Source of the DNA: Streptomyces sp. NBC_01335
GTDB lineage: Bacteria > Actinomycetota > Actinomycetes > Streptomycetales > Streptomycetaceae
Length of the DNA: 64,000 bases
Direction of reading: 5' to 3'
Assembly (NCBI RefSeq): GCF_035953295.1
Contig: NZ_CP108370.1
Location: forward strand, 2,356,001-2,420,000
Position 1 is the stretch's first letter; every line of letters begins with the position of its first letter. The notes under the pieces are model-generated. The model was not told the DNA's origin and did no database searches. It saw only the letters and a list, made by a program, of their open reading frames with translations. The translations under genes were made by a program, and so were the position numbers. This document shows positions 1 to 64,000 of this stretch, piece after piece.

Positions 1-500
1 ACCTGCTCTGCCTCGGCGCGACGTTCTGCCTGGCCGCCTACTCGGTCATCGGCGGCCGTTTCCTCAAGGGGGGCAAGCCCGTCCTCACCACGGGTCTCAC
101 CACCCTGATGGGCTGCGCCGGACTGTGGCTCACGGTGCCGGCGGTCGGGCCGCTCCCCGACGCGCACACCTTCACCTCCCAGCCCGCGGGCGTCTGGTGG
201 TCGCTCGCCTTCGTCGGCGTCCTGTCGACCGTGCTGGCCTACATCTTCTGGAACTACGGGGTCAGCCACCTCGGCGTGCCCGACACGGCGGTCTTCTTCC
301 ACCTCGTCCCGGTCTTCACCGTCCTGGCCTCGCTGGCGATGGGCCAGTCCGTCACCCCGGTGCAGATCGTCGCGGGCGCCGTCGTACTGATGGGCGTCTT
401 CATCTCCTCCCGTCATCCCGCCCCCGCCGGCGCCCCTGCAGCTGCCCCTGAGCCCACCGCCAACCGCGGGGCCTGTACTGCCGCCCCGGAACAGGCGTGA
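1..500 (+). CDS. EamA/DMT-family transporter, C-terminal part (cut by window start)
   Basis: The reading frame is open from base 3 and ends at a TGA at 498-500, so only the last ~165 codons are present. They show several hydrophobic helices, including a stretch around GLWLTVPAVG and an alternation of helices with YIFWNYGVSHLG and FFHLVPVFTVLASL, the typical second EamA repeat of drug/metabolite (DMT) transporters. The tail is Ala/Pro-rich and probably cytoplasmic. The substrate cannot be told from sequence. It is a 10-helix inner-membrane permease family. No partner gene is visible because the upstream context is missing. Confidence 0.8.
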   Translation, partial: LLCLGATFCLAAYSVIGGRFLKGGKPVLTTGLTTLMGCAGLWLTVPAVGPLPDAHTFTSQPAGVWWSLAFVGVLSTVLAYIFWNYGVSHLGVPDTAVFFHLVPVFTVLASLAMGQSVTPVQIVAGAVVLMGVFISSRHPAPAGAPAAAPEPTANRGACTAAPEQA

Positions 501-730
501 AGCGCCTGGTCACCGCGTGCACCGCAACGGTCGGCCGGCCGGCCGCCGGTGGCCTCAGGGCTGCGTAACGCCTGCCGTGCGGGAATGGCGTAACGTCTTG
601 GCCATGTTCTTCCAGACACCGATTTACGAGTGAGAGCGTGACGGGTCCCGCTGACGTCCCTTTCCGACGTCGCCGCTCCCGTCCCCCACCGATGAATCCG
701 TAGATCACTTCACATCATCCGGGAGAACCC

Positions 731-952
731 GTGAGCAAGAACATCAACAACCCCGTGGGCATGGGCGGCGGCCAGCGCAAGCGGCAGTCCCGCACCGAGC
801 GGCAGAACAACGGCCCGCACCGCAACCTCGACCGCCAGGGCGCCGCCGACCAGAAGGCGGAGCTGGTACGCAAGATGCGCGAGAAGGCCGCCGCGGCCGA
901 GGGCGCGACCGGGACCTCCGGGCAGACGGGCGACGACACCGCACAGAGCTGA
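731..952 (+). CDS. DUF6243-type small basic protein
   Basis: The 73-residue protein is highly charged, with an N-terminal MSKNINNPVGMGGGQRK, a central RKQSRTER/HRNLDRQ region rich in Arg, Lys and Gln, and an Ala/Thr-rich tail. There is no membrane segment or signal peptide. The composition and opening match the small conserved proteins named DUF6243 in Streptomyces, recalled from memory. The start is GTG at 731 with a GGGAG-like ribosome site just upstream. It stands alone between the transporter and a repeat-bearing spacer. Function unknown; the basic glycine-rich start could suit nucleic-acid or ribosome contact, but that is a guess. Confidence 0.75.
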   Translation: MSKNINNPVGMGGGQRKRQSRTERQNNGPHRNLDRQGAADQKAELVRKMREKAAAAEGATGTSGQTGDDTAQS

Positions 953-1289
<337 letters not shown>

Positions 1290-1790
1290 ATGCAGCCGCT
1301 CACTCAGGACGACCCCACACATCTCGGGCCCTACCGGTTGCTGGTTCGCCTCGGGGCCGGCGGGATGGGGCGCGTGCACCTGGGACGACACCGCGATGCC
1401 CCGGCCACCGGCGGGGCTGGCCGTCGTGAAGACGATTCGCACAGAGATCGCTGACACCGCCCCCTTCCAAGCCCGGTTCGCCCGGGAGGTTCGTGCGGCT
1501 CAGCGGGTCAGTGTCGCGTGGACGGCTCAGGTGCTCGACGCGGACACCGAGGTGACGCCTCCGTGGATCGCTACCGCATATGTCCCCGGTCCGACGCTGC
1601 AACACATGGTGGACAGCGATTTCGGCCCGTTGCCGCCTGCCTCCGCGCATGTCCTGGCCCGTCGGATGGCCCTGGCGCTCGTGGCCGTCCACGAGGCCGG
1701 AATAGCGCACCGGGACGTCAAGCCGTCCGACGTACTGCTACACCGGACGGCCCGCGAGTCATCGATTTCGGCATCGCCCGGGCCCGTTGA
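1290..1790 (+). pseudogene. Ser/Thr protein kinase pseudogene, frameshifted and truncated
   Basis: Starting at ATG 1290, one frame gives HLGPYRLLVRLGAGGMGRV, the glycine-rich ATP loop of a PknB-type kinase. Near 1400 the homology jumps to another frame (LAVVKTIRTEIAD with the catalytic Lys, then HEAGIAHRDVKPS with the HRD loop). Near 1738 it returns to the first frame for PDGPRVIDFGIARAR, the DFG loop, and stops at 1790. The C-lobe, juxtamembrane and sensor parts are missing. Two frameshifts plus truncation make an active kinase very unlikely. Single-base sequencing errors could explain the shifts but not the missing C-lobe. Confidence 0.85.
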
Positions 1791-1900
1791 GCTTTTCAGG
1801 ATCGCGTAGGCACCGCCACCGCCCACGGCATCCACGTCGCCGCCGTCGTGCCGGGCTCCCCCGCCGGACGGGGCCCCTTCGGCATGAGGTGCAGACAAAA

Positions 1901-1932
1901 TCGTTGACAATTCTGTTCGCTGGATTTAGCTT
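1901..1932 (+). promoter_or_regulatory. gntR promoter with overlapping candidate GntR operator
   Basis: TTGACA at 1904-1909 and TAGCTT at 1927-1932 are separated by 17 bases and lie 28 bases before the gntR start. The -35 box sits in TCGTTGACAAT (1901-1911), whose reverse complement is ATTGTCAACGA. A closely similar ATTGTTAACAA occurs at the transporter promoter (6307-6317), so this is a plausible autoregulatory operator. Inference from sequence only. Confidence 0.6.
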
Positions 1933-1959
1933 CGACAAGCACTCACTCAGGGAGGGCAG

Positions 1960-2613
1960 ATGCCGGAGGAAGCCCGTCCGGGCTCCGGGGAGCAGGCGAA
2001 GCAGTACGCGCTGGGACGCTTGCGGGAGACGATCCTGCGGGGCGGGATGGCACCGGCACAACGGCTGGTGGAGAACGAACTCGCCGAGCGGTACGGCGTC
2101 ACCCGCGCAAGCATCAGGGCGGCGCTGCTCGACCTCGCCTCCGAGGGTCTGGTCGAGCGGATCCGCAACCGCGGGTCGCGGGTGAGGGTGGTCACGATCG
2201 AGGAGGCCGTGGAGATCACCGAGTGCCGGATGGCGCTCGAAGGACTGTGCGCCGCCAAGGCCGCCGAGGTCGCGACCGACGCGCAGATCGACGAGCTGAC
2301 CGACTTGGGCAGAGCCATGTCCGAGGCGGTCGCCGGAGGCGATCCGGTCTCCTACTCCGAGCTCAACCACGATCTGCACACCCTGATCCGGGTCATCTCC
2401 GGCCAGCGGACGGCCGTTGCCCTCCTGGAGCGGCTCAACGCACAACTGGTGCGTCACCGTTTCCGGTTGGCGTTGCGTCCGGGGCGTCCGAAGCAGTCCC
2501 TGAGTGAGCATCTGGCGGTGGTCGAAGCGATCTCCGCCAGGGACCCGCGAGCGGCCGAAGGGGCCGTACGCGCCCACCTCAGCAGCGTGATCGACGCCTT
2601 GCGCGACGACTGA
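1960..2613 (+). CDS. GntR-family (FadR/FCD) transcriptional regulator
   Basis: The 217-residue protein has an N-terminal winged helix (about 15-80; VENELAERYGVTRASIRAAL is the recognition part) and a C-terminal helical FCD ligand domain (about 85-210). The FCD metal/ligand residues are visible as N..H in ELNHDLHTLI, His in LSEHL and His in VRAHL. The start ATG follows GGGAGG at a good distance. It is the first gene before galB-like, galC-like and galD-like genes, 45 bases ahead and in the same direction. FCD regulators usually repress catabolic genes until an organic-acid ligand binds, and an aromatic-acid intermediate is the natural guess here. Confidence 0.9.
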   Translation: MPEEARPGSGEQAKQYALGRLRETILRGGMAPAQRLVENELAERYGVTRASIRAALLDLASEGLVERIRNRGSRVRVVTIEEAVEITECRMALEGLCAAKAAEVATDAQIDELTDLGRAMSEAVAGGDPVSYSELNHDLHTLIRVISGQRTAVALLERLNAQLVRHRFRLALRPGRPKQSLSEHLAVVEAISARDPRAAEGAVRAHLSSVIDALRDD

Positions 2614-2658
2614 CGCACCCCTGGGGCGGGTGCGCACCTGTCACCAAGGAGATACAGC

Positions 2659-3414
2659 ATGACCGACGCCACCGGCGCGCCCGCCGTCACCACTCGATCG
2701 ACACTGGTCGTCACCGCCCATGCCGGGGACTTCGTGTGGCGCGCCGGCGGTGCCGTCGCGCTGGCCGCCGCGCGCGGCGAGAAGGTCACCATCGCGTGCC
2801 TGACCTTCGGCGAGCGCGGCGAGTCCGCCAAGGCCTGGCGGGAGGGTAAGAAGCTCGACGAGATCAAGGCGCTCCGTCGCGACGAGGCCGAACGCGCCGC
2901 GGCCGCGCTCGGCGCCGACGTCCGCTTCTTCGACGCCGGCGACTACCCGCTGGTGGCCACCGCCGAACTGACCGACAGGCTCGTCGCGGTCTACCGCGAG
3001 ACGCAGCCGGACGTCGTCCTCACGCACCCGGTCGAGGATCCGTACAACGGAGACCACCCGGCCGCCAACCGCATGGCCCTGGAGGCCCGTGTCCTCGCCC
3101 AAGCCATCGGCTACCCGGGCGAGGGGGAGATCATCGGCGCCCCGCCCGTCTTCTACTTCGAGCCGCACCAGCCCGAGATGAGCGGCTTCCGGCCCGAGGT
3201 CCTGCTCGACATCACCGAGGTCTGGGACACCAAGCGCAAGGCCATGGAGTGCCTGGGCGCGCAAGCGCACCTGTGGGACTACTACACCGATCTCGCCGTA
3301 CGCCGCGGAGTCCAGCTCAAGCGGAACGCGGGCCCGAACCTGGGACTCGCCCACAAGACCATGGCCGAGGCCTACATGCGCCCCTACCCGCAGATCGCGA
3401 AGGAGCTCGCCTGA
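2659..3414 (+). CDS. galB: PIG-L/LmbE-family protein, probable 4-oxalomesaconate hydratase (GalB-like)
   Basis: The protein has 251 residues, close to Pseudomonas GalB, which belongs to the PIG-L superfamily but hydrates 4-oxalomesaconate rather than deacetylating sugars. The zinc motif is present as TAHAGD (His21, Asp24) and NGDHPA (His133). A Gly-Gly follows the first motif as usual for the fold. The stop overlaps the next start (TGATG), so it is translationally coupled to a GalC-like aldolase, and a GalD-like tautomerase comes next. That gene trio is what points to GalB. By sequence alone a PIG-L deacetylase would be possible. It should act in the cytoplasm, turning the enol form of 4-oxalomesaconate into 4-carboxy-4-hydroxy-2-oxoadipate. 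Confidence 0.75.
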   Translation: MTDATGAPAVTTRSTLVVTAHAGDFVWRAGGAVALAAARGEKVTIACLTFGERGESAKAWREGKKLDEIKALRRDEAERAAAALGADVRFFDAGDYPLVATAELTDRLVAVYRETQPDVVLTHPVEDPYNGDHPAANRMALEARVLAQAIGYPGEGEIIGAPPVFYFEPHQPEMSGFRPEVLLDITEVWDTKRKAMECLGAQAHLWDYYTDLAVRRGVQLKRNAGPNLGLAHKTMAEAYMRPYPQIAKELA

Positions 3415-4109
3415 TGCCCGGCGTGATCGTCACCGGCCCGCCCAAGGCCGAGGCGGAGGACGTCGAGGCGCTCGCCGGCTACGGAACCGCCACGGTCGGC
3501 GAGGCGATGGGCCGCACCGGCTTCCTCGGCACCCACCTGCGGCCGGTCCAGAGGGACGTACGCGTCGCGGGTACCGCCGTCACGGTGCTGTGCTGGCCCG
3601 GCGACAACCTCATGATCCACGCGGCGGTCGAGCAGTGCGGCGAGGGCGACATCCTCGTCGTCACCACCACCTCGCCCTGCACGGACGGCCTGTTCGGCGA
3701 GTTGTTCGCGACGGCCCTGAAGCGGCGCGGTGTGCGCGGCGTGGTCATGAACACCGGTATCCGGGACACCGCCGAGCTGCGCGCGATGGGCTTCCCCGCC
3801 TGGTCGGCCGCCGTCAGTCCGCAGGGCTCGGTCAAGGCGACCGGCGGCAGCGTCAACGTACCGATCGTGATCGGCGGCCAGGTGATCCGACCCGGCGATG
3901 TGATCGTCGCCGACGACGACGGCGTGGTGGTCGTCGAGCGCGAGCACGCCCGGCGGACCGCCGAGGCGTCCGAGGCGCGCGAACAGAAGGAGGCCGGGGC
4001 CCGCGCCGCCTTCCAGGAGGGTCAACTCGGCCTGGACCGCTACGGTTTGCGGGAGACGCTCCGGCGCCTCGGCGTCGAGTACCGCACCTACGGGGAGTAC
4101 ACCTCGTGA
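3414..4109 (+). CDS. galC: 4-carboxy-4-hydroxy-2-oxoadipate (CHA/HMG) aldolase, RraA-like fold
   Basis: The start chosen is ATG 3414, overlapping the previous stop, giving 231 residues, the usual length of HMG/CHA aldolases. Family motifs are GDNLMIHAAVEQ, then GELFATALKRRG and NTGIRDTAELR, where the Arg-Asp pair binds the divalent metal and pyruvate enolate. A C-terminal extension with GLRETLRRLGVEY separates it from plain RraA proteins. The expected reaction is cleavage of CHA to pyruvate and oxaloacetate, the last step of gallate and protocatechuate 4,5-type breakdown. It is coupled to the tautomerase by a GTGA overlap. Confidence 0.85.
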   Translation: MPGVIVTGPPKAEAEDVEALAGYGTATVGEAMGRTGFLGTHLRPVQRDVRVAGTAVTVLCWPGDNLMIHAAVEQCGEGDILVVTTTSPCTDGLFGELFATALKRRGVRGVVMNTGIRDTAELRAMGFPAWSAAVSPQGSVKATGGSVNVPIVIGGQVIRPGDVIVADDDGVVVVEREHARRTAEASEAREQKEAGARAAFQEGQLGLDRYGLRETLRRLGVEYRTYGEYTS

Positions 4110-5215
4110 CGGGGGCCGAGGGCGTCCGCTGCATGCTGATGCGGGGCGGCACCTCCAAGGGCGCCTACTTCCTGGCCGGCGACCTGCCCGCGGACCCCGC
4201 CGCCCGGGACGAGCTGTTGCTGCGGATCATGGGCAGCCCGGACCCGCGCCAGATCGACGGCCTCGGCGGCGCCCATCCGCTCACCAGCAAGGTGGCCGTG
4301 GTCTCGGCCTCCGACGCACCCGAGGCCGACGTCGACTACCTGTTCCTCCAAGTCGGCGTGGACGAGGCGCAGGTGTCGGACCGTCAGAACTGTGGCAACC
4401 TGCTCGCCGGAGTCGGTCCGTTCGCCGTCGAACGCGGTCTGGTCGCCCCGGGCGACGGCGTGACCTCCGTCCGGGTCCGCATGCTGAACTCCGGCGACCT
4501 CGCCACGGCGACGTTCCCGACGCCCGGCGGCCACGTGGAGTACGGGGGCGACACGGAGATATCCGGAGTGCCCGGGAGCGCGGCCGCCGTCGTCATCGAG
4601 TTCCCCCCGGGCGCGGGGGCGTTGCTGCCCACGGGGAACGTGCGCGACACCGTGGCCGGCACCGAGGTCACCTGCGTGGACAACGGCATGCCGACCGTCC
4701 TCGTACCCGCCGAGGCCCTCGGCGTCACCGGCTACGAGGACCCCGCGGAGCTGGAGGCGGACGAGAGGCTCGCCGGGCGCCTTTGTGCCATCCGGCTGGC
4801 GGCGGGTGAGGCGATGGGACTCGGCGACGTCTCCGCCGCCACGGTGCCCAAGCTGACACTGCTGGCCCCGCCGCTCCACGGGGGCGCGGTCACCACCCGT
4901 ACGTTCATCCCGGTCCGCTGCCATACCGCGATCGGCGTCCTCGGCGCCGCGAGCGTGGCGGCGGGACTGCTCGTCGGGGGAAGCGTCGCGCAGGGCATCG
5001 CGAACCCCCCGGCGCGGGGCGGACGACTCCGTATCGAGCATCCCAGCGGATTCACAGACATCGAGAGCAGTCTGGACCGCACTTCCGACAACCGGCCCCG
5101 GGCCCACCGCACCGCGGTGGTCCGCACGGCACGCAAGATCTTCGACGGCACCGTCTTCCCCAGGTCGACCGGGACGGCGCCGCCGAACGCACACCTGACA
5201 GGAGATCGAGCATGA
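4106..5215 (+). CDS. galD: PrpF-family isomerase, probable 4-oxalomesaconate tautomerase
   Basis: GTG 4106 overlaps the aldolase stop and gives 369 residues, matching GalD/PrpF length. PrpF-family marks are RGGTSKGAYF near the N-terminus, NCGN with Cys96 as the likely catalytic residue, and HPSG near the C-terminus, on a duplicated diaminopimelate-epimerase fold. In the gallate pathway GalD interconverts keto and enol forms of 4-oxalomesaconate. A general PrpF role (aconitate isomerisation) is possible, but prpC/acnD-type neighbours are absent while galB and galC homologues are adjacent. The stop overlaps the dioxygenase start (ATGA). Confidence 0.8.
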   Translation: MTGAEGVRCMLMRGGTSKGAYFLAGDLPADPAARDELLLRIMGSPDPRQIDGLGGAHPLTSKVAVVSASDAPEADVDYLFLQVGVDEAQVSDRQNCGNLLAGVGPFAVERGLVAPGDGVTSVRVRMLNSGDLATATFPTPGGHVEYGGDTEISGVPGSAAAVVIEFPPGAGALLPTGNVRDTVAGTEVTCVDNGMPTVLVPAEALGVTGYEDPAELEADERLAGRLCAIRLAAGEAMGLGDVSAATVPKLTLLAPPLHGGAVTTRTFIPVRCHTAIGVLGAASVAAGLLVGGSVAQGIANPPARGGRLRIEHPSGFTDIESSLDRTSDNRPRAHRTAVVRTARKIFDGTVFPRSTGTAPPNAHLTGDRA

Positions 5216-6165
5216 CTCCGCCGCTCGGCGACATCGCACACATCGGCCACGTCCAGTTGTTCACCCCGGACCTGGACGCCTCGGTCGCCTTCTTCACCGA
5301 CTTCCTCGGTCTCACCGTGAACGGTCAGGACGGCGACACCGTCCGCCTCCGCACCTTCGACGACTACGAGCACCACAGCCTCGTCCTCACCGCCCGCGAG
5401 CAGCCGGGCCTCGGCCGGCTCGCCCTGCGCACCTCCAGCGAGGAGGCCCTCCGGCGCCGCGTCGAGGCCATCGAGGCGGCGGGTGGCACCGGCCACTGGA
5501 CCGAGGACGAACCCGGCATCGGCAGGCTCTACGTCACCACCGACCCCGACGGTCACGAGCACGCCCTGTACTGGGAGAGCGAGCACTACCGGGCCCCCGA
5601 GGCACTCAAGCCCGCCCTCAAGAACCAGCCGCAGGCGAAACCGAACCGGGGCGTCGGCGTGCGCCGCCTCGATCACATCAACTTCCTCGCGGCCGACGTC
5701 CTGGCCAACTCCGAGTTCCAGGAACACGTGCTCGGCGCGCGTCCCACCGAGCAGATCCAGCTCGACTCGGGGAAGATCGGGGCCCGTTGGCTGACCTTCA
5801 CCGACAAGTCGTACGACGTCGTCTACACGTCCGACTGGACGGGCAGCGAGGGCCGGCTGCACCACATCGCCTTCGCCACCGACACCCGCGAGGACATCCT
5901 GCGCGCCGCCGATCTCGCCATCGACACGGGCGTCTTCATCGAGACCGGCCCGCACAAGCACGCCATCCAGCAGACGTTCTTCCTGTACGTCTACGAGCCC
6001 GGCGGCAACCGGATCGAGCTCTGCAACCCGCTCACCCGGCTCGTCCTCGCCCCCGACTGGCCCCTCATCACCTGGACCGAGGAGGAGCGGAAGAAGGGCC
6101 AGGCCTGGGGCCTGCAGACCATCGAGTCCTTCCACACCCACGGCACGCCCCCCGTCCAGGTCTGA
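5212..6165 (+). CDS. Two-domain type I extradiol dioxygenase (catechol 2,3-dioxygenase/VOC family)
   Basis: The protein has 317 residues, close to XylE (307). It has two vicinal-oxygen-chelate modules: an N-terminal one (about 8-125) and a catalytic C-terminal one (about 150-275). Iron ligands are visible as His155 in RRLDHINFL, His217/218 in GRLHHIAFA and Glu269 in GGNRIEL; the region after them matches catechol 2,3-dioxygenases closely. It is coupled by ATGA to the galD-like gene. The downstream enzymes of the operon handle 4-oxalomesaconate, which argues for gallate or a carboxylated catechol as substrate. The usual gallate dioxygenase is the unrelated LigAB type, so the substrate assignment is inference. 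Confidence 0.85.
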   Translation: MTPPLGDIAHIGHVQLFTPDLDASVAFFTDFLGLTVNGQDGDTVRLRTFDDYEHHSLVLTAREQPGLGRLALRTSSEEALRRRVEAIEAAGGTGHWTEDEPGIGRLYVTTDPDGHEHALYWESEHYRAPEALKPALKNQPQAKPNRGVGVRRLDHINFLAADVLANSEFQEHVLGARPTEQIQLDSGKIGARWLTFTDKSYDVVYTSDWTGSEGRLHHIAFATDTREDILRAADLAIDTGVFIETGPHKHAIQQTFFLYVYEPGGNRIELCNPLTRLVLAPDWPLITWTEEERKKGQAWGLQTIESFHTHGTPPVQV

Positions 6166-6306
6166 CCGCCCGCGCGTCCGGCCCCCCCCCTATCCGGCCC
6201 CCGCGCACCCGGCCCCGCGCCTCCGGCCCCGGGAACGCCGCGTTCCAGAGACCGCACGAAGGCTGTGCGAGTCCTGTGCGGCACCCGGGGCCCAATCGTT
6301 GCCGTA

Positions 6307-6351
6307 ATTGTTAACAAAAGTGTTGACGTGTCGTCGGCGGCTTCTTAATGT
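6307..6351 (+). promoter_or_regulatory. Transporter promoter with palindromic candidate GntR operator
   Basis: TTGTTAACAA (6308-6317) is a perfect 10-bp palindrome inside ATTGTTAACAA. It is followed by TTGACG (6323-6328), a 17-base spacer and TAATGT (6346-6351), a good -35/-10 pair. The operator resembles the element at the gntR promoter. The surrounding 6166-6531 gap holds nothing else recognisable and leaves a ~180-base leader before the transporter start. Confidence 0.6.
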
Positions 6352-6531
6352 CTAGCCACACCGAACGTCCAGCCACACCGGGCCGCCGACTCCCCCCGAA
6401 GTCCGCGGGCCTGGGCCGTGTCTGACCATCACGCTCCCTCACCGGCCGCGCGAGCCGCACCGGCCTCACCCCTTGCAGCCAGGGCCCACGGCCCCGTACC
6501 GCCCTGGCGTCCCGCACGAGAGGAAACAACG

Positions 6532-7848
6532 ATGTCCTCCTCCGCCCCCTCCCGGCCCGCCCCGGCGACCGGGACCACGGCCGCCCGCAGAAGCCGCAAC
6601 GCCGTCATCGCCCTGTGCTGGGGACTCGTCCTCCTCGACGGCATCGACACGTTCATCTACGGCTCCGTGCTTCCGAAGATGCTCGGCGGCCACAGCCTCG
6701 GGCTCACGCCCGACACCGCCGGCACGATCGGCAGTTACTCCAACTTCGGCATGCTGCTCGGCACGATCCTGTCGGGCATGGCGTCGAACTGGATCGGCCG
6801 CCGCGTCACCGTCTTCACCAGCGTGGTGATCTTCACCCTCGCCACCCTGGGCACCGGCTGGTCGCACTCCGCGGGCCAGTTCGGCGCCTTCCGCTTCGTG
6901 TGCGGGTTCGGTCTGGGCGCCCTGCTGCCGATCGCGATCTCGTACGGCATGGAGTTCACCTCCAGGGGCCGCCGCGCCCTCGCCACCGGCGTCATCATGA
7001 CCGCGCACCAGACCGGTGGGGCCGTGGCCCCGCTGATCGCGCTCTGGCTGGTCGACGACCACGGCTGGCGCTCGGCCTTCTTCGTCTCCGCGATACCCGC
7101 GCTGATCCTTCTGCCGCTCGCCTTCAAGCTGCTGCCCGAGTCGCCGACCAACCTCCTCACCCGCGGCCGCCGCGCCGACGCCGAGCTCCTCGCCGCCGAC
7201 TACGGCACCGAACTGCCCGAGCCCAAGGCGAGCGGCACGGACAGGCTGGACGCCCTGAAGAACCTCTTCCGCGGCGGCCAGTGGTCGACCACGCTGTGCT
7301 TCTGGCTGACGTCCTTCGCCGGCCTGCTCCTGGTCTACGGCGTCGGCCAGTGGCTGCCCAAGATCATGGTCGACCTCGGCTACGACACCGGGGACTCCCT
7401 GCTCTTCTCGACGTTCCTCAACGTCGGCGGCATCTGCGGCATGCTCATCGCCGGCCGCACCGCCGACCGGATCGGCCCCCGCAAGGTCGTCATCGCCTGG
7501 TTCGTCCTGACCGCGGTCTTCGTCTACCTCATGGGCGTCGAGATGTCGGTCGGCGTCCTGTACGCGGTGGTCTTCTTCGCCGGCCTGCTGCTCTTCTCGG
7601 GCCAGACCATGGTCTACGCGACCGTCGGCACCCACCACAACGACGAGGACCGCCCCACCGCCCTCGGCTGGGTCTCCGGCATGGGCCGCTTCGGTGCCAT
7701 CTTCGGCCCGTGGATCGGCGGCGCGCTGATCTCCGCCGGCAACGCCGACATCGGCTTCGCGATGTACGCCTGCGCCGCGCTGTTCGGCGCGGTGATGATG
7801 TCCCTGGCCGCCCTCACCATCAAGGCACGTACGGCCTCGCACGCCTGA
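6532..7848 (+). CDS. MFS aromatic-acid:H+ symporter (AAHS family, PcaK/GalT-like)
   Basis: ATG 6532 is chosen because GAGAGGAAA lies 6-8 bases upstream; longer in-frame starts lack a ribosome site. The 438-residue protein has twelve predicted membrane segments. The first helix carries LLDGIDTFIYGS, equivalent to the DGFD substrate motif of PcaK, and the loop after helix 2 has NWIGRRVT, the MFS motif A. It should import the aromatic acid (gallate or a relative) that feeds the operon before it. It has its own promoter with a candidate GntR operator, separated by ~365 bases from the dioxygenase gene. Confidence 0.88.
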   Translation: MSSSAPSRPAPATGTTAARRSRNAVIALCWGLVLLDGIDTFIYGSVLPKMLGGHSLGLTPDTAGTIGSYSNFGMLLGTILSGMASNWIGRRVTVFTSVVIFTLATLGTGWSHSAGQFGAFRFVCGFGLGALLPIAISYGMEFTSRGRRALATGVIMTAHQTGGAVAPLIALWLVDDHGWRSAFFVSAIPALILLPLAFKLLPESPTNLLTRGRRADAELLAADYGTELPEPKASGTDRLDALKNLFRGGQWSTTLCFWLTSFAGLLLVYGVGQWLPKIMVDLGYDTGDSLLFSTFLNVGGICGMLIAGRTADRIGPRKVVIAWFVLTAVFVYLMGVEMSVGVLYAVVFFAGLLLFSGQTMVYATVGTHHNDEDRPTALGWVSGMGRFGAIFGPWIGGALISAGNADIGFAMYACAALFGAVMMSLAALTIKARTASHA

Positions 7849-7862
7849 GCGACCGAAACCGT

Positions 7863-7899
7863 GGGCCCTCCGGCGCGGAACCGCGGCGCCGGAGGGCCC
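7863..7899 (+). terminator. Hairpin terminator after the transporter
   Basis: Perfect 14-bp stem (7863-7876 with 7886-7899) with a 9-base loop, starting 15 bases after the transporter stop. There is no U-tract, as is common in Streptomyces. Confidence 0.8.
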
Positions 7900-8080
7900 C
7901 GGTCGTCCACCGAAGCCCGTCGAGGCCGGTCGCGGCAAGACCTTGCGCACGTCGGCTCGTCCCGCCCGGCCGTTCGGGTTCGATCACTCAGGGCTCCCCG
8001 CCGGGCGTCCTTGGCCGCCGCATGCGCCGCAGCCTCGAACTCGCCCCGCGCGGCCGGCGTCCCTGCGGCCTCCACGCACT

Positions 8081-8167
8081 TGCCGCCACGTAGTCCCGCA
8101 GAGCCCCGTTGGCCGTCTCCTCCTTCGTCGAGACACCCATGAGCCGCGTCGCCTCGGCCACCGGCAT
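8081..8167 (-). pseudogene. VapB-type antitoxin remnant
   Basis: The minus strand from 8167 encodes MPVAEATRLMGVSTKEET followed by ANGALRDYVAA. This matches the helical core of VapB antitoxins (pattern LAEAARxLGTxTKxxTVNxALRE). The beta-strand DNA-binding start is not intact, there is no proper start codon context, and no vapC toxin lies next to it. It is best read as a decayed fragment left by an earlier toxin-antitoxin insertion. Confidence 0.45.
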
Positions 8168-8231
8168 GCTCCGCGGCCGCCACGCCACCCGAAGCACGGC
8201 GAGCGCGCGTCGTATCCATCGGTGTCCCGGC

Positions 8232-9569
8232 CTACAGAACCCCGCCGGAGAAGACCTCCTCGGCCGAAAGGGACTCGTGGAGCTGGACGAACTGCTCGCG
8301 CGACAGTTTGGGGCCACTGGCGTCGATGACCTCACGGGCGGTGGCGGCTCCGCCGACGAGCAGGTCGACCACCGTCATCGCCATGAACTTGGCCGGGACG
8401 ATCGCCGCGGCCACCTGGTCCTTGGTGTAAAAGCCGTTGCTGTGCAGCGGGGCGTCCTGGCCCGCCGAAGCGAAGGGCTGCACGACCGGCATGACCTGCT
8501 TGAGGTCCCCCATGTCGGTTGAGCCGCCGCCACCGGCACCCGTGGTGGGGATGCGGTGGAATCCGTCTCCGGCGAGGGTCTGGGCATTGGGGACGAGTAC
8601 CTCTGCCAGTGGCGCGTCGTCCACATAGGGCAGGAAGGACACGGCGGTGGAGATGTGCACGTCGGCGCCCATGGCGAGCGCTCCTCCGCGCAGCGCCCGG
8701 TCGACGAGGGCGGAGGCGCGCTTCATGCCCTCGATGGTGCGGGCCCGGATGAGCATCTCCATGTCGGTGCGGGCGGGGATGGCGGTGACGGCGTCGCCGG
8801 AGTGGGTGATGAGGTGATGGATACGCACGCCGTCGTCCTCGCGCATCATCTCCCGGTGGGCGTCGATGGCGGCGATGGCCACGGTGGCGGCCTTGTAGGC
8901 GCTGATGCCGTCCCAGGGCGCGGCCCCCGCGTGCGATGCCCGTCCGACGAAGCGGACGCGCTTGACCAGCGAGCCGTTGCCGGCGCCGCCGACCGCGACG
9001 GGCATGAACGACGGCCCGGCGTGGGTGAGCATCGCCATGTCGACGTCGTCGAAGTGCCCGGCCCGGATGAGCTCAGCCTTGCCCGCCGTGTGGTGCAGTT
9101 CGCCGGTGTCGCGCAAACCCATGCGCCAGTCGACCTCGATGCACTCCTCGGCCGGCACGGCGAAGAGGACCACGTCGCCGTCGAGTTCGCCGATGACGTC
9201 GTTCAGACCGATGCCGGCACCGACCATGGCGGCGATCTGGGCGTTGTGGCCGCACGCGTGAGCCGCGCCGGTGACCGGGTCGGCGAACGGGTGGTCAGGG
9301 ATGATCAGGCTGTCGAGCTCGCCGACGACCGCGACGGTGGGGCCGGTGGCCCGCCCGCGCATCCGCGCCTTGACGCCGGTGCGGGCCAGGCCGGTCTGCG
9401 GAGCGAGGCCCAGGGCCGTGAACTGGTCGGCCACCACACCCGCGGTGCGGGTCTCCTTGTAGCCGGTCTCCGGGTGGCGCAGGATGTCGTCGCTCAAGCC
9501 GGTGATCCGATCCGCGGCGCGGTCGATGGCCGCGCAGACCCGTGCCTTGAGCTCTTCGACTGTACTCAT
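8232..9569 (-). CDS. M20-family amidohydrolase (AbgB/HipO-like)
   Basis: The 445-residue protein has the metal-binding residues of M20 amidohydrolases: Asp86 in GELDSL, His104 and His108 in HACGHN, and PAEE with Glu141/142. A dimerisation domain insertion (about 200-310, starting at VGRASHAGAAP) is present. There is no signal peptide, so it is cytoplasmic. Relatives hydrolyse N-acyl amino acids or p-aminobenzoyl-glutamate; the exact amide is unknown. GAGAGGAATCGC precedes ATG 9569. It follows the GH3 gene by only 30 bases and is probably co-transcribed with it. Confidence 0.88.
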   Translation of the reverse strand: MSTVEELKARVCAAIDRAADRITGLSDDILRHPETGYKETRTAGVVADQFTALGLAPQTGLARTGVKARMRGRATGPTVAVVGELDSLIIPDHPFADPVTGAAHACGHNAQIAAMVGAGIGLNDVIGELDGDVVLFAVPAEECIEVDWRMGLRDTGELHHTAGKAELIRAGHFDDVDMAMLTHAGPSFMPVAVGGAGNGSLVKRVRFVGRASHAGAAPWDGISAYKAATVAIAAIDAHREMMREDDGVRIHHLITHSGDAVTAIPARTDMEMLIRARTIEGMKRASALVDRALRGGALAMGADVHISTAVSFLPYVDDAPLAEVLVPNAQTLAGDGFHRIPTTGAGGGGSTDMGDLKQVMPVVQPFASAGQDAPLHSNGFYTKDQVAAAIVPAKFMAMTVVDLLVGGAATAREVIDASGPKLSREQFVQLHESLSAEEVFSGGVL

Positions 9570-9599
9570 GCGATTCCTCTCGTGATGTCGGTCGGGGGA

Positions 9600-11438
9600 T
9601 CAGACCAGGGTGTCCGGGGTACCCGGAGTCCCCGCCCACGCCGTACCGGCCGGGATCAGGCCGTGGCCGAAGGGGTAGAGCGGGTCGGGACTGCCCTGCG
9701 GGGCGTCCGGCGCTCCACTGCGGACCTCCTCCATACTGCGCGGCAGCTGGAAGGGGAGGCGCCCTTCGGGCGCGGCCCCCTCGTGGGCGAAGAGGACATC
9801 GAGGAGGGCTTCGTCGCTGGAGCCGTAGGAGGCGACGAGGGCGGCGGCACGCTCGGCGATCTCGGGGATCACCGCCGGGCGCTCCAGGTGGACGGCCACC
9901 ACCGTCGGGACGGTGGCGAGCAGCCGGAGGATCTCGTCGAGCCGGTCCTCGGGGAAGTCGAGGCGCCCGGCGTGGAAGTACTGCTCGAAGCCGCCGGGCC
10001 GCGGGTCGTACGGGGTCTCCAGGCGGATCAGGGCGAGGTCTGCCACTTGCGGGGTGTCCGTGAGGGTCGCGTACCGGGCGGCGGTCGCGCGGTCCACGCC
10101 CTCGACGTAAAGGGTGGCGCCGGGGCGGACGGGCAGGACAGCGCGCTCTCCCGCCGGGGCTTCGTTCTTCAGCAGGGTGAGGGAGCGGCGCTGTGCGCGG
10201 GCTCCGGCAGCCCGGAAGTCGGCGCGGCCCACGATCTCCTCGGCGGCGTCGGGGTCGACGTAGCGGCGCTCGTCGAACAGACCGAGCCGGAACTTCTCGG
10301 CGAGCAGCCGGCGTACGGAGGTGTCGACGCGCTCCTCGTCGACGCGTCCCTCTTCGACGAGGCGGACGACGAGTTCGGGGCGGGCCTCGCCACCGAACTG
10401 GTCGCAGCCGGCCGCGAGGATCTTCTCGACGCGCTGCGCTTCGCTCAGGTGCTCGGCGCCCCATGCACGGGCGGGCATGGGCTGGCCGAGGATCTCGGCA
10501 TCGGTGACCAGGCCCCAGTCGGTGCAGACGATGCCGTCGAAACCGAGCTGTTCGCGCAACAGTCCGGTGATGATGCCCTTGTTGAAGCCGAAGGCGACCT
10601 CTTCGTATGCAGTGCCCAGCGGCATGCCGTAGTAGGGCATGACCTGGGTGGCGCCGGCGTCCAGGGCGGCGCGGAAGGGGCGCAGGTGGTAATCGAAGAA
10701 GCCGCCGGGGTAGACCTGCTCGCGACCGTAGGGGAAATGGGGGTCCTCGCCGTCGAGCTGCGGGCCGCCGCCGGGGAAGTGCTTGACCATGGCGGCGACG
10801 CTGTCCGGTCCGATCCGCTCGCCGTCGGCGACAGGGCCGCGAAGGCCCTCGATGTAGGCCGCGACCAGCCTGGAGGTGAGGTCGGCGTCCTCGCCGAAGG
10901 TGCCGCCGATGCGTGACCAGCGCGGCTCGGTCGCGAGGTCGATCTGCGGGTGCAGCGCGAGGCGCATGCCGACGGCAAGGTACTCCTGGCGGACGGTGTC
11001 GGCGTAGGCGCGTACCTCGGACTCGTCTCGCAGTGCGGCGAGGCCGAGGGACTCGGGCCACTGCGAGAACGGCCCGGCCATCATGGCCGTGCCGATGTTG
11101 TCGGTGAAGGAGTGCCGAGGGTCGGTGGAGAGCGTGACCGGGATGCCGAGGCGGGTCTCCTCGGCCAGCGCCTGCACGCGGTTGTGCCACTCGGCGAGTT
11201 CGCGGGGACCGGCTCCGCCGATGAGATTGAAGTGGGTCATGCCCAGGCCGTCGACCATCTCTCGGGCGGTCATCAGGCCCATGGCGTGCTCGCGGTCCTC
11301 GGCCAGGGTGCCGTCGGGGTTCATCGTCACCATGGTCTGGAACAGCAGGGCAGCCTTCTCCCGCAGGGTCATCCGGGAGAGCAGGTCCTCGACGCGCCGG
11401 TGCACGGGTTCTGCGGAGTTGCGGTAGAGGTCGGTCAC
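9600..11438 (-). CDS. Glycoside hydrolase family 3 protein
   Basis: The 612-residue protein has an N-terminal GH3 TIM-barrel with AAMVKHFPGGG (Lys-His substrate contacts) and GIVCTDWG, whose Asp is the catalytic nucleophile, followed by the GH3 C-terminal alpha/beta sandwich ending in a FGHGL-type motif. There is no signal peptide, so it works on an imported glycoside. The closest activity would be beta-glucosidase or a related exo-glycosidase; the aglycone is unknown. Its start faces tetR across a 30-bp inverted repeat, and the M20 amidohydrolase follows immediately, which suggests a glycoside whose aglycone is then processed by amide hydrolysis. Confidence 0.88.
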   Translation of the reverse strand: MTDLYRNSAEPVHRRVEDLLSRMTLREKAALLFQTMVTMNPDGTLAEDREHAMGLMTAREMVDGLGMTHFNLIGGAGPRELAEWHNRVQALAEETRLGIPVTLSTDPRHSFTDNIGTAMMAGPFSQWPESLGLAALRDESEVRAYADTVRQEYLAVGMRLALHPQIDLATEPRWSRIGGTFGEDADLTSRLVAAYIEGLRGPVADGERIGPDSVAAMVKHFPGGGPQLDGEDPHFPYGREQVYPGGFFDYHLRPFRAALDAGATQVMPYYGMPLGTAYEEVAFGFNKGIITGLLREQLGFDGIVCTDWGLVTDAEILGQPMPARAWGAEHLSEAQRVEKILAAGCDQFGGEARPELVVRLVEEGRVDEERVDTSVRRLLAEKFRLGLFDERRYVDPDAAEEIVGRADFRAAGARAQRRSLTLLKNEAPAGERAVLPVRPGATLYVEGVDRATAARYATLTDTPQVADLALIRLETPYDPRPGGFEQYFHAGRLDFPEDRLDEILRLLATVPTVVAVHLERPAVIPEIAERAAALVASYGSSDEALLDVLFAHEGAAPEGRLPFQLPRSMEEVRSGAPDAPQGSPDPLYPFGHGLIPAGTAWAGTPGTPDTLV

Positions 11439-11491
11439 GACGTGGCTCCTTGCCTCGGTGCCGGCTGCGGGCAGCCCGACGGAGAACTCGA

Positions 11492-11521
11492 ATAAAAACA
11501 GAATAGGTGTTTGGGTTTTAT
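11492..11521. promoter_or_regulatory. Candidate TetR operator between GH3 and tetR
   Basis: ATAAAAAC at 11492-11499 and GGTTTTAT at 11514-11521 form an inverted repeat with one mismatch spanning exactly 30 bases. The same arms and the same 30-base span recur at 13811-13840 before the MFS gene. The region is AT-rich, unlike its surroundings. Confidence 0.65.
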
Positions 11522-11564
11522 GGGTTCACCCGGCCTCCCGGTCCGGTCAGGGGCTAGGGTCTCG

Positions 11565-12263
11565 ATGGTGACCACCAAGCCGCCTGCACAGCCGGGCCAG
11601 AAGCGCACCCGCCGCCGAACCGGCTCGTACGCCGCCGCCGACGCCAAGCGTGCGGCGATCCTCGACGCGGCCATCCAGCGCTTCGCACAGCTCGGCTATC
11701 TGCGCTCTTCGCTCGCCCAGATCGCAGCCGACGTGGGCTCCTCGCCCGCCGGTCTGTTGCACCACTTCGGCAGCAAGGAGCGTCTGCTGCTCGCGGTCCT
11801 CGACGCTCGCTCGGACCGGGTGGTCAAACTCATCGGTGCGGACGGCAGGCCCGATACCGACGTCGATCTGGTCGAGGAGTTCCGCACACTGCTGCTCCTG
11901 CTGGAACGGAACATCGCACAGCCGGGCTTCATGCTCATGTTCAGCAAGCTCTCGGTGGAGGCTGCCGACCCCGACCACCCCGCGCACGCCTTCTTCACCG
12001 ATCACTACCAGAAGAACCGCACGCAGACGGCCGACCGGCTACGGGTGGCCGAGCGTGAAGGGCGACTGCGTCCCGGCGAGAACTGGGACGCGCTGGCCCG
12101 CGAGTTCATGGCCGTCTGGGACGGCCTGCAGATCCAGTGGGCGCTCGATCCGGACCACTTCGACCTGGTGGACCCGATGCGCGGCTGGATCAATCGCTTC
12201 CTGCGCGCATACGCGGTGGACGGCCTGGATCTGGATGCGAACACCCCCGCGCCCGGCGCCTGA
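11565..12263 (+). CDS. TetR/AcrR-family regulator
   Basis: The start chosen is ATG 11565 (GTG 11568 is an alternative), giving about 232 residues. The helix-turn-helix is LGYLRSSLAQIAADVGSSPA followed by GLLHHFGSKERLL, the TetR signature. The C-terminal helical domain (about 90-215) binds an unknown ligand. It diverges from the GH3-M20 operon and converges on an MFS gene, and near-identical 30-bp inverted repeats lie in front of both. It therefore probably represses itself, the glycosidase operon and the transporter. Confidence 0.9.
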   Translation: MVTTKPPAQPGQKRTRRRTGSYAAADAKRAAILDAAIQRFAQLGYLRSSLAQIAADVGSSPAGLLHHFGSKERLLLAVLDARSDRVVKLIGADGRPDTDVDLVEEFRTLLLLLERNIAQPGFMLMFSKLSVEAADPDHPAHAFFTDHYQKNRTQTADRLRVAEREGRLRPGENWDALAREFMAVWDGLQIQWALDPDHFDLVDPMRGWINRFLRAYAVDGLDLDANTPAPGA

Positions 12264-12282
12264 ACGCCTGGTGCCCAACGCG

Positions 12283-12310
12283 GACCCCGGCGCCGCAGCG
12301 GGCCGGGGTC
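12283..12310. terminator. Bidirectional hairpin between tetR and MFS
   Basis: GACCCCGGC (12283-12291) pairs perfectly with GCCGGGGTC (12302-12310) around a 10-base loop. It lies between two convergent genes and overlaps the stop codon of the MFS gene. Confidence 0.6.
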
Positions 12311-13739
12311 AGGCCTCCTGCGTCCTGGGGATGGCGAACGACACCAGCAGGGCGATCGCCGCACCGACGACCGCGCTGACGAACGCCAGTTCGTAGCCAC
12401 CGTCGAGGTAGAACACGGCACCGTGCAGCACCCGGCTGTGGCCGGCCAGGGTCGCGAACATCACCGCACTGTAAACGGAGCTGAGGGTGAGGGTGAGCAG
12501 GTTCAGCATGCCGCTGCCCAGACCCTGCTCCTCGGGGGCGACCACCTGGACGATGAGGGTGGGCACGGTGGCGACCATGATGCCACCGCCGAACTGGGCC
12601 ACACAGCCGGTCCAGATCAGGTCCGTCGCGTTGTGGTGGTAGACGGCCATCAGCCCATAACCGGCCATCATGAACACCAGGCCGACACGGAACAGCAGCC
12701 GGTTCGGGACACGGTCGACGAACCGGCTCAGGCCCATGCCAGTGGCGAACATGACCGCGGCGGCGGGTACGCCGATCCACGCGTTGTGCATGTTCGACCA
12801 GCCCAGGCCGGCGGAGACTCCGGGGATGTGCGGGAAGAGGGCCAGCAGGATCATGGCCGTCGGGATGGTGTAGGCCACGGACTGGGCGACGGCGCCGGAA
12901 AGAAGCACCGAGGCCACCGGACGGCGGCGCAGCACGGCCAGATCGAAGATCGGGTTGCGGCTGCGGCGCTCCACCACGAAGAAGAGGACGAACAGGACGA
13001 CACCCACCGCGAACAGGCCCAGGATCGAGCCCGAGGTCCAGCCCCACTTCTGCCCGTAGCCGAGCGGGTAGAGGACCGCGACCAGGGCGAGGCCCAGCAG
13101 GATGCCGCTCAGCCAGCCGACGCCTCGGTCGTCGGGGCGCCGCGGCGTCTCCGGCACCAGCGTGGCGATGAGGGCGAACGCGGCGGCGGTACCGACGACC
13201 ATGCCCCACAGCGCACCGCGGAAGCCCCAGGTGTCCACGATGCCTGCGGCCAGGAACGGCACGAACAGGGTGACCAGGGCCAGGGTGCTCGCGAGGATCG
13301 CGGTGGCGCTCTTGACCAGACGCTTGGGGAAGAGGTCGCGGACGACCGGGTAGGTCAGCGCGGCCAGGGGGGTGTAGGCGGCACCGATGGCCCGGCCGAC
13401 CAGGAGCATCGGGTAGTTCACGGCCACCGCGGCGATCACGTCACCGATGATGCCCAGGCCCGTCATGGTCAGCATGACGCGTTTGGCGCCGTAGCGGGCG
13501 GCGAGCCGGATCACGAACGGCGTGATCATCGCAGCCAGCAGGCGGACGATCAGGGTGAACCAGACGATCTGCGTGGTGTGGAAGTGCTCCGCGATCCCCG
13601 TAGTGGCGTTGGCGCCCAGGACGCTGATGACGGTAATCACCTGGGTGGGCCATATCAGTGCCACCAGGATCAGGGTCAGCCGCGGGGTGAAGCGCGCAGG
13701 CGCTTCCACCCCGGCTTGCACCGGGCTGGTCGTGGTCAT
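12309..13739 (-). CDS. MFS transporter (14-helix DHA2-like)
   Basis: The 476-residue protein is hydrophobic throughout with about 14 predicted helices. It has IRLAARYGAKRVML after helix 2 (motif A-like) and GRAIGAAYTPLAAL in helix 4-5. The start ATG is preceded by AAAGGA. Most DHA2 members export drugs, but a few import metabolites. Because its promoter carries the same 30-bp inverted repeat as the GH3/tetR promoter, it probably moves the compound or product handled by the glycosidase and amidohydrolase. Confidence 0.85.
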   Translation of the reverse strand: MTTTSPVQAGVEAPARFTPRLTLILVALIWPTQVITVISVLGANATTGIAEHFHTTQIVWFTLIVRLLAAMITPFVIRLAARYGAKRVMLTMTGLGIIGDVIAAVAVNYPMLLVGRAIGAAYTPLAALTYPVVRDLFPKRLVKSATAILASTLALVTLFVPFLAAGIVDTWGFRGALWGMVVGTAAAFALIATLVPETPRRPDDRGVGWLSGILLGLALVAVLYPLGYGQKWGWTSGSILGLFAVGVVLFVLFFVVERRSRNPIFDLAVLRRRPVASVLLSGAVAQSVAYTIPTAMILLALFPHIPGVSAGLGWSNMHNAWIGVPAAAVMFATGMGLSRFVDRVPNRLLFRVGLVFMMAGYGLMAVYHHNATDLIWTGCVAQFGGGIMVATVPTLIVQVVAPEEQGLGSGMLNLLTLTLSSVYSAVMFATLAGHSRVLHGAVFYLDGGYELAFVSAVVGAAIALLVSFAIPRTQEA

Positions 13740-13810
13740 GATGTCCTTTCAGCGGACTGGCCGGTCAGGCGGTTGCACCACCGGTCTCGAACAGTGAGCG
13801 AAACCATAGG

Positions 13811-13840
13811 TTAAAAACCAATCGCCAAATAGGTTTTTAT
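13811..13840. promoter_or_regulatory. Second copy of the candidate TetR operator
   Basis: TTAAAAACC (13811-13819) and GGTTTTTAT (13832-13840) form an inverted repeat with one mismatch, 30 bases end to end. It sits ~70 bases before the MFS start and matches the element at 11492-11521 in arms and spacing. Confidence 0.65.
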
Positions 13841-13883
13841 CCTTGTGATCCACGCCACACCGCGGGCCGCCGTGATGTCCGGA

Positions 13884-14798
13884 TCAGCCGCTGATGTCCG
13901 CCCAGGCGGGGTACCGGTCACCCAGCCGTCGGGCATGTCCGACGAGTTCGGCCGCCGCCGGGCGGAGGCGGCCGGGGTGCCACACCAGACCGAATTCCCG
14001 CGAGGCCGCGGGGGTGGCGAGGGGCAGTGTCACCGTTCGCGCGTCGGCCGAGGTGTCGGCGGGGAGCACGGCCACACCCAGTCCCGCCGCCACGTAGTCG
14101 CGCAGCGTCGTCACGCTGTCGGCCTCCAAGGTGACGCGAGGCGTGAACCCTTCGGCCGCGCACAGCTCCTCGGCCACCCGCCGGGTGTCGAACCGGTGGT
14201 CGAGGGCCAGGAACGGCTCGTCGCGGACCTGGGCCAGCCGCACCGCGCCGCCCTGGGCCAGCCGGTGGCCGACCGGAACCGTCAACGTCATGGCCTGCTG
14301 CCCCAGCCGCAGCCAGTGAAGCCGCCGCGATGGTCGCGGCGTGAGCACCGCCACGTCCACGACTCCGGACTCGACTGCCTCCAGCAAGTCGCCGCCGGCC
14401 CCCTCGTGATGGGTGACCACCACGTCCGGCCTGTCCACAAGGAACGAGGCGACCAGCTCGCCGACCACCGAGGGACCGAGGGACCGCAGGAAGCCGACGC
14501 TCAATGCGGCGATCGCCTCCTGGTCCCGCACCCGTTCCACGGCCCGCTGGAGCAGCGCGGCCGCGTCCGTCGCGGCGAGCGCCAGGATCCTGCCCTCCCG
14601 GGTCAGCCGCACGCCCCGCCCGTCGGGCTCCACCAGCGCCACTCCGAGCCCGCTCCCCCAGCGGCGCAGAGCCCGGCTCAGTGTCGGCTGGCTCGTCCCG
14701 GCCTCCAGCGCGGCTCGGGTGATGTTCGGGTCGCGGGCCAGTGCCGCCAACTGCACCAGGCCGGGGGCCAGCACCTCGGCCGCCGACTTCTCATTCAT
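13884..14798 (-). CDS. mdcR: LysR-family regulator, probable malonate-operon activator
   Basis: The 304-residue protein has an N-terminal winged helix (TRAALEAGTSQPTLSRALRR, about 28-47) and a two-lobed periplasmic-binding-like effector domain (about 95-290). It diverges from mdcA with ~130 bases between the starts, the standard arrangement for a LysR regulator and its target. Malonate operons in Pseudomonas and Klebsiella also carry a LysR regulator called MdcR or MauR; the gene symbol is given by analogy. The likely co-inducer is malonate. Confidence 0.8.
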   Translation of the reverse strand: MNEKSAAEVLAPGLVQLAALARDPNITRAALEAGTSQPTLSRALRRWGSGLGVALVEPDGRGVRLTREGRILALAATDAAALLQRAVERVRDQEAIAALSVGFLRSLGPSVVGELVASFLVDRPDVVVTHHEGAGGDLLEAVESGVVDVAVLTPRPSRRLHWLRLGQQAMTLTVPVGHRLAQGGAVRLAQVRDEPFLALDHRFDTRRVAEELCAAEGFTPRVTLEADSVTTLRDYVAAGLGVAVLPADTSADARTVTLPLATPAASREFGLVWHPGRLRPAAAELVGHARRLGDRYPAWADISG

Positions 14799-14802
14799 TC
14801 GT

Positions 14803-14816
14803 GCATGGTTTCATGC
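14803..14816. promoter_or_regulatory. Inverted repeat in the lysR-mdcA spacer
   Basis: GCATG-N4-CATGC is a perfect inverted repeat 5-18 bases before the lysR start codon. It is a plausible LysR autoregulatory site, though short. No second half-site near mdcA was identified. Confidence 0.35.
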
Positions 14817-14931
14817 CGCACCCGGTTGGCCGGCCTCGCCGTGAAGCCGATACTCGCAGCGCGTCCCACCATCACCGGACGCCGCCCGCCCGCCCTCCCG
14901 CGACCGGGCCGTCACATCACGAGAGGAGCGG

Positions 14932-16605
14932 GTGGTTTCTCTGAGTACGACCACCACCGCACCCGGCGTGCGCCAGCAGCGCAAGGCCGCCCGGCTCGCG
15001 GCCGCGGCGCCGTCCCTGACCGCCCGTTCCGGCAAGATCGTCGATCCCGAGCGGATCACCGCACTGCTGCAGAGCGTCCTGCTCCCCGGGGACCGGGTCG
15101 CCCTGGAGGGCGACAACCAGAAGCAGGCGGACTTCCTCTCCCGGTCGCTCGCCCGGGTCGACCCCGGCGCCGTCCACGGCCTGCATCTGCTCGTCCCCTC
15201 GCTCTCCCGTCCCGAGCACCTCGACCTGTTCGAGCTGGGCATCGCCTCCCGCGTCGACTTCGCCTTCGCCGGAGCCCAGTCGGCACGCGTCGCGGCGCTG
15301 CTGGACGAGGGCGTGCTGACCATCGGCGCGATCCACACCTACCTGGAGCTGTACGCGCGGCTGTTCGTCGACCTGGTGCCGGATGTCGCGCTCGTCGCCG
15401 CCGTGCAGGCCGACCCCGACGGCAACCTGTACACCGGCCCCAACACCGAGGACACCCCCGCGCTGATCGAAGCGGCCGCCTTCCGCGGTGGCCTGGTGAT
15501 CGTGCAGGTCGACGAGGTGGTGGAACGCGGTGCACTGCCCCGTGTGGACATCCCCGGCGACTGGGTCGACCTCGTCGTCCGGGCCGACCGCCCGTGCTTC
15601 ATCGAGCCGCTCTTCACCCGGGACCCACGCAAGATCACCGATGTCCACGTGCTGCTGGCGATGCTCGCCATCCGCGGCGTCTACGAACGCCACGAGGTGA
15701 CCTCCCTCAATCACGGCATCGGCTTCGACACCGCCGCGATCGAACTGCTGCTGCCGACGTACGGAGAGCGGCTGGGGCTGAAGGGCCGGGTGGCCCGTAA
15801 CTTCGTGCTCAACCCGCACCCCACGCTCATCCCCGCCATCGAGAGCGGCTGGGTCGAAAGCGTGACCTGCTTCGGCGGCGAGGTCGGTATGGAGGCCTAC
15901 TGCGCCGCCAGGCCCGACGTCTTCGCGGTCGGCCCCGACGGCTCCCTGCGCTCCAACCGGATGACCGCGCAGAACGCCGGCCTGTACGCCACCGACATGT
16001 TCATCGGCTCCACTCTCCAGATCGACGCCGTCGGCAATTCCTCCACCGTCACCGAAGGCCGGCTGTCCGGCTTCGGCGGAGCCCCCAACCTCGGCAGCGA
16101 CCCGCGCGGACGCCGGCATCCCACCCCCGCGTGGTTGGGTCTGCACACCGCCGAGGCCGGCTCCGGCGTCCTGCGCGGACGCAAGCTCGTCGTCCAGATC
16201 GCCGAAACCTACGGCGCGGGCGCGCGGCCCAGGTACACCGAACGGCTCGACGCCGTCGCCGTCGGCGAGAAGGCCGGCATGCCGCTCGCCCCGGTGATGA
16301 TCTACGGAGACGACGTCACTCATGTCATCAGCGAGGACGGCATCGCCTACCTCTACCTGGCCCGTGACCTGGAGGAGCGGCGCCAGGCAGTCGCCGCGCT
16401 GGCCGGCGCCGGGCCTCTCGGCACCACCTCTACACCCGCCCAGCGCGAACGACTGCGCCGCGACGGAGTGCTCGCCCTGCCCGAGGACCTCGGCGTGCGC
16501 CGCACCGACGCCCGCCGCTCGATGCTCGCAGCGCGCAGCATCGAGGACCTGGTGACCTGGTCCGGTGGACTGTACGACCCGCCGTCACGCTTCCGGAGCT
16601 GGTGA
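14932..16605 (+). CDS. mdcA: Malonate decarboxylase alpha subunit (acetyl-ACP:malonate ACP transferase)
   Basis: The 557-residue protein has the length and order of MdcA: KIVDPERITALLQSVL near the start, EGDNQKQADFLSR, GAIHTYLELYARLFV, and TSLNHGIGFDTAAIELLLP in the second half. MdcA moves the acyl-carrier protein thioester from acetyl to malonyl, freeing acetate. GTG 14932 is preceded by GAGAGGAGCG. It is the first gene of an unbroken, overlapping operon mdcA-B-CD-E-G-H. The enzyme is cytoplasmic. Confidence 0.93.
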   Translation: MVSLSTTTTAPGVRQQRKAARLAAAAPSLTARSGKIVDPERITALLQSVLLPGDRVALEGDNQKQADFLSRSLARVDPGAVHGLHLLVPSLSRPEHLDLFELGIASRVDFAFAGAQSARVAALLDEGVLTIGAIHTYLELYARLFVDLVPDVALVAAVQADPDGNLYTGPNTEDTPALIEAAAFRGGLVIVQVDEVVERGALPRVDIPGDWVDLVVRADRPCFIEPLFTRDPRKITDVHVLLAMLAIRGVYERHEVTSLNHGIGFDTAAIELLLPTYGERLGLKGRVARNFVLNPHPTLIPAIESGWVESVTCFGGEVGMEAYCAARPDVFAVGPDGSLRSNRMTAQNAGLYATDMFIGSTLQIDAVGNSSTVTEGRLSGFGGAPNLGSDPRGRRHPTPAWLGLHTAEAGSGVLRGRKLVVQIAETYGAGARPRYTERLDAVAVGEKAGMPLAPVMIYGDDVTHVISEDGIAYLYLARDLEERRQAVAALAGAGPLGTTSTPAQRERLRRDGVLALPEDLGVRRTDARRSMLAARSIEDLVTWSGGLYDPPSRFRSW

Positions 16606-17474
16606 TGGCGACCCTCACCACCACCCCCGTCTGCGCGCCCCCGCGCAGCGGCGCCGCGCTGGCCGCGGCAGCCGTGGGCGCCCTGCTCTCCGAGGCGGCC
16701 CTCACCCCCAAGCCCGGGCTGGTCGACCTGCGCGGCAAAGGCGCCCACGCGGACATGGACGTCGCCCTCATGACCGCCTCCGCGCTGGCGCTGCGCGACA
16801 CGTTCACACGCCTCGCCGCCACCGGCGCCGCCGGACACCACGACGCCCGGCTCCGTGCGGATCTGGCGCGGATCGGCCGCGACGGGGAGGTGGCGATGAT
16901 GCGCGCCACCGGCGGCGTCAACACTCACCGCGGCGCGATCTGGGCTCTGGGCCTGACCGTCGCCGCTGTCGCCGCCCTCCCGCACGCCGACACGGCGGCC
17001 GTCCTGCGCAAGGCGGCCGGCGTCGCCGCCCACCCCGACCCCGCCGCACCGCCCGTACGCACCAAGGGTGCCGCGGCCCGCGCCACCTACCGGGTTGCCG
17101 GAGCCGTCGGCGCGGCCCGCGCGGGCTTCCCCGGCGCCGCACGGGCTCTGCGGGTACTGCGCCGGTGCCGGGCCTCAGGGGAGGACGAGACCTCGGCCCG
17201 CCTGAACGCCCTGCTCGCCTGTATGACCACCCTCGACGACACCTGCCTGCTCGCCAGGGGAGGCCCGCGCGCACTGCGACTCGCACAGGACGGCGCCGCC
17301 GAGGTGCTGCGGCTCGGCGGCGCGGGCACCCCGGCCGGCGCCGCGGCCCTGACCTCGTTGGACGCGGGCCTGCTGCGGCTCGGCCTCTCGCCCGGCGGCA
17401 GCGCGGACATGCTCGCGCTCGCCCTCCTCCTGGACGCCACCCATTCCGACGACCCCGACGCGACGAGGTGCTGA
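16605..17474 (+). CDS. mdcB: Triphosphoribosyl-dephospho-CoA synthase
   Basis: ATG 16605 overlaps the mdcA stop (TGATG); GTG 16602 is an equally close alternative. The ~289-residue protein carries CitG/MdcB-family marks: EAALTPKPGLVDLRGKGAH near the N-terminus, RATGGVNTHRGAIWALG in the middle and LSPGGSADMLALALL at the C-terminus. It joins ATP and dephospho-CoA to make the precursor of the malonate decarboxylase prosthetic group, which MdcG then loads onto the carrier domain encoded next. Confidence 0.92.
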   Translation: MATLTTTPVCAPPRSGAALAAAAVGALLSEAALTPKPGLVDLRGKGAHADMDVALMTASALALRDTFTRLAATGAAGHHDARLRADLARIGRDGEVAMMRATGGVNTHRGAIWALGLTVAAVAALPHADTAAVLRKAAGVAAHPDPAAPPVRTKGAAARATYRVAGAVGAARAGFPGAARALRVLRRCRASGEDETSARLNALLACMTTLDDTCLLARGGPRALRLAQDGAAEVLRLGGAGTPAGAAALTSLDAGLLRLGLSPGGSADMLALALLLDATHSDDPDATRC

Positions 17475-17478
17475 GCGC

Positions 17479-18678
17479 ATGCGGACTCTCTCCTTCACTT
17501 GTACGAGCCAGCTCCCGATGCGCCGCCGCGCACACGTCGGCGCGGTCGCCTCCGGCGACCTGGAGATCGTCATGACCCCGGCCCCGGGCCTGACCCCGGG
17601 GCCGGCCGAGGCCACCGTCGTGGTGCGCACAAGTGTCGACGGGTACGACACCGTCTGGCGTCGCGTCCTCGACCGCTTCTTCTCCGAGGGAGCGCCCGCC
17701 GGGCACTACGAGGTCAACGACTTCGGCGCCACGCCGGGCATGGTGTCGCTGCGCCTGGCCCAGGCCCGCGAGGCGGCGGACACGGCCGGGGATGCGGTGC
17801 CCGAACCGGCGCCGGTGCTTCCCGCCCCGGCACCACGGCCATCGTTCGGCGAACTGACCGCACGCGAGCGGGTTCGGGCCGTCCTCGACCCCGGCACCTT
17901 CCGCGAACTGCTCGGCCCGTTCGAGGGCCCGCAGTCACCGCACCTGGTCCCGCAAGGTGTTGTTCCGCAGAGCGACGACGGAGCGGTTGTCGGCCGCGGC
18001 ACCCTGGAGGGCGCCGACGCCGTCGTACTCGCCCTGGACGGCGCGTTCCAGGGCGGTGGCGTGGGCGAGGTTTCCGGCGCCAAGCTCGCCGCCGCCCTGG
18101 ACCTGGCCGCCGAGGACCGTCGCCGGGGCCTGCCGATCCGCGTCGTCCTCCTCCTGGACACCGGCGGAATCCGCCTCCAGGAGGCCAACCTCGGTCTGCT
18201 GGCCGTTGCGGAGATCCACGCCTCGCTCGTACGGCTCAGCACCACTGGACCCGTGGTCGGCGTGATCGCCGGGCCGGTGGGCTGCTTCGGCGGCATGGGA
18301 ATCGCCGCCGCCCTCACCAGCCACCTGATCATGACCCGCGGCGGCCGACTGGGCCTGAACGGTCCCGAGGTCATCGAGACCGAGGCGGGGCCGCAGGAGC
18401 TGGAAGCCGCCGACCGGACTGCCGTCTGGGCGATGATCGGCGGCGCCCAGCGCGTCGCGACCGGACAGGCCGAACGACTCGTCGAGGACACGGTCGAACA
18501 GGTGGCCGAAGCAGTGCGGGAAGTCTGGCGTTCGCCCGCAGCGGACGCCCCGCCCCCGCGCACCGCACGCATCGCCGAGGCCAGGCGGCTGCTGGCCGCC
18601 CTCGACCCCACGCGCCGGCCCACACCGGCCGACCTGCGCACCCTGACCACCGCACCGACCACCCGAGGCACCTCATGA
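17479..18678 (+). CDS. mdcCD: Fused malonate decarboxylase carrier (MdcC) and beta subunit (MdcD)
   Basis: A single 399-residue frame joins two normally separate subunits. Residues 1-100 match the MdcC acyl carrier: Ser25 in VASGDLEIV is at the position that carries the phosphoribosyl-dephospho-CoA arm, and NDFGATPGMVSLRLAQ is the conserved end. A Pro/Ala-rich linker follows (about 108-122). From about 125 on the protein is MdcD, a carboxyltransferase-fold decarboxylase half with GGGVGEVSGAKLAAAL, LLDTGGIRLQEANLGL and GPVGCFGGMGIAA. MdcC and MdcD are usually separate genes. The start is ATG 17479, four bases after mdcB. Confidence 0.92.
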   Translation: MRTLSFTCTSQLPMRRRAHVGAVASGDLEIVMTPAPGLTPGPAEATVVVRTSVDGYDTVWRRVLDRFFSEGAPAGHYEVNDFGATPGMVSLRLAQAREAADTAGDAVPEPAPVLPAPAPRPSFGELTARERVRAVLDPGTFRELLGPFEGPQSPHLVPQGVVPQSDDGAVVGRGTLEGADAVVLALDGAFQGGGVGEVSGAKLAAALDLAAEDRRRGLPIRVVLLLDTGGIRLQEANLGLLAVAEIHASLVRLSTTGPVVGVIAGPVGCFGGMGIAAALTSHLIMTRGGRLGLNGPEVIETEAGPQELEAADRTAVWAMIGGAQRVATGQAERLVEDTVEQVAEAVREVWRSPAADAPPPRTARIAEARRLLAALDPTRRPTPADLRTLTTAPTTRGTS

Positions 18679-19604
18679 GCGGCATCCGCACACCCCGGCC
18701 TCCATCGCCATCCTTTGGCGCCGCCTGGTTCGAAGCCCTGGTCGGCACCGCTGCCGACGCCCTCGTCAATGCGCCGACCGGCACGTCCGCCGGGCCGTCG
18801 ACCGGTACCTCCCCCGGCATCTCGGGCGGCGTTCCCGCCGGGCGCCGGGCCGACCTGCCCGGATCGATGCGTGTCGGCTCCGTCGGGCTCGACGGTCAGG
18901 ACGCACTGCTGATCGCCGTCGTGGCCGACCCGGCGGCCCGCCTGCCCCGGGCGCGCGGCGGCGAGGTCGGCCTGGAGGAGGGATGGGCTCTGGCGGACGT
19001 GCTGGCCGGGGCCGTCGCCCGCGACCAGGGCCGCTCCCTGCCGCGGCCGATCGTGTTGGTGGTGGACGTTCCCAGCCAGGCCTACGGCTACGTGGAGGAG
19101 CTCGTCGGCCTCCACCAGGCACTCGCAGCGGCGGTCGCCGCGGCCGCACGGGCCCGGATGGCCGGGCACCCGCTCGTCGCGCTGATCACCGGCAAAGCCG
19201 TCTCCGGGGCGTTTCTCGCTTTCGGCCTCCAGGCCGACCGAATCGTCCTGCTCGATCACGAGGACGTCACCGTGCAGGTGATGTCCAGGCCCGCCACGGC
19301 CCGGATCACCCGCCGCAGTCCCGCCGAACTCGACCGTATCGCCGAGCTGGTCCCCGCCACCGCGCACGACGGCGCCTCCTTCGCCGCTCTCGGCGCCGTC
19401 CACAGCACCGTGCGGGCCGAGAACCCGGCCGCGCCCACTCCCGCCGACACTGCCGCCGTCCTGACCGCACTGGCCGAGGCCGCCGCCGATGCCCGCGCGG
19501 GCATCGGCGGCCTCTCATCGCGCATGTCCTCACCGGCCGCCCGGCAGCAGCGAGCCGCCACCCGCGAGGTACGCGAACGTATCGCCGCCGCGTGGCGGCC
19601 GTGA
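18675..19604 (+). CDS. mdcE: Malonate decarboxylase gamma subunit
   Basis: ATG 18675 overlaps the previous stop (ATGA) and gives 309 residues. The protein has the MdcE crotonase-like fold marks RPIVLVVDVPSQAYGYVEE and LITGKAVSGAFLAFGLQADR, and a C-terminal helix (AATREVRERIAAAW). With MdcD it forms the heterodimer that decarboxylates malonyl-ACP to acetyl-ACP. The N-terminal ~65 residues include a low-complexity Thr/Ser/Gly/Pro stretch (PTGTSAGPSTGTSPG) not expected in the catalytic fold. The stop overlaps the mdcG start (GTGA). Confidence 0.9.
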   Translation: MSGIRTPRPPSPSFGAAWFEALVGTAADALVNAPTGTSAGPSTGTSPGISGGVPAGRRADLPGSMRVGSVGLDGQDALLIAVVADPAARLPRARGGEVGLEEGWALADVLAGAVARDQGRSLPRPIVLVVDVPSQAYGYVEELVGLHQALAAAVAAAARARMAGHPLVALITGKAVSGAFLAFGLQADRIVLLDHEDVTVQVMSRPATARITRRSPAELDRIAELVPATAHDGASFAALGAVHSTVRAENPAAPTPADTAAVLTALAEAAADARAGIGGLSSRMSSPAARQQRAATREVRERIAAAWRP

Positions 19605-20266
19605 GCCGGACCAGCCCGCTCGTGCACGATCTGGTGCTGATCGCCGACCGGGGCACGCTCACCGCACCCGACGGCGGAGCCCTGGCACATGCCGCGATGC
19701 GGGCTGCGGCCGCTGATGTCCCCGACGGCTGCCCCGGAGCCTGGGCCGTGGTGCGCCGGGCGCCGGCGGCGCCGGGACTGCTCGCCGTCGGACTGCGCGG
19801 CGCCGCCCGCTCCGAACGGTATGCGGCCTGTGCACCGGCGGACGGCGTGGTCCGGCACCTGACGCCGGACAGTGTCCCGCCCGCCCCGGCTCCCGGGCGC
19901 GAGTGGCTGCCCGCCTTCCGTACTCTGGCCGCCTTCCGTGAGACCGCCGTCCGCCTCCGCCTGGGCAACCAGTGGGGGCCCGGCGGCAGTGTCGGCTTCG
20001 AACTCGCGACCGGGCGGCCCGCAGTCACCGGGCACAGCGACCTCGACGCCGTCCTGCGCGCACCCGAGCCGCTGCCACGGCACCTGGTCGCCCGGCTGCT
20101 CGACGCCGGGACTCCCTACCCCGCCCGCCTCGACCTCTGCGTCGAGACACCGCTGGGCGCCTTCTCCGCCGCCGAATGGCTACGGGAAGGCACCGGGGGA
20201 CGCATCGTGCTGAAGACCCCCGGCGGGCCGGTGCTCACCTCCGCGCCCTGGGGGCGCGAACCGTGA
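19601..20266 (+). CDS. mdcG: Phosphoribosyl-dephospho-CoA transferase (holo-ACP synthase)
   Basis: GTG 19601 overlaps the mdcE stop, giving 221 residues. MdcG-type features are VHDLVLI at the N-terminus, WGPGGSVGFELATG, and GHSDLDAVLR, the nucleotidyltransferase-like acidic motif. It attaches the 2'-(5''-phosphoribosyl)-3'-dephospho-CoA group made by MdcB to the serine of the MdcC domain. It is coupled to mdcH by another GTGA overlap. Confidence 0.88.
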   Translation: MSRTSPLVHDLVLIADRGTLTAPDGGALAHAAMRAAAADVPDGCPGAWAVVRRAPAAPGLLAVGLRGAARSERYAACAPADGVVRHLTPDSVPPAPAPGREWLPAFRTLAAFRETAVRLRLGNQWGPGGSVGFELATGRPAVTGHSDLDAVLRAPEPLPRHLVARLLDAGTPYPARLDLCVETPLGAFSAAEWLREGTGGRIVLKTPGGPVLTSAPWGREP

Positions 20267-21147
20267 CCACGACCGCCGTCCTCTTCCCCGGCCAGGGGGC
20301 CCAGCGCCCCCGCATGCTCCACGACCTGCCCCCCGAAGGCAGGGCGGTGCTCGACGAGGCGTCCCGGGTCCTGGGCGAGGACACCGACACCCTTGACACC
20401 GACCAGTCCCTGGCGGGCACCCGCGGTACGCAACTGGCCCTGCTGCTGGCCGGAACCGCCTGGCACCGAGCGGCCCGGGCGGCAGGCATGTCCGCCGACT
20501 ACCTCGCCGGGCACTCCTTGGGCCTGTGGACCGCCGCCGTGGCCGCCGATGCCCTGGACCTCGCCGACGCGGTCGCACTCGTCGACCTGCGCGCCCGCGC
20601 CATGGCCGCGAGTGCGCCCCCGAGTTCCGGCATGCTCGCCGCCCAGGGCGTGGGGCCGGCCGCCGTCGAGGCACTCACTGCCGAACTGCGCGCCCTCGGC
20701 CATCAGGTGTGGGCCGCCAACACCAACGGATGTGCGCAGGTCACCGCTTCCGGCACGGATGAAGCCCTGGACCTGCTCACCGCGCGCCTGCCCGCACTCG
20801 GCGCCCGCCGTGTGGTCCGGCTGCCGGTCGCCGTACCCGCGCACTGTCCGCTCATGGCACCCGCCGCTCAACAGGTCGCCGACGCCCTGAGCCTGGTCGA
20901 GATCCGCCGACCGCGCGTCCCCGTCGCGGGGAACCTGACCGGCCAGACGCTCTTCGACGCCGGGCGCCTGCGTACCGAACTGAGTGCCGGCATGACCCGG
21001 GGCGTCCGTTGGTCGACCGCCGTGCAGGTCCTCGCCGAGCGCGGTGTCACGCGCTGGATCCAGGCCCCGCCCGGCCGGGACCTTCTCGACTTCGGCAGAC
21101 TGCCCGGACAGGCAGTGCCCGCCCGAATCTGCCCGACCGGCCCGTGA
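20263..21147 (+). CDS. mdcH: Malonyl-CoA:ACP malonyltransferase of malonate decarboxylase
   Basis: The 294-residue protein starts at GTG 20263 and shows the acyltransferase fold: LFPGQGAQ at the N-terminus, YLAGHSLGLWTAA with the catalytic Ser, and AVPAHCPLM holding the active-site His. It primes the carrier domain with malonate from malonyl-CoA. It resembles FabD, but the operon context assigns it to MdcH. It is the last mdc gene; no mdcF and no malonate transporter (mdcL/M or matC type) follows. Confidence 0.9.
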   Translation: MTTTAVLFPGQGAQRPRMLHDLPPEGRAVLDEASRVLGEDTDTLDTDQSLAGTRGTQLALLLAGTAWHRAARAAGMSADYLAGHSLGLWTAAVAADALDLADAVALVDLRARAMAASAPPSSGMLAAQGVGPAAVEALTAELRALGHQVWAANTNGCAQVTASGTDEALDLLTARLPALGARRVVRLPVAVPAHCPLMAPAAQQVADALSLVEIRRPRVPVAGNLTGQTLFDAGRLRTELSAGMTRGVRWSTAVQVLAERGVTRWIQAPPGRDLLDFGRLPGQAVPARICPTGP

Positions 21148-21366
21148 ACCCCGCGGCAAGGCCGTGTCCGACCATGCGCGTCGGATCGGCGGGCGGTGTC
21201 CGGTGCGGCGCATCGCAAGGCGGAGGACCGCCCGAGCACGGGATGTACTCGCGCGGTCCGACAACGCCGCGAGGTGCCGTGCCGGGCGCCGACCGCCCGG
21301 CCGGAATGGTCAGACACGGCCTGGCGCCTCACCGGACCGGAAACAGCCGTCATCACGAGGTGGAAC

Positions 21367-23109
21367 ATGCTGGAACAACTCACCGTCACATCCGCCGATC
21401 CCTACGAGGACCTTCCCTACGAGTGGGTGACCGCCATCGCGTCATTCGCCGTCGATCCCGACGACCCGGCCAACACCCGCGTCACTGATCTCGGCCTCGC
21501 GCCCCGCGACACCGACGGCCTGGTCCGCTTCGACGCGGACGTCCGCATACTGCGCCCCACCTCGGGCGGCGCCGGCCGGGCCCTGCTCAGCGTTCCCAAC
21601 CGCGGTATGACCATGGGTCTGCCGTTCAACCACCTGCCCGACCCTCAGTTCGGCCTGGGCCGCTACCCCGCGGGGATGGACGCCTTCCTGCCACGTCGCG
21701 GCTGGACCGTCGCCTGGTGCGGCTGGCAGTGGGACGTCCCGCGCACCCCCACCTCGCTCGGTCTGACGGCACCGGTCGCGGACGTCGAGCCCGGCTGGCT
21801 GCGGGTCGAGTTCCGGCCCGACGCAGACCAGGACGACCACGCCCTCAGCGACTCCAACCCGCTGGTCTCCTTCAGCGACTACCCCACCGCCGACCGCACC
21901 GACCCGCAGGCCGTCCTCACTGTCCGCACCTCGCCGATGGGCCCGGAGCAGACGGTGCCGCGCTCCCGGTGGCGCTTCACCGGCGACACCCGCTTCGAGG
22001 TGGAGGGCGGCTTCCGCGCCTTCCACTGGTACCGGCTGCGCTACCGCTCGGCGTTCGCCCCGGTCGTCGGCGCGGGCCTGCTCGCCCTGCGCGACTTCGG
22101 CGCGAGCCTGCGCGCGGGCCACAGCCACGTCCTCACCACCGGCATCTCACAGAGCGGGAGGGTGCTGCGTCACCTCCTGCACGAGGGGATGAACCTCGAC
22201 GAACACGGCAACCAGGTCTTCGACGGCGTGTTCGCCCAGGTCGCCAGCGCACGCCGGGGCGAGTTCAACCAGCGTTACGGGCAGCCCGCCCTGCTCCACC
22301 CGCTCACCCCCGCCTACGGCGCCCCTCTCGACACCACCGCACTGCTCGGCCGCCAGCGCGCTGCCGGCGGCGTCCCCAAAACCGTCCTCGTCAACAGCGC
22401 GTACGAGTACTGGCGCGGTGACGGCGCCCTCGTCCACCAGGACCCGCACACGGGCGACGACCTGCCCGAGGACCCCGACGCCCGCACCTACCTGATCTCC
22501 GGCACCGACCACCTCGGCCCGGTGTCGTTCCTGAAGACGGCCATGCCGCTGGCCAACCCGCCGCACCTGCTCGACCCGACGCTCGTCACGCGGGCCCTGT
22601 TCGTCCAGCTGGACGAGTGGGTGAGCGAAGGCCGCGAGCCGGAGCCCAGTCAGGTCCCGCGCCGCGGCGACGGCACCGCCGTCACCCGGGAGGAGGTCCT
22701 GGCGTCCTTCCCCGAGCCGGCACTGCCCGATCCCGAGCACCTCACCCACACACCGGCCATCGACCCCGACACCGCGTGGCCTCTGCGAACCGGCGAGCCG
22801 CTCGTCGCCCTGGTCTCCGCAGTGGATGCCAACGGCAACGAGCGCGCGGGCATCCGCCTGCCCGAAGTGGCCGTCGGCGCCGCGGCCTACACCGGCTGGA
22901 ACCCCCGCGCACACGTGGACGGCCTCCCCGACGTCCTCTACGAGATGCCCGGCAGCCGCCTTCCCGTGCCGGGCACGGCCGCACGTCCCGACGCGGCCGC
23001 GATCCGCGCGGCCGCGCAGGACCTGGTGGCGCACCGCTTCCTTCTCCCCGAGGACCTGGAGCATGCCGTGGAGCAGGGCCTGCGCGAACTCGGGGACCCG
23101 CCGAAGTAG
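21367..23109 (+). CDS. Large alpha/beta hydrolase domain protein (Abhydrolase_10-like)
   Basis: The 580-residue protein has the nucleophile elbow TTGISQSGRVLRHLL, with the catalytic Ser in GxSQSG about residue 263, and an ISGTDHLGPVSF segment with the likely C-terminal His region. An N-terminal beta-rich domain (about 1-180) precedes the hydrolase core. No signal peptide is seen. The start ATG follows ACGAGGTGGAAC. Family members are esterases of unknown natural substrate. It lies 219 bases after mdcH and may be an independent transcription unit; an ester releasing malonate or another acid is only a guess. The spacer before it holds nothing recognisable. Confidence 0.8.
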   Translation: MLEQLTVTSADPYEDLPYEWVTAIASFAVDPDDPANTRVTDLGLAPRDTDGLVRFDADVRILRPTSGGAGRALLSVPNRGMTMGLPFNHLPDPQFGLGRYPAGMDAFLPRRGWTVAWCGWQWDVPRTPTSLGLTAPVADVEPGWLRVEFRPDADQDDHALSDSNPLVSFSDYPTADRTDPQAVLTVRTSPMGPEQTVPRSRWRFTGDTRFEVEGGFRAFHWYRLRYRSAFAPVVGAGLLALRDFGASLRAGHSHVLTTGISQSGRVLRHLLHEGMNLDEHGNQVFDGVFAQVASARRGEFNQRYGQPALLHPLTPAYGAPLDTTALLGRQRAAGGVPKTVLVNSAYEYWRGDGALVHQDPHTGDDLPEDPDARTYLISGTDHLGPVSFLKTAMPLANPPHLLDPTLVTRALFVQLDEWVSEGREPEPSQVPRRGDGTAVTREEVLASFPEPALPDPEHLTHTPAIDPDTAWPLRTGEPLVALVSAVDANGNERAGIRLPEVAVGAAAYTGWNPRAHVDGLPDVLYEMPGSRLPVPGTAARPDAAAIRAAAQDLVAHRFLLPEDLEHAVEQGLRELGDPPK

Positions 23110-23219
23110 CCAAGGGGCGGGCGGCTTGGCGATGTCATCCCGCTGAGACGCCCGATGTCCCCTGCGATCGCCGTGAGTACATGCCGGATGGGGGACCTGG
23201 CGCCGCAGGACGGTGGATG

Positions 23220-24230
23220 TCAGGCCGAAGCCGCCCGATGGGCCAGTGGGGCGCAGCCGAACCACCGCCGGCAGGAACGGCTGAAGCTGCTCTGTTCGCT
23301 GTATCCGAGGACGTCGGCGAGTTGTGCCAACGGCATGCCCGTGGTGCGGAGATAGCGGTCGGCGAGCTCGCGGCGCACGTCGTCGACGATCTCCTGGAAC
23401 GTGGTCCCGTGGGCGGCCAGCTGTCGTTGCAGGGTCCGCGGGTGCACGGCGAAGCTCTCCGCGACGTCCTCAAGCCCGAACCGCCGGGTTGGCAACGCCC
23501 GTTTGACCACGCTCTGGACGTCGGCCGGCAGGCCACTGCCGCCGAGGCCGCCCACCACACCGCTCAGATACTCGAGAACGATCCGCCTCACCGCCGGATC
23601 GCTGCCCTCGACCGGCCGGCCCAGCACGTCCGCCGAGAAGGCGAATCCCCAATGATCCTGCTCCGTCGCCACCGGGCAGCCGAAGTAGCTCTCGTACGTG
23701 GCCATGGACGCGGCCGGCCGGCTCAGGAACGAGGCGGAGAGCGGGGTGAAATCCTTCCCGATGAGCATCCGGAAGATCTGCAGACTGGTACCGAGGGACA
23801 GCTCACCGATCTGGGCCAGGTCGATGAGCCCTCGACGCACCCGCGGTCGGATGCGGAAGTGGTACTGGGCGACCGGCCCCTCGGCCTCGACGGCGATCTC
23901 GATCGCGGGACTGTACTGGTGGAGGAACCGGGTGATCCCGTCGAGCGCCTCGCCCACCGACGCGGCGTGGCGGCCGATGACGCCGACCGGGCCGAGGACG
24001 TCCAGACCCTGATGGGTGGAGAGACGCAGCCCGAGGTCGGGACAGTCGTGCCGCCTGGCAGCGAGGTCGAGGACGGTCACCAGAGAGCGGTACTGGATGT
24101 ACTCGTCCGGGTCGCCGACCACATCCGGACGGATGCCCGCCTGCCGCAGCAGCGGATCGGGCTGTCCGCCGAGAGACGTGACCAGCGCGGGAAATCCGGT
24201 GAGGGAGCTGGAGCGGATCAACGAACTCAT
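23220..24230 (-). CDS. AraC-family regulator with Arabinose_bd-type sensor domain
   Basis: The 336-residue start at ATG 24230 is chosen; the frame runs further upstream but into the next gene. The N-terminal ~190 residues form the sensor domain seen in OruR/ArgR-like AraC regulators (LRLSTHQGLDVLGPVGVIGR, SFLSRPAASMATYESYFG), and the C-terminus has the two helix-turn-helix motifs (ESFAVHPRTLQRQLAAHG and LADVLGYSEQSSFSRSCRRW). It diverges from an SDR-ADH-cupin-ligase operon across a 100-base spacer with paired repeats, so it probably activates that operon. Confidence 0.9.
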   Translation of the reverse strand: MSSLIRSSSLTGFPALVTSLGGQPDPLLRQAGIRPDVVGDPDEYIQYRSLVTVLDLAARRHDCPDLGLRLSTHQGLDVLGPVGVIGRHAASVGEALDGITRFLHQYSPAIEIAVEAEGPVAQYHFRIRPRVRRGLIDLAQIGELSLGTSLQIFRMLIGKDFTPLSASFLSRPAASMATYESYFGCPVATEQDHWGFAFSADVLGRPVEGSDPAVRRIVLEYLSGVVGGLGGSGLPADVQSVVKRALPTRRFGLEDVAESFAVHPRTLQRQLAAHGTTFQEIVDDVRRELADRYLRTTGMPLAQLADVLGYSEQSSFSRSCRRWFGCAPLAHRAASA

Positions 24231-24240
24231 GTCGCCAAGT

Positions 24241-24275
24241 GTCAAATCCTTGTCGTCCGACGTCAAGACTTGGCG
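24241..24275. promoter_or_regulatory. Paired direct repeats, candidate AraC binding sites
   Basis: GTCAAATCCTTG (24241-24252) and GTCAAGACTTG (24262-24272) are direct repeats 21 bases apart, two helical turns, as AraC-type activators prefer. Overlapping them, CGCCAAGT (24233-24240) and ACTTGGCG (24268-24275) form a perfect 8-bp inverted repeat. Confidence 0.5.
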
Positions 24276-24330
24276 GGGGCGTAGTTGCAAGCTGGGGCCA
24301 GTCACCGTTCCGGAGCAAGGGAGCCCTCGG

Positions 24331-25047
24331 ATGCCCGTCAACTTCGACGTGTCAGGCAAACACGTCCTCATCACCGGTGGCCGTGGCGGCATCGGCAGCG
24401 CGATCGCGACGGCGTTCGTCGAGGCCGGAGCACATGTGATCGCCACGGACCTCGTCCCCCTGGCCGAGAAGACGCGCGAGGGCATCGACGACAGGACCCT
24501 CGACGTACGCGACGCCGACGCGGTGCGGGTGCTCGCCGGCACACTCGGCCGGCTCGACGTGCTGGTGCAGTGCGCGGGCCGTGCCGCGCCGATGGAGGAG
24601 TACGAACTCGCCACGTTCGAGGAAATCGTCGGCATCCATCTGACCGGCTCGTTCTCGGTGGCGACCACGTTGCGGCCGCTGCTGGCCGCGTCCGGCGGCA
24701 GCGTCATCAATGTCGGCTCGATGTACAGCTACTTCGGCTCCCCGCTGGTACCGGCCTACGGTGCCGCCAAGGCCGGCATCGTCCAGCTGACCAAGACCCT
24801 GGCCCTTGCCTGGGCGGCCGAGGGCATCCGGGTCAACGGCATCGCGCCCGGCTGGATCCGTACCGCGCTGACCGCGCCGCTCGAGGCGCTGCCGGGAGCG
24901 GCCGAGGCGATCACCAGCCGTATCCCCGGCGGGCAGCTCAGCGAGCCCGAGGAGCTCGCGGGGACCGCGCTGTTCCTCGCCTCCCCCGCCGCCCGGCTGA
25001 TCAACGGCGTGACCATCCCGGTCGACGGCGGATACAGCGCCGGATGA
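24331..25047 (+). CDS. SDR-family oxidoreductase
   Basis: The 238-residue classical short-chain dehydrogenase has the nucleotide loop TGGRGGIG (about 15-22), Asp for adenine contact in LDVRDAD, QCAG, the catalytic Ser in NVGSMYSYFG and the Tyr-Lys pair in AYGAAKAG. It is the first gene of a four-gene operon with a zinc dehydrogenase, a cupin and an acyl-CoA ligase, and diverges from an AraC regulator. It likely oxidises a secondary alcohol with NAD(P); the substrate is unknown. ATG 24331 lies close behind a weak AAGGGAG. Confidence 0.9.
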   Translation: MPVNFDVSGKHVLITGGRGGIGSAIATAFVEAGAHVIATDLVPLAEKTREGIDDRTLDVRDADAVRVLAGTLGRLDVLVQCAGRAAPMEEYELATFEEIVGIHLTGSFSVATTLRPLLAASGGSVINVGSMYSYFGSPLVPAYGAAKAGIVQLTKTLALAWAAEGIRVNGIAPGWIRTALTAPLEALPGAAEAITSRIPGGQLSEPEELAGTALFLASPAARLINGVTIPVDGGYSAG

Positions 25048-25125
25048 CACCCATCCCGACCAGCCCGCGCGCGCCGGCCCGACCGGCCGCCCCGGCCATG
25101 TGACGACCGTCGACGGAGAGACCTC

Positions 25126-26214
25126 ATGACGATGCGAGCGGTAATCCTGCGGAACGGCGGCCTCGAACTCACGGAGGTGCCGATACCCGTCCCCGGCCCC
25201 GGCGAGGTCCTGGTCAGGACCCTGGCCAACGGCATCTGCGGTTCGGACCTGCACTGCGTGTCGCACAGCCACGAACTCGCCGCCGGCGTGAGGGCGGTGA
25301 CCGGCGGAGACCTGCTCGACCCGCACCGGCCGGTCGTGCTGGGGCACGAGTTCTGCGCCGAGGTGGTACGCGACGGGCCCGGGACGGAAGGGACGTTCGC
25401 GCCCGGCGCCCGCGTCGTGTCTCCGCCCGTGCTCGCCCGGCCCGTGCCCGTGAACCTGGGATTCGGCGGCGTCGAGGCGCCGGGCGGCTACGCCGAGTAC
25501 ATGGTGCTGACCGAGGGGCTGCTGATGCCGGTGCCCGACGACCTGTCGAGCGAAGTGGCTTCGCTGACCGAGCCGTTGGCGGTGGCTCTGCACGCCGTCA
25601 ACCGCGGAGCCCTCGGGAACGACGACGTTCCGATCGTCATCGGCTGCGGCCCGATCGGCCTCGCGGTGATCTCGGTGCTGAAGATGCGGGGCATCGGTCC
25701 GGTCATCGCGGCGGACTTCTCGCCCGCCCGCCGCGCCCTCGCCGCCGAACTCGGCGCCGACATCGTGGTCGACCCGCGCGAGACCTCCCCGTACGACTCC
25801 TGGCGCGAGGTGGCAGCGGTCAGCGAGCCGAGCCGCTACGGGCGCCAGACCGCGCTGTTCCCGACGCTGCCGTTCCGTCCGTCCGTGGTCTTCGAGTGCG
25901 TCGGCGTGCCCGGTGTCATCCAGCAGGTACTGGCCGGCGCCCCTGCCTGCTCCCGGGTGGTCGTCGCCGGCCTCTGCATGGCCGAGGACCGCTTCCTGCC
26001 CACCTTCGGCGTGCTCAAGGAGATCGACCTGGTCTTCTCCCTCTACTACACGGTCGAGGAGTTCGCCCGGACCCTGGCGCATCTCGCGGCCGGCGAGCTG
26101 CGGGCCGAGCCGCTCATCACCGGCCGGGTCGGCCTCGACGGGGTCGTGGACGCCTGCCGTGGCCTGGCCGACCCCGAGAAGGACGCCAAGGTTCTCATCG
26201 TCCCCACACACTGA
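25126..26214 (+). CDS. Zinc-type alcohol dehydrogenase (MDR superfamily)
   Basis: The 362-residue protein has the catalytic zinc ligands Cys38 (NGICGSD) and His74-Glu75 (GHEF) and the cofactor loop IGCGPIGLAVI. The four-Cys structural zinc lobe of classical alcohol dehydrogenases is replaced by PPVLARPVPVN, so it belongs to the branch lacking that zinc. A 65-residue stretch with RYGRQTALFP is slightly unusual. GGAGAGACCTC precedes ATG 25126. It probably oxidises an alcohol formed or used by the SDR neighbour. Confidence 0.88.
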   Translation: MTMRAVILRNGGLELTEVPIPVPGPGEVLVRTLANGICGSDLHCVSHSHELAAGVRAVTGGDLLDPHRPVVLGHEFCAEVVRDGPGTEGTFAPGARVVSPPVLARPVPVNLGFGGVEAPGGYAEYMVLTEGLLMPVPDDLSSEVASLTEPLAVALHAVNRGALGNDDVPIVIGCGPIGLAVISVLKMRGIGPVIAADFSPARRALAAELGADIVVDPRETSPYDSWREVAAVSEPSRYGRQTALFPTLPFRPSVVFECVGVPGVIQQVLAGAPACSRVVVAGLCMAEDRFLPTFGVLKEIDLVFSLYYTVEEFARTLAHLAAGELRAEPLITGRVGLDGVVDACRGLADPEKDAKVLIVPTH

Positions 26215-26232
26215 CGCACCGTCACCCACCCG

Positions 26233-26270
26233 TGCGCGAACACTGAAGAACTGCGCGAACACTGAAGAAC
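26233..26270. repeat. Perfect 19-bp tandem duplication upstream of the cupin gene
   Basis: TGCGCGAACACTGAAGAAC occurs at 26233-26251 and again immediately at 26252-26270. The second copy abuts the AAGGAG ribosome site of the cupin gene, so the duplication lengthens the leader without changing the start. Confidence 0.9.
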
Positions 26271-26283
26271 AAGGAGACAGCAG

Positions 26284-26823
26284 ATGGCCGTCCAGCCCTC
26301 CGCCGCCAAGCTTCCCGTCACGTCCCTCCCGCAGGGCGAGCTGCTGACGCTGAACGTCAACGACATCCCGGTGATCAAGGACTCGCTCGGCCCGGGCATC
26401 CACTACCAGCCGCTCTTCCTCGACCCCGAGGTCGGCGTCTGGGTCGTGCTGGCCCACTTCTCTCCCGGCGCGGAGCTCCCGATCCACCTGCACACGGGTG
26501 CCGTGCACGCGTACACCCTCAAGGGCTCGTGGGCCTACCGGGAGTACCCGGACCAGCCGCAGACCGAGGGTTCGTACCTGTACGAGCCCGGTGCCTCCGT
26601 CCACAAGCTCTTCGTGCCGGAGAGCAACACCGAGGACACCGTCGTGCTGTACGTCGTCTACGGCGCGAACATCAACTTCTCCGACGACGGCCAGTTCCAC
26701 TCGGTGCTCGACGCGGTCACCATCCAGGGTCTGACCGCCCAGCTCTCCCAGGCACAGGGCCTGGGAGACATCAACTACCTGACGGGCGGGGCCGCCCGCT
26801 ACACCGCCGCCAAGGACGCGTGA
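26284..26823 (+). CDS. Cupin protein, 2,4'-dihydroxyacetophenone dioxygenase-like
   Basis: The 179-residue single-domain cupin has three His in the metal pattern of 2,4'-dihydroxyacetophenone dioxygenase: His68 and His70 in PIHLHTG and His107 in GASVHKL, with no Glu ligand between. The length also matches that enzyme (about 178). AAGGAG lies 7 bases before ATG 26284. The founding enzyme cleaves a hydroxyacetophenone to 4-hydroxybenzoate and formate, but the wider family is diverse, so only an iron-dependent C-C cleaving role is suggested. Neighbouring dehydrogenases and an acyl-CoA ligase fit a degradative pathway. Confidence 0.75.
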   Translation: MAVQPSAAKLPVTSLPQGELLTLNVNDIPVIKDSLGPGIHYQPLFLDPEVGVWVVLAHFSPGAELPIHLHTGAVHAYTLKGSWAYREYPDQPQTEGSYLYEPGASVHKLFVPESNTEDTVVLYVVYGANINFSDDGQFHSVLDAVTIQGLTAQLSQAQGLGDINYLTGGAARYTAAKDA

Positions 26824-26899
26824 GCCCCGTACCGACGGAAAGCGCCTCGGGCGCGTATCCGCAGAGTCGCATCGAAAGCCCGCACGAAAGAGGTCAACG

Positions 26900-28390
26900 G
26901 TGACCAATCTCGCCCACAACCTGGCGCACACCGCCGAGGCCCACCCCGACCGTCCCGCCCTCCGTCTCGACGACCAGGTGCTCGACTACCGGACCCTGGA
27001 CGAGCACAGTGCCCGAGTCGCTTCCTGGCTGACCGCGGAGGGCGTCACGCCGGGCGACCGTGTCGCGATCATGCTGCCCAACATCCCGCAGTTCGCGGTC
27101 GTCTACTACGGAGCACTGCGGGCGGGTGCTGTCGTCGTTCCGATGAACCCCCTGCTGAAGGCCGACGAGGTCGGCTACAGCGCCGGGGACTGCGGCGCTC
27201 GCACGATCGTCACCTGGGGCGCGGCGGCGGCGGAGGCATCGCTCGCCGCCGAGCGGCTGGGCATCACGTGCACCGACGTCACCACCGCCGAATTCGCCAA
27301 CGCTCTCGCCTCCGTGGAGCTCCCCACCACGATCACGGAGCGCGCGGACGACGACGCGGCCGTAATCCTCTACACCTCGGGCACCACCGGCCGCCCGAAG
27401 GGAGCCGTCCTCACCCACGGCAACCTGCAGAGCAACACCGAGACCGTCAGCGGGCTCCTCGGCATCACCGGCACCGACACGGTCTTCGGCGGCCTGCCCT
27501 TCTTCCACGTCTTCGGGCAGACCTGCGGACTCAACGCCGCCGTGCTGACCGGCGCCTGCGTGACGCTCCTGCCGCGCTTCGACGCCGCCGCCGCGCTGCG
27601 GATCCTGCTCCGCGACCAGGTCACCGTCATGGAAGGGGTGCCCACCATGTTCGTCGCCCTGCTCGCGGCGGCGGAGGTGGCCGGCGGGGCGGGCACCGAC
27701 ACCGTGCGGATCTCGGCGACCGGCGGCTCGGCCATGCCGGTCGACGTGCTGCACCGCTTCGAGGCGGCCTTCGGCTGCCCCGTCGTCGAGGGGTACGGAC
27801 TGTCCGAGACCGCGCCTGTGGTCACGCTCGGGGCGGTCGACGGTGTGCGCAAGCCCGGTTCGATCGGCACACCCATCGACGGGGTGGAGGTCCGGCTGAT
27901 CGACGAGGAGGGCAAGGACTCCCCCGAGGGCGGCATCGGGGAGATCGCCGTACGCGGCCCCAACATCATGTCGGGCTACTGGAACCGGCCCGATGCCGAG
28001 GCGGCCTCCTTCACGGACGGCTGGTTCCGTACCGGCGATCTCGCCCGCCGCGACGTGGACGGGCACTACTTCATCGTCGACCGCAAGAAGGACATGATCA
28101 TCAGGGGTGGCTACAACGTCTACCCCCGTGAGATCGAGGAACTGCTCTACACGCACCCCGCCGTCGCCGAGGCCGCCGTCATCGGCGTCCCGCACGAGCT
28201 CCACGGGGAGGAGATCACCGCGTTCATCACGCTCAGGCCCGGTGTCACGGCCACGCCGGAGGACCTGCGCGCGTACGTCAAGGCCCGGGTCGCCCCGTAC
28301 AAGTACCCCCGGATCGTCCGCCTCGCCGACACGCTCCCCAAGGGCCCGACGGGCAAGATCCTCAAGCGCGCCCTCTCGGAGCGGTCCTGA
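26900..28390 (+). CDS. AMP-dependent acyl-CoA ligase
   Basis: The 496-residue protein carries all ANL-ligase motifs: LYTSGTTGRPKGAVLTH (P-loop), VEGYGLSETAP, WFRTGDLARRD, GGYNVYPREIEELL and PKGPTGKILKR, whose Lys is the adenylation catalyst. It should activate a carboxylic acid (medium/long-chain or aromatic) as its CoA thioester. GTG 26900 follows GAAAGAGG. It is the last gene of the AraC-divergent operon, consistent with activating the acid released by the cupin or dehydrogenases. Confidence 0.92.
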   Translation: MTNLAHNLAHTAEAHPDRPALRLDDQVLDYRTLDEHSARVASWLTAEGVTPGDRVAIMLPNIPQFAVVYYGALRAGAVVVPMNPLLKADEVGYSAGDCGARTIVTWGAAAAEASLAAERLGITCTDVTTAEFANALASVELPTTITERADDDAAVILYTSGTTGRPKGAVLTHGNLQSNTETVSGLLGITGTDTVFGGLPFFHVFGQTCGLNAAVLTGACVTLLPRFDAAAALRILLRDQVTVMEGVPTMFVALLAAAEVAGGAGTDTVRISATGGSAMPVDVLHRFEAAFGCPVVEGYGLSETAPVVTLGAVDGVRKPGSIGTPIDGVEVRLIDEEGKDSPEGGIGEIAVRGPNIMSGYWNRPDAEAASFTDGWFRTGDLARRDVDGHYFIVDRKKDMIIRGGYNVYPREIEELLYTHPAVAEAAVIGVPHELHGEEITAFITLRPGVTATPEDLRAYVKARVAPYKYPRIVRLADTLPKGPTGKILKRALSERS

Positions 28391-28508
28391 CCGCACCCGC
28401 CACGGCCGCAGGTCGCCTGGACCGCTGAACAACCCGGAGCACTTCTTCGCCCCGAACGAGCCGGTGGCGGCCGGGACGGACATCCAGGATGCCCGGCGTC
28501 CCCCTCGT

Positions 28509-28530
28509 CCGCCCCGGCCGCCCCGGGCGG
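28509..28530. terminator. Possible hairpin between convergent ligase and radical SAM genes
   Basis: CCGCCCCGG (28509-28517) pairs with CCGGGCGG (28523-28530) with one bulged base, directly before the radical SAM stop codon. Confidence 0.4.
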
Positions 28531-28532
28531 TC

Positions 28533-30734
28533 TCAGACCCGGGCCTGCGTCGCGAGCATCACACGCAGGGCGCGGGTCACGGCGTTGTCCGTGCCGAAGT
28601 CCACCCCGGCGGGCACCTCGACCAGGCCGCCGTTGGCCATGACCAGGACGCCGCAGGCCCCGGGTCGGGCCGTGCCGGGGCCGTCCAGCCATTCCTCGTA
28701 CGCGCCGGACGTGGTGTCGAGGTGCGCCCTGCTCCTGCGGCTCACCTCCGCCATCAGCTCGTCGACACCGGTCAGTTCGTCGACGGAGGCGAACGGAATC
28801 CTCACCACCGGCTCCTCGACCAGGCGGACACGGGGCTCCTTCTCGCGGCCGGTCCCCTCGGGTGCCTCGGGCAGGAGTCCGCGGCCGAAACGCGCGAAGT
28901 ACAGCAGGGTGTGCGCGGAGTCGATGCCGCCGAGGAAGGGGCGGTCGAAGCTGGTTTTGCGGTTGCCGGTGCTGTACTCGCGGGGAATCCGCGGGTCCTC
29001 CGCCACCGGCCAGTGGGCCTCGCCGGTCTCCCGGTCCCGCCAGGGCAGGTAGCGCCGGATGTCGTCGGAGGCGGAGAGCGGCAGCAGATCGACGCCGAAG
29101 CGCCCGGGGTCCTTGGCCACGATGGAACCGGGCGTCAGCGCGAACACCCCGATGCCCGCGGTGGTCCACAGCTTCTCGTGGTGCTGGAGGAACTCGTACG
29201 TCGCCAGCGCCTCCGCCCGGGTCTCGGTGGGGAAGCCGGTGAAGCCCATGATCTGGGCGGCGATGCCGTTGCGTGCCAGCTCGGCCAGGACGTCGGGGAC
29301 GACGTCGATCCCGACCCCCTTGTCGATGAGGTCGAGGATCCGCTGGGCGCCGGACTCGTAGCCGAAGGAGATCGCGACGCAGCCGGAGGCCGCGAGGAGT
29401 TCACCCACGGCACGCTTGGGGAACGTGCGTTCCAACCGCAGCTCGGCGGACCACCGCAGGTCCAGGGTCGATTCCACGAGGGCGGCGGCGAGGGTGCGCA
29501 GATAGCGGGGGGACATGGCGTCCACCGCGAAGTACAGGGTCCTGCCGTAGCGGCTCGCCTCCCGCAGGTCCTCCAGCACGGCGGCGACAGGGCGTTCACG
29601 TGACGGCGAGGTCGGCCGGTCGGTGTTGAGGCCGTAGTCGCAGAAGGTGCACTTGTTCCAGTAGCAGCCCCGGGTCGGGCTGTAGAGGATGACCGGCTCG
29701 GGTGCCCAGTAGCGCTCCCAGTCCCACACGTCGTACGCCGGGGAGGCGAGCGCCGCCACATCGCTGTACGCGATGTCGGGGACCGGCCGGCTCCTGGTCA
29801 TCACGCCGCCGATGGCCTCGAAGGCGTCGCCGCCCCGGACCGCGCCGTTGCCGACCGCGTCGAGGATGCCGATGAGCGCGGCCTCGCCCTCGCCGGGCAC
29901 GATCAGGTCGGCGTCCTGGAATACCCGCCACGGGGCCGCGAGGTCCGGGGCGTACTTGACCACGTCGCCGACCTCGGTGCCGCCGAAGACGATCACCGTG
30001 TCGGGCAGCACGGTACGGATCAGGCGGGCCATCCTCAGGGCGACGGGCAGCTGGCTGGTGTAGTTGACCGACAGGCCCACCACCGCCCAGGGGCGTTCGC
30101 GCAGTTTCGGGACGAACTCGTCGGCGAAGTAGCCCTCGAAGGGGCGGGCGAGGGCCGCCGGGACAGCCGGGTCGGACAGGTCCGCCGTACTGCACAGGTT
30201 GACGGCGGACTTCACCCGCATCGAGAAGCCGTCCGCCGCGCCGGGCGGCATCTCCAGGGCGATCAGGTCCCACCACCGGCTCATCACCGCGACCGCCTGG
30301 GCGTAGGTCGGGGGGTGGTAGAAGTGCTCGGGGTCCTGGAACACGCCGATCGCGTCGCGGGCCGATGTGGCGCTCAGGCCCTCGGCGGCCAGCGCCTGCC
30401 GGTAACGGATCTCGTCGTGCCGGCGCGGGGCGGCGGACCTGGCGTCGATCTCGGCGCGGGCGCGGCGGGCGGCGGCGAGCGTCGCGCCGAAGCGCTCGGG
30501 GTCGGCGAGGTAGGTGAAGGCGTCGAGGTTGGCGTCCACACAGGCGTACTCGGTGTGGCCGGCCTCGCGGGCGGCGCCCACGAGGTACGGGATCGAGTGG
30601 TAGGCGGTCGTCGGGTCGGTCACCGGCGGGTTGACCAGCAGGTAGGCGGTGTTGCCGGTGCCCCGGCCCGGCCGCCGGCCGTGGCCGGGCTCCCCCTCGA
30701 ACCGCGGCATGCCCAACGGGACGAACACGCTCAT
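28533..30734 (-). CDS. Cobalamin-type radical SAM enzyme of the RiPP-like cluster
   Basis: ATG 30734 overlaps the MFS stop (ATGA) and gives 733 residues; longer starts run into the MFS gene. The N-terminal part resembles a B12-binding region (YLLVNPPVTD at 31-40; VGLSVNYTSQLPVALRMARL at 219-238; VIVFGGTEVGDVV). The radical SAM core begins at RGCYWNKCTFCDYG with Cys357, Cys362 and Cys365, a CX4CX2C spacing rather than the common CX3CX2C. A ~180-residue C-terminal extension (from about 550) is unassigned. Relatives methylate or rearrange peptides and small molecules. It closes the leftward operon that starts with a Cys-ending precursor, so peptide tailoring is the most natural role. Confidence 0.85.
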   Translation of the reverse strand: MSVFVPLGMPRFEGEPGHGRRPGRGTGNTAYLLVNPPVTDPTTAYHSIPYLVGAAREAGHTEYACVDANLDAFTYLADPERFGATLAAARRARAEIDARSAAPRRHDEIRYRQALAAEGLSATSARDAIGVFQDPEHFYHPPTYAQAVAVMSRWWDLIALEMPPGAADGFSMRVKSAVNLCSTADLSDPAVPAALARPFEGYFADEFVPKLRERPWAVVGLSVNYTSQLPVALRMARLIRTVLPDTVIVFGGTEVGDVVKYAPDLAAPWRVFQDADLIVPGEGEAALIGILDAVGNGAVRGGDAFEAIGGVMTRSRPVPDIAYSDVAALASPAYDVWDWERYWAPEPVILYSPTRGCYWNKCTFCDYGLNTDRPTSPSRERPVAAVLEDLREASRYGRTLYFAVDAMSPRYLRTLAAALVESTLDLRWSAELRLERTFPKRAVGELLAASGCVAISFGYESGAQRILDLIDKGVGIDVVPDVLAELARNGIAAQIMGFTGFPTETRAEALATYEFLQHHEKLWTTAGIGVFALTPGSIVAKDPGRFGVDLLPLSASDDIRRYLPWRDRETGEAHWPVAEDPRIPREYSTGNRKTSFDRPFLGGIDSAHTLLYFARFGRGLLPEAPEGTGREKEPRVRLVEEPVVRIPFASVDELTGVDELMAEVSRRSRAHLDTTSGAYEEWLDGPGTARPGACGVLVMANGGLVEVPAGVDFGTDNAVTRALRVMLATQARV

Positions 30735-32104
30735 CGCTGTGACTCCTGACTGTTGTCCTGCCGTGGATGCGGGGCACGGGCGGCCTGCACGCCGGAGGCG
30801 GGGCCGCTCGCCGGGGCCCCCGGAGGTGCGGGGACCGGTGGGGCGTACTCGGTGCCGGAGCGGTGGTCGCGAAAGGCGCGCTGGCTGAGCGCGCCCAGTA
30901 CGGACAGGGCGATGGCCGCGCCCGCCACCGGGAAGAACGGTGCCGCGCCGAGGTGGCGGACCCCGAAGCCGGCCACGGCCACGGAGACCGGGAAGGTGCC
31001 CATGACGGCCAGCATGACCAGGCTCATGACCCGGCCGATGAGTGCCGGCGGGGCCCAGACCTGGAGCAGTGTCACCACGACGATGTTCTGCCAGCCGCTG
31101 GCCAGCGCGTAGACGCACACGCACACGGCGGCGCCGACCAGGCCGCCGGCGTACGGGACGGCGCTCAAGGCGATGCCCATGACGACCGCGAGGGCGGCGA
31201 AGAGATAGGCGGGCGACTCCACCGGCCGGCTGCGGGCGGCCACCAGCGAACCGGCGAGACCGCCCAGGCTCAGGCAGGTGAGCAGGACACCGTAGCCGGT
31301 GGCGCCCATGCCCTGGTGGGCCAGTTCGGGCAGGGCCACCTCGATCGTGCCGTTGAAGGCCAGGTTGCAGACGAGGGCCACCACCAGGACGACGTGCAAC
31401 AGCCTTCCGTGGCGCAGCAGTTCGACGAAGGACGTCTCGCGGGCCGGGAGTTCCTCGGCACCCGCGGGCCCGTCCTTCCGGGGCGCGTCCGCATCCGCGC
31501 CGGAGCGTATCCGGGCGAGCACCAGCGCCGACACGAGGAAGGACGCGGCGTCGACGGTGAGCGCCGGGCCCGCGTCGAAGGCGGCCACCAGGGCGCCGCC
31601 CGCCGTCGGCCCGAGGAGTCCGCCGACCTGGTTGACCATGGTCGACAGGGCGTTGCCCCGGCCCAGGTCCTCCTTGGGCAGCAGGGCGGGCAGAAGGGTG
31701 TACGAGGCGGGGATGAAGATCCCGGAGCAGGCGCCCAGGACGACGGCGATGGGCGCGAGCTGGGCCAGAGTCGGTGTCCCGGTCGAGGCGAGCACCGCGA
31801 GGATGCCCACGGCCACGGCCCGCACCAGGTCGGCCACGAGCATCACCCGCCGGCCGCCGATCCGGTCGGCCACCACGCCGCCCAGCGGAATGGTGACGAC
31901 GCGGGGGATGCCGTAGCAGGCCAGGACCGTGCCGAGCAGGACGGGGCCGCCGTCACCGGAGAGAATCAGCCACGGCAGCGCCACGGCGTAGCAGTAGTCG
32001 CCGACCGTGGAGGAGAGCTGCCCGGCGAGCAGCAGCCGGAAGCCGCGCACCGACATCGGTCCGCTCGCCAGTGCCGTACGGAACCTCTGTCCGGCTGGTG
32101 CCAC
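30731..32104 (-). CDS. MFS exporter of the RiPP-like cluster
   Basis: The 457-residue protein starts at GTG 32104 behind GAGGAGG and has about 12 helices; VADRIGGRRVMLVADLVRA after helix 2 is the MFS motif A of the MefE/macrolide-efflux branch. It sits between the flavoprotein (100 bases upstream) and the cobalamin radical SAM gene (ATGA overlap), so it likely exports the mature product and gives self-protection. No ABC peptide exporter with peptidase domain is present in the cluster. The C-terminal 45 residues are Pro/Ala-rich and cytoplasmic. Confidence 0.85.
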   Translation of the reverse strand: MAPAGQRFRTALASGPMSVRGFRLLLAGQLSSTVGDYCYAVALPWLILSGDGGPVLLGTVLACYGIPRVVTIPLGGVVADRIGGRRVMLVADLVRAVAVGILAVLASTGTPTLAQLAPIAVVLGACSGIFIPASYTLLPALLPKEDLGRGNALSTMVNQVGGLLGPTAGGALVAAFDAGPALTVDAASFLVSALVLARIRSGADADAPRKDGPAGAEELPARETSFVELLRHGRLLHVVLVVALVCNLAFNGTIEVALPELAHQGMGATGYGVLLTCLSLGGLAGSLVAARSRPVESPAYLFAALAVVMGIALSAVPYAGGLVGAAVCVCVYALASGWQNIVVVTLLQVWAPPALIGRVMSLVMLAVMGTFPVSVAVAGFGVRHLGAAPFFPVAGAAIALSVLGALSQRAFRDHRSGTEYAPPVPAPPGAPASGPASGVQAARAPHPRQDNSQESQR

Positions 32105-32204
32105 GTGTCCTCCTCGTGCTGGTGCCGGTGTTCAGCCGCCGAGCGGGCCTGGGCGGTGTCCTCGAACTGCCGTCGCACGGCGGACGGCAGTGTGAAGGCG
32201 CGCC

Positions 32205-32798
32205 CTACGGGACAGCCGTCACGTCCAGGTCCAGGAACTCGCGGATCACCGCGGTCACGGTGTTCGGCGGCGGCAGCCCGAGGTTCTTGCGTACGTCGCC
32301 CGCGGAGATCTGCCAGGCGGGGGCGGGTACCGGGTCCACCACGGCGTGGCCGTCGGCGCGCAGCCGGGCCACGTTCCGGCGGACGGCGGGGCGCTCCCAC
32401 ATCAGGCTGTTCATGCTCGGGAAGAACAGCACCGGGCGCTCGTGGGCGAGCAGTGCCGAGCTGAGGAGTCCGGAGGCGAGTCCGTTGGCGGCCTGGCCGA
32501 GCATGTTGGCGGTGGCGGGCAGGACGACGAACCGTTCCGCCCAGACGGCGGGGGCGACATGGCCGATCGTCAGTTCGTCCTCGCCGTCGCAGTACACGTC
32601 CCGGCACAGCAGACGCATGGTGGCGGCCGGGACGAGCACGGCGGCGGAGCGGGTCATGGCCATGCGGATCTCGACGCCGGGTCCGAGGCCGGTGCGCAGG
32701 GCCATGAGGTACTGCGGAACGGCGAGTACGTTGCCGGAGCCGCACACCCCGATGAGTAGCCGGCGAGGGGAGTCCGGGCCGGTCTCCGCCGTCTTCAC
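32205..32798 (-). CDS. HFCD-family flavoprotein (EpiD-like Cys decarboxylase)
   Basis: The 197-residue protein begins at GTG 32798, overlapping the SPASM enzyme stop. It shows all marks of homo-oligomeric flavin Cys decarboxylases: LLIGVCGSGNVLAVPQ at the N-terminus, active-site His80 in IGHVAP, LPATANMLGQAANGLASGLL (from 93) for FMN binding, and PSMNSLMW (127-134), the substrate clamp equivalent to the PxMNxxMW of EpiD and coenzyme A biosynthesis decarboxylases. A housekeeping Dfp protein would be fused to a synthetase domain, which is absent. The precursor of this operon ends in Cys, so oxidative decarboxylation of that Cys to an enethiol is strongly suggested. Confidence 0.85.
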   Translation of the reverse strand: MKTAETGPDSPRRLLIGVCGSGNVLAVPQYLMALRTGLGPGVEIRMAMTRSAAVLVPAATMRLLCRDVYCDGEDELTIGHVAPAVWAERFVVLPATANMLGQAANGLASGLLSSALLAHERPVLFFPSMNSLMWERPAVRRNVARLRADGHAVVDPVPAPAWQISAGDVRKNLGLPPPNTVTAVIREFLDLDVTAVP

Positions 32799-34159
32799 CG
32801 GGCTCCGGCGGGCTCACCGGCCGCCTCGCGCAGGCCGATCTGGGCGGCGACGAGATCGAGCCTCTCCTGAACGTTGTACTTGTAGCTGGGGCAGGGCGGA
32901 TGGCCCTCCTGCCATGCCTTGGGGCAGGCGCCGCCGCAGGTGGGCATGAAGACGCAGCCCTTGCACCAGGTGGTGCCCGCGGCGATCTCGTCGTTCCAGC
33001 CGTCGAAGGGGCCCAGCGGCCGGACCGGTTCGGTGCCCGCCCGGTCGATGTGCGTCAGCACGAGGGTGCGCTCGGCCTCGGGGACGAGGGGGTACTCGCT
33101 GCACGAGAAGATGTTTCCGGTGCTGCTGATGATCTCGGACGAGCGGGTCGTGGCCGGGCAGAGGACCTTCCGCGCGGTGGTCGGCATCAGCTGCGTGTGC
33201 AGCCCGTGCTGGGCGAGCAGCCGGAGCCACCCCGTCTCGCGTTCGGCGAACTCCTGCTTGGACACCTCGATCGCCGATACGTCGTTTCCCCACGAGTGGA
33301 CGGGAAAGATCGAGAAGGACACGCGGGGGTGGCTGAAACCCAACTCCGCCATCAGCTCGATATAGCGGGGTACGTCGTCCTGGTTGTGCACATCGACATT
33401 CGTCCGGAACGAGAAATGGGTGGGCCCAAGATCCGGTTCGTCGAGTACGGAACGCACGGCGCGCACGATGTTCCAGAAAGATCCGCGTCCGCTTTTCAGT
33501 GGCCGGTGTTCATTGTGTATGTCCGGCGGCCCGTCGATCGTGATCTCGAAATGGGTGACCCCGCAGGAGCGGATCAGTGTGCCGATTTTCTTCGGGGTGA
33601 GGAGGGAGCCGTTGGTGACGATCACCGAGGAGTAGGCGACCCCGCGCTCGGCGGCGGCGGCGACGAACCGGGGGGCGAGGTCGCGGATGACCGCGTAGCC
33701 CATCATCGGTTCGGCCCCGAACCAGTCGATGCGGGCACTGCGGGTCTCCGGGGCGTTCACGGCGCGCAGCACGCGGTCGCGGACCCGGCTGCGGTGGGTG
33801 TGGGACAGCCCGCCCCGGGTGTGCTCCTGGCCGCAGTAGGCGCACCCCATGTTGCAGTAGGAGGTCGGCAGCAGGGCGATGTGCACGGCCGAACGCTCCG
33901 CCGACGCGCGTCGGTTGCGGTCGAGTACGGCGGACAGCTCGTCCTCGCCGGCCGGTACGAGCAGCTGGGCCGCGCGCAGCGCGCCGGTCCAGGCCGGGGT
34001 GAGCGCGCCGGCGTCCCGGGCCTCCAGTGCCCGCGCGGTGGGGAGGTCCACCGCGATGGTGCTGGCGGTGCGGGTGCCGTAGGCGAGCCGAACCGGGACG
34101 CCGGTGGTGTCGGCGTACGCGCGGTCGCTCAGCACCAGGTATCTGCTGACTTGGTCCAT
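32795..34159 (-). CDS. Radical SAM/SPASM peptide maturase
   Basis: Three starts lie in a row (GTG 34165, ATG 34162, ATG 34159). ATG 34159 is chosen because AGGGAG then lies 7 bases upstream, giving 454 residues. An N-terminal ~85-residue domain (RYLVLSDRAYAD, AAQLLVPAGEDEL) resembles the leader-handling region in front of many actinobacterial SPASM enzymes. The core has SYCNMGCAYCGQ with Cys102, Cys106 and Cys109. The SPASM end has Cys-rich CPATTRSSEI, NIFSCSEY and CKGCVFMPTCGGACPKA for auxiliary clusters. Such enzymes make thioether, C-C or C-O cross-links. It directly follows the precursor gene behind a hairpin. Confidence 0.92.
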   Translation of the reverse strand: MDQVSRYLVLSDRAYADTTGVPVRLAYGTRTASTIAVDLPTARALEARDAGALTPAWTGALRAAQLLVPAGEDELSAVLDRNRRASAERSAVHIALLPTSYCNMGCAYCGQEHTRGGLSHTHRSRVRDRVLRAVNAPETRSARIDWFGAEPMMGYAVIRDLAPRFVAAAAERGVAYSSVIVTNGSLLTPKKIGTLIRSCGVTHFEITIDGPPDIHNEHRPLKSGRGSFWNIVRAVRSVLDEPDLGPTHFSFRTNVDVHNQDDVPRYIELMAELGFSHPRVSFSIFPVHSWGNDVSAIEVSKQEFAERETGWLRLLAQHGLHTQLMPTTARKVLCPATTRSSEIISSTGNIFSCSEYPLVPEAERTLVLTHIDRAGTEPVRPLGPFDGWNDEIAAGTTWCKGCVFMPTCGGACPKAWQEGHPPCPSYKYNVQERLDLVAAQIGLREAAGEPAGAR

Positions 34160-34196
34160 CATCACGCTCCCTCTGGGTGTCCGGGCGCACGGCGGT

Positions 34197-34233
34197 CCGG
34201 TGGGTCCGGCGGCGGTGCCGCCGGACCCACCGG
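34197..34233 (-). terminator. Perfect 17-bp hairpin between precursor and maturase genes
   Basis: Bases 34197-34213 pair perfectly with 34217-34233 around a 3-base loop. It begins 8 bases after the precursor stop and ends ~35 bases before the SPASM enzyme start. A leaky terminator or mRNA stabiliser here would give much more precursor than enzyme, as is common in peptide operons. No U-tract is present. Confidence 0.8.
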
Positions 34234-34241
34234 GTCTGGAA

Positions 34242-34439
34242 TCAGCAGAGGACGTTGACCTGGTTGTCGTTCACCTGGCCCTCGACCGCGGCCGACACGG
34301 CGTTGAGCCGGGCCTGGATCGAGCCGAGGACCGCGACCTCGTCCGGGCTGAGGGCACTGAAGACGTCGCGCTCGGACTCCGACAGCAGGTCGACCGGGGT
34401 GCCGGCGCTGCGCAGCGCGTCGAGGGGTGCTTGCGACAT
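34242..34439 (-). CDS. Candidate RiPP precursor peptide ending in Cys
   Basis: The 65-residue peptide starts at ATG 34439 with a perfect AAGGAG 6 bases upstream. Residues 6-55 form a helical leader-like domain (LDALRSAGTPVDLL, then SIQARLNAVSAAVEGQ). A 10-residue tail follows: VNDNQVNVLC, ending in the only Cys. It is the first gene before the SPASM enzyme and the Cys-decarboxylase-like flavoprotein. The LuxR protein encoded divergently has the same leader region at 29 of 50 positions but lacks the Cys tail. I recall an NCBI name, aroma-sacti cluster domain, for such ~55-residue regions; this is from memory and unverified. Core boundaries are inferred. Confidence 0.8.
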   Translation of the reverse strand: MSQAPLDALRSAGTPVDLLSESERDVFSALSPDEVAVLGSIQARLNAVSAAVEGQVNDNQVNVLC

Positions 34440-34650
34440 GGGTCACTCCTTCATGGGGATGGTCACGGGCTGGTGCAATCGCAAGGATGCTCCGGCACGC
34501 CCGGGCTTCGTATCCCTCGAATGACTATGATTCCGGTGGCATATGAACCCACTCAAGGCGTGCTTGTCCGGAGCATGACCCGCAGCTACTCTCTTGCCCG
34601 GGAGCGCGGCATTTCTCTGCCGGCCAACGCTTCGCTCGCCGAAACGAGGG
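34440..34650. promoter_or_regulatory. Divergent promoter region of the RiPP-like cluster
   Basis: This 211-base spacer separates the precursor and luxR starts and is clearly richer in A and T than its flanks. TATGAT at 34526-34531 could be a -10 box for luxR, but no convincing -35 partner is seen. The region must hold both promoters and probably the LuxR binding site. Confidence 0.5.
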
Positions 34651-35187
34651 GTGAAGATTTTGACCAGGCGTGAGATTTTGATCGCTTCGCTCGTGGCCGC
34701 CGGCTCCTCGAACCGGGATATCGCTGAGGCTCTGTGCATCAGCCCGCACACGGTGGCGGCTCATTTATGCAACATGCTCCGAAGAACGGGCGCATCGAAT
34801 CGCACGGAAATGATTGCGCGACTGTACGCCCAGGGTGTTCTGGTCCAGGGGATCTGGCCGCCGCTGCCCGCGGACGAGCGGAAGCGGCAGGAGGCCCCCG
34901 GGGGCATCGGCGCCCTCGCGGTGCTGACGGTCGCGGAGCGCTCCATCGGATCGGCCGGCGTCCCTGTCGACTGGCCGCACTACGGGAACGAGGTACCGGT
35001 AGTCATGCCCTTCGACGCCCTGCACGCACTACGTGAGGCCGGCCACCCGGTGGACCTGCTGGCGGTCGAGCAGCGCTCGGTCCTCTCGGGGCTCAGCGAG
35101 CACGAGGTCCAGGTCCTCAACACCGTCAAGGAGCGGCTGGAAGCGGTGTCCGGTGAGGTGGAGGGACAGGACCTCAAGCTCCTGTGA
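34651..35187 (+). CDS. LuxR-type regulator fused to a precursor-leader-like domain
   Basis: From GTG 34651 (TTG 34660 has better ribosome-site spacing and is an alternative) the protein has 178 residues. Residues 4-60 are a LuxR/FixJ helix-turn-helix (LTRREILIASLVAAGSSNRD, then TVAAHLCNMLRRTGA). After a linker, residues 124-173 repeat the leader region of the precursor encoded next door: LHALREAGHPVDLL and ERLEAVSGEVEGQ, 29 of 50 identical and ungapped. It ends in DLKLL without Cys. Codon 39 is TTA (34765-34767), the bldA-dependent Leu codon. No receiver domain is present. The leader copy may let maturation enzymes bind and gate the regulator; that is inference. Coupled by GTGA to the next gene. 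Confidence 0.85.
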   Translation: MKILTRREILIASLVAAGSSNRDIAEALCISPHTVAAHLCNMLRRTGASNRTEMIARLYAQGVLVQGIWPPLPADERKRQEAPGGIGALAVLTVAERSIGSAGVPVDWPHYGNEVPVVMPFDALHALREAGHPVDLLAVEQRSVLSGLSEHEVQVLNTVKERLEAVSGEVEGQDLKLL

Positions 35188-38100
35188 ACGACGCCGCGCG
35201 GTGCGGCGGTTGCCGTGCCACGGTGCCGGACGGAGCCCGGTTCTGCCCGGAGTGCGGCACCCCGGTCGTCGTGGGGGCGCCGTCGTCGGACAGCCGCAGA
35301 ATCGTCACGGCGCTCTTCATCGACCTCGTCGGCTCGACGGTGCTCGCCGAGACCCTGGACCCCGAAGCGCTGCGGCGCACGATGGACCGGTACTACCGGG
35401 CCTGCACGACGGCGGTCACCGAACACGGGGGCGTCGTCGAGAAGTTCATCGGCGACGCCGTGATGGCGGTCTTCGGGGCGTTCGTCACCCATGAGGACGA
35501 CGCCCTGCACGCGGTCCGGGCGGCGTGCGCCGTCCGGGAGGCCGTGACGGCCATCGGCACCGGTGCCGGAGGGTCCCGCGCGGGGGTGCCGCTGGACACC
35601 CACTGCGGGATCGCTTCGGGAGAGGCCGTGGTGGCGGGGGCACTCGGCGGCGCGGCCAGGGTGGTCGGGGACGTCGTGCACACCGCCGCCCGCCTCCAGT
35701 CGCACGCCGAGCCGCACGAGATCCTCGTCGGCGAGGAGACGGCCCGCCTGGTCGGCGGCCGGGTCCGTATGGAGGCCGTCGCACCGCTGCGGGTGAGGGG
35801 CAAGCGCGAACCGGTCGCCGCCCGGCGGGTCCTGTCCGTCCTCGACGCGGCGAGCCGGGAGGACCTGGTCCCGCTCGTCGGGCGCGACGGTGAACTACGG
35901 CTCCTGTTGGACGAGTTCGCGGAAACCCGGGGCGAGCGCCGCAGCCTCCTCGTCACGGTCGCCGGCCCCCCGGGCATCGGCAAGTCGCGCCTGGTGCGGG
36001 AGTTCCTGGGCCGGGCCGGGGAGGACGCCGTCGTCCTGAGGGCCGGCTGCCAGGCGTACGGCGCCGGACTCGCCCACCGCCCGCTGGCCGAGGCGGTCTG
36101 GTCGCTGCCCGGCGGCTGGGAGGAGGCGCAGGGGGCGCTGGAGACGCTGCGCCCGAGCGCGGACCGCGCCGTCACCGCCCTCGCGGTCGCCCTGGGCATC
36201 CGCACCGAGAGCGGGCTCCCGGTGAGCGTCGACGAGATCGGGTGGGCGTTCCGGCGGCTCCTGGAGGCCCTGGGCCGCCACACCCCGGTGATCCTGGTCC
36301 TGGAGGACTTCCAGTGGGCGCAGCCGACCCTCTCCGACATGGTCGCCGATTTCGGCAAGGGCGCCCGGGACACCCCGCTGCTGGTCATCCGCGTGGCGCG
36401 CGCCGAGACGGGCGCGGTGCCGGCCGGGGACCTCGCCCTGCGTCTCGACGCGCTGCCGCCCGCGCAGACCGAGCGGCTGGTGGGACTGCTCGCGGACCGG
36501 GCGGAGGTCGCCGCGCAGGAGGCGGTCGCCACCGAGGACGACCTGGCCCGGGTCGTGCGGGAGTGCGACGGCAACCCGCTGTTCGCCGAGCTGCTCCTGG
36601 AGAACCTGGTCGGCCGGGAGGCCGTGGACCGGGGCGTTCCCACGTCGATCCGGGTCCTGTTGACGGCCTGGCTGGACCGGCTGCCGGCTGCCGACCGGGC
36701 CGTGCTGGAACGAGCGGCGGTGGTGGGTGGGTCGTTCGGTGCCGAGGAGGTGCGCGCACTCGCCGTGAACGAGCCGGCGCTGGCGGGCGGGGTCCTCGAC
36801 GACGCCCTGGCCAGGCTGGTGCGCTCCCGGGTGATCCATCTGTCCGGCTCGCCCGGCACGTACCGGTTCACCCGCGCACTGGCCCGGGACACGTTGTACG
36901 AGATGACCTCGAAGGCCCGGCGCGCGGCCTGGCACACCGTGCTCGCGGACCGGCTCGAAGCCCGTCCGCCGGGCCCGGCCGCGGAGAGCGACCTCGCCCA
37001 CCGCCTGGAGTCCGCGTGCCGCCTGCTGTCCGAGGCCGATCCGGGCGATCCCGGGCTGCCCGCGCTGACCGGGCGTGCGGCCCGCGCCCTGGTGGCCACC
37101 GGGTACCGGGCGCTGCACCGCCGGGACCTGCCCGCAGCCGTCTCGCTGATGGAACGCGGGCGCGGTCTCACTCCGGACGGCGACCCCCAGCACCGGGTAC
37201 TCGCCGCCCGCATCACCGACACGTATGCCGCGCTGGGCCGTTGGGACAGCGCCCGGCAGGCCGTGGCGGAGGCGGAGCGCAGGAACGGGGCCGACGCCCC
37301 GACCCGGGACACCTGCGCCATCCTGCGGCAGCTGATCGCTCTGCGCTCGGGCGGGGCGGAGCCCGCCGGGGCCCCGTACGCCCCGGGTGCCGGACGTGCC
37401 GAGCCCGGTCCGGCGGACGACCTGAGCTGGTGCAGGCTGCACCAGCTGTCCTCGCTGCGGAGCTTCGCCGAGGGCCGGGTCGGCGCGGCGGAGGGCTCGA
37501 TGCGTGACGCGCTCCGCCGGGCGCGCGGGCTCGGCGACACCTACGAGGGGAACCGCATCCTCGCGTCGATCTGTGAGCTGACGCAGTGGTCGCCGACCCC
37601 GCTCACCCAGGCCATCGACCTCTGCGAGGAGCTGGTCCGGCGGTTCGACGGCGACCGGAGCCTGCTCGTGCCGGTCCTGCTCACCCGGGCCCGGCATCTG
37701 GCCCTGTCGGACCGGGTGGACGCGGCCCGCGAGGACATCGCGCTGGTCCGCAGGCACTGCGACGACCTGGCACTGGCCCTCGGAACGCTCGCGGCCGGCC
37801 AGACGGCGGGGTTCGTCGAGTCCCTCGCCGGGGCGCACCTGCCGGCCGCCGGCCACTACACGGCCGCGGCGGACGGGCTCGCCGCTCTGGGGCAGACGCG
37901 GACGGCGGCCACCCTGCGCCTGTACGCGGCCCGGGAGCGGTTCTGCGCCGGGGACGGCTTCGGTCCGGACGCGGCCGAGCTCGCCGGGCCGCCCGCGGAC
38001 CGGCCGGAGGAGACCCGTACCCGGGCCGTCCGGCTGGCGCTGCGGGCGCGGGTGCGGGCGCGGGCCGGGGCGTACGGGGACGCGGTCGGGGACGCCGAGC

Positions 38101-38312
38101 GGGCGACCGCCACGCTGGAGGGCACCGACGACCCCTGTCTCATCGGTGACGTCTGGTTCGAGGCGGCCCGGGTGCTGGACGCCGCCGGTGAACCGGAGCG
38201 CGCCCGGCATGCCGCCGGGCGGGCGCTGGACGCCCTGACGGCGAAGGAGGCCGTGCTCCCCGCCCGGACGGTGCGGGCGTGGAGAGCGGCCGGAGCGTGG
38301 GAGAACCGATGA
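35184..38312 (+). CDS. Adenylate/guanylate cyclase-AAA-TPR signalling protein
   Basis: The 1042-residue protein has an N-terminal zinc ribbon (Cys7, Cys10, Cys21, Cys24), a class III nucleotidyl cyclase domain (about 38-215) with both metal Asp residues (Asp47 in ALFIDLVGS, Asp91 in FIGDAVMAVFG), an AAA/STAND ATPase (Walker A GPPGIGKS at 261-268, Walker B ILVLEDFQWA) and a long TPR-like helical C-terminus. It resembles the CyaA-ATPase fusions common in actinobacteria. It is coupled to the LuxR-leader gene by GTGA and to the subtilase by ATGA, which makes it part of the cluster's regulatory arm. The signal sensed is unknown. Confidence 0.88.
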   Translation: MNDAARCGGCRATVPDGARFCPECGTPVVVGAPSSDSRRIVTALFIDLVGSTVLAETLDPEALRRTMDRYYRACTTAVTEHGGVVEKFIGDAVMAVFGAFVTHEDDALHAVRAACAVREAVTAIGTGAGGSRAGVPLDTHCGIASGEAVVAGALGGAARVVGDVVHTAARLQSHAEPHEILVGEETARLVGGRVRMEAVAPLRVRGKREPVAARRVLSVLDAASREDLVPLVGRDGELRLLLDEFAETRGERRSLLVTVAGPPGIGKSRLVREFLGRAGEDAVVLRAGCQAYGAGLAHRPLAEAVWSLPGGWEEAQGALETLRPSADRAVTALAVALGIRTESGLPVSVDEIGWAFRRLLEALGRHTPVILVLEDFQWAQPTLSDMVADFGKGARDTPLLVIRVARAETGAVPAGDLALRLDALPPAQTERLVGLLADRAEVAAQEAVATEDDLARVVRECDGNPLFAELLLENLVGREAVDRGVPTSIRVLLTAWLDRLPAADRAVLERAAVVGGSFGAEEVRALAVNEPALAGGVLDDALARLVRSRVIHLSGSPGTYRFTRALARDTLYEMTSKARRAAWHTVLADRLEARPPGPAAESDLAHRLESACRLLSEADPGDPGLPALTGRAARALVATGYRALHRRDLPAAVSLMERGRGLTPDGDPQHRVLAARITDTYAALGRWDSARQAVAEAERRNGADAPTRDTCAILRQLIALRSGGAEPAGAPYAPGAGRAEPGPADDLSWCRLHQLSSLRSFAEGRVGAAEGSMRDALRRARGLGDTYEGNRILASICELTQWSPTPLTQAIDLCEELVRRFDGDRSLLVPVLLTRARHLALSDRVDAAREDIALVRRHCDDLALALGTLAAGQTAGFVESLAGAHLPAAGHYTAAADGLAALGQTRTAATLRLYAARERFCAGDGFGPDAAELAGPPADRPEETRTRAVRLALRARVRARAGAYGDAVGDAERATATLEGTDDPCLIGDVWFEAARVLDAAGEPERARHAAGRALDALTAKEAVLPARTVRAWRAAGAWENR

Positions 38313-39184
38313 GCGATCCACCCTGGAGACGGCCCGCGCGGCCCTACACGCCGGGCGTACCGGCCTGGGGCGCGACGAGGGCGCAGGCGCGTGAGAGGTT
38401 CGCGTCCGTCCCCCTGGAATCGGTCTCCCCGGAGTGGGCGTGGGGCGGAGCCGACGGTTCCGGGGTCCGGGTGTGCGTCGTGGACAGCGGGGTCGAGGGC
38501 GGCCACCCGATGGTCGGCCCGGTCGACCTCGCCATGACGGCCGCGACGGCCGAGGACGGCGAGGTGGAGATGGTGCCGTGCGAGCCCACCGACCGCGCCG
38601 GACACGGCACCGCCTGCGCCGGGGTGATCCGGTCCCTCGCGCCGGGGGTCTCGGTCTCGTCCGTCCAGGTGCTGACCGACGGCAAGACGGGCAGCGGCCC
38701 GGCGCTCATCGCCGGGCTCTCCTGGGCCGTCGAGCAGAACTTCGACGTCATCAACCTGAGCCTGGCAACGACCCGGCCGGCCCTGACCGCGCAGCTCCAC
38801 GAGCTCGCCGACCGGGCCTACTTCCGCCGGTGCGCGCTCGTCGTCTCCGCGCACAACCGGCCGGTGACCAGCTATCCCTGGTCGTTCTCCTCGGTGATCT
38901 CCGTCGCGAGCCACGACGAGGACGACCCGATGACGTACTACTACAACCCCGCGCCGCCCGTGGAGTTCCACGCGCGCGGTGTGCGCGTCCCCGTGGCGTG
39001 GCCCGGCGGCGGCACCATCCGCTCGACCGGCAACAGCTTCGCCGCGCCCCACATCTCGGGCCTGTGCGCGCTGATCCTCGGCAAGCACCCCTGGCTCACG
39101 CCGTTCCAGCTCAAGACGGTGCTGTTCCTCTGCGCCGGAAACACCACCGGTCGACTTGGAGGTGCGCATGACGAAACCCGTTGA
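38309..39184 (+). CDS. S8 subtilisin-like protease without signal peptide
   Basis: The 291-residue protein has a complete catalytic triad: Asp59 in VCVVDSGVEGGHP, His99 in DRAGHGTACAGV and Ser243 in GNSFAAPHIS, plus the oxyanion Asn183. There is no signal peptide and no long propeptide, so it should act in the cytoplasm. In a RiPP context this fits leader removal. It overlaps the cyclase gene by ATGA and the GAF gene by 17 bases. A regulatory protease acting on the LuxR-leader fusion is an alternative. Confidence 0.88.
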   Translation: MSDPPWRRPARPYTPGVPAWGATRAQARERFASVPLESVSPEWAWGGADGSGVRVCVVDSGVEGGHPMVGPVDLAMTAATAEDGEVEMVPCEPTDRAGHGTACAGVIRSLAPGVSVSSVQVLTDGKTGSGPALIAGLSWAVEQNFDVINLSLATTRPALTAQLHELADRAYFRRCALVVSAHNRPVTSYPWSFSSVISVASHDEDDPMTYYYNPAPPVEFHARGVRVPVAWPGGGTIRSTGNSFAAPHISGLCALILGKHPWLTPFQLKTVLFLCAGNTTGRLGGAHDETR

Positions 39185-39722
39185 CGCCGCGACGCCCGTG
39201 GAGCGCCGCCTGCTGCAGTCCATCGTGGAAGTCGCGCGCCATGCCTTCGGCGCTGCGGCCTCCTCGATCTTCCTCATCGATCCGGAGACCGGTGACCTGG
39301 TCTTCGAGGCCGTGGCCGGTGAGGGCGACGGCCAACTCGTCGGTACGCGTTTCCCGGCGGGGACCGGCATCGCGGGCTGGGTCGCCTCGTCCGGTCAGTC
39401 GATGCTCGTCGACGACCTGCGCGAGTCGCGGCACTTCTCGGGCGATGCCGCCGCTTCCACCGGGTACGTGCCCGACAGCATCATGGCCGCGCCGCTGTTC
39501 GGCGACGACGAGTGCGTGGGCGTGCTGGAGGTACTGGACCGGGGCGCCGGCGGCGCACGGGAGATGGCGGACGTCGAACTCCTCGGGCTGCTCGCCGACC
39601 AGGCCGCCATCGGGCTCGAACTGCTCACCCGGCTGCGCGCCGCCGACCCGAGCAACCGTTCCGACAAGGCCCTGCGGCTCCTGGAGATGGCGGAATCGCT
39701 GCTGTCCCCGACCCATGGCTGA
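39168..39722 (+). CDS. GAF-domain protein
   Basis: ATG 39168 is preceded by TTGGAGG and lies inside the end of the protease gene. The 184-residue protein is a single GAF domain (about 10-155: ASSIFLIDPETGDLVFEAV, GTGIAGWVASSGQSMLVDD, DSIMAAPLFGDDECVGVLEV) with a short helical tail. No kinase, phosphatase or cyclase output domain is attached, so it probably senses a small ligand or redox state and works through a partner such as the cyclase protein encoded two genes upstream. Confidence 0.88.
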   Translation: MTKPVDAATPVERRLLQSIVEVARHAFGAAASSIFLIDPETGDLVFEAVAGEGDGQLVGTRFPAGTGIAGWVASSGQSMLVDDLRESRHFSGDAAASTGYVPDSIMAAPLFGDDECVGVLEVLDRGAGGAREMADVELLGLLADQAAIGLELLTRLRAADPSNRSDKALRLLEMAESLLSPTHG

Positions 39723-40713
39723 GCGGTGCGTCCTGCTGCTCACCAGACGGGACGACGGGGAGGCGACCGAGGCGTCAGCCCTGCTGCGCCGCATCGGGGT
39801 GTCCGTGCACCGGCTCGACGCGGACGGCCTGGCGGACGTCCGGGCCGTTCACGGGCCGGACGGTGTACTGACCCTGGACGGGCACCGGTTCGCCCCGACG
39901 GTGACCTGGCTGCGCCACTACTCCCTGCGGGCCGCGCCGGACGGACCGCCGGACGGTCCGGCCGGGGGGCGGATGGTGTACCGGGACGCGTGGACCGCGC
40001 TGGCCCAGCAGCTGGCCGCTGTCTCCCCGGCCACCGTCGGCGCCGCCGATCCGGGGCAGCTGGTGCAGCGGGCCCGGGCCCTGGCGCTCGGCGTACGCAT
40101 CCCGCGCGGGCTGGTCACCACCGACCCGGCGGACGCGGCCGGGCTGCTCCCGGCCGAGCGGTACGTGCTCAAGGTCCTCGACCGGCACTACGTGGAGCCG
40201 GAGCCCGGCCGGCTCGACTGGTACCTGCCGCGGGTCCTGGACCGGGAGCGGCTCGCCGGCCTGCCCGGCCTGCCCCGGGGCACACCGGTGATGCTCCAGG
40301 AGTACGTCGAGCACGACGCCGAGTACCGGGTCTACCTCGCCGGGGACGAGCTGCACGCCTTCGAGGTGGCCAAGGAGCACCCGGAGGACATCTGGACCCG
40401 CCCGGACGAGGTGGGGGTACGTCAGGTCCGGTGCCCGGCCGCCGTCGCGTCGGCGGCACGCGCCATCGCCCGGGAGACGGGTGCCGTCTTCGGGGCGTTC
40501 GACTTCCTCCGTGACCGGGACGGGGGCGAGCCGGTCTTCCTGGAGATGAACGCGCACGGCGACTGGCACTGGTTCGAGCGCAAGGCCGGCGTCGACGTGG
40601 TGACCCGGGCCGTGGTGCGGACCGTACGGGACCTGCACCGGGCCGCCGTCGGCAGCGCGCGCCCGGCGGCGGTCAGCCTGCTCGCCTTCCTCGGCGCGGG
40701 CCGGGGCGGGTGA
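39715..40713 (+). CDS. ATP-grasp ligase of the RiPP-like cluster
   Basis: The 332-residue protein has a pre-ATP-grasp N-terminal domain (1-110) and an ATP-grasp fold with Lys153 (YVLKVLD), the hinge MLQEYVEHDAEYRVYLAG and the metal-binding end VFLEMNAHGDWHWFE (272-288). That end resembles the E-N-x-x-G-x-W-x-W-x-E pattern of microviridin-type peptide ligases and other ATP-grasp RiPP enzymes. It could form an ester or amide on the peptide, or add an amino acid. It is the last gene of the rightward arm and overlaps the GAF gene by 8 bases. Confidence 0.82.
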   Translation: MAERCVLLLTRRDDGEATEASALLRRIGVSVHRLDADGLADVRAVHGPDGVLTLDGHRFAPTVTWLRHYSLRAAPDGPPDGPAGGRMVYRDAWTALAQQLAAVSPATVGAADPGQLVQRARALALGVRIPRGLVTTDPADAAGLLPAERYVLKVLDRHYVEPEPGRLDWYLPRVLDRERLAGLPGLPRGTPVMLQEYVEHDAEYRVYLAGDELHAFEVAKEHPEDIWTRPDEVGVRQVRCPAAVASAARAIARETGAVFGAFDFLRDRDGGEPVFLEMNAHGDWHWFERKAGVDVVTRAVVRTVRDLHRAAVGSARPAAVSLLAFLGAGRGG

Positions 40714-40770
40714 CCCGGCCGGCCGATGTCCCGCAGCCCCGGTCCTACGGCCCCGGCCCCACGGCCCGGG

Positions 40771-41103
40771 TCAGGCCGACTTCTTCCTCCGGACGCTCAC
40801 GACGAACTCGACCACGAGCGTCAGGACCATCAGCGCCAGGCAGAACACGAGCCCGAGCACCCCGGACGCGATGACGAAGACCGGGTCCAGGTCCGTGCAC
40901 TCCAAGGCCGAGGAGCAGCCGAGGGCGTGCGGGTCCGTCCGTGGGCCCATTGCCTCCTGGCCGATGACGGCGCAGACCACGGAGGCTGCGGCCGCGACGG
41001 ACAGCCCGATCCACCGCAGGCGCCGGGTTCCCCACCAGGACGCGATCCACCCCAGGAGGATCACCGCAGGCAGAATGAGTACGTAGGCGAGAACTACGCC
41101 CAC
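40771..41103 (-). CDS. Small integral membrane protein
   Basis: GTG 41103 follows GGAGGGA and gives 110 residues; it overlaps the end of the preceding gene by 10 bases. Three hydrophobic helices are visible (VVLAYVLILPAVILLGWIA, LSVAAAASVVCAVIG, VIASGVLGLVFCLALMVL) and a basic C-terminus (VSVRRKKSA). Two Cys (GCSSALEC) lie in a loop that is probably outside and may form a disulphide. The family is not recognised. It is the last gene of the operon with the Tat-exported and DUF1906 proteins. Confidence 0.65.
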   Translation of the reverse strand: MGVVLAYVLILPAVILLGWIASWWGTRRLRWIGLSVAAAASVVCAVIGQEAMGPRTDPHALGCSSALECTDLDPVFVIASGVLGLVFCLALMVLTLVVEFVVSVRRKKSA

Positions 41104-42164
41104 GTGGAATCCCTCCGCGACATCGTGGTCCGGCCGGTCTGCCGCTGGGTGACGTGGTTGCCCATGTCGATCAGGTTGACCGTCGGGTGTTTGACGGTCG
41201 GCAGGTCGCCCTTCAACGTACGGGTCCTCACCTTCAGTTCGAGGTCGAGCCGGTCGCCGGCCTTGAGCTTCGCCCTCGTGGCCCATCGGGTCTCGAACAA
41301 CGACGCGGTCCGGGTGTCCGAGAGGAGCCGCACTCCCGCGTCGTACGTCTTGTCGTTGAGCCGGGCGCCGACGATTCTGACGTCCGCGACCACCTGGGGG
41401 TCCAGTGCGACGGAGAACGACGCGGCCACCGGGGTCGTGCCCGGTCCGACGCTGCTCAGGGTGATCCGTGCGGGAAAGTAGTACCAGCGCGTGCCGTCGG
41501 CCCACTCGTGCCGGTTCCACACGCCGCTGACCTCCAGGCCCCACGGTGTGGCGACTCCGCCGAAGGCTTGCGGACGACCGGGCCGGAGGTTCCGCCGGCC
41601 CCCCGGCTTCGCGTCCATGTGACCCACGGCCGCGGTGGCTTCCGCGGGTCCGGCGACGAGGTCGTGGGGATACAGCACGGGGAAGGCGGTCCCGACGACG
41701 ACCACGGGGTTGCTGCCTGCGGGCAGCGCCTCGGCCAAGGTGATCGTGCAGGTGGTGACCAGAGTCCTGGGGTCGGTGGCGACGGCGCTCGTCGTGCGCA
41801 GCCGCCGGGTGCCGACGGTGGCCACCGCGCTGGGCAGCGGGGAGTAGATCCGGGGTTCGTAGCTGATGGCGACCTGGGTGCCGGCCGGCAGGTCCGTGTC
41901 CACGTGCTGTACCTGGACGGCGAGTTGTCTGGGGAACGCGGCCGGCGCGTGGCCGACCTTCGCGAGGACGGCGACCGGGCTCGCGGCGACCGGGACCAGT
42001 TCCACACCTGCGGCCGCGGTGTCGTCGGCACCCGCCGTGTCGGCCCACGCCAGGCCGGGACCGGCGAGGGTGACGGCGCCGACGCCCAGCGTCAGGCCGC
42101 CCAGTACCAGCACGTGCCGACGGGTGACGTTCGAGTCGTTCATGTCGAATTCTCGATTCCTCAT
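41094..42164 (-). CDS. Tat-exported protein of unknown function
   Basis: The frame starts at ATG 42164, overlapping the upstream stop (ATGA), 356 residues; ATG 42143 is an alternative. The N-terminus is a twin-arginine signal: TRRHVLVLGGLTLGVGA, then a cleavage site near AWA-DT. The mature part is rich in beta-strand-like segments (TQVAISYEPRIYSPLP, TCTITLAEALPAG, RWYYFPARITLSSVG) with no catalytic motif recognised. It may be a cell-surface or wall-binding protein working with the DUF1906 protein encoded just before it. Confidence 0.75.
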   Translation of the reverse strand: MRNREFDMNDSNVTRRHVLVLGGLTLGVGAVTLAGPGLAWADTAGADDTAAAGVELVPVAASPVAVLAKVGHAPAAFPRQLAVQVQHVDTDLPAGTQVAISYEPRIYSPLPSAVATVGTRRLRTTSAVATDPRTLVTTCTITLAEALPAGSNPVVVVGTAFPVLYPHDLVAGPAEATAAVGHMDAKPGGRRNLRPGRPQAFGGVATPWGLEVSGVWNRHEWADGTRWYYFPARITLSSVGPGTTPVAASFSVALDPQVVADVRIVGARLNDKTYDAGVRLLSDTRTASLFETRWATRAKLKAGDRLDLELKVRTRTLKGDLPTVKHPTVNLIDMGNHVTQRQTGRTTMSRRDSTWA

Positions 42165-44527
42165 CAGGAGCAGTACTGGACGATGGCGTCCCTGAAGGCG
42201 GTCGCCACACCGTTCAGCGCCGTGTCGGACATGAACCCCGGCGTCGGGGTGGTCAGCGAGCTGGTCGTCTTGTACCAGAAGGCATCCCGGATGGCGGCCA
42301 TCTCAAGGTCCGCGGTGTTGCTGGTCATGGCGCTGAGAGCGGCGGCCACCACCGTCGAGGGGGAACTGCCGAAGCGGATCGAGTAGAACGAGGCCCGCCG
42401 TGCCGCGGCCGCGGCGGACGACGCGTAGCCCGCCTTGAATTCCGTCGACAGCGGTTGGCCGGATCCCTGCCTGGCGGCCATGCCCAGGACGTAGGAGTCC
42501 ATGTCGGCGAGGAGGTCGTCGAGCGAGAAGTACGTGCTGTCGCCCTTTCCGGCGATCTGGTCGGCGGCGTAGAAGTACGCCTGGTCGTCGGAGAGCCCGC
42601 TCAGGTAGAACTGCGCCAGCACGCTGACGAGGTCGCCGCCCCAGCTCCCGAAGTCCGTCATGTTGGCCGAGGAGAGGTCCCCGGGAACTCCGTTGGTGAT
42701 GACCGCGCCGCAGGACGCGCCGAAGTGGTCGGTGTCGATGTCCCACAGCAGGTCGGGGTCGCGGAGCGGGCCCGCGTACGGTTGGTCGGGATAGGTGTTC
42801 GTGAAGTCGACGAAGCCCTGGTCGAGTTCGCCGAAGACCGTGTCGGAACCGGTGAACACGTATTTCGACGTGCGGGCCCGAAGGTACTGCGCGACCAGTT
42901 CCTGCGCGGAGCGCGAGGTGTTCCCCTGGTCGATCCACTGGCCTGCCCTGGCCTCCACCCAGATCATGTACGTGTAGAAGGCGTCGTTCGGGTCGCGCGG
43001 CCGGGTGACGCTGTTGACGCCCGGGTCCATGCCGGAGGCGATGTCGTTGTCGATCTCGACGGACCCGCTGGTACCGGGAGCCAGGGTGAAGTCCTTGATC
43101 TGGTCGAAGGCCCAGTTGTCCGGGAGCGGGTAGCCGAGATTCCCGCTGTAACCGGTGGACATGCCGCTGACGAAACTGCGCGTGGTGAGCCCCTCGGCCT
43201 CAAGGCGCAGGCAAGTGTTGCGGCAGCCGTACACACCGATCGCGTACTGGCTTCCCATCGCACTGATGCCGTTGTTGATTCCCTGGAAGTGCGGAATGAT
43301 CGCACTGGTGATGTCGTCGTCGGTCGCGTCGAAGTCGACCGAGAAGTAGATCACCGTTCCGTACGGGATACCGAATGCGGTCGCCGCCATGGCCGCGTCG
43401 TTTCCGGCCGCAGTTCCCTGAGGTCCGCTGAAGTCACCGATCGCATTTCCCTCTTCCTGCCATATCGGAAAGAGGGAAAGACCGTTGTCGAAGATCAGCG
43501 CGATCTCCGAGTTCGTGAGGACCTTGCTCGTGCCGCCCGTGAGATAACGGCCCACTATGGAATAGCCGTGGTCCTTCACCGTCTGAATCGTGGTCGCGTT
43601 CAGCGGATACATGCAGTCGAACGCGGTGCCCGGGCGGTCCGGGTCCCCGGTCGACACCAGCAGCGACATCCATGTCGCGTAGTCGCCGGCACCGGAGGCC
43701 GGGAGCGAGCTGAACTGCTGGAACGCCTTCACCGTGGCCTCCAGCGACGAACCGTACGTCCCGCCGCCGTCGCCCCAGTGGGCGTCGTACCCGTTGAACG
43801 CCAACGCACTCTGGAACAGCCGCACCCACCCCGCCGAGCCCGAGTCCTGCGAGCCGTCGCCGACGTACGCCGTCGTCTTGAGCGCCCCCTCGGTGGTCGG
43901 GCCGATCGACCCCGTCACCTGGGTGTCCGTCAGCCCCATCTGGTACTGGATGGCCAGCACGAGGGCCTGCTGGACGTTGCGGGAGAAGTGCCCGTCGCAC
44001 GGCCCGATGAAGAACTGACCACGCCCGTAGTACGCGTCGTTCAGCCACCGCTGACAGGTCTGGATCATGGAGGAGCCGCCGGACGTGAGCACGTAGGCGT
44101 CCATGGTCAGCAGCGCCTTGAAGACCTTCGGCTCCACGTTGTAGATCTTGAGGTCCGGCTGCTCCGGCCCCGGCAGGCCCATGTCGGCCACCAGCGCGGT
44201 CAACCCTGCCCCGGTGGGCACGTTGAAGCCGCCGTCGATGTCACCGCCGCTGTAGCCCTTGCAGTAGAGGGCCGCCTCGGCGATGGTCCGCATGTTCACG
44301 TTGCCGGAATCCCGGCCGACCGGACCGTACGCCTTCAGGTCCGCCCATGTCGTGGGCCCGAAGTTGTCGGACAGTGAGGCGATACCGAGTTCATGCTGGA
44401 GCGCCCGGGTGAGGCAGTAGATCGTCTCCCAGCCGGTCATTCCGTTCTCGGTGCACGGGTTGTACCCGGAAACACCTGAATACGTCGCATTGACCCATTG
44501 CTGAGCCTTGAGAACCATTTGATCCAC
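42164..44527 (-). CDS. Large DUF1906 (glycoside-hydrolase-like) protein with PG-binding-like repeats
   Basis: The 787-residue protein starts at GTG 44527 behind AAGGAC. The first ~290 residues contain two or three peptidoglycan-binding-like repeats (CLTRALQHELG...FGPTTWADL; ALVLAIQYQMG...IGPTTEGAL; KAFQQFSSLPASG). A DUF1906/Rv2525c-like TIM-barrel follows (about 300-520: AFDCMYPLN, HGYSIVGRYLTGG, VIYFSVDFDATDDD, AIGVYGCRNTC, VEIDNDIA). The last ~260 residues are helical and unassigned. Proteins of this type act on or bind the cell wall, yet no signal peptide is seen, so either export is unconventional or the target is intracellular. It is coupled to the Tat-exported protein. Confidence 0.82.
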   Translation of the reverse strand: MDQMVLKAQQWVNATYSGVSGYNPCTENGMTGWETIYCLTRALQHELGIASLSDNFGPTTWADLKAYGPVGRDSGNVNMRTIAEAALYCKGYSGGDIDGGFNVPTGAGLTALVADMGLPGPEQPDLKIYNVEPKVFKALLTMDAYVLTSGGSSMIQTCQRWLNDAYYGRGQFFIGPCDGHFSRNVQQALVLAIQYQMGLTDTQVTGSIGPTTEGALKTTAYVGDGSQDSGSAGWVRLFQSALAFNGYDAHWGDGGGTYGSSLEATVKAFQQFSSLPASGAGDYATWMSLLVSTGDPDRPGTAFDCMYPLNATTIQTVKDHGYSIVGRYLTGGTSKVLTNSEIALIFDNGLSLFPIWQEEGNAIGDFSGPQGTAAGNDAAMAATAFGIPYGTVIYFSVDFDATDDDITSAIIPHFQGINNGISAMGSQYAIGVYGCRNTCLRLEAEGLTTRSFVSGMSTGYSGNLGYPLPDNWAFDQIKDFTLAPGTSGSVEIDNDIASGMDPGVNSVTRPRDPNDAFYTYMIWVEARAGQWIDQGNTSRSAQELVAQYLRARTSKYVFTGSDTVFGELDQGFVDFTNTYPDQPYAGPLRDPDLLWDIDTDHFGASCGAVITNGVPGDLSSANMTDFGSWGGDLVSVLAQFYLSGLSDDQAYFYAADQIAGKGDSTYFSLDDLLADMDSYVLGMAARQGSGQPLSTEFKAGYASSAAAAARRASFYSIRFGSSPSTVVAAALSAMTSNTADLEMAAIRDAFWYKTTSSLTTPTPGFMSDTALNGVATAFRDAIVQYCS

Positions 44528-45205
44528 AGAGCGGTCCTTCTGATTGTCGACAACCTGGCACTCGCGAACAATTCGGGCGAACGGACACGTACCGGACGCC
44601 CCAGCAGTCCGCCCGCACCCGGAGAAGGCCCCCTCACAGTCGGGGAAGGCGCCCTCGCGGTCGAAGGAGGCCCCCTCGCGACGCTTTCCGGATCGCCCGG
44701 CCAGGGGAAACGCATGGTCAATCTTTAATCATTCTTTGTTGAGCCATGAGGAATTCCTGAAGCTTTTCGCCTTCATCGTCATGCCCATTGAATCCACCTG
44801 TGAAAGGGCTGTGACCGGAGAAGTCGCCGATTTGCATCCCGAATGCCTCGAACGAAGATCACCCTACGACATCGCGGATCCTATTTGTAGCGACCAGGGG
44901 CAGCAATATTCGATCGGCCGCCTCCGATATGCTGAATTCCGGACGGCTTCGTCCCTGTTGCGATATCGGTGCGCCGTACGTCTGCGACGTGGTCCTCACG
45001 AGGGACGGTGGCGACGGCCGGTCGGCCCCTCTCGCGCGCGTCCAGCCTCGTGCCTCTCACCTGAGGGTGGGGCACCGGGCCGACGGGTCGGGCCGCTCGG
45101 CATGAAGAGAAGCAGGGGCCGGCGGCCGGGCGGGGCCTCCCGCCGAGGACCCCGGCAAGACCCAGGAGGCCAGGGTCTCAGCGAGGTGCCTGCCGGCGAA
45201 GACCT
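44528..45205. other. AT-richer intergenic region, no gene identified
   Basis: About 680 bases separate the divergent DUF1906 gene and the end of a tetR gene. The segment 44720-44960 is distinctly richer in A and T than its surroundings. Open frames exist on both strands but none has a ribosome site and a recognisable product. A 21-base-period repeat (44624-44677) is the only clear structure. It may hold the DUF1906 promoter and decayed sequence. Confidence 0.55.
44624..44677. repeat. Three 12-bp units at 21-bp period
   Basis: GAAGGCCCCCTC (44624-44635), GAAGGCGCCCTC (44645-44656) and GGAGGCCCCCTC (44666-44677) recur exactly every 21 bases, two helical turns, upstream of the DUF1906 gene. They could be protein-binding sites. 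Confidence 0.7.
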
Positions 45206-45757
45206 TCAAGAACCCTGGCCGAGCATGTCCAGCACCAGGGGGACGAGTTCGTCCGGGTCGGCCCCGGCGAGTTCTCCCAGGGTGCCGCCGTGGCGGCACA
45301 GCACGATGCCCACGAACGCCGCCACCGCCAGCTCCGCCCGCAACCGGGGCCGGTCCAGGCCCTCGCGGGTGAAGCGCTCGCACAACGGGTCCACCAGACG
45401 CCACTGAAGCTGCTCCAAGGCGGCGTCCCGGACGTTCGGCTCCTTCAACGGGTCGACCGCCGAACGGAACATCGGCCCCGGACCGCGAAGATCCACCCCG
45501 CTCACCAGCCCGCGGTTGCGCTCGGGTTCCAGCAGGTCGGCCGGCCGGACCCCCTTGCGGTCCAGGTCGAGCACCGCGAGGTAGAGCTGCGCCTTGCCCC
45601 CGAAGTAACGGGCGATCAGGGCCGGATCCACACCGGCGCGCTCACCGATCTCCCGCGTGGTACTGCGGTCGAAGCCCCGTTCGGCGAACAGGCCGGCAGC
45701 CGCCTCCAGCAGCAACTGCCGACTGCGCGCGGAGTCCCGCCGCCTGCCCTCGCTCAC
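45206..45757 (-). CDS. TetR-family regulator of the adjacent efflux gene
   Basis: GTG 45757 overlaps the MFS stop (GTGA) and gives 183 residues. The helix-turn-helix reads FDRSTTREIGERAGVDPALI followed by ARYFGGKAQLY, a standard TetR signature; the C-terminal part matches the TetR_C_17-like domain of drug-efflux repressors. Being translationally coupled behind an efflux pump, it probably represses the shared promoter, where a palindrome lies at 47286-47314. Confidence 0.9.
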   Translation of the reverse strand: MSEGRRRDSARSRQLLLEAAAGLFAERGFDRSTTREIGERAGVDPALIARYFGGKAQLYLAVLDLDRKGVRPADLLEPERNRGLVSGVDLRGPGPMFRSAVDPLKEPNVRDAALEQLQWRLVDPLCERFTREGLDRPRLRAELAVAAFVGIVLCRHGGTLGELAGADPDELVPLVLDMLGQGS

Positions 45758-47265
45758 CGGACGGGTCCGCCCGGTACCGCGGTCACACTGTCCTCGGCGC
45801 CCTCGGCGTCCGCGATGCTCTCTTCCATCAGCAGTTCCTCGTCCACGGTCCCGGCGGTCGCCCCGGACTCCCCTGCTCCCGCCCGTCCGGGCAGGACGAT
45901 CGTAACGATCCCGGCGACCACCCAGATCGCACAGCCCAGCCAGGCGGCGGCCTGGTAGCCGCTGTCCGTCGGCAGGATCCGGCCCGGGTCGGTGTGCGCC
46001 TCCAGGACGACCGCGCTGACGACGCTGCCGGTCGTGTAACCGATGGTGCGCACCACCTGGTTGAAGCTGATGGCACTGCCGGTCTCGTGCGCGGGCACGG
46101 CGTTGACGATCAGTCCGGGCATCACGGCGAAGGTGCAGCCGACGCCGAGTCCGGCGACGCCCATGACCACGAAGAGCTCCCACAGACCGCCCCGGGCGCA
46201 CAGGAACAACACCATCGACACCAGGGAGATCCCGCAGCCGATCGGCAGCACCGCCGCCGTGGACGTCCGCCGGACCAGCAGCGGCACCAGCTTGCTGGAG
46301 GCCACGCTGGCGGCTGAGAAGGGCAGCAGTACCAGCCCGGTCACCAGCACCGACGCGCCGAAGCCGTAGCCGGAGGAGGCCGGGGTCTGAGCGAAGCGGG
46401 TGATCAGCGACATCATCATGTACATCGCCACTCCCGCTATGAGGCCGGCGACGTTCGCGGTCAGCACCGACCGGTTGCGCAGCGTCCGCAGGTCCACCAG
46501 CGGGTGGGCGGTGCGCAGTTCGTGGAAACCCCAGCCGGCCAGGAGCAGCAGCGCGAAGAGCACCAGGCCCAGCACCCGGGCCGAGGTCCAGCCCCAGACC
46601 TCGCCTTCGCTCAGCGCGAGCAGCAGCGAGGCCAGTCCGACGGCGAGCAGTGCCGCGCCGGGGGCGTCCAGGGGTCGCTTTTCCCGTCCGCCCGCCTGCG
46701 GTACGACCAGGGCGGCGGCCAGCAGGGCGAGGCCGCTGATGACGGCGCCGAACCAGAAGGCGGCGTGGACGCCGATGGTCTGGGTGATCAGTCCGGTGAG
46801 CGGATAGCCGAGTCCGACGCCGGCCACGGTGGTGATGGAGAGCATCGCCACCGCGGAGCGCGACCGCCCTCCCGGCAGGGCGGCGCGCGCGGTGGCGATG
46901 GCCAACGGGACGAGACCGAGGCCCACTCCCTGCATCCCGCGCCCGGTGACCAGGAAGCCGAAGCCGAGGGGAAGCGCGGCCAGCACGCTGCCGGCCAGCA
47001 CCGTCACGAGGGCTCCCAGCACCACCCGCCGCCGGTGGGGGCCGTCGCCCATGCGCCCCATCACGGGGGTGGCTATGGAGCCGACGAGCAGGGTGACCGT
47101 GAGCGACCACTGGGCGTCGGACAGGGACACGTGGTCCACCTCGGCGATGGTCGGCACCAGCGGAGCCCCGAGGCTGCTGATCACCGCGACCACCGTGCCG
47201 ATGAACACCAGTACCGGGACCAGGGCCCGTTGCCGAAGGTCGACGGTTGTGTGAGGGGCATTCAT
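45754..47265 (-). CDS. MFS drug exporter, 14-helix DHA2 type
   Basis: The 503-residue protein has about 14 membrane helices, MGRMGDGPHRRRVVL after helix 2 (motif A) and GRGMQGVGLGLVPLAIA in helix 4, the usual DHA2 pattern. The last 45 residues are acidic and cytoplasmic (VDEELLMEESIADAEGAEDS). It forms an operon with a TetR regulator encoded immediately downstream. The exported compound is unknown; no antibiotic gene cluster is directly linked. Confidence 0.9.
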   Translation of the reverse strand: MNAPHTTVDLRQRALVPVLVFIGTVVAVISSLGAPLVPTIAEVDHVSLSDAQWSLTVTLLVGSIATPVMGRMGDGPHRRRVVLGALVTVLAGSVLAALPLGFGFLVTGRGMQGVGLGLVPLAIATARAALPGGRSRSAVAMLSITTVAGVGLGYPLTGLITQTIGVHAAFWFGAVISGLALLAAALVVPQAGGREKRPLDAPGAALLAVGLASLLLALSEGEVWGWTSARVLGLVLFALLLLAGWGFHELRTAHPLVDLRTLRNRSVLTANVAGLIAGVAMYMMMSLITRFAQTPASSGYGFGASVLVTGLVLLPFSAASVASSKLVPLLVRRTSTAAVLPIGCGISLVSMVLFLCARGGLWELFVVMGVAGLGVGCTFAVMPGLIVNAVPAHETGSAISFNQVVRTIGYTTGSVVSAVVLEAHTDPGRILPTDSGYQAAAWLGCAIWVVAGIVTIVLPGRAGAGESGATAGTVDEELLMEESIADAEGAEDSVTAVPGGPVR

Positions 47266-47285
47266 CGGCAGGCTCTCCCGAGATC

Positions 47286-47314
47286 GTCATCAAGTGATGT
47301 CTTCAGATGATGAC
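47286..47314. promoter_or_regulatory. Inverted repeat upstream of the MFS-tetR operon
   Basis: GTCATCA (47286-47292) and TGATGAC (47308-47314) are perfect 7-bp arms, with further partial symmetry inside. The site lies 21-49 bases before the MFS start and suits binding of the TetR protein encoded in the same operon. The rest of the gap to 47631 holds nothing recognisable. Confidence 0.6.
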
Positions 47315-47631
47315 ATGTGCCCTTCGGTGCCCTGCGCGGCCGACCGTGGGCGACGACCGCCACCTACGGCGGACCGCCTCCCAGTACCGCCGCCCTCTCC
47401 GGCGCGGCCACCACCGAGTACGGTCGGCCGGACAGGGCCCGGCCCTCCTTGAACCGTTCGAGATGACAGGGCCACCCATGCGGCCCTCGAAGGTCGTCGC
47501 GATCGGCCGGGGAGGCTCGGTGGCAACGTCCACGAAGGATGCGTTTCGGAGTGGAGTCAGATCAGATGATCGAAGGCGAACCGCATGGACGTCCGGAGGT
47601 GGATCGCGATCAGCCGCACAGGGATCCTCTC

Positions 47632-47650
47632 TGTACGTTATCGTGTACGT
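47632..47650 (+). promoter_or_regulatory. Candidate YefM operator
   Basis: TGTACGT occurs at 47632-47638 and again at 47644-47650, 12 bases apart, directly before the antitoxin start. Known YefM-YoeB operators contain paired TGTACA-like cores, so autorepression by the antitoxin-toxin complex is likely. Confidence 0.6.
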
Positions 47651-47651
47651 C

Positions 47652-47933
47652 ATGAAGACGATGAGTGTCACCGAGCTACGCGCGGGCATCGCCGACGCCC
47701 TCGACGCGGTGGAGAACGACGCCGAGGAGCTGGTCATCACCCGGACTGGCCATGAGCCGATGGTCGTCGTCTCGCTCGCCGAGTACGAGGCACTGAAAGA
47801 GACCGATTACCTGCTGCGGTCGCCCGCGATGGCCGAGCGCCTGCGCAGGTCCATCGAGCAGGACCGGGCCGGCCAGGGTGCACTTCGCGAGCTGGTGGAT
47901 CCCGATGACGAGGCCGGGCGGGGCTCCGCGTGA
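47652..47933 (+). CDS. yefM: YefM/Phd-family antitoxin
   Basis: ATG 47652 (ATG 47661 is also possible) gives 93 residues. The N-terminal Phd/YefM fold is clear: MSVTELRAGIADALDAVEND, then VITRTGHEPMVVVSLAEYEAL. The C-terminal part is charged and should be disordered until it wraps the toxin. It is coupled to the toxin by a GTGA overlap, and TGTACGT repeats sit in its promoter. Confidence 0.92.
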   Translation: MKTMSVTELRAGIADALDAVENDAEELVITRTGHEPMVVVSLAEYEALKETDYLLRSPAMAERLRRSIEQDRAGQGALRELVDPDDEAGRGSA

Positions 47934-48193
47934 AGGTGCTGTTCGTCGACGACGGCTGGAACGATTACCTGTGGTGGCAGGGGAGCGACCGCAAAATACT
48001 GAAGCGCATCAACCAGCTGATCGCCGACATCGACCGGGGCGGCCACGAAGGAATCGGCAAGCCCGAACCGCTGCGGAACGACCTCTCCGGCTACTGGTCG
48101 CGGCGCATCAACTCCGAACACCGACTGGTGTACCGCATCGACGAGAACGCCATCATCCACGTGGTGGCGTGCCGCTTCCACTACGAACGGTGA
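47930..48193 (+). CDS. yoeB: YoeB/Txe-family mRNA-interferase toxin
   Basis: The 87-residue protein starts at GTG 47930. Catalytic residues of E. coli YoeB are all present: Glu46 (GKPEPLRND), Arg65 (SEHRLVYR) and the C-terminal His84-Tyr85 (RFHYER). Length and order match the family. The toxin cleaves mRNA at the ribosome and is neutralised by the YefM protein encoded just upstream. It appears intact, so the pair should be functional. Confidence 0.93.
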   Translation: MKVLFVDDGWNDYLWWQGSDRKILKRINQLIADIDRGGHEGIGKPEPLRNDLSGYWSRRINSEHRLVYRIDENAIIHVVACRFHYER

Positions 48194-48688
48194 AACCAGG
48201 CGCGTACCCACCGGGCCATGCCTCGGCTCTTGACAGCGCCCGTCAGCCTTCGCGGGACGTAGGCACGGGCTCACGATCCACGTGACCAGGGCGCGACCGC
48301 TCGCTCGGGGGCGTATCGGCGATGGCGTCCCTCTGGGGCTCGGTGAGCTCAAAGTCGAGGGCGTCGATGTTCTCCGGCGCCCAACGAGACCCCCCGTCGG
48401 CAGGAGGCGTTCGACAACCTCATGCACCAAAACCCTCACCGGTCACACCGGTGAGGTGCACTCAGACACGGCCTAGCACCATGGACCGGCAGGTGCGGCC
48501 GTGGGACCGCCCTCAACGCTCCCACGAACACGAGGTCAACAAAAGACCAGGTCACAGCCGTGCGATACCTGCCTGGAAAGACCGAAGCCACACGTTCGCT
48601 GCACCGACGTGCGGCGAACGCTGCACGCGAAATGCCCCCGGAAACCACGAATCCCCAGGTCAGAACGATTCTGCCTGGGGACGCTGGG
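48194..48688. other. Intergenic region with gene relic
   Basis: Nearly 500 bases between yoeB and a tRNA gene. Only the aldo/keto reductase fragment described separately is recognised. Other frames are short or lack ribosome sites. Confidence 0.55.
48285..48385 (-). pseudogene. Aldo/keto reductase C-terminal relic
   Basis: The minus strand encodes APENIDALDFELTEPQRDAI, matching the conserved end of aldo/keto reductases (pattern EN-DVFDFELT-E-M-AI). No upstream barrel sequence remains in frame and there is no start codon. It is a decayed gene end left between the toxin-antitoxin pair and the tRNAs. Confidence 0.5.
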
Positions 48689-48762
48689 TGGGGCGGGTGG
48701 GACTCGAACCCACGGCCGACGGATTATGAGTCCGCTGCTCTAACCGGCTGAGCTACCGCCCC
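48689..48762 (-). tRNA. tRNA with CAU anticodon (Ile2 or elongator Met)
   Basis: The 74-base cloverleaf has a perfect 7-bp acceptor stem starting GGGGCGG, a standard D arm, anticodon loop CTCATAA and a T arm with GTTCGAGTC. CCA is not encoded. The CAU anticodon could be the lysidine-modified Ile tRNA or elongator Met; the loop does not decide. It is not the initiator type. Confidence 0.9.
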
Positions 48763-49008
48763 GTTTCGGCGTGGCGCGTACAAGTGTGCGCGCCGTCTGC
48801 CGCAGCATAGCCGGTCATACGATCTCTCGCTCCGGCTGGTCCACATCGCTTGATCTTGAGGACCGCGCTGTGTGCTGCCCGGTTCCGGGCGGCCGGAAAG
48901 CGACCCGAACGTGTCACGGATGAGGCGGCGGAGGGCCCGGGGCGGCCGGAGAGTGACGAGGCCCACAGGGCGGAGACCACACCCCGGAGACGGGGTGGGC
49001 CCACAACG

Positions 49009-49038
49009 CGGAAGAGGACCCCGAAGGGTCCTCTTCCG
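49009..49038 (-). terminator. Hairpin after tRNA-Asn
   Basis: A perfect 13-bp stem (49009-49021 with 49026-49038) with a CGAA tetraloop lies directly downstream of the minus-strand tRNA-Asn. Confidence 0.75.
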
Positions 49039-49042
49039 TTGG

Positions 49043-49115
49043 CTCCCCCGACTGGACTCGAACCAGTAACCCTCCGGTTAACAGCCGAATGCTCTGCCAA
49101 TTGAGCTACAGGGGA
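49043..49115 (-). tRNA. tRNA-Asn (GUU), copy 1
   Basis: A 73-base cloverleaf beginning TCCCCTGTAGCTCAATTGG with anticodon loop CTGTTAA. A CCA is encoded directly after the discriminator (49040-49042). It is nearly identical to the next copy except for the anticodon stem. Confidence 0.95.
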
Positions 49116-49120
49116 CCGCG

Positions 49121-49193
49121 CTCCCCCGACTGGACTCGAACCAGTAACCTGCCGGTTAACAGCCGGCTGCTCTGCCAATTGAGCTACAGGGGA
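49121..49193 (-). tRNA. tRNA-Asn (GUU), copy 2
   Basis: Same length and anticodon as the neighbouring copy, with compensating changes in the anticodon stem and no encoded CCA. The two genes are 5 bases apart and probably one transcript. Confidence 0.95.
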
Positions 49194-49344
49194 TTGCTGC
49201 GTTGCCTCGAAATCGTACCTGCCTGGCTACTGCCGAGCGGCGCGCGTTCGCTGCGACACATACATTAGCGCAAGCAGGGGGGTGCTTCGCCAATCGGTAC
49301 GTCCCGGGGTGATCTCGGGTGCCTCCGGGTAGGCGGGGAGCAGA

Positions 49345-49426
49345 CGTCCCACGCAGGGAACGCGTCCCGTGCAGGGAACGTCCCGGGCAGTGAACGTCCC
49401 ACGCAGAGAACGCCTCACGCAGCGAA
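49345..49426. repeat. Five ~16-bp tandem repeats before the YtxH gene
   Basis: Units of the form CGTCCCACGCAGGGAA recur at 49345, 49361 (18 bases), 49379, 49395 and 49411 with a few changes each. They end just before the ribosome site of the YtxH gene and could affect its promoter or leader. Confidence 0.8.
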
Positions 49427-49448
49427 CGCAGAACGAAGGGTGACTGCC

Positions 49449-49754
49449 ATGCGGTACCGGCTCACGTTCATCGCCGGCCTCGCTCTCGGCTACGTGCTCG
49501 GCACGCGGGCCGGCCGGGAGCGCTACGAGCAGCTGAAGAAGTCCGCCCGCCAGGTCGCCGAGAACCCCGCCGTGCGCAACACCGTGGAGTCGGCCGCGCA
49601 GAGCGGCCGGGAGTACGCCGGGAAGGCGTACCACTCGGTGAGCGAGAAGGTCGAAGGCCGGGTGCCCGCCTCGGTGGCCGACCGGGTGCGGTCGCTCCGG
49701 GAGCGCGCCGGGCACAACGGCGTCGAGGACGACTGGGGCACCACCAACACCTGA
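49449..49754 (+). CDS. YtxH-domain membrane-anchored protein
   Basis: ATG 49449 is preceded by GAAGGG; 101 residues. One N-terminal membrane helix (LTFIAGLALGYVLGTRAG) is followed by a long basic, helical region (RERYEQLKKSARQVAE, YAGKAYHSVSEKVEG) typical of YtxH-like stress or envelope proteins. Function unknown. It is followed by a very strong terminator, so it is monocistronic. Confidence 0.85.
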   Translation: MRYRLTFIAGLALGYVLGTRAGRERYEQLKKSARQVAENPAVRNTVESAAQSGREYAGKAYHSVSEKVEGRVPASVADRVRSLRERAGHNGVEDDWGTTNT

Positions 49755-49775
49755 CCCACCCCGCGTCACCCGGTC

Positions 49776-49820
49776 CAACCGCCTCAGGCCCCCGCACACC
49801 GCGGGGGCCTGAGGCGGTTG
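49776..49820 (+). terminator. Strong hairpin after the YtxH gene
   Basis: A perfect 20-bp stem (49776-49795 with 49801-49820) with a 5-base loop, 22 bases after the YtxH stop. Confidence 0.9.
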
Positions 49821-49854
49821 CGGGAAAGCCCACGCGATGCGGCAGAATCCGTAC

Positions 49855-51327
49855 ATGGGCATAGTCGCCGGCTTGGACAGTTCCGCCGCCTTCACGCACA
49901 TCGTCGTCTGCGACACGGACACGGGTGCCGTGCTGCGGGAGGGGTACGCCGCACATCCGGTCGAACCGAAGGCCGCGGAGGTCGATCCGCAGGCGTGGCT
50001 CCTCTCCCTCGGTGAGGCGGCCGCCGGTGGGCTGCTCGAAAACGTCGAGGCGATCGGGGTCGCCGCGCAGCAGCACGGGCTGGTGGCGCTGGACCGGCAG
50101 GGCACGCCCGTCCGTCCGGCGCTGGTGGGCAACGACCGGCGGGCGCAGGTCGCCGCGGCGGATCTGGTCGACGGGCTCGGCGGGCGGCAGCCCTGGGCCG
50201 AGGCGGTCGGGGCCGTGCCGCAGGCTTCGCAGCCGGTGGCGAAGCTGCGGTGGCTGGCGCGTACCGAGCCGGAGAACGCGCAGCGGGTGGCCACCGTGCT
50301 GCAGCCGCACGACTGGCTGGTGTGGCAGTTGCTGGGCCGTCCCGCCCGGCGGACCACCGACCGGGGCGGCGCCTCCGGTACGGGGTACTGGTCGGCGCGC
50401 ACCTCTTCCTACCGGCCCGACCTGGTGGAGCTCGCGCTCGGTCACCAGGCCGCGCTGCCCGAGGTGCTCGGCCCGTCCGACGCGGCCGGTACGACCCCCG
50501 AGGGGCTGCTGATCTCCGCCGGTACCGGCGAGACGATGGCGGCGGCGTTCGGGCTCGGGGTGGCGGTCGGGGACGCCGTGGTGTCGCTGGGGGCCTCCGG
50601 TTCCGTGATGGCGGTGCACCACGAGGCGCTGGCAGATCCGGGCGGGATGATCACCTCCTTCGCCGACGCCACCGGGATGCACCTGCCGGTGGTGCACACC
50701 TCCAACGCGGTACGTGCCCTGCGCGGGACCGCCGACATGCTCGGGCTCGACGGCGGGCTGGAGGAGTTGTCGGCGCTCGCGCTGAAGTCGACGCCCGGCT
50801 CCTCGGGGCTCGTACTCCTTCCGTACCTGGAGGGTGAGCGGACCCCGCAGTTGCCGCACGCGGCGGGCACGCTCTGCGGGCTGCGGCGCGAGTCGATGAA
50901 GCCGGAGCACCTGGCGCGGGCCGCGTTCGAGGGGATGCTCTGCTCGCTGGCCGACGCGCTCGACGTGCTGCGCCGGCGCGGGGTGCACGTGCGGCGGGTG
51001 TTCCTGCTGGGCGCCGCGGCCGAGCTGCCCGCCGTGCGGGCGATGGCGCCGGCGCTCTTCGGTACGCAGGTCGTCGTGCCGCAGCCCGCGCAGTACGCGG
51101 CGCTGGGCGCGGCCCGGCAGGCGGCGTGGGCGCTGGGGGTCTCGCGGGGCCGGCTCGACCCGGCCACTCCCCCGGCCTGGCAGGGTGCGGCGGCGCAGGT
51201 GCTGGAGCCGGGCGATGAGCTTCCGGTGGGGCGGGCGGTGCGTCAGCAGTACGAGGCGACGCGCGACCAGATCCACCCGGGGGCGTTCGAGTCCGACGGG
51301 CCGGGCGCGGAGGCCGGTACGGACTGA
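49855..51327 (+). CDS. FGGY-family carbohydrate kinase (xylulokinase-like)
   Basis: The 490-residue protein has the two actin-like domains of FGGY kinases: an N-terminal AGLDSSAAFTHIVVCD phosphate loop, VAAQQHGLVALD, a catalytic Asp region around LQPHDWLVWQLLGRPARRTTD, and the C-terminal VSLGASGSVMAVHHE and FLLGAAAELPAVRA motifs. The usual GxDxGTT loop is altered to GLDSSAA, so the substrate may not be xylulose. It stands alone between a strong terminator and an ABC transporter operon. Confidence 0.85.
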   Translation: MGIVAGLDSSAAFTHIVVCDTDTGAVLREGYAAHPVEPKAAEVDPQAWLLSLGEAAAGGLLENVEAIGVAAQQHGLVALDRQGTPVRPALVGNDRRAQVAAADLVDGLGGRQPWAEAVGAVPQASQPVAKLRWLARTEPENAQRVATVLQPHDWLVWQLLGRPARRTTDRGGASGTGYWSARTSSYRPDLVELALGHQAALPEVLGPSDAAGTTPEGLLISAGTGETMAAAFGLGVAVGDAVVSLGASGSVMAVHHEALADPGGMITSFADATGMHLPVVHTSNAVRALRGTADMLGLDGGLEELSALALKSTPGSSGLVLLPYLEGERTPQLPHAAGTLCGLRRESMKPEHLARAAFEGMLCSLADALDVLRRRGVHVRRVFLLGAAAELPAVRAMAPALFGTQVVVPQPAQYAALGAARQAAWALGVSRGRLDPATPPAWQGAAAQVLEPGDELPVGRAVRQQYEATRDQIHPGAFESDGPGAEAGTD

Positions 51328-51447
51328 CGGCGGTCGTGAGCCCCGCGCTCGCTTCTTGACTCCGGCTTGGGGAAAACGGTTCGTCCCCACGGAGGTGCGC
51401 ACGGCAAGATGGTTCGGCCTCTGCCGTCGCCGACCCGAGAGACACGC

Positions 51448-53181
51448 GTGCTCATAAAACTGCTCAGGTCCTTCCTGGGCCCCTACCGAAGGCCGATCCT
51501 GCTGCTGGTGTTCCTCCAGCTCCTGCAGACCTGCGCCTCGCTCTACCTGCCCAGCCTGAACGCCGACATCATCGACAACGGTGTCGTGAAGGGCGACACG
51601 GGCTACATCCTGGAGTACGGCGGCGTGATGATCGCCGTCAGCGTCGTCCAGGTCGTCTGCAACATCGGCGCCGTCTACTTCGGGGCGCGGACCGCTTCCT
51701 CGCTCGGCCGCGACCTGCGGGCCTCGGTCTTCGACCGGGTGCAGTCGTTCTCGGCCCGTGAGGTCGCCCGGTTCGGGGCACCCTCGCTGATCACCCGTAC
51801 GACCAACGACGTCCAGCAGATCCAGATGCTGGTCCTGATGAGCTTCACGCTGATGGTGTCCGCGCCGATCATGTGCGTCGGCGGGATCATCATGGCGCTC
51901 GGCCAGGACGTGCCGCTCTCCTCCGTGCTGCTGGCCGTGGTGCCGCTGCTGGGGATCGCGGTGAGCCTGATCGTCCGGAAGATGCGGCCGCTGTTCCGCA
52001 CGATGCAGAAGCGGCTCGACACGGTGAACCGGGTGCTGCGCGAGCAGATCACCGGCAACCGTGTGATCCGCGCCTTCGTGCGCGACGGGTACGAGGTGGA
52101 GCGGTTCCGGGGCGCGAACACGGAGCTGACGGACGTGGCGGTGTCCACGGGCCGGCTGATGGCGCTGATGTTCCCGACCGTGATGACGGTGGTGAACGTG
52201 TCGTCGATCGCGGTGGTGTGGTTCGGTGCGCACCGGATCGACAGCGGCGGGATGCAGATCGGCGCGCTGACGGCGTTCCTGTCCTATCTGATGCAGATCG
52301 TCATGTCCGTCATGATGGCCACCTTCATGTTCATGATGGTGCCGCGCGCCGAGGTGTGCGCGGAGCGCGTCGACGAGGTCCTGGAGACCGAGTCCAGCGT
52401 GGTGCCGCCCGTCGCCCCGGTGACGGAGCTGCGCCGCCACGGCCATCTGGAGCTGCGGGGTGCGGAGTTCCGCTACCCGGGCGCCGAGGAGCCGGTGCTG
52501 CGCACGGTGGACCTGGTGGCCCGGCCCGGCGAGACGACCGCGATCATCGGGTCGACGGGCAGCGGGAAGTCGACGCTGCTGGGGCTGGTGCCGCGGCTGT
52601 TCGACGTGACGGAGGGCGAGGTCCTCGTCGACGGTACGGACGTGCGGACGCTGGATCCGGCGCTGCTGGCGAAGACGGTGAGCCTGGTCCCGCAGAAGCC
52701 GTACCTCTTCTCGGGGACGGTGGCGTCGAACCTGCGGTACGGGAACCCGGACGCGACCGACGAGGAGCTGTGGCACGCGCTGGAGGTGGCGCAGGCCAAG
52801 GAGTTCGTGGAGCGGCTGGACAACGGCCTGAACTCGGCGATCGCGCAGGGCGGCACCAATGTCTCCGGTGGTCAGCGGCAGCGTCTGGCCATCGCGCGGA
52901 CGCTGGTGCGCAAGCCGGAGATCTATCTCTTCGACGACTCGTTCTCGGCGCTCGACTACGCGACCGACGCGGCGCTGCGTGCGGCGCTCGGGCGGGAGAC
53001 GGCGGGGGCGACGGTGGTGATCGTCGCGCAGCGGGTGTCGACCATCCGAGACGCCGACCGGATTCTCGTCCTGGACGAGGGCCGGGTCGTGGGCACGGGT
53101 ACCCATCGCGAGCTGATGGACGGCAATGAGACGTACCGGGAGATCGTTCTCTCCCAGCTGACGGAAGCGGAGGCGGCGTAA
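51448..53181 (+). CDS. ABC half-exporter with degenerate catalytic Asp
   Basis: GTG 51448 (VLIKLLRSFLGPYRRP) follows GAGAGAC and gives 577 residues. Six N-terminal helices (about 15-310) precede an ATPase domain with Walker A IIGSTGSGKST, Q-loop SLVPQKPYLF, signature NVSGGQRQRLAIA and Walker B IYLFDDSFSALD. The residue after Walker B is Asp, not the catalytic Glu. The partner encoded next has the opposite defect, so the two form a heterodimeric exporter with one active site. The equivalent genes lie next to hrdA in S. coelicolor (from memory). Substrate unknown. Confidence 0.92.
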   Translation: MLIKLLRSFLGPYRRPILLLVFLQLLQTCASLYLPSLNADIIDNGVVKGDTGYILEYGGVMIAVSVVQVVCNIGAVYFGARTASSLGRDLRASVFDRVQSFSAREVARFGAPSLITRTTNDVQQIQMLVLMSFTLMVSAPIMCVGGIIMALGQDVPLSSVLLAVVPLLGIAVSLIVRKMRPLFRTMQKRLDTVNRVLREQITGNRVIRAFVRDGYEVERFRGANTELTDVAVSTGRLMALMFPTVMTVVNVSSIAVVWFGAHRIDSGGMQIGALTAFLSYLMQIVMSVMMATFMFMMVPRAEVCAERVDEVLETESSVVPPVAPVTELRRHGHLELRGAEFRYPGAEEPVLRTVDLVARPGETTAIIGSTGSGKSTLLGLVPRLFDVTEGEVLVDGTDVRTLDPALLAKTVSLVPQKPYLFSGTVASNLRYGNPDATDEELWHALEVAQAKEFVERLDNGLNSAIAQGGTNVSGGQRQRLAIARTLVRKPEIYLFDDSFSALDYATDAALRAALGRETAGATVVIVAQRVSTIRDADRILVLDEGRVVGTGTHRELMDGNETYREIVLSQLTEAEAA

Positions 53182-55106
53182 TGGCCGGGCCGGGCGGACG
53201 GATGATGGCCGGGGCGCCCGCGAGCAAGTCCGCGGACTTCAAGGGGTCGGCCAAGCGGTTGCTGGGGCGGTTCAGCGCGGAGAAGTCCTCGCTGTACCTG
53301 ATGCTCCTCGCGGGTGTGCTGAGCGTGGGGCTGTCGGTGGTCGGGCCGAAGATCCTGGGCGCGGCGACGGACCTGATCTTCGGCGGGGTCATCGGGCGGA
53401 GCATGCCCGGGGGCGCCACGAAGGCGCAGGCGATCCAGGCGCTGCGGGACAAGGGCGACGGCGCGATGGCGGACCTGCTCTCCGGGGTGGACTTCACTCC
53501 GGGGCAGGGCATCGACTTCACCGCGGTGGGCCATGTGCTGCTGGCGGTGCTGGCGGTCTACGTCGGTGCCGGGCTGCTGATGCTGGTGTCGACGCGGCTG
53601 TCGATCCGGATGATCAACCGGGTGGTGTTCCAGCTCCGCGAGGATCTCCAGACGAAGCTGTCGCGGCTGCCGCTGTCGTACTTCGACCAGAAGCAGCGCG
53701 GTGAGGTGCTGAGCCGGGCGACGAACGACATCGACAACATCTCGCAGACGCTCCAGCAGACGATGGGGCAGTTGATCAACTCGCTGCTGACGATCGTCGG
53801 CGTGCTGGTGATGATGTTCTGGATCTCGCCGCTGCTGGCGCTGGTGGCGCTGGTCACGGTGCCGCTGTCGGTGGTCGTGGCGTCGCGGGTGGGCAAGCGT
53901 TCGCAGCCGCAGTTCGTGCAGCAGTGGAAGGTGACGGGCAAGCTCAACGCCCACATCGAGGAGATGTACACCGGGCACAGCCTGGTGAAGGTCTTCGGGC
54001 GCCAGGACGAGTCGGCGGAGCGGTTCGCCGAGGAGAACGAGGCGCTGTACGAGGCCGGGTTCAAGGCGCAGTTCAACAGCGGGATCATGCAGCCGCTGAT
54101 GATGTTCGTGTCGAACCTGAACTACGTGCTGGTCGCGGTCGTCGGCGGGCTGCGGGTGGCGTCGGGTTCGCTGTCGATCGGTGACGTGCAGGCGTTCATC
54201 CAGTACTCGCGGCAGTTCTCGATGCCGCTGACGCAGGTCGCGTCGATGGCGAACCTGCTGCAGTCCGGTGTCGCGTCGGCCGAGCGGGTCTTCGAGCTGC
54301 TGGACGCCGACGAGCAGGGGGCGGACCCGGTGGACGCGGAGCGTCCCGCCGAGCTGCTGGGCAGTGTGCGGCTGGAGAACGTGTCGTTCCGCTACGACCC
54401 GGAGAAGCCGCTCATCGAGGATCTGTCGCTGAGCGTGGAGCCGGGGCAGACGGTGGCCATCGTGGGTCCGACGGGTGCGGGAAAGACCACGCTGGTCAAC
54501 CTGCTGATGCGGTTCTACGAGGTGACCGGCGGCCGGATCGTGCTGGACGGCGTGGACGTGGCGCGGATGTCGCGCGACGAACTGCGGTCCGGGATAGGGA
54601 TGGTCCTCCAGGACACCTGGCTGTTCGGCGGTTCGATCGCGGAGAACATCGCGTACGGCGCCGCGCGCGAGGTCACCCGGGAGGAGATCGAGGAGGCGGC
54701 CCGCGCGGCCCACGCGGACCGGTTCGTCCGTACCCTCCCCGAGGGCTACGACACGGTCATCGACGACGAGGGCACCGGGGTCAGCGCGGGCGAGAAGCAG
54801 CTGATCACCATCGCGCGGGCGTTCCTGTCCGATCCGGTGATCCTCGTCCTCGACGAGGCGACCAGTTCGGTGGACACCCGTACCGAGGTGCTGATCCAGA
54901 AGGCGATGGCGCGTCTCGCGCACGGGCGGACCAGCTTCGTGATCGCGCACCGGCTCTCCACGATCCGGGACGCCGACGTGATCCTGGTGATGGAGAACGG
55001 TTCGATCGTGGAGCAGGGCTCGCACGACGAGCTGCTGACGGCGAAGGGCGCGTACGCGCGGCTGTACGCGGCGCAGTTCGCCGAGGCGCTGGCCGAGGTC
55101 GACTGA
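53181..55106 (+). CDS. ABC half-exporter with degenerate signature motif
   Basis: ATG 53181 overlaps the previous stop (TAATG); 641 residues. After a Gly/Ala-rich N-terminus come six helices, then an ATPase with Walker A IVGPTGAGKTT, Q-loop GMVLQDTWLF, a deviating signature GVSAGEKQLI instead of LSGGQ, and Walker B VILVLDEATSSVD with the catalytic Glu. Its Walker motifs pair with the intact signature of the first subunit to make the only competent ATP site, the classic heterodimeric asymmetry. Confidence 0.93.
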   Translation: MAGPGGRMMAGAPASKSADFKGSAKRLLGRFSAEKSSLYLMLLAGVLSVGLSVVGPKILGAATDLIFGGVIGRSMPGGATKAQAIQALRDKGDGAMADLLSGVDFTPGQGIDFTAVGHVLLAVLAVYVGAGLLMLVSTRLSIRMINRVVFQLREDLQTKLSRLPLSYFDQKQRGEVLSRATNDIDNISQTLQQTMGQLINSLLTIVGVLVMMFWISPLLALVALVTVPLSVVVASRVGKRSQPQFVQQWKVTGKLNAHIEEMYTGHSLVKVFGRQDESAERFAEENEALYEAGFKAQFNSGIMQPLMMFVSNLNYVLVAVVGGLRVASGSLSIGDVQAFIQYSRQFSMPLTQVASMANLLQSGVASAERVFELLDADEQGADPVDAERPAELLGSVRLENVSFRYDPEKPLIEDLSLSVEPGQTVAIVGPTGAGKTTLVNLLMRFYEVTGGRIVLDGVDVARMSRDELRSGIGMVLQDTWLFGGSIAENIAYGAAREVTREEIEEAARAAHADRFVRTLPEGYDTVIDDEGTGVSAGEKQLITIARAFLSDPVILVLDEATSSVDTRTEVLIQKAMARLAHGRTSFVIAHRLSTIRDADVILVMENGSIVEQGSHDELLTAKGAYARLYAAQFAEALAEVD

Positions 55107-55121
55107 GGCCCGCGGGGCGCT

Positions 55122-55166
55122 GAGGGCGCTCCTGGACGGTCCCTGCGGCCGTCCGGGGGCGCCCTC
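55122..55166. terminator. Hairpin between convergent ABC and sigma factor genes
   Basis: Bases 55122-55139 pair with 55149-55166 (18-base arms, minor mismatches) around a 9-base loop, 16 bases after the ABC stop. Confidence 0.75.
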
Positions 55167-55200
55167 CGGCGTTGTGGTGGGGCCGTGGGGCCCCGGGGGG

Positions 55201-56319
<1,119 letters not shown>

Positions 56320-56536
56320 GGGGGCGACCTCCAGGTGATCGCTGCCGGAACGCGGGGACGGGGTCCGCCCTCGGTGGGCCGACGCGCTCCGATGACTCAG
56401 GCACCGCCCTCCAGTGTGGCGTACGGCACAACACCGCCACGAGGGGCGTGCGGCGACTTTTTCGGTGCCGCCGATCCGCGTGCGCGCCGGGTGTCGGGGC
56501 GGTTCCGCGTACGCGGAGGGTGTCGGAGGCCGGGTG

Positions 56537-58459
56537 TCAGAGCGCGTCGGTGCCGTGGCTGCGGAGCGCCTGGGCGTACTGCTGGAGGACCCAGACCTCG
56601 TTCTGCGCGGCGGCGAGGTGGTCCGGGGCGACCTGGGAGCCGAGGCGGGCGAGGCTGCTGTTGACGTCGGCGATCCGGCGGTCCACGGCGCGCAGCCGGA
56701 CCTGGACGAGCTGCATGCCCGCGTAGGTCTCGTCGATGGACTTGCCGTGGAAGACCTCGACGGCCAGCTCGGTGACGAGTTTGCGTACGGAGTCGTGCGG
56801 GGTCGCGTCCAGGACGGCGGCCAGGTAGTCGCGGGGCTCGGCGACGCCCTGTTCGGCGCCGCCCGCCTCGGCGATGCACTCGCGCACCGCGGCGTAGGGC
56901 GGGGCGGTGAACTCGTCGGAGCCGTACGCGTCGAAGGCGGGCGAGACCAGGGCGGGCTTCTGGAGGGCCAGCTTGAGGAGCTCGCGTTCGGTGCGGTGGG
57001 CGGGGCTGCGGAGGTTGAGCGCGGGGCCGGAGGGGGCGATGGAGACGGGCGCGACGTTCTGGTGCCGGCCGCCGGGGCGGGTCTGCTTGCTCCCGTTGCC
57101 CTGGCGGCCGCCGCCGTCGCCGCCCCGGCCGCGCGCCCACTGGGCGAGCTGGTGGACGCGGTGGACGACGTACTCCTGGTCGAGGATGCCGACGAGCCCG
57201 GCGAGCTGGACGGCCACCTCGCGCTGGACGCTGCTCGTCTTGATCTTCGCGACGACGGGCGCGGCCTCGTCCAGGGCGGCGGCGCGGCCGGCCGGGGTCT
57301 CCAGGTCGTAGCGTCCGACGATCTGGCGGAGCGCGAACTCGAAGAGCGGGGTGCGGGGTTCGACCAGGTCGCGGACGGCGTCGTCGCCCTTGACCAGGCG
57401 CAGGTCGCACGGGTCCATGTTGTCGGGCGCGATGGCGATGTAGGTCTCGGCGGCGAACTTCTGGTCGTCCTCGAAGGCGCGCAGGGCGGCCTTCTGGCCG
57501 GCCGCGTCGCCGTCGAAGGTGAAGATCACGCGGGCGCTGCCGTTGTCCATCAGGAGGCGGCGCAGGATCTTGATGTGGTCGTTGCCGAAGGCGGTGCCGC
57601 AGGTGGCGATGGCGGTGGTGACGCCGGCCAGGTGGCAGGCCATGACGTCGGTGTAGCCCTCGACGACGACGGCGCGGCTGGCCTTGGCGATGTCCTTCTT
57701 GGCGAGGTCGATGCCGTAGAGGACCTGCGACTTCTTGTAGACGGGGGTCTCGGGGGTGTTCAGGTACTTCGGGCCGTTGTCGTCGTCGCGCAGCTTGCGC
57801 GCGCCGAAGCCGACGATCTCCCCCGCGGTGTCGCTGATGGGCCACATCAGCCGGCCCCGGAACCGGTCGATCGGGCCGCGCCGGCCGTCCTGGGAGAGGC
57901 CGGAGGTGATGAGTTCCTTGTCGCTGAAGCCCTTGCCGCGCAGGTAGCGGGTGAGGTGGTCCCAGCCGGCGGGGCTGTAGCCGACGCCGAAGTGGGCGGC
58001 GGCGGCCTGGTCGAAGCCGCGCTCGGCGAGGAACTTCCGGCCGATCTCGGCCTCGGGTCCGTCGAGCTGCTCGACGTAGAACTTCGCGGCTGCCTGGTGG
58101 GCCTCGATCAGCCGGATGCGTTCGCCGCGCTGGTGGGAGGGGTTGTAGCCGCCCTCCTCGTAGCGCAGGGTGATGCCCGCCTTCGCGGCGAGGCGCTCGA
58201 CCGTCTCGGAGAAGGTGAGGTGGTCGATCTTCATCACGAACGCGAGGGTGTCGCCGCCCTCCTGGCAGCCGAAGCAGTGGAACAGGCCCTTGGAGGGACT
58301 GACCTGGAAGGAGGGGGACTTCTCGTCGTGGAAGGGGCAGAGTCCCTTGAGGTTTCCGCCGCCCGCGTTCTTGAGCTGGAGGTATTCGGACACGACGGAG
58401 TCGATCGGGACCGCGTCCCGTACCGCCTTCACGTCGTCGTCATTGATCCTGCCAGCCAC
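56537..58459 (-). CDS. dnaG: DNA primase
   Basis: The 640-residue protein has the N-terminal CHC2 zinc finger ([12 protein letters not shown] and [11 protein letters not shown]), the RNA-polymerase fold with [10 protein letters not shown] and FGARKL, the TOPRIM motif [17 protein letters not shown] with [13 protein letters not shown] for metal binding, and a C-terminal helicase-binding domain (from about 480). It synthesises RNA primers for replication together with DnaB. It is a single-copy core gene. Confidence 0.97.
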
Positions 58460-58518
58460 GGGAGAAGTCTACGGGGGCGCGAGGGGTTGCCGTCCTGGCC
58501 GGGAGGCGCGGGCCGGGA

Positions 58519-58580
58519 GGAGGCCCTTCCACAGGCAGGGAGGACGCCTTCGTGCGGGCGGAGGACGCCCTTGCATAGGC
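58519..58580. repeat. Three ~20-bp degenerate repeats upstream of dnaG
   Basis: GGAGG-C-CCTT-type units start at 58519, 58539 and 58560 (20-21 base period). They resemble in spacing and core the units at 44624-44677. They lie between the divergent dnaG gene and a small exported-protein gene. Confidence 0.5.
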
Positions 58581-58615
58581 TGACGCGATCACGTCATTCG
58601 TTGGTGGGGGCACAT

Positions 58616-59167
58616 GTGCGGTACGGACGGTGGGCGGTCGCGGTCGTGGCGGTGGGGGCGGCCCTGGTGGGGCTGAACCGGTGCGGCGGGCCGGAGTATC
58701 CCGAGGCGGCGCTCGGCGGGGCGGTCTCGGTGGTACGGGCGGCCTCGGACAGGGTCGTCACCGCGGGCGGGCTGTCGGGAGCCGCACGGACCGACGACGG
58801 GATCTCCGCCTCCCACTGCTCCGCGGACAGGCTCCTCACGGGCACGGACGTCGTGCCCGGGGCCTACCGCCTCACGGAACGCTGGCGCGTCCACGACCTG
58901 CCGCACCACGGGGCGACGGGCGCCATCAGCGCCGCGGCCCAGGCGATGGCGGCGGACGGGTGGACGGTCGAGGGGAATACGGACGACGGGATTCCGGCCC
59001 ATGTCACGGCCGAGCGCGACGCCCCGCCCACCGAGGGTGCCGCTGTCCGTCTCACGGTGACCTTCGACGCACCGGAGGACACCACCCTCCGGGTCACCGT
59101 CGCCGCCAGCTGCGTCCGGGCCCCCGACGCCCCGGACGACGAGGAGTGGCTGCCGACCGTCTCCTGA
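58616..59167 (+). CDS. Small membrane-anchored or secreted protein
   Basis: GTG 58616 follows GGTGGGGG and gives 183 residues. The N-terminus YGRWAVAVVAVGAALVGLN is one hydrophobic segment, followed by Arg-Cys; the Cys is not in a good lipobox. The soluble part (about 40-183) has no recognised motif but has beta-like segments (AVRLTVTFDAP, TLRVTVAASC). Similar proteins appear conserved beside dnaG in Streptomyces, from memory. Function unknown. Confidence 0.7.
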   Translation: MRYGRWAVAVVAVGAALVGLNRCGGPEYPEAALGGAVSVVRAASDRVVTAGGLSGAARTDDGISASHCSADRLLTGTDVVPGAYRLTERWRVHDLPHHGATGAISAAAQAMAADGWTVEGNTDDGIPAHVTAERDAPPTEGAAVRLTVTFDAPEDTTLRVTVAASCVRAPDAPDDEEWLPTVS

Positions 59168-59239
59168 CGGCGCGCGCCCGGGCGCACCCCGGGAGCGCCC
59201 CCGGAGCGCGCAGGTGCACCGGGCGGTTGCCGGTGGCAT

Positions 59240-59280
59240 GTCCCGTACACGGAGGTGCGGCGCAGCTTCGTGTACGGGAC
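59240..59280. terminator. Inverted repeat between convergent genes
   Basis: GTCCCGTACAC (59240-59250) and GTGTACGGGAC (59270-59280) are perfect 11-bp arms around 19 bases, 72 bases after the small exported-protein gene and 59 before the end of the oxidoreductase gene. A terminator is likely; an operator is possible. Confidence 0.55.
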
Positions 59281-59339
59281 GGGTCCCGGGCGGGGCCGGC
59301 AGGCGTGCGGGACGGGTACGGGAACGGCGTGCGGATCGG

Positions 59340-60599
59340 TCAGAGCAGGGATTCGAGCGGGACCGAGGGGTCGGCCAGGGCGTCCGGGTCCTGCTGGGAG
59401 CGGGCGGTGATCAGCGCCTGGACGGTCTCCGTGACGTCCCACACGTTGACGTTCATCCCGGCCAGCACGCGGCGGTCCCGCAGCCAGAAGGCGAGGAACT
59501 CGCGCTTGCGCGCGTCGCCCCGGATGACGACCTGGTCGTAGCTGCCGGGCGGCGCCCACCCCGAGTACTCGAGGCCCAGGTCGTACTGGTCGGAGAAGAA
59601 GTACGGCACCCGGTCGTGGCTCACGTCCTGCCCGAGCATCGCGCGGGCGGCGGCCGGGCCGCCGTTCAGGGCGTTGGCCCAGTGCTCGACGCGCAGCCGG
59701 GTGCCGAAGAGCGGGTGTTCGACGGAGGCGACGTCCCCGGCGGCGTAGATGTGCGGGTCGGAGGTGCGCAGCGAGGCGTCCACGGCGATGCCGCCGCCGT
59801 GCGCCCGGTCGGCGAGCTCCAGCCCGGCGGCCTCGGCGATGCCGGTGCGCGGGGCGGCGCCGATCGCGGCGAGCACGTGGTGGGCGGGGTGCTCCTCGCC
59901 GTCGTCGGTGCGGGCGGCGAGCACCACGCCGTCCTGGCCGACGATCTCGGTGAGGCGGGCGCCGAAGTGGAAGCGGACGCCGTGGTCGCTGTGCAGGTCG
60001 GTGAAGATCTGGCCCAGTTCGGGGCCGACGACGCCGTGCAGCGGGGTCGGTTCGGGCTCGACGACGGTGACCTCGGCGCCGTAGCCGCGGGCCGCCGCCG
60101 CGACCTCCAGGCCGATCCAGCCGGCCCCGGCGATCACCAGGTGGCCGTTGTCCCGGCCGAGGGCGGAGAGCACGCCGCGCAGCCGGTCGGCGTGGGCGAG
60201 GCGGCGCAGGTGGTGGACGCCGACCAGGTCGGTGCCCGGGATGGGCAGGCGGCGCGGCTCGGAGCCGGTGGCGAGGAGCAACTTGTCGTAGTGGATCACG
60301 GTGTTGTCGCCGAGCTGGACCGAACGGGCGTACCGGTCGACGGAGGTGACCGGCTGGCCGAGGTGGAGTTCCACGTCGGCGCCCGCGTACCACCCCTTCT
60401 CCTGGACGAACACGCTGTCGCGGTCCGCCTTTCCGGCGAGGTACCCCTTGGAGAGCGGCGGTCGCTCGTAGGGGTGGTCGCGCTCGTCGCCGATCAGGAT
60501 CACCCGGCCGTCGAACCCCTGCGAGCGGAGTTCCTCGGCCGCCTTCGCGCCGGCCAGTCCTCCGCCGACGATGACGAACGTCCTGTGTGCGTCCACCAC
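59340..60599 (-). CDS. FAD/NAD(P)-dependent oxidoreductase (ferredoxin reductase type)
   Basis: The 419-residue protein has the FAD loop FVIVGGGLAGAKAAEEL, YERPPLSKGYLAG, ATGSEPRRLPIPG, the second Rossmann loop VIAGAGWIGLEVAAAARG for NAD(P) and IYAAGDVA near the FAD ribityl site, followed by a reductase C-domain. It matches the rubredoxin/ferredoxin reductase group of aromatic-oxygenase or P450 systems. No ferredoxin gene is adjacent. It starts at GTG 60599 (GTG 60596 possible). Confidence 0.92.
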   Translation of the reverse strand: MVDAHRTFVIVGGGLAGAKAAEELRSQGFDGRVILIGDERDHPYERPPLSKGYLAGKADRDSVFVQEKGWYAGADVELHLGQPVTSVDRYARSVQLGDNTVIHYDKLLLATGSEPRRLPIPGTDLVGVHHLRRLAHADRLRGVLSALGRDNGHLVIAGAGWIGLEVAAAARGYGAEVTVVEPEPTPLHGVVGPELGQIFTDLHSDHGVRFHFGARLTEIVGQDGVVLAARTDDGEEHPAHHVLAAIGAAPRTGIAEAAGLELADRAHGGGIAVDASLRTSDPHIYAAGDVASVEHPLFGTRLRVEHWANALNGGPAAARAMLGQDVSHDRVPYFFSDQYDLGLEYSGWAPPGSYDQVVIRGDARKREFLAFWLRDRRVLAGMNVNVWDVTETVQALITARSQQDPDALADPSVPLESLL

Positions 60600-60614
60600 T
60601 TGCTGCCTCCTCAG

Positions 60615-60642
60615 TGCGTACTGCGCGGTGCGTACTGCGCGG
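60615..60642. repeat. 14-bp tandem duplication upstream of the oxidoreductase
   Basis: TGCGTACTGCGCGG occurs twice in direct succession (60615-60628 and 60629-60642), just before the oxidoreductase start on the minus strand. Confidence 0.9.
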
Positions 60643-60643
60643 C

Positions 60644-60682
60644 GCCCTCACCCTGCGAGCCTCCCGCACGCAGGGTGAGGGC
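60644..60682 (-). terminator. Hairpin downstream of dgt
   Basis: A perfect 14-bp stem (60644-60657 with 60669-60682), 11-base loop, between the dgt stop and the oxidoreductase start. Confidence 0.75.
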
Positions 60683-60798
60683 GAAAGAGGGTGTGCCCCT
60701 CCTGGCGCATGTCCCATGGTTGCGGGCCCGGCTGTGTGCCAGCACATCATCCGCCCCGCCGCCGGGGGCGGCCGCCGCGCCCCGCAGGTCACGGCGCG

Positions 60799-62262
60799 TC
60801 AGGGGGCCTGCCTCGTGACGTACATGTGCAGGGAGCGGGCGGAGGCGTCGGTGAGGGCGGCGATCTGGTCCACCAGGACGCGCTTGCGGGCCCGGTCGTC
60901 GGGCGCGGTCTCGAACAGGGCGCGGAACTGCGGTTCCAGGCCCTCCGGCGCGCGGGCGGTGAGCGCGGCGGCGAGTTCGGCGATGACGACGCGCTGGTCG
61001 GCGCGGATCGCCTCCTGTTCGGTGCGCTGCATGACGTACCGGACGGCGACGGCCTTGAGCACCGCGCACTCGGCGCGGACCTCGCGGGGGACGACGAGTT
61101 CGGCGGCGTACCGGGTGAGCCGGCCGGGGCCGTGGACCTCGCGGGTCGCGGTCTCGGCGGCCTGGCAGAACCGGCCGATGAGCTGGCTGGTGGCGTCCTT
61201 CAGCCGGGCCTGGGCCACGGCGGAGCCGTCGTAGGCGTGCGGCCACCACTCCTGGCCGGTGAGCCGGTCCAGCGCCTCGGCGAGCTCCTCGGGGTCGGTG
61301 TCCGGCGGGACGTACCGGCCGATGGCCGCCGCCCAGATCGCCTCCCGCTCGGCCGGGTCGTGCAGGCGGGCGGGGACGAAGTGGCCCGCGTGCAGGCCGT
61401 CCTCGAAGTCGTGGACGGAGTACGCGACGTCGTCGGACCAGTCCATCACCTGGGCCTCGAAGCAGGTCCGGCCGGGCGGGGCGCCCTCGCGGGCCCAGGA
61501 GAAGACCGGCAGGTCGTCCTCGTACACCCCGAACTTGGCCGATTCCGGGTCGGTGGGCCGGCCGCCGCGCGGCCAGGGGTACTTGGTGGCGGCGTCGAGC
61601 GCGGCCCGGGAGAGATTGAGGCCGACGCTGGCCGGTTCGCCGGTGCGCGGGTCGCGGACGAACCGCTTCGGCTCCAGCCGGGTCAGCAGCCGCAGCGACT
61701 GGGCGTTGCCCTCGAAACCGCCGCAGTCGGCGGCGAACTCGTTGAGCGCCTGCTCGCCGTTGTGGCCGAACGGCGGGTGGCCCAGGTCGTGCGCGAGGCA
61801 GGCCGTCTCCACCAGGTCCGGGTCGCAGCCGAGGACCGCCCCCAGCTCCCGGCCGACCTGCGCGCACTCCAGGGAGTGGGTGAGCCGGGTGCGCGGGCTG
61901 GCGTCCCAGGCGTCGCCCCGGGTGCCGGGTGTGACGACCTGCGTCTTCCCGGCCAGCCTGCGCAGCGCGGCGGAGTGCAGCACCCGGGCGCGGTCGCGCT
62001 GGAAGGCGGTGCGGCCGGGGCGCTTGTCGGCCTCGGTGTCCCAGCGTGCGGTGTCGGAGGGGGTGTAGCCCGGGGGTGAGTGGGGCGCGAGCGCGGGGGG
62101 TTGCGGCGCCGAGGGCGCCGGCGCGGCCGGTTCCCGCTCCGTGCCGTAAGGGACCGGGCCGTTGTCGTGTACGTCCCGGTCCGTGCTGTCGGTGTGTCGT
62201 GTCCCGTGGTGGTGTGTCCCGTGCGTACCGATCCCGTGTGTCCCGTCCATGGTTACGACCAT
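60799..62262 (-). CDS. dgt: Deoxyguanosinetriphosphate triphosphohydrolase-like protein
   Basis: The 487-residue protein has HD-domain metal residues in [11 protein letters not shown] and [15 protein letters not shown], the typical dGTPase core. The N-terminal ~75 residues are His/Thr/Pro-rich and low-complexity ([12 protein letters not shown]), an extension probably disordered; ATG at the [18 protein letters not shown] region is too late, so ATG 62262 or the in-frame downstream Met are possible starts. The enzyme releases tripolyphosphate from dGTP. It lies upstream of the FAD oxidoreductase in a conserved core segment. Confidence 0.93.
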
Positions 62263-62346
62263 AACGACCGGGTCCGACAGTTGACCGGGATCGGGCGGGA
62301 AGGAACCGGGCGCGGACGGGCGGCGGGCGGACGGTCAGGCGGACGG

Positions 62347-63165
62347 TCAGGCGATCGCGAGGAGCGGTTCGCCGGCCGGCAGGCCGTCTGCCGCCGCAGC
62401 CGCGCCCGCGCGCGCCCGGTCGTAGCGGTGCAGCAGCAGCCGGACCATCGCGGGGTGGGCGCCGAGCGGGGCCGCCGCGATGCCCGGGGCGGCGTCCGCC
62501 GCCGCCGTCGCGAAGCGGCCGGGGGCGGTGAAGTACGAGGCGACGGCGATGCGGTGGTACCCCCGGGCGGTGAGCGCGCGGACCGCGTCGGCCACGGTGG
62601 GGGTGGCGGCGGAGGCGTACGCGGGCACCACCGGCACCCCGCCCAGCCACTCGCCGAGCAGGCGGGCGGTGCGCCGGGTGTCGGCGGCGGACTCGGGGTC
62701 GCGGGACCCCGCGGCGGCCAGGACGACGGCGTCCCCGCGCCCGGCGGGCCCTCCACCGGCGGGCCAGCCCGCTTCGACGAGCCGCCCGTACAGCGCCTCC
62801 GCCAGCAGCGGGTGGGGGCCGAGCGGGGCGGCGACGCGGGTACGGACGGCGGGTGCGGCGGCGGCGAGCGCGGGCAGGTCCTGCTTGACGTGGTAGCCCC
62901 GGCCCAGCAGCAGCGGCACGAGGACGGCGGAGCCGCCCGCGAGCCCGGCGAGCGTCTGCGGCAGCAGCGGTTCGTTCAGCTCGATGTGGCCGAGGCGCAC
63001 GTCGAGCCCGGGACGCGTCTCCCGTACCCGGTCGAGGAGTCGCGTCACGGTCCGGAGCGCCTGCGGGTCCCGGCTGCCGTGCGCCACGGCGACCAGGGCC
63101 GGGGAGCCGTGCGCCTCTTCGAAGGTGTCGCCCGTGGGGCGGGCGGAGTGCCGGGTGCGCTGCAT
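62347..63165 (-). CDS. Sirohydrochlorin chelatase-like (CbiX/SirB) protein
   Basis: ATG 63165 is chosen; upstream codons are low-complexity. The 272-residue protein is a duplicated chelatase fold: VAVAHGSRDPQALRTV with the metal-contacting His, and a second half with VVLAAAGSRDPESAADTRR. RLGHIELNEPLLPQTL and LLLGRGYHVKQDLP are family marks. It may insert iron (siroheme) or cobalt into sirohydrochlorin, though the second half lacks the His (AAGS instead of AHGS). Context gives no nitrite/sulphite reductase gene within the window. Confidence 0.85.
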   Translation of the reverse strand: MQRTRHSARPTGDTFEEAHGSPALVAVAHGSRDPQALRTVTRLLDRVRETRPGLDVRLGHIELNEPLLPQTLAGLAGGSAVLVPLLLGRGYHVKQDLPALAAAAPAVRTRVAAPLGPHPLLAEALYGRLVEAGWPAGGGPAGRGDAVVLAAAGSRDPESAADTRRTARLLGEWLGGVPVVPAYASAATPTVADAVRALTARGYHRIAVASYFTAPGRFATAAADAAPGIAAAPLGAHPAMVRLLLHRYDRARAGAAAAADGLPAGEPLLAIA

Positions 63166-63385
63166 GGGCCTGCGGGTTCCGTTCCGGAAGGCGACTGGGC
63201 GGGGGACGACGGGGCGCCGTGGTGCGGGGTGCGGGGGCGCCGGGATGCCTGGCGCCGGGTGGGGTTCCTCGGGGTGAGGAGCCCGTACCGTCCTGGCACC
63301 AGCCTGCCCGGCCGAGGTTGCCGGTCCGTTGCCGCGAGGGGTCCCGGGTGTTTGCGCCGTCCTCACGGGCGCCCGCGGGCCGTTG

Positions 63386-64000
63386 TCAGCTCCTCGGTAC
63401 GGGGGTGACACGGGTGGTGGGGACGACCGGGGCGGCCGGGACGTGGGTGACGACCGGGGTGACCGTGAGCTCCTCCCCCGCGCCGAGGTCCCCCGCAGCG
63501 AGGTCCGCCGCGCCGAGGTCCGCCGCGCCGAGGTCCCCTGCGCCGAGGGGCCCGTACAGCCGTTCCAGGACGACGCCGACGCCGTCCTCCTCGTGCGAGA
63601 GGGTGCGGTACGGGGCGGCGGCGAGGACGGCGGGGTGGGCGTTGGCCATGGCGTAGCCGGCTCCTGCCCAGCGGAGGACGTCCAGGTCGTTGGGCATGTC
63701 ACCGAAGGCGACGACGTCGGCGGCGGTGAGCCCGCGCTCCGCGCAGAGGAGCGACAGGGTGCCCGCCTTGGTGACTCCCGTGGCGCTGACCTCCAGCAGT
63801 CCGCGCCCGCCGGAGTGCGTGTACTGGGCGAGTCCGGGCGCCACCCGCTCGACCGTCGCGAGCAAGGTGTCGGCGTCGGTGCGGTCGGACCAGGCGAGCA
63901 GTTTGGCGAGCGGGATACCGGTCTGCCAGAGCGCTTCCCGGGACGCGAGGACCGACTCGAAGGCGGGGTCGCCGGAGAAGCGCAGCAGGAAGGCGGGTTC
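63386..64000 (-). CDS. HAD-family (Cof-type) phosphatase, C-terminal part, cut by window end
   Basis: The frame is open from base 64000, so the N-terminus with the nucleophile Asp lies outside. About 204 residues are visible: a Cof-type cap, then VSATGVTKAGTLSLL with the conserved Lys and VVAFGDMPNDLDVLRWAG, the HAD motif IV. The last ~50 residues add a tail with ADLGAADLGAADLAAGDLGA, four pentapeptide-like repeats encoded by 15-bp tandem DNA units. The substrate would be a phosphorylated sugar or cofactor. Confidence 0.88.
   Translation of the reverse strand, partial: EPAFLLRFSGDPAFESVLASREALWQTGIPLAKLLAWSDRTDADTLLATVERVAPGLAQYTHSGGRGLLEVSATGVTKAGTLSLLCAERGLTAADVVAFGDMPNDLDVLRWAGAGYAMANAHPAVLAAAPYRTLSHEEDGVGVVLERLYGPLGAGDLGAADLGAADLAAGDLGAGEELTVTPVVTHVPAAPVVPTTRVTPVPRS
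63485..63544. repeat. 15-bp coding tandem repeat in the HAD gene
   Basis: GAGGTC recurs at 63485, 63500, 63515 and 63530, marking four 15-bp units that encode the pentapeptide-like tail of the HAD protein. Copy number may vary between strains. Confidence 0.85.

Follow-up and report, generated by a model that had tools for sequence, protein, structure and literature searches.

A ten-gene locus in the window (the whole stretch of 64,000 nucleotides of Streptomyces sp. NBC_01335 DNA that was analysed) is probably a self-contained RiPP cassette. Its radical SAM/SPASM enzyme is predicted to join the C-beta of an asparagine to the sulfur of a cysteine, and its flavoprotein to decarboxylate that cysteine, giving S-(2-aminovinyl)-3-carbamoylcysteine (AviCamCys); judging from sequence, we assign this explanation as a whole a probability of roughly 0.68. 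According to the excerpt of PMC11162475 cited below, the pairing of a radical SAM enzyme with a Cys decarboxylase is already known and not new; the unusual part of the locus is its leader-tagged regulator with its ligase.

Ten genes form a conserved cassette of two linked arms

An ORF check of the window found all ten genes, five leftward and five rightward, where an earlier sequence-only reading had placed them (Table 1), and that reading's view of the locus as RiPP-type is borne out. The stop codon of the LuxR-fusion gene overlaps the start of the cyclase/ATPase gene, and both radical SAM enzymes match the Radical_SAM family in a Pfam/NCBIfam profile search. Scans for promoters and terminators gave no signal exceeding that of shuffled sequences.

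Table 1. Features of the cassette, in window coordinates
Feature	Position	Strand	Basis and predicted role
Precursor peptide 1, 65 aa	34242..34439	-	NF045560 leader, (V)EGQ, core VNDNQVNVLC, N-x-x-C end
SPASM radical SAM enzyme	32795..34165	-	predicted Asn(C-beta)-S-Cys thioether former; profile and structure matches
HFCD/LanD-type flavoprotein	32205..32798	-	predicted oxidative decarboxylase of C-terminal Cys; motif and PDB matches
MFS exporter	30731..32104	-	MFS_1 121 bits
B12-type radical SAM enzyme	28533..about 30734	-	predicted C-methyltransferase; Radical_SAM match
Conserved box TAGTCNATYGRGGGAT	34512..34527	-	1 mismatch in window copy; candidate operator
LuxR-type HTH + second NF045560 leader fusion	about 34594..35187	+	ends EGQ-DLKLL; profile matches
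Zinc-ribbon/class III nucleotide cyclase/AAA-type ATPase protein	35184..38312	+	AAA_16 74 bits, Guanylate_cyc 52 bits
Subtilisin-like protease	38309..39184	+	Peptidase_S8 95 bits; predicted leader peptidase
GAF-domain protein	about 39156..39722	+	GAF 64 bits
ATP-grasp ligase, graspetide-synthetase type by profile	39715..40713	+	co-occurs with [DE]hKhh second peptide

Comparison with 18 related loci, four of them cut or incomplete inside the cassette (L054, L058, L059 and L065), revealed DNA similarity confined to window positions 28,488–40,745 that never reached the flanks. With each genome counted once, all ten genes occur in 13 loci including the window, and 5 further loci hold all genes with a second leader that lacks the HTH; these counts leave out L058, whose contig begins at the SPASM gene, the duplicates L059, L065 and L068 (same contigs as L035, L034 and L037), and G351 of a genus scan, whose match lies at a contig edge. 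Ten-gene co-occurrence, together with similarity that ends at the cassette edges, argues that the cassette did not arise by chance.

The two arms, on whose linkage the sequence-only reading had staked its case, stay linked in each of the 18 cassettes that could be assessed in full (those with a leader-domain precursor, SPASM enzyme and flavoprotein), in three gene orders. They are also separable: firstly, the second arm of L069 is reduced to protease and GAF protein, the second leader, cyclase and ATP-grasp all being missing; secondly, L088 has the SPASM enzyme and flavoprotein and no second arm; thirdly, most other aroma-domain loci have a cyclase-subtilase-GAF arm without the SPASM-HFCD genes.

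Precursors of the SPASM family share an N-x-x-C motif

The window precursor scores 68.2 bits against NF045560, the 'aroma-sacti cluster domain' (cut-off 30), and its C-terminus is N-V-L-C. The N-x-x-C motif is present in 33/33 precursors identified at loci that encode a related SPASM enzyme (31 loci, the window among them), a survey that left out aroma-domain loci with a weakly similar SPASM protein (52–64 bits) and whose outgroup precursors were chosen by the presence of the motif itself. SPASM relatives with such precursors reach down to 32% identity, in Rhizobium, and the motif is also found behind unrelated leaders (L075, L088 and L168). Every flavoprotein-adjacent precursor ends in N-x-x-C (25/25), with Asn(-3) invariant, and the decarboxylase is found only where the Cys of the motif is the C-terminal residue. 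Four loci (L074, L075, L086 and L168) have N-x-x-C ends and no flavoprotein within the stretch examined, indicating that a terminal Cys alone does not demand decarboxylation.

A strict scan for ORFs with a C-terminal N-x-x-C found them in 5 of 9 outgroup SPASM loci, as compared to none in 948,518 bases from 50 further aroma-domain loci. When the motif was allowed anywhere in the final 25 residues of an ORF, all nine outgroup loci gave at least one match and the 50-locus control gave 16 (0.17 per 10 kb); the precursors of L077 and L167 were found by this looser scan and not by the end-of-ORF searches.

The SPASM enzyme and flavoprotein are predicted to form AviCamCys

The CxxxCxxC motif and SPASM cysteines of the SPASM enzyme are invariant across 14 aligned sequences, and its nearest solved structure is 5wgg/5why, a thioether-forming maturase that we take to be CteB; the protein falls under all NCBIfam cut-offs. 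The flavoprotein matches Pfam Flavoprotein at 73 bits and, among PDB entries, MrsD (140 bits), 7cfu (100), EpiD (65) and CoaBC (60). Within NCBIfam it scores highest against CoaBC (89 bits, cut-off 220), and the model of the peptide decarboxylase CypD, NF033753, gives 16 bits (cut-off 215). A His and a PxMNxxMW motif, presumably the HFCD/LanD active-site signature, are unchanged throughout an alignment of the window protein with 25 other rows (22 distinct loci). On its sequence, then, the flavoprotein resembles MrsD and keeps the active site intact, and it combines the marks of an HFCD/LanD peptidyl-cysteine decarboxylase: the motif, nearness in the PDB to MrsD and EpiD over CoaBC, and a precursor with a C-terminal Cys.

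The decarboxylases of mersacidin and epidermin (MrsD and EpiD) likewise belong to this flavoprotein family and have a precursor ending in Cys, but the window core offers no dehydrated acceptor, and the acceptor predicted here is Asn. The core lacks Ser, Thr, Lys and a second Cys and contains one Asp; without Ser, Thr or a second Cys it provides no dehydroalanine acceptor of the kind used in classical AviCys. Attack of the decarboxylated Cys on a dehydroamino acid, with the SPASM enzyme doing some other job such as epimerisation or C-C linkage, is therefore highly improbable: the MrsD-like flavoprotein would suit such a route, while the invariance of Asn(-3) in 25/25 flavoprotein-linked precursors speaks against it. 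We rejected assignment to the lanthipeptide, linaridin or thioamitide type of AviCys peptide on the make-up of the core and on the lack of a dehydratase match for any of the ten proteins.

The sequence-only reading knew of no class in which a SPASM enzyme, a Cys decarboxylase, a B12-type radical enzyme and an ATP-grasp ligase come together on one Cys-terminal peptide; for the first two, the excerpt of PMC11162475 points to just such a pair, a radical SAM enzyme and a LanD-type flavoprotein yielding AviCamCys (Cheng, Huang, Duan, Liu, Angew. Chem. 2023, 10.1002/anie.202308733). The window has the gene content by which that excerpt defines the class, namely the two enzymes, an Asn and a C-terminal Cys, and the 3-carbamoylcysteine part is Asn-derived, as N-x-x-C together with a Cys decarboxylase would predict. 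The published AviCamCys cluster may even be a relative of the window cassette. Asn-Cys unsaturated thioether chemistry, described in that one report, is here widened to a genomic rule: every precursor identified for this SPASM family has N-x-x-C, and the decarboxylase is confined to cases in which that Cys is C-terminal. A published genome-mining rule for aminovinyl peptides, given in the methods of PMC11162475, needs a Ser or Thr acceptor, so the window's peptide would be missed.

An Asn and a Cys at i and i+3 of the core, together with a radical SAM/SPASM enzyme, also place the window among NxxC ranthipeptides. As excerpted from PMC8326336, NxxcB links Cys23 to the C-beta of Asn20 in NxxcA, a spacing equal to N-x-x-C. 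Compared by description, this streptococcal ranthipeptide resembles the window in using a single radical SAM enzyme to join Cys to Asn at i-3, and differs in that the excerpts of PMC8326336 and PMC13361665 describe it without mention of a Cys decarboxylase, whereas the window cassette has one. The same excerpts list NxxcA/NxxcB with streptococcal RaS-RiPP subfamilies tied to Rgg regulators.

We propose that the SPASM enzyme would activate the C-beta of the conserved Asn(-3) and close an Asn-C-beta-S-Cys thioether, and that, before or after this step, the MrsD-like flavoprotein would oxidatively decarboxylate the C-terminal Cys. The predicted outcome is a C-terminal four-residue ring with AviCamCys, ~48 Da below the linear core.

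Should the SPASM enzyme instead form an alpha-thioether of the sactipeptide type, or link Asn and Cys in some other way, before decarboxylation, the C-terminal ring would be other than AviCamCys. Alpha and beta linkages are not separable by sequence, the locus lies within the NF045560 'aroma-sacti' group, and the second arm is also found alongside CxC precursors of the StsA-related sactipeptide family. We nonetheless consider such a ring unlikely, because NxxcA, in which Cys is joined to a C-beta, has the same spacing as N-x-x-C (PMC8326336, as excerpted), and because a radical SAM/flavoprotein pair has been published as the source of AviCamCys (PMC11162475, as excerpted). The window precursor itself falls outside the StsA-related family, with 25.1 bits against model NF045559 (cut-off 75) and no CxC core. 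In a tree of 20 SPASM proteins, the decarboxylase-associated grouping has support of 48/91 on long branches; a single origin of the SPASM-decarboxylase association is compatible with this tree but not established by it.

The ATP-grasp ligase tracks a second leader peptide

The leader domain that the sequence-only reading had placed in both peptides is indeed present in the LuxR fusion as well as the precursor: the fusion scores 69.4 bits against NF045560 (cut-off 30) and 57 bits against the LuxR HTH family GerE. The ATP-grasp gene is present in 25/25 assessable loci whose second leader has a [DE]hKhh tail and in 0/51 with aromatic tails, an association drawn from few lineages. That the ligase follows the second leader speaks against the earlier suggestion that it acts, with the other enzymes, on one Cys-terminal peptide.

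Matches of the ligase to Pfam and NCBIfam models are all below threshold, including the graspetide model TIGR04187 (80.8 bits, cut-off 350). Its best profile matches in the PDB are AMdnB (83 bits), MdnB (79), CdnC (74) and PruB (68), which class it as MdnB/MdnC-type, and its fold list is led by AMdnB, PruB and PsnB with RimK and LysX further down. These graspetide synthetases (AMdnB, MdnB, CdnC, PruB and PsnB) are thus its closest likenesses, yet the Cys precursor has no classical graspetide core (Asp/Glu donors, Thr/Ser/Lys acceptors), and the putative substrate in the window is a single [DE]-x-K pair on what is partly a transcription factor. The [DE]hKhh tail offers one possible donor-acceptor pair, and this tail, the regulator's C-terminus in the Streptomyces type, is probably what the graspetide-type ligase modifies or partners with.

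If the ligase instead acted on the Cys-terminal core, for example to form an omega-ester or amide, all modifications would fall on one peptide. It has the profile of a graspetide macrocyclase and occurs in all assessable cassettes except L069; we nevertheless judge this quite unlikely, since six CxC loci have the ligase and the [DE]hKhh tail without an N-x-x-C core, L069 loses ligase, second leader and cyclase together, and the window core, devoid of Lys, Ser and Thr, has a single Asp that is not kept across cassette cores.

The 'aroma-sacti' clusters (NF045560, NF045559) have the leader domain and the cyclase-subtilase-GAF arm in common with the window. They differ in that, in 51 of 62 Streptomyces loci from a genus scan, the peptide has an aromatic tail and an ATP-grasp of this kind is missing, while the CxC loci have another core than the window cassette.

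A leader-tagged regulator accompanies a conserved box

The box TAGTCNATYGRGGGAT lies 73–88 bp upstream of the precursor ATG. It occurs with at most one mismatch in 16/16 HTH-fusion cassettes and has at least three mismatches in all 6 HTH-less cassettes, L067 being the sole match independent of the loci from which the pattern was built. The six CxC loci have the HTH-leader fusion and lack the box. We propose that the HTH-leader fusion binds this candidate box.

The second leader protein and its tail might serve solely for regulation or as a decoy and never undergo modification, the ligase acting on a small molecule or some other protein. Fusion of the Streptomyces-type second leader to an HTH, and a box that accompanies the HTH within NxxC cassettes, lend this some credence, and we hold it to be a minority possibility worth keeping in view; the second leaders of L070–L073 and L076, which have no HTH match (60-residue genes being called in L070 and L073), keep the same tail pattern, which argues against it. 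More speculatively, the LuxR regulator may itself be a RiPP-like substrate, its leader and C-terminal five-residue [DE]hKhh core being crosslinked by the ligase (Asp/Glu-Lys, within or between chains) and/or trimmed by the subtilase, such that its state reports on the shared maturation machinery and switches the precursor promoter via the box; we offer this tentatively and regard it as doubtful. The second arm poses a testable question: by what route a DNA-binding regulator acquired a RiPP leader as one of its domains, and for what reason such a leader is accompanied by a graspetide-type ligase.

Remaining genes of the cassette

The B12-type radical SAM enzyme scores 30.1 bits against the B12-binding domain, just short of the Pfam cut-off of 32.1, and misses every NCBIfam cut-off; its Cx4Cx2C motif is invariant across 10 aligned sequences. 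Assignment to the RiPP C-methyltransferases of TIGR03975 was rejected (80.2 bits, cut-off 281.85). That it C-methylates the peptide is the weakest of the proposed steps. A second B12 enzyme, in L069, passes TIGR03975 at 616 bits.

Cleavage of the shared leader close to the conserved V-E-G-Q is the predicted task of the subtilase (96 bits against the QhpE model, cut-off 165), and export of the product that of the MFS protein. The cyclase/ATPase protein reaches 148 bits against the TOMM kinase-cyclase model, under its cut-off, and may act with the GAF protein in the same control module as the HTH-leader fusion and ligase. In L069, L070, L072, L073 and L076 the cassette is followed by a YcaO gene and residue -2 of the precursor is Cys or Thr, a suggestive link only; in L071 that residue is Ser and no YcaO adjoins the cassette.

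A discrete ten-gene cassette with two linked arms

All ten genes that the sequence-only reading had placed at 28,533–40,713 were found there, and each family assignment was correct at family level. The leader domains belong to NF045560, which NCBI catalogues as the 'aroma-sacti cluster domain', so the family itself is not new; none of the papers searched contains the term 'aroma-sacti'. DNA similarity of the window to 18 compared loci from other genomes (L-numbers) is confined to one segment, with none to any of them in its flanks, and this delimits a discrete cassette (see table).

Features of the window cassette, precursors of distant SPASM relatives, and neighbouring observations
Locus	Coordinates	Strand	Feature
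Window	28,488–40,745		similarity to 18 compared loci
Window		minus	precursor 1, NF045560 leader
Window		minus	SPASM radical SAM
Window		minus	flavoprotein
Window		minus	MFS
Window		minus	B12-type radical SAM
Window		plus	LuxR HTH fused to second NF045560 domain
Window		plus	cyclase/ATPase
Window		plus	S8 protease
Window		plus	GAF protein
Window		plus	ATP-grasp
Window	25126–28390		just outside cassette: zinc-type alcohol dehydrogenase-, cupin- and AMP-dependent ligase-like genes (read by eye), without similarity to flanks of related loci compared
L074			precursor NNIC
L075			precursor NGSC
L077			precursor NVGCCG
L086	3385–16055		SPASM gene, aromatic-tailed leader peptide, separate precursor ending NFGC; two more genes that, by eye, begin with a radical-SAM-like CxxxCxxC
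L087			precursor NGVCGNGC
L088	2426–4677		22-residue precursor ending NIAC, SPASM enzyme, adjoining HFCD flavoprotein; no aroma-sacti gene found
L167			precursor NGICA
L168, Streptomyces plasmid NZ_CP108437.1	6711–11526		SPASM homologue, precursor end NGNC; methyltransferase and SagB/ThcOx-type dehydrogenase in place of decarboxylase
L169, Rhizobium etli plasmid pRetIE4803b	5671–7341		SPASM homologue (32% identity); internal NSGC mid-protein in small upstream protein; then JmjC-domain gene; cyclase and TIR-like genes few kb upstream
L069	13947–18003		added YcaO gene, then two genes without Pfam match
L070	18487–19353		added YcaO gene

Querying genome contigs with the SPASM protein gave 24 loci. 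Counting each genome once, all ten genes are present in 13 loci (the window, L036, L037, L055, L056, L057, L060–L064, L066 and L067), and five further loci (L070–L073, L076) hold the ten genes, but their second leader gives no HTH match. L069 is without the second leader, cyclase and ligase although its contig runs on further; contig ends truncate L034, L035 and L058; and L054 is without most of the cyclase, the protease and the GAF gene through either a deletion or an assembly error. The SPASM enzyme is rare and patchy in distribution: alignment scans (E up to 1e-60) found it in 8/392 Streptomyces genomes (the window's own counted), in 1/396 genomes of a phylum sample (the window's own), and in 6/200 genomes from the family to which the Sphaerisporangium locus belongs, of which only one was new.

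The outcome that would have refuted the sequence-only reading, arms that are never linked, did not occur: the arms stand together in 18 loci (13 plus the five HTH-less ones) across three gene orders: divergent in the Streptomyces type; on a single strand with the second arm ahead in L067; and on a single strand with the precursor arm ahead and the B12 gene divergent in L070–L073 and L076. Linkage kept through three arrangements argues for a single functional system. The arms also occur separately: L088 has the SPASM enzyme and flavoprotein alone, and most other aroma-domain loci have a cyclase-subtilase-GAF arm without either enzyme. The L088 genes represent the predicted ring-forming kernel reduced to its minimum. 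Taken as a whole, the locus is a genuine and conserved RiPP cassette, and the chemistry central to its kind is already reported.

N-x-x-C is conserved at the precursor core

Cassette precursors end in NVLC, NVVC, NNLC, NCLC, NTVC or NSLC, and distant SPASM relatives have different leaders but nonetheless keep N-x-x-C. The motif is present in 33/33 precursors identified, from 31 loci; the main tally comprised 31 precursors, 29 loci and 23 different cores, the two plasmid loci being added later. Cassette precursors were found through their leader and so provide an unbiased test, while the nine outgroup precursors were chosen because, close to the SPASM gene, they showed N-x-x-C or ended in Cys, a choice biased towards success. 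As a control, 50 other aroma-domain loci with a total of 948,518 bases went through the identical ORF scan: firstly, no control ORF ended exactly in N-x-x-C, as compared to 5/9 outgroup loci; secondly, 16 control ORFs (0.17 per 10 kb) had the motif within their last 25 residues, as compared to at least one in 9/9 outgroup loci. Given this control, the exact-end result is strong; the looser matches in L087, L077, L167 and L169 are individually weaker. Even so, the one in L169 is a gene already annotated immediately upstream, and L077, L167 and L086 have a V-[EQ]-G-H motif in common.

Among the last eight positions of the 25 flavoprotein-adjoining precursors, Asn(-3) and Cys(0) alone are invariant. 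Eight precursors have no flavoprotein in the stretch covered by profile search (only 7.4 kb for L074); of these, four have the motif at the very end (L074, L075, L086 and L168) and four do not (L087, L077, L167 and L169).

Enzymes of the precursor arm and the predicted ring

All 14 of 14 SPASM sequences keep the enzyme's cysteines. Sequence, profile and predicted-fold comparisons (TM about 0.6; mean pLDDT of the model 77) all point to 5wgg/5why (CteB) as the nearest solved structure. For the flavoprotein, the solved relatives are, in order, MrsD (140 bits), 7cfu ('DNA/pantothenate metabolism flavoprotein', 100), EpiD (65) and CoaBC (60); among NCBIfam models CoaBC scores highest, with 89 bits against a cut-off of 220. 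A His and the PxMNxxMW motif do not vary between the window and 25 further rows (22 distinct loci), and are also kept in L088. The B12-type enzyme has GCYWNKCTFC invariant in 10/10 sequences, scores far under the TIGR03975 cut-off and matches AprD4, TokK and OxsB weakly; any reaction assigned to it would be a guess. The protease is related to subtilisin and scores 96 bits against QhpE, under that model's cut-off of 165.

In the excerpts of PMC8326336 and PMC13361665, NxxcB joins Cys23 to the Asn20 C-beta, a Cys-Asn spacing identical to the N-x-x-C of cassette precursors. This spacing, as in NxxcA, together with a Cys decarboxylase, would predict S-(2-aminovinyl)-3-carbamoylcysteine (AviCamCys). 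The Asn-C-beta/aminovinyl ring was predicted from the cassette independently, ahead of the literature match. PMC11162475, the only paper containing the word AviCamCys among the matches listed, names the residue, attributes it to cooperation of a flavoprotein and a radical SAM enzyme, and cites Cheng et al., Angew. Chem. 2023. Pairing of a radical SAM thioether enzyme with an HFCD is thus already described in kind, and the part of the initial view in which no described class joins a SPASM enzyme to a Cys decarboxylase is not supported.

The ATP-grasp ligase tracks the second peptide

We sorted 78 distinct aroma-domain loci (62 of the 63 above-cut-off genomes from the genus scan and 16 loci from the SPASM query) by the tail of the second arm's leader-domain peptide. 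A [DE]hKhh tail occurs in 27/78, and an ATP-grasp gene in all 25 of these that reach far enough, the window counted; by contrast, four ligase queries had no match in the 51 loci with a Phe or Trp tail, among which L092, L106, L127 and L128 are short contigs. Six CxC loci (L038–L040, L120–L122) fall in the [DE]hKhh group with a different product arm; the one CxC precursor scanned gave 133 bits to NF045559 (cut-off 75). L069 is in neither tail group, its second leader, cyclase and ligase being gone together. From this co-occurrence, CxC loci included, and the joint loss in L069, the ligase appears to belong to the second peptide's module, and not to act on the Cys-terminal peptide as first proposed.

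The ligase's profile is of graspetide type (AMdnB, MdnB, CdnC, PruB, MdnC, PsnB), and its fold matches (model mean pLDDT 82.5) have AMdnB, PruB and PsnB at the top, closely followed by RimK and LysX. If the tail were a simple intramolecular graspetide, the lactam would have to join Asp/Glu to a Lys only two positions away and close a very small ring, an argument against that reading. A literature search aimed at the second arm gave no description of it among the matches listed, which comprised one unrelated genome-mining paper; the more surprising part of the cassette is the regulator that carries a leader tag, together with its ligase.

Near-invariant leader peptides, with ends such as AHSEIAGGALF, AHGEIAGGALF and AHADVAGGALF (L043–L049, L089–L119, L123–L128), occur in many Streptomyces genomes, mostly adjoining a cyclase-subtilase-GAF arm.

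A candidate operator box and YcaO-linked variation

A 16-base box lies 73–88 bp upstream of the window precursor. Derived from an alignment of 15 of the HTH-fusion cassette regions, it has at most one mismatch in 16/16 distinct HTH-fusion cassettes (19 records), including an exact match in L067, outside that alignment. Across the 88 sequences scanned, at least three mismatches separate it from the six HTH-less cassettes and all other loci. These other loci include the six CxC ones, which likewise have an HTH-leader fusion as regulator, though a more distant one. With two mismatches allowed, it occurs once in the whole window versus 0.14 expected.

A YcaO gene follows the cassette in L069, L070, L072, L073 and L076, all of which have Cys or Thr at position -2 of the core; this position is Val in the Streptomyces type and Asn in L067. 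Nine Streptomyces-type genomes (L055, L061, L063, L064, L066, L067 and, from the genus scan, G000, G046 and G145) have no YcaO match inside the cassette coordinates. A strict rule coupling YcaO to Cys/Thr at -2 is broken by L071, with Ser at -2 and no adjacent YcaO. A further B12 radical SAM gene is present in both L069 and L070, the L069 copy being a true TIGR03975 member.
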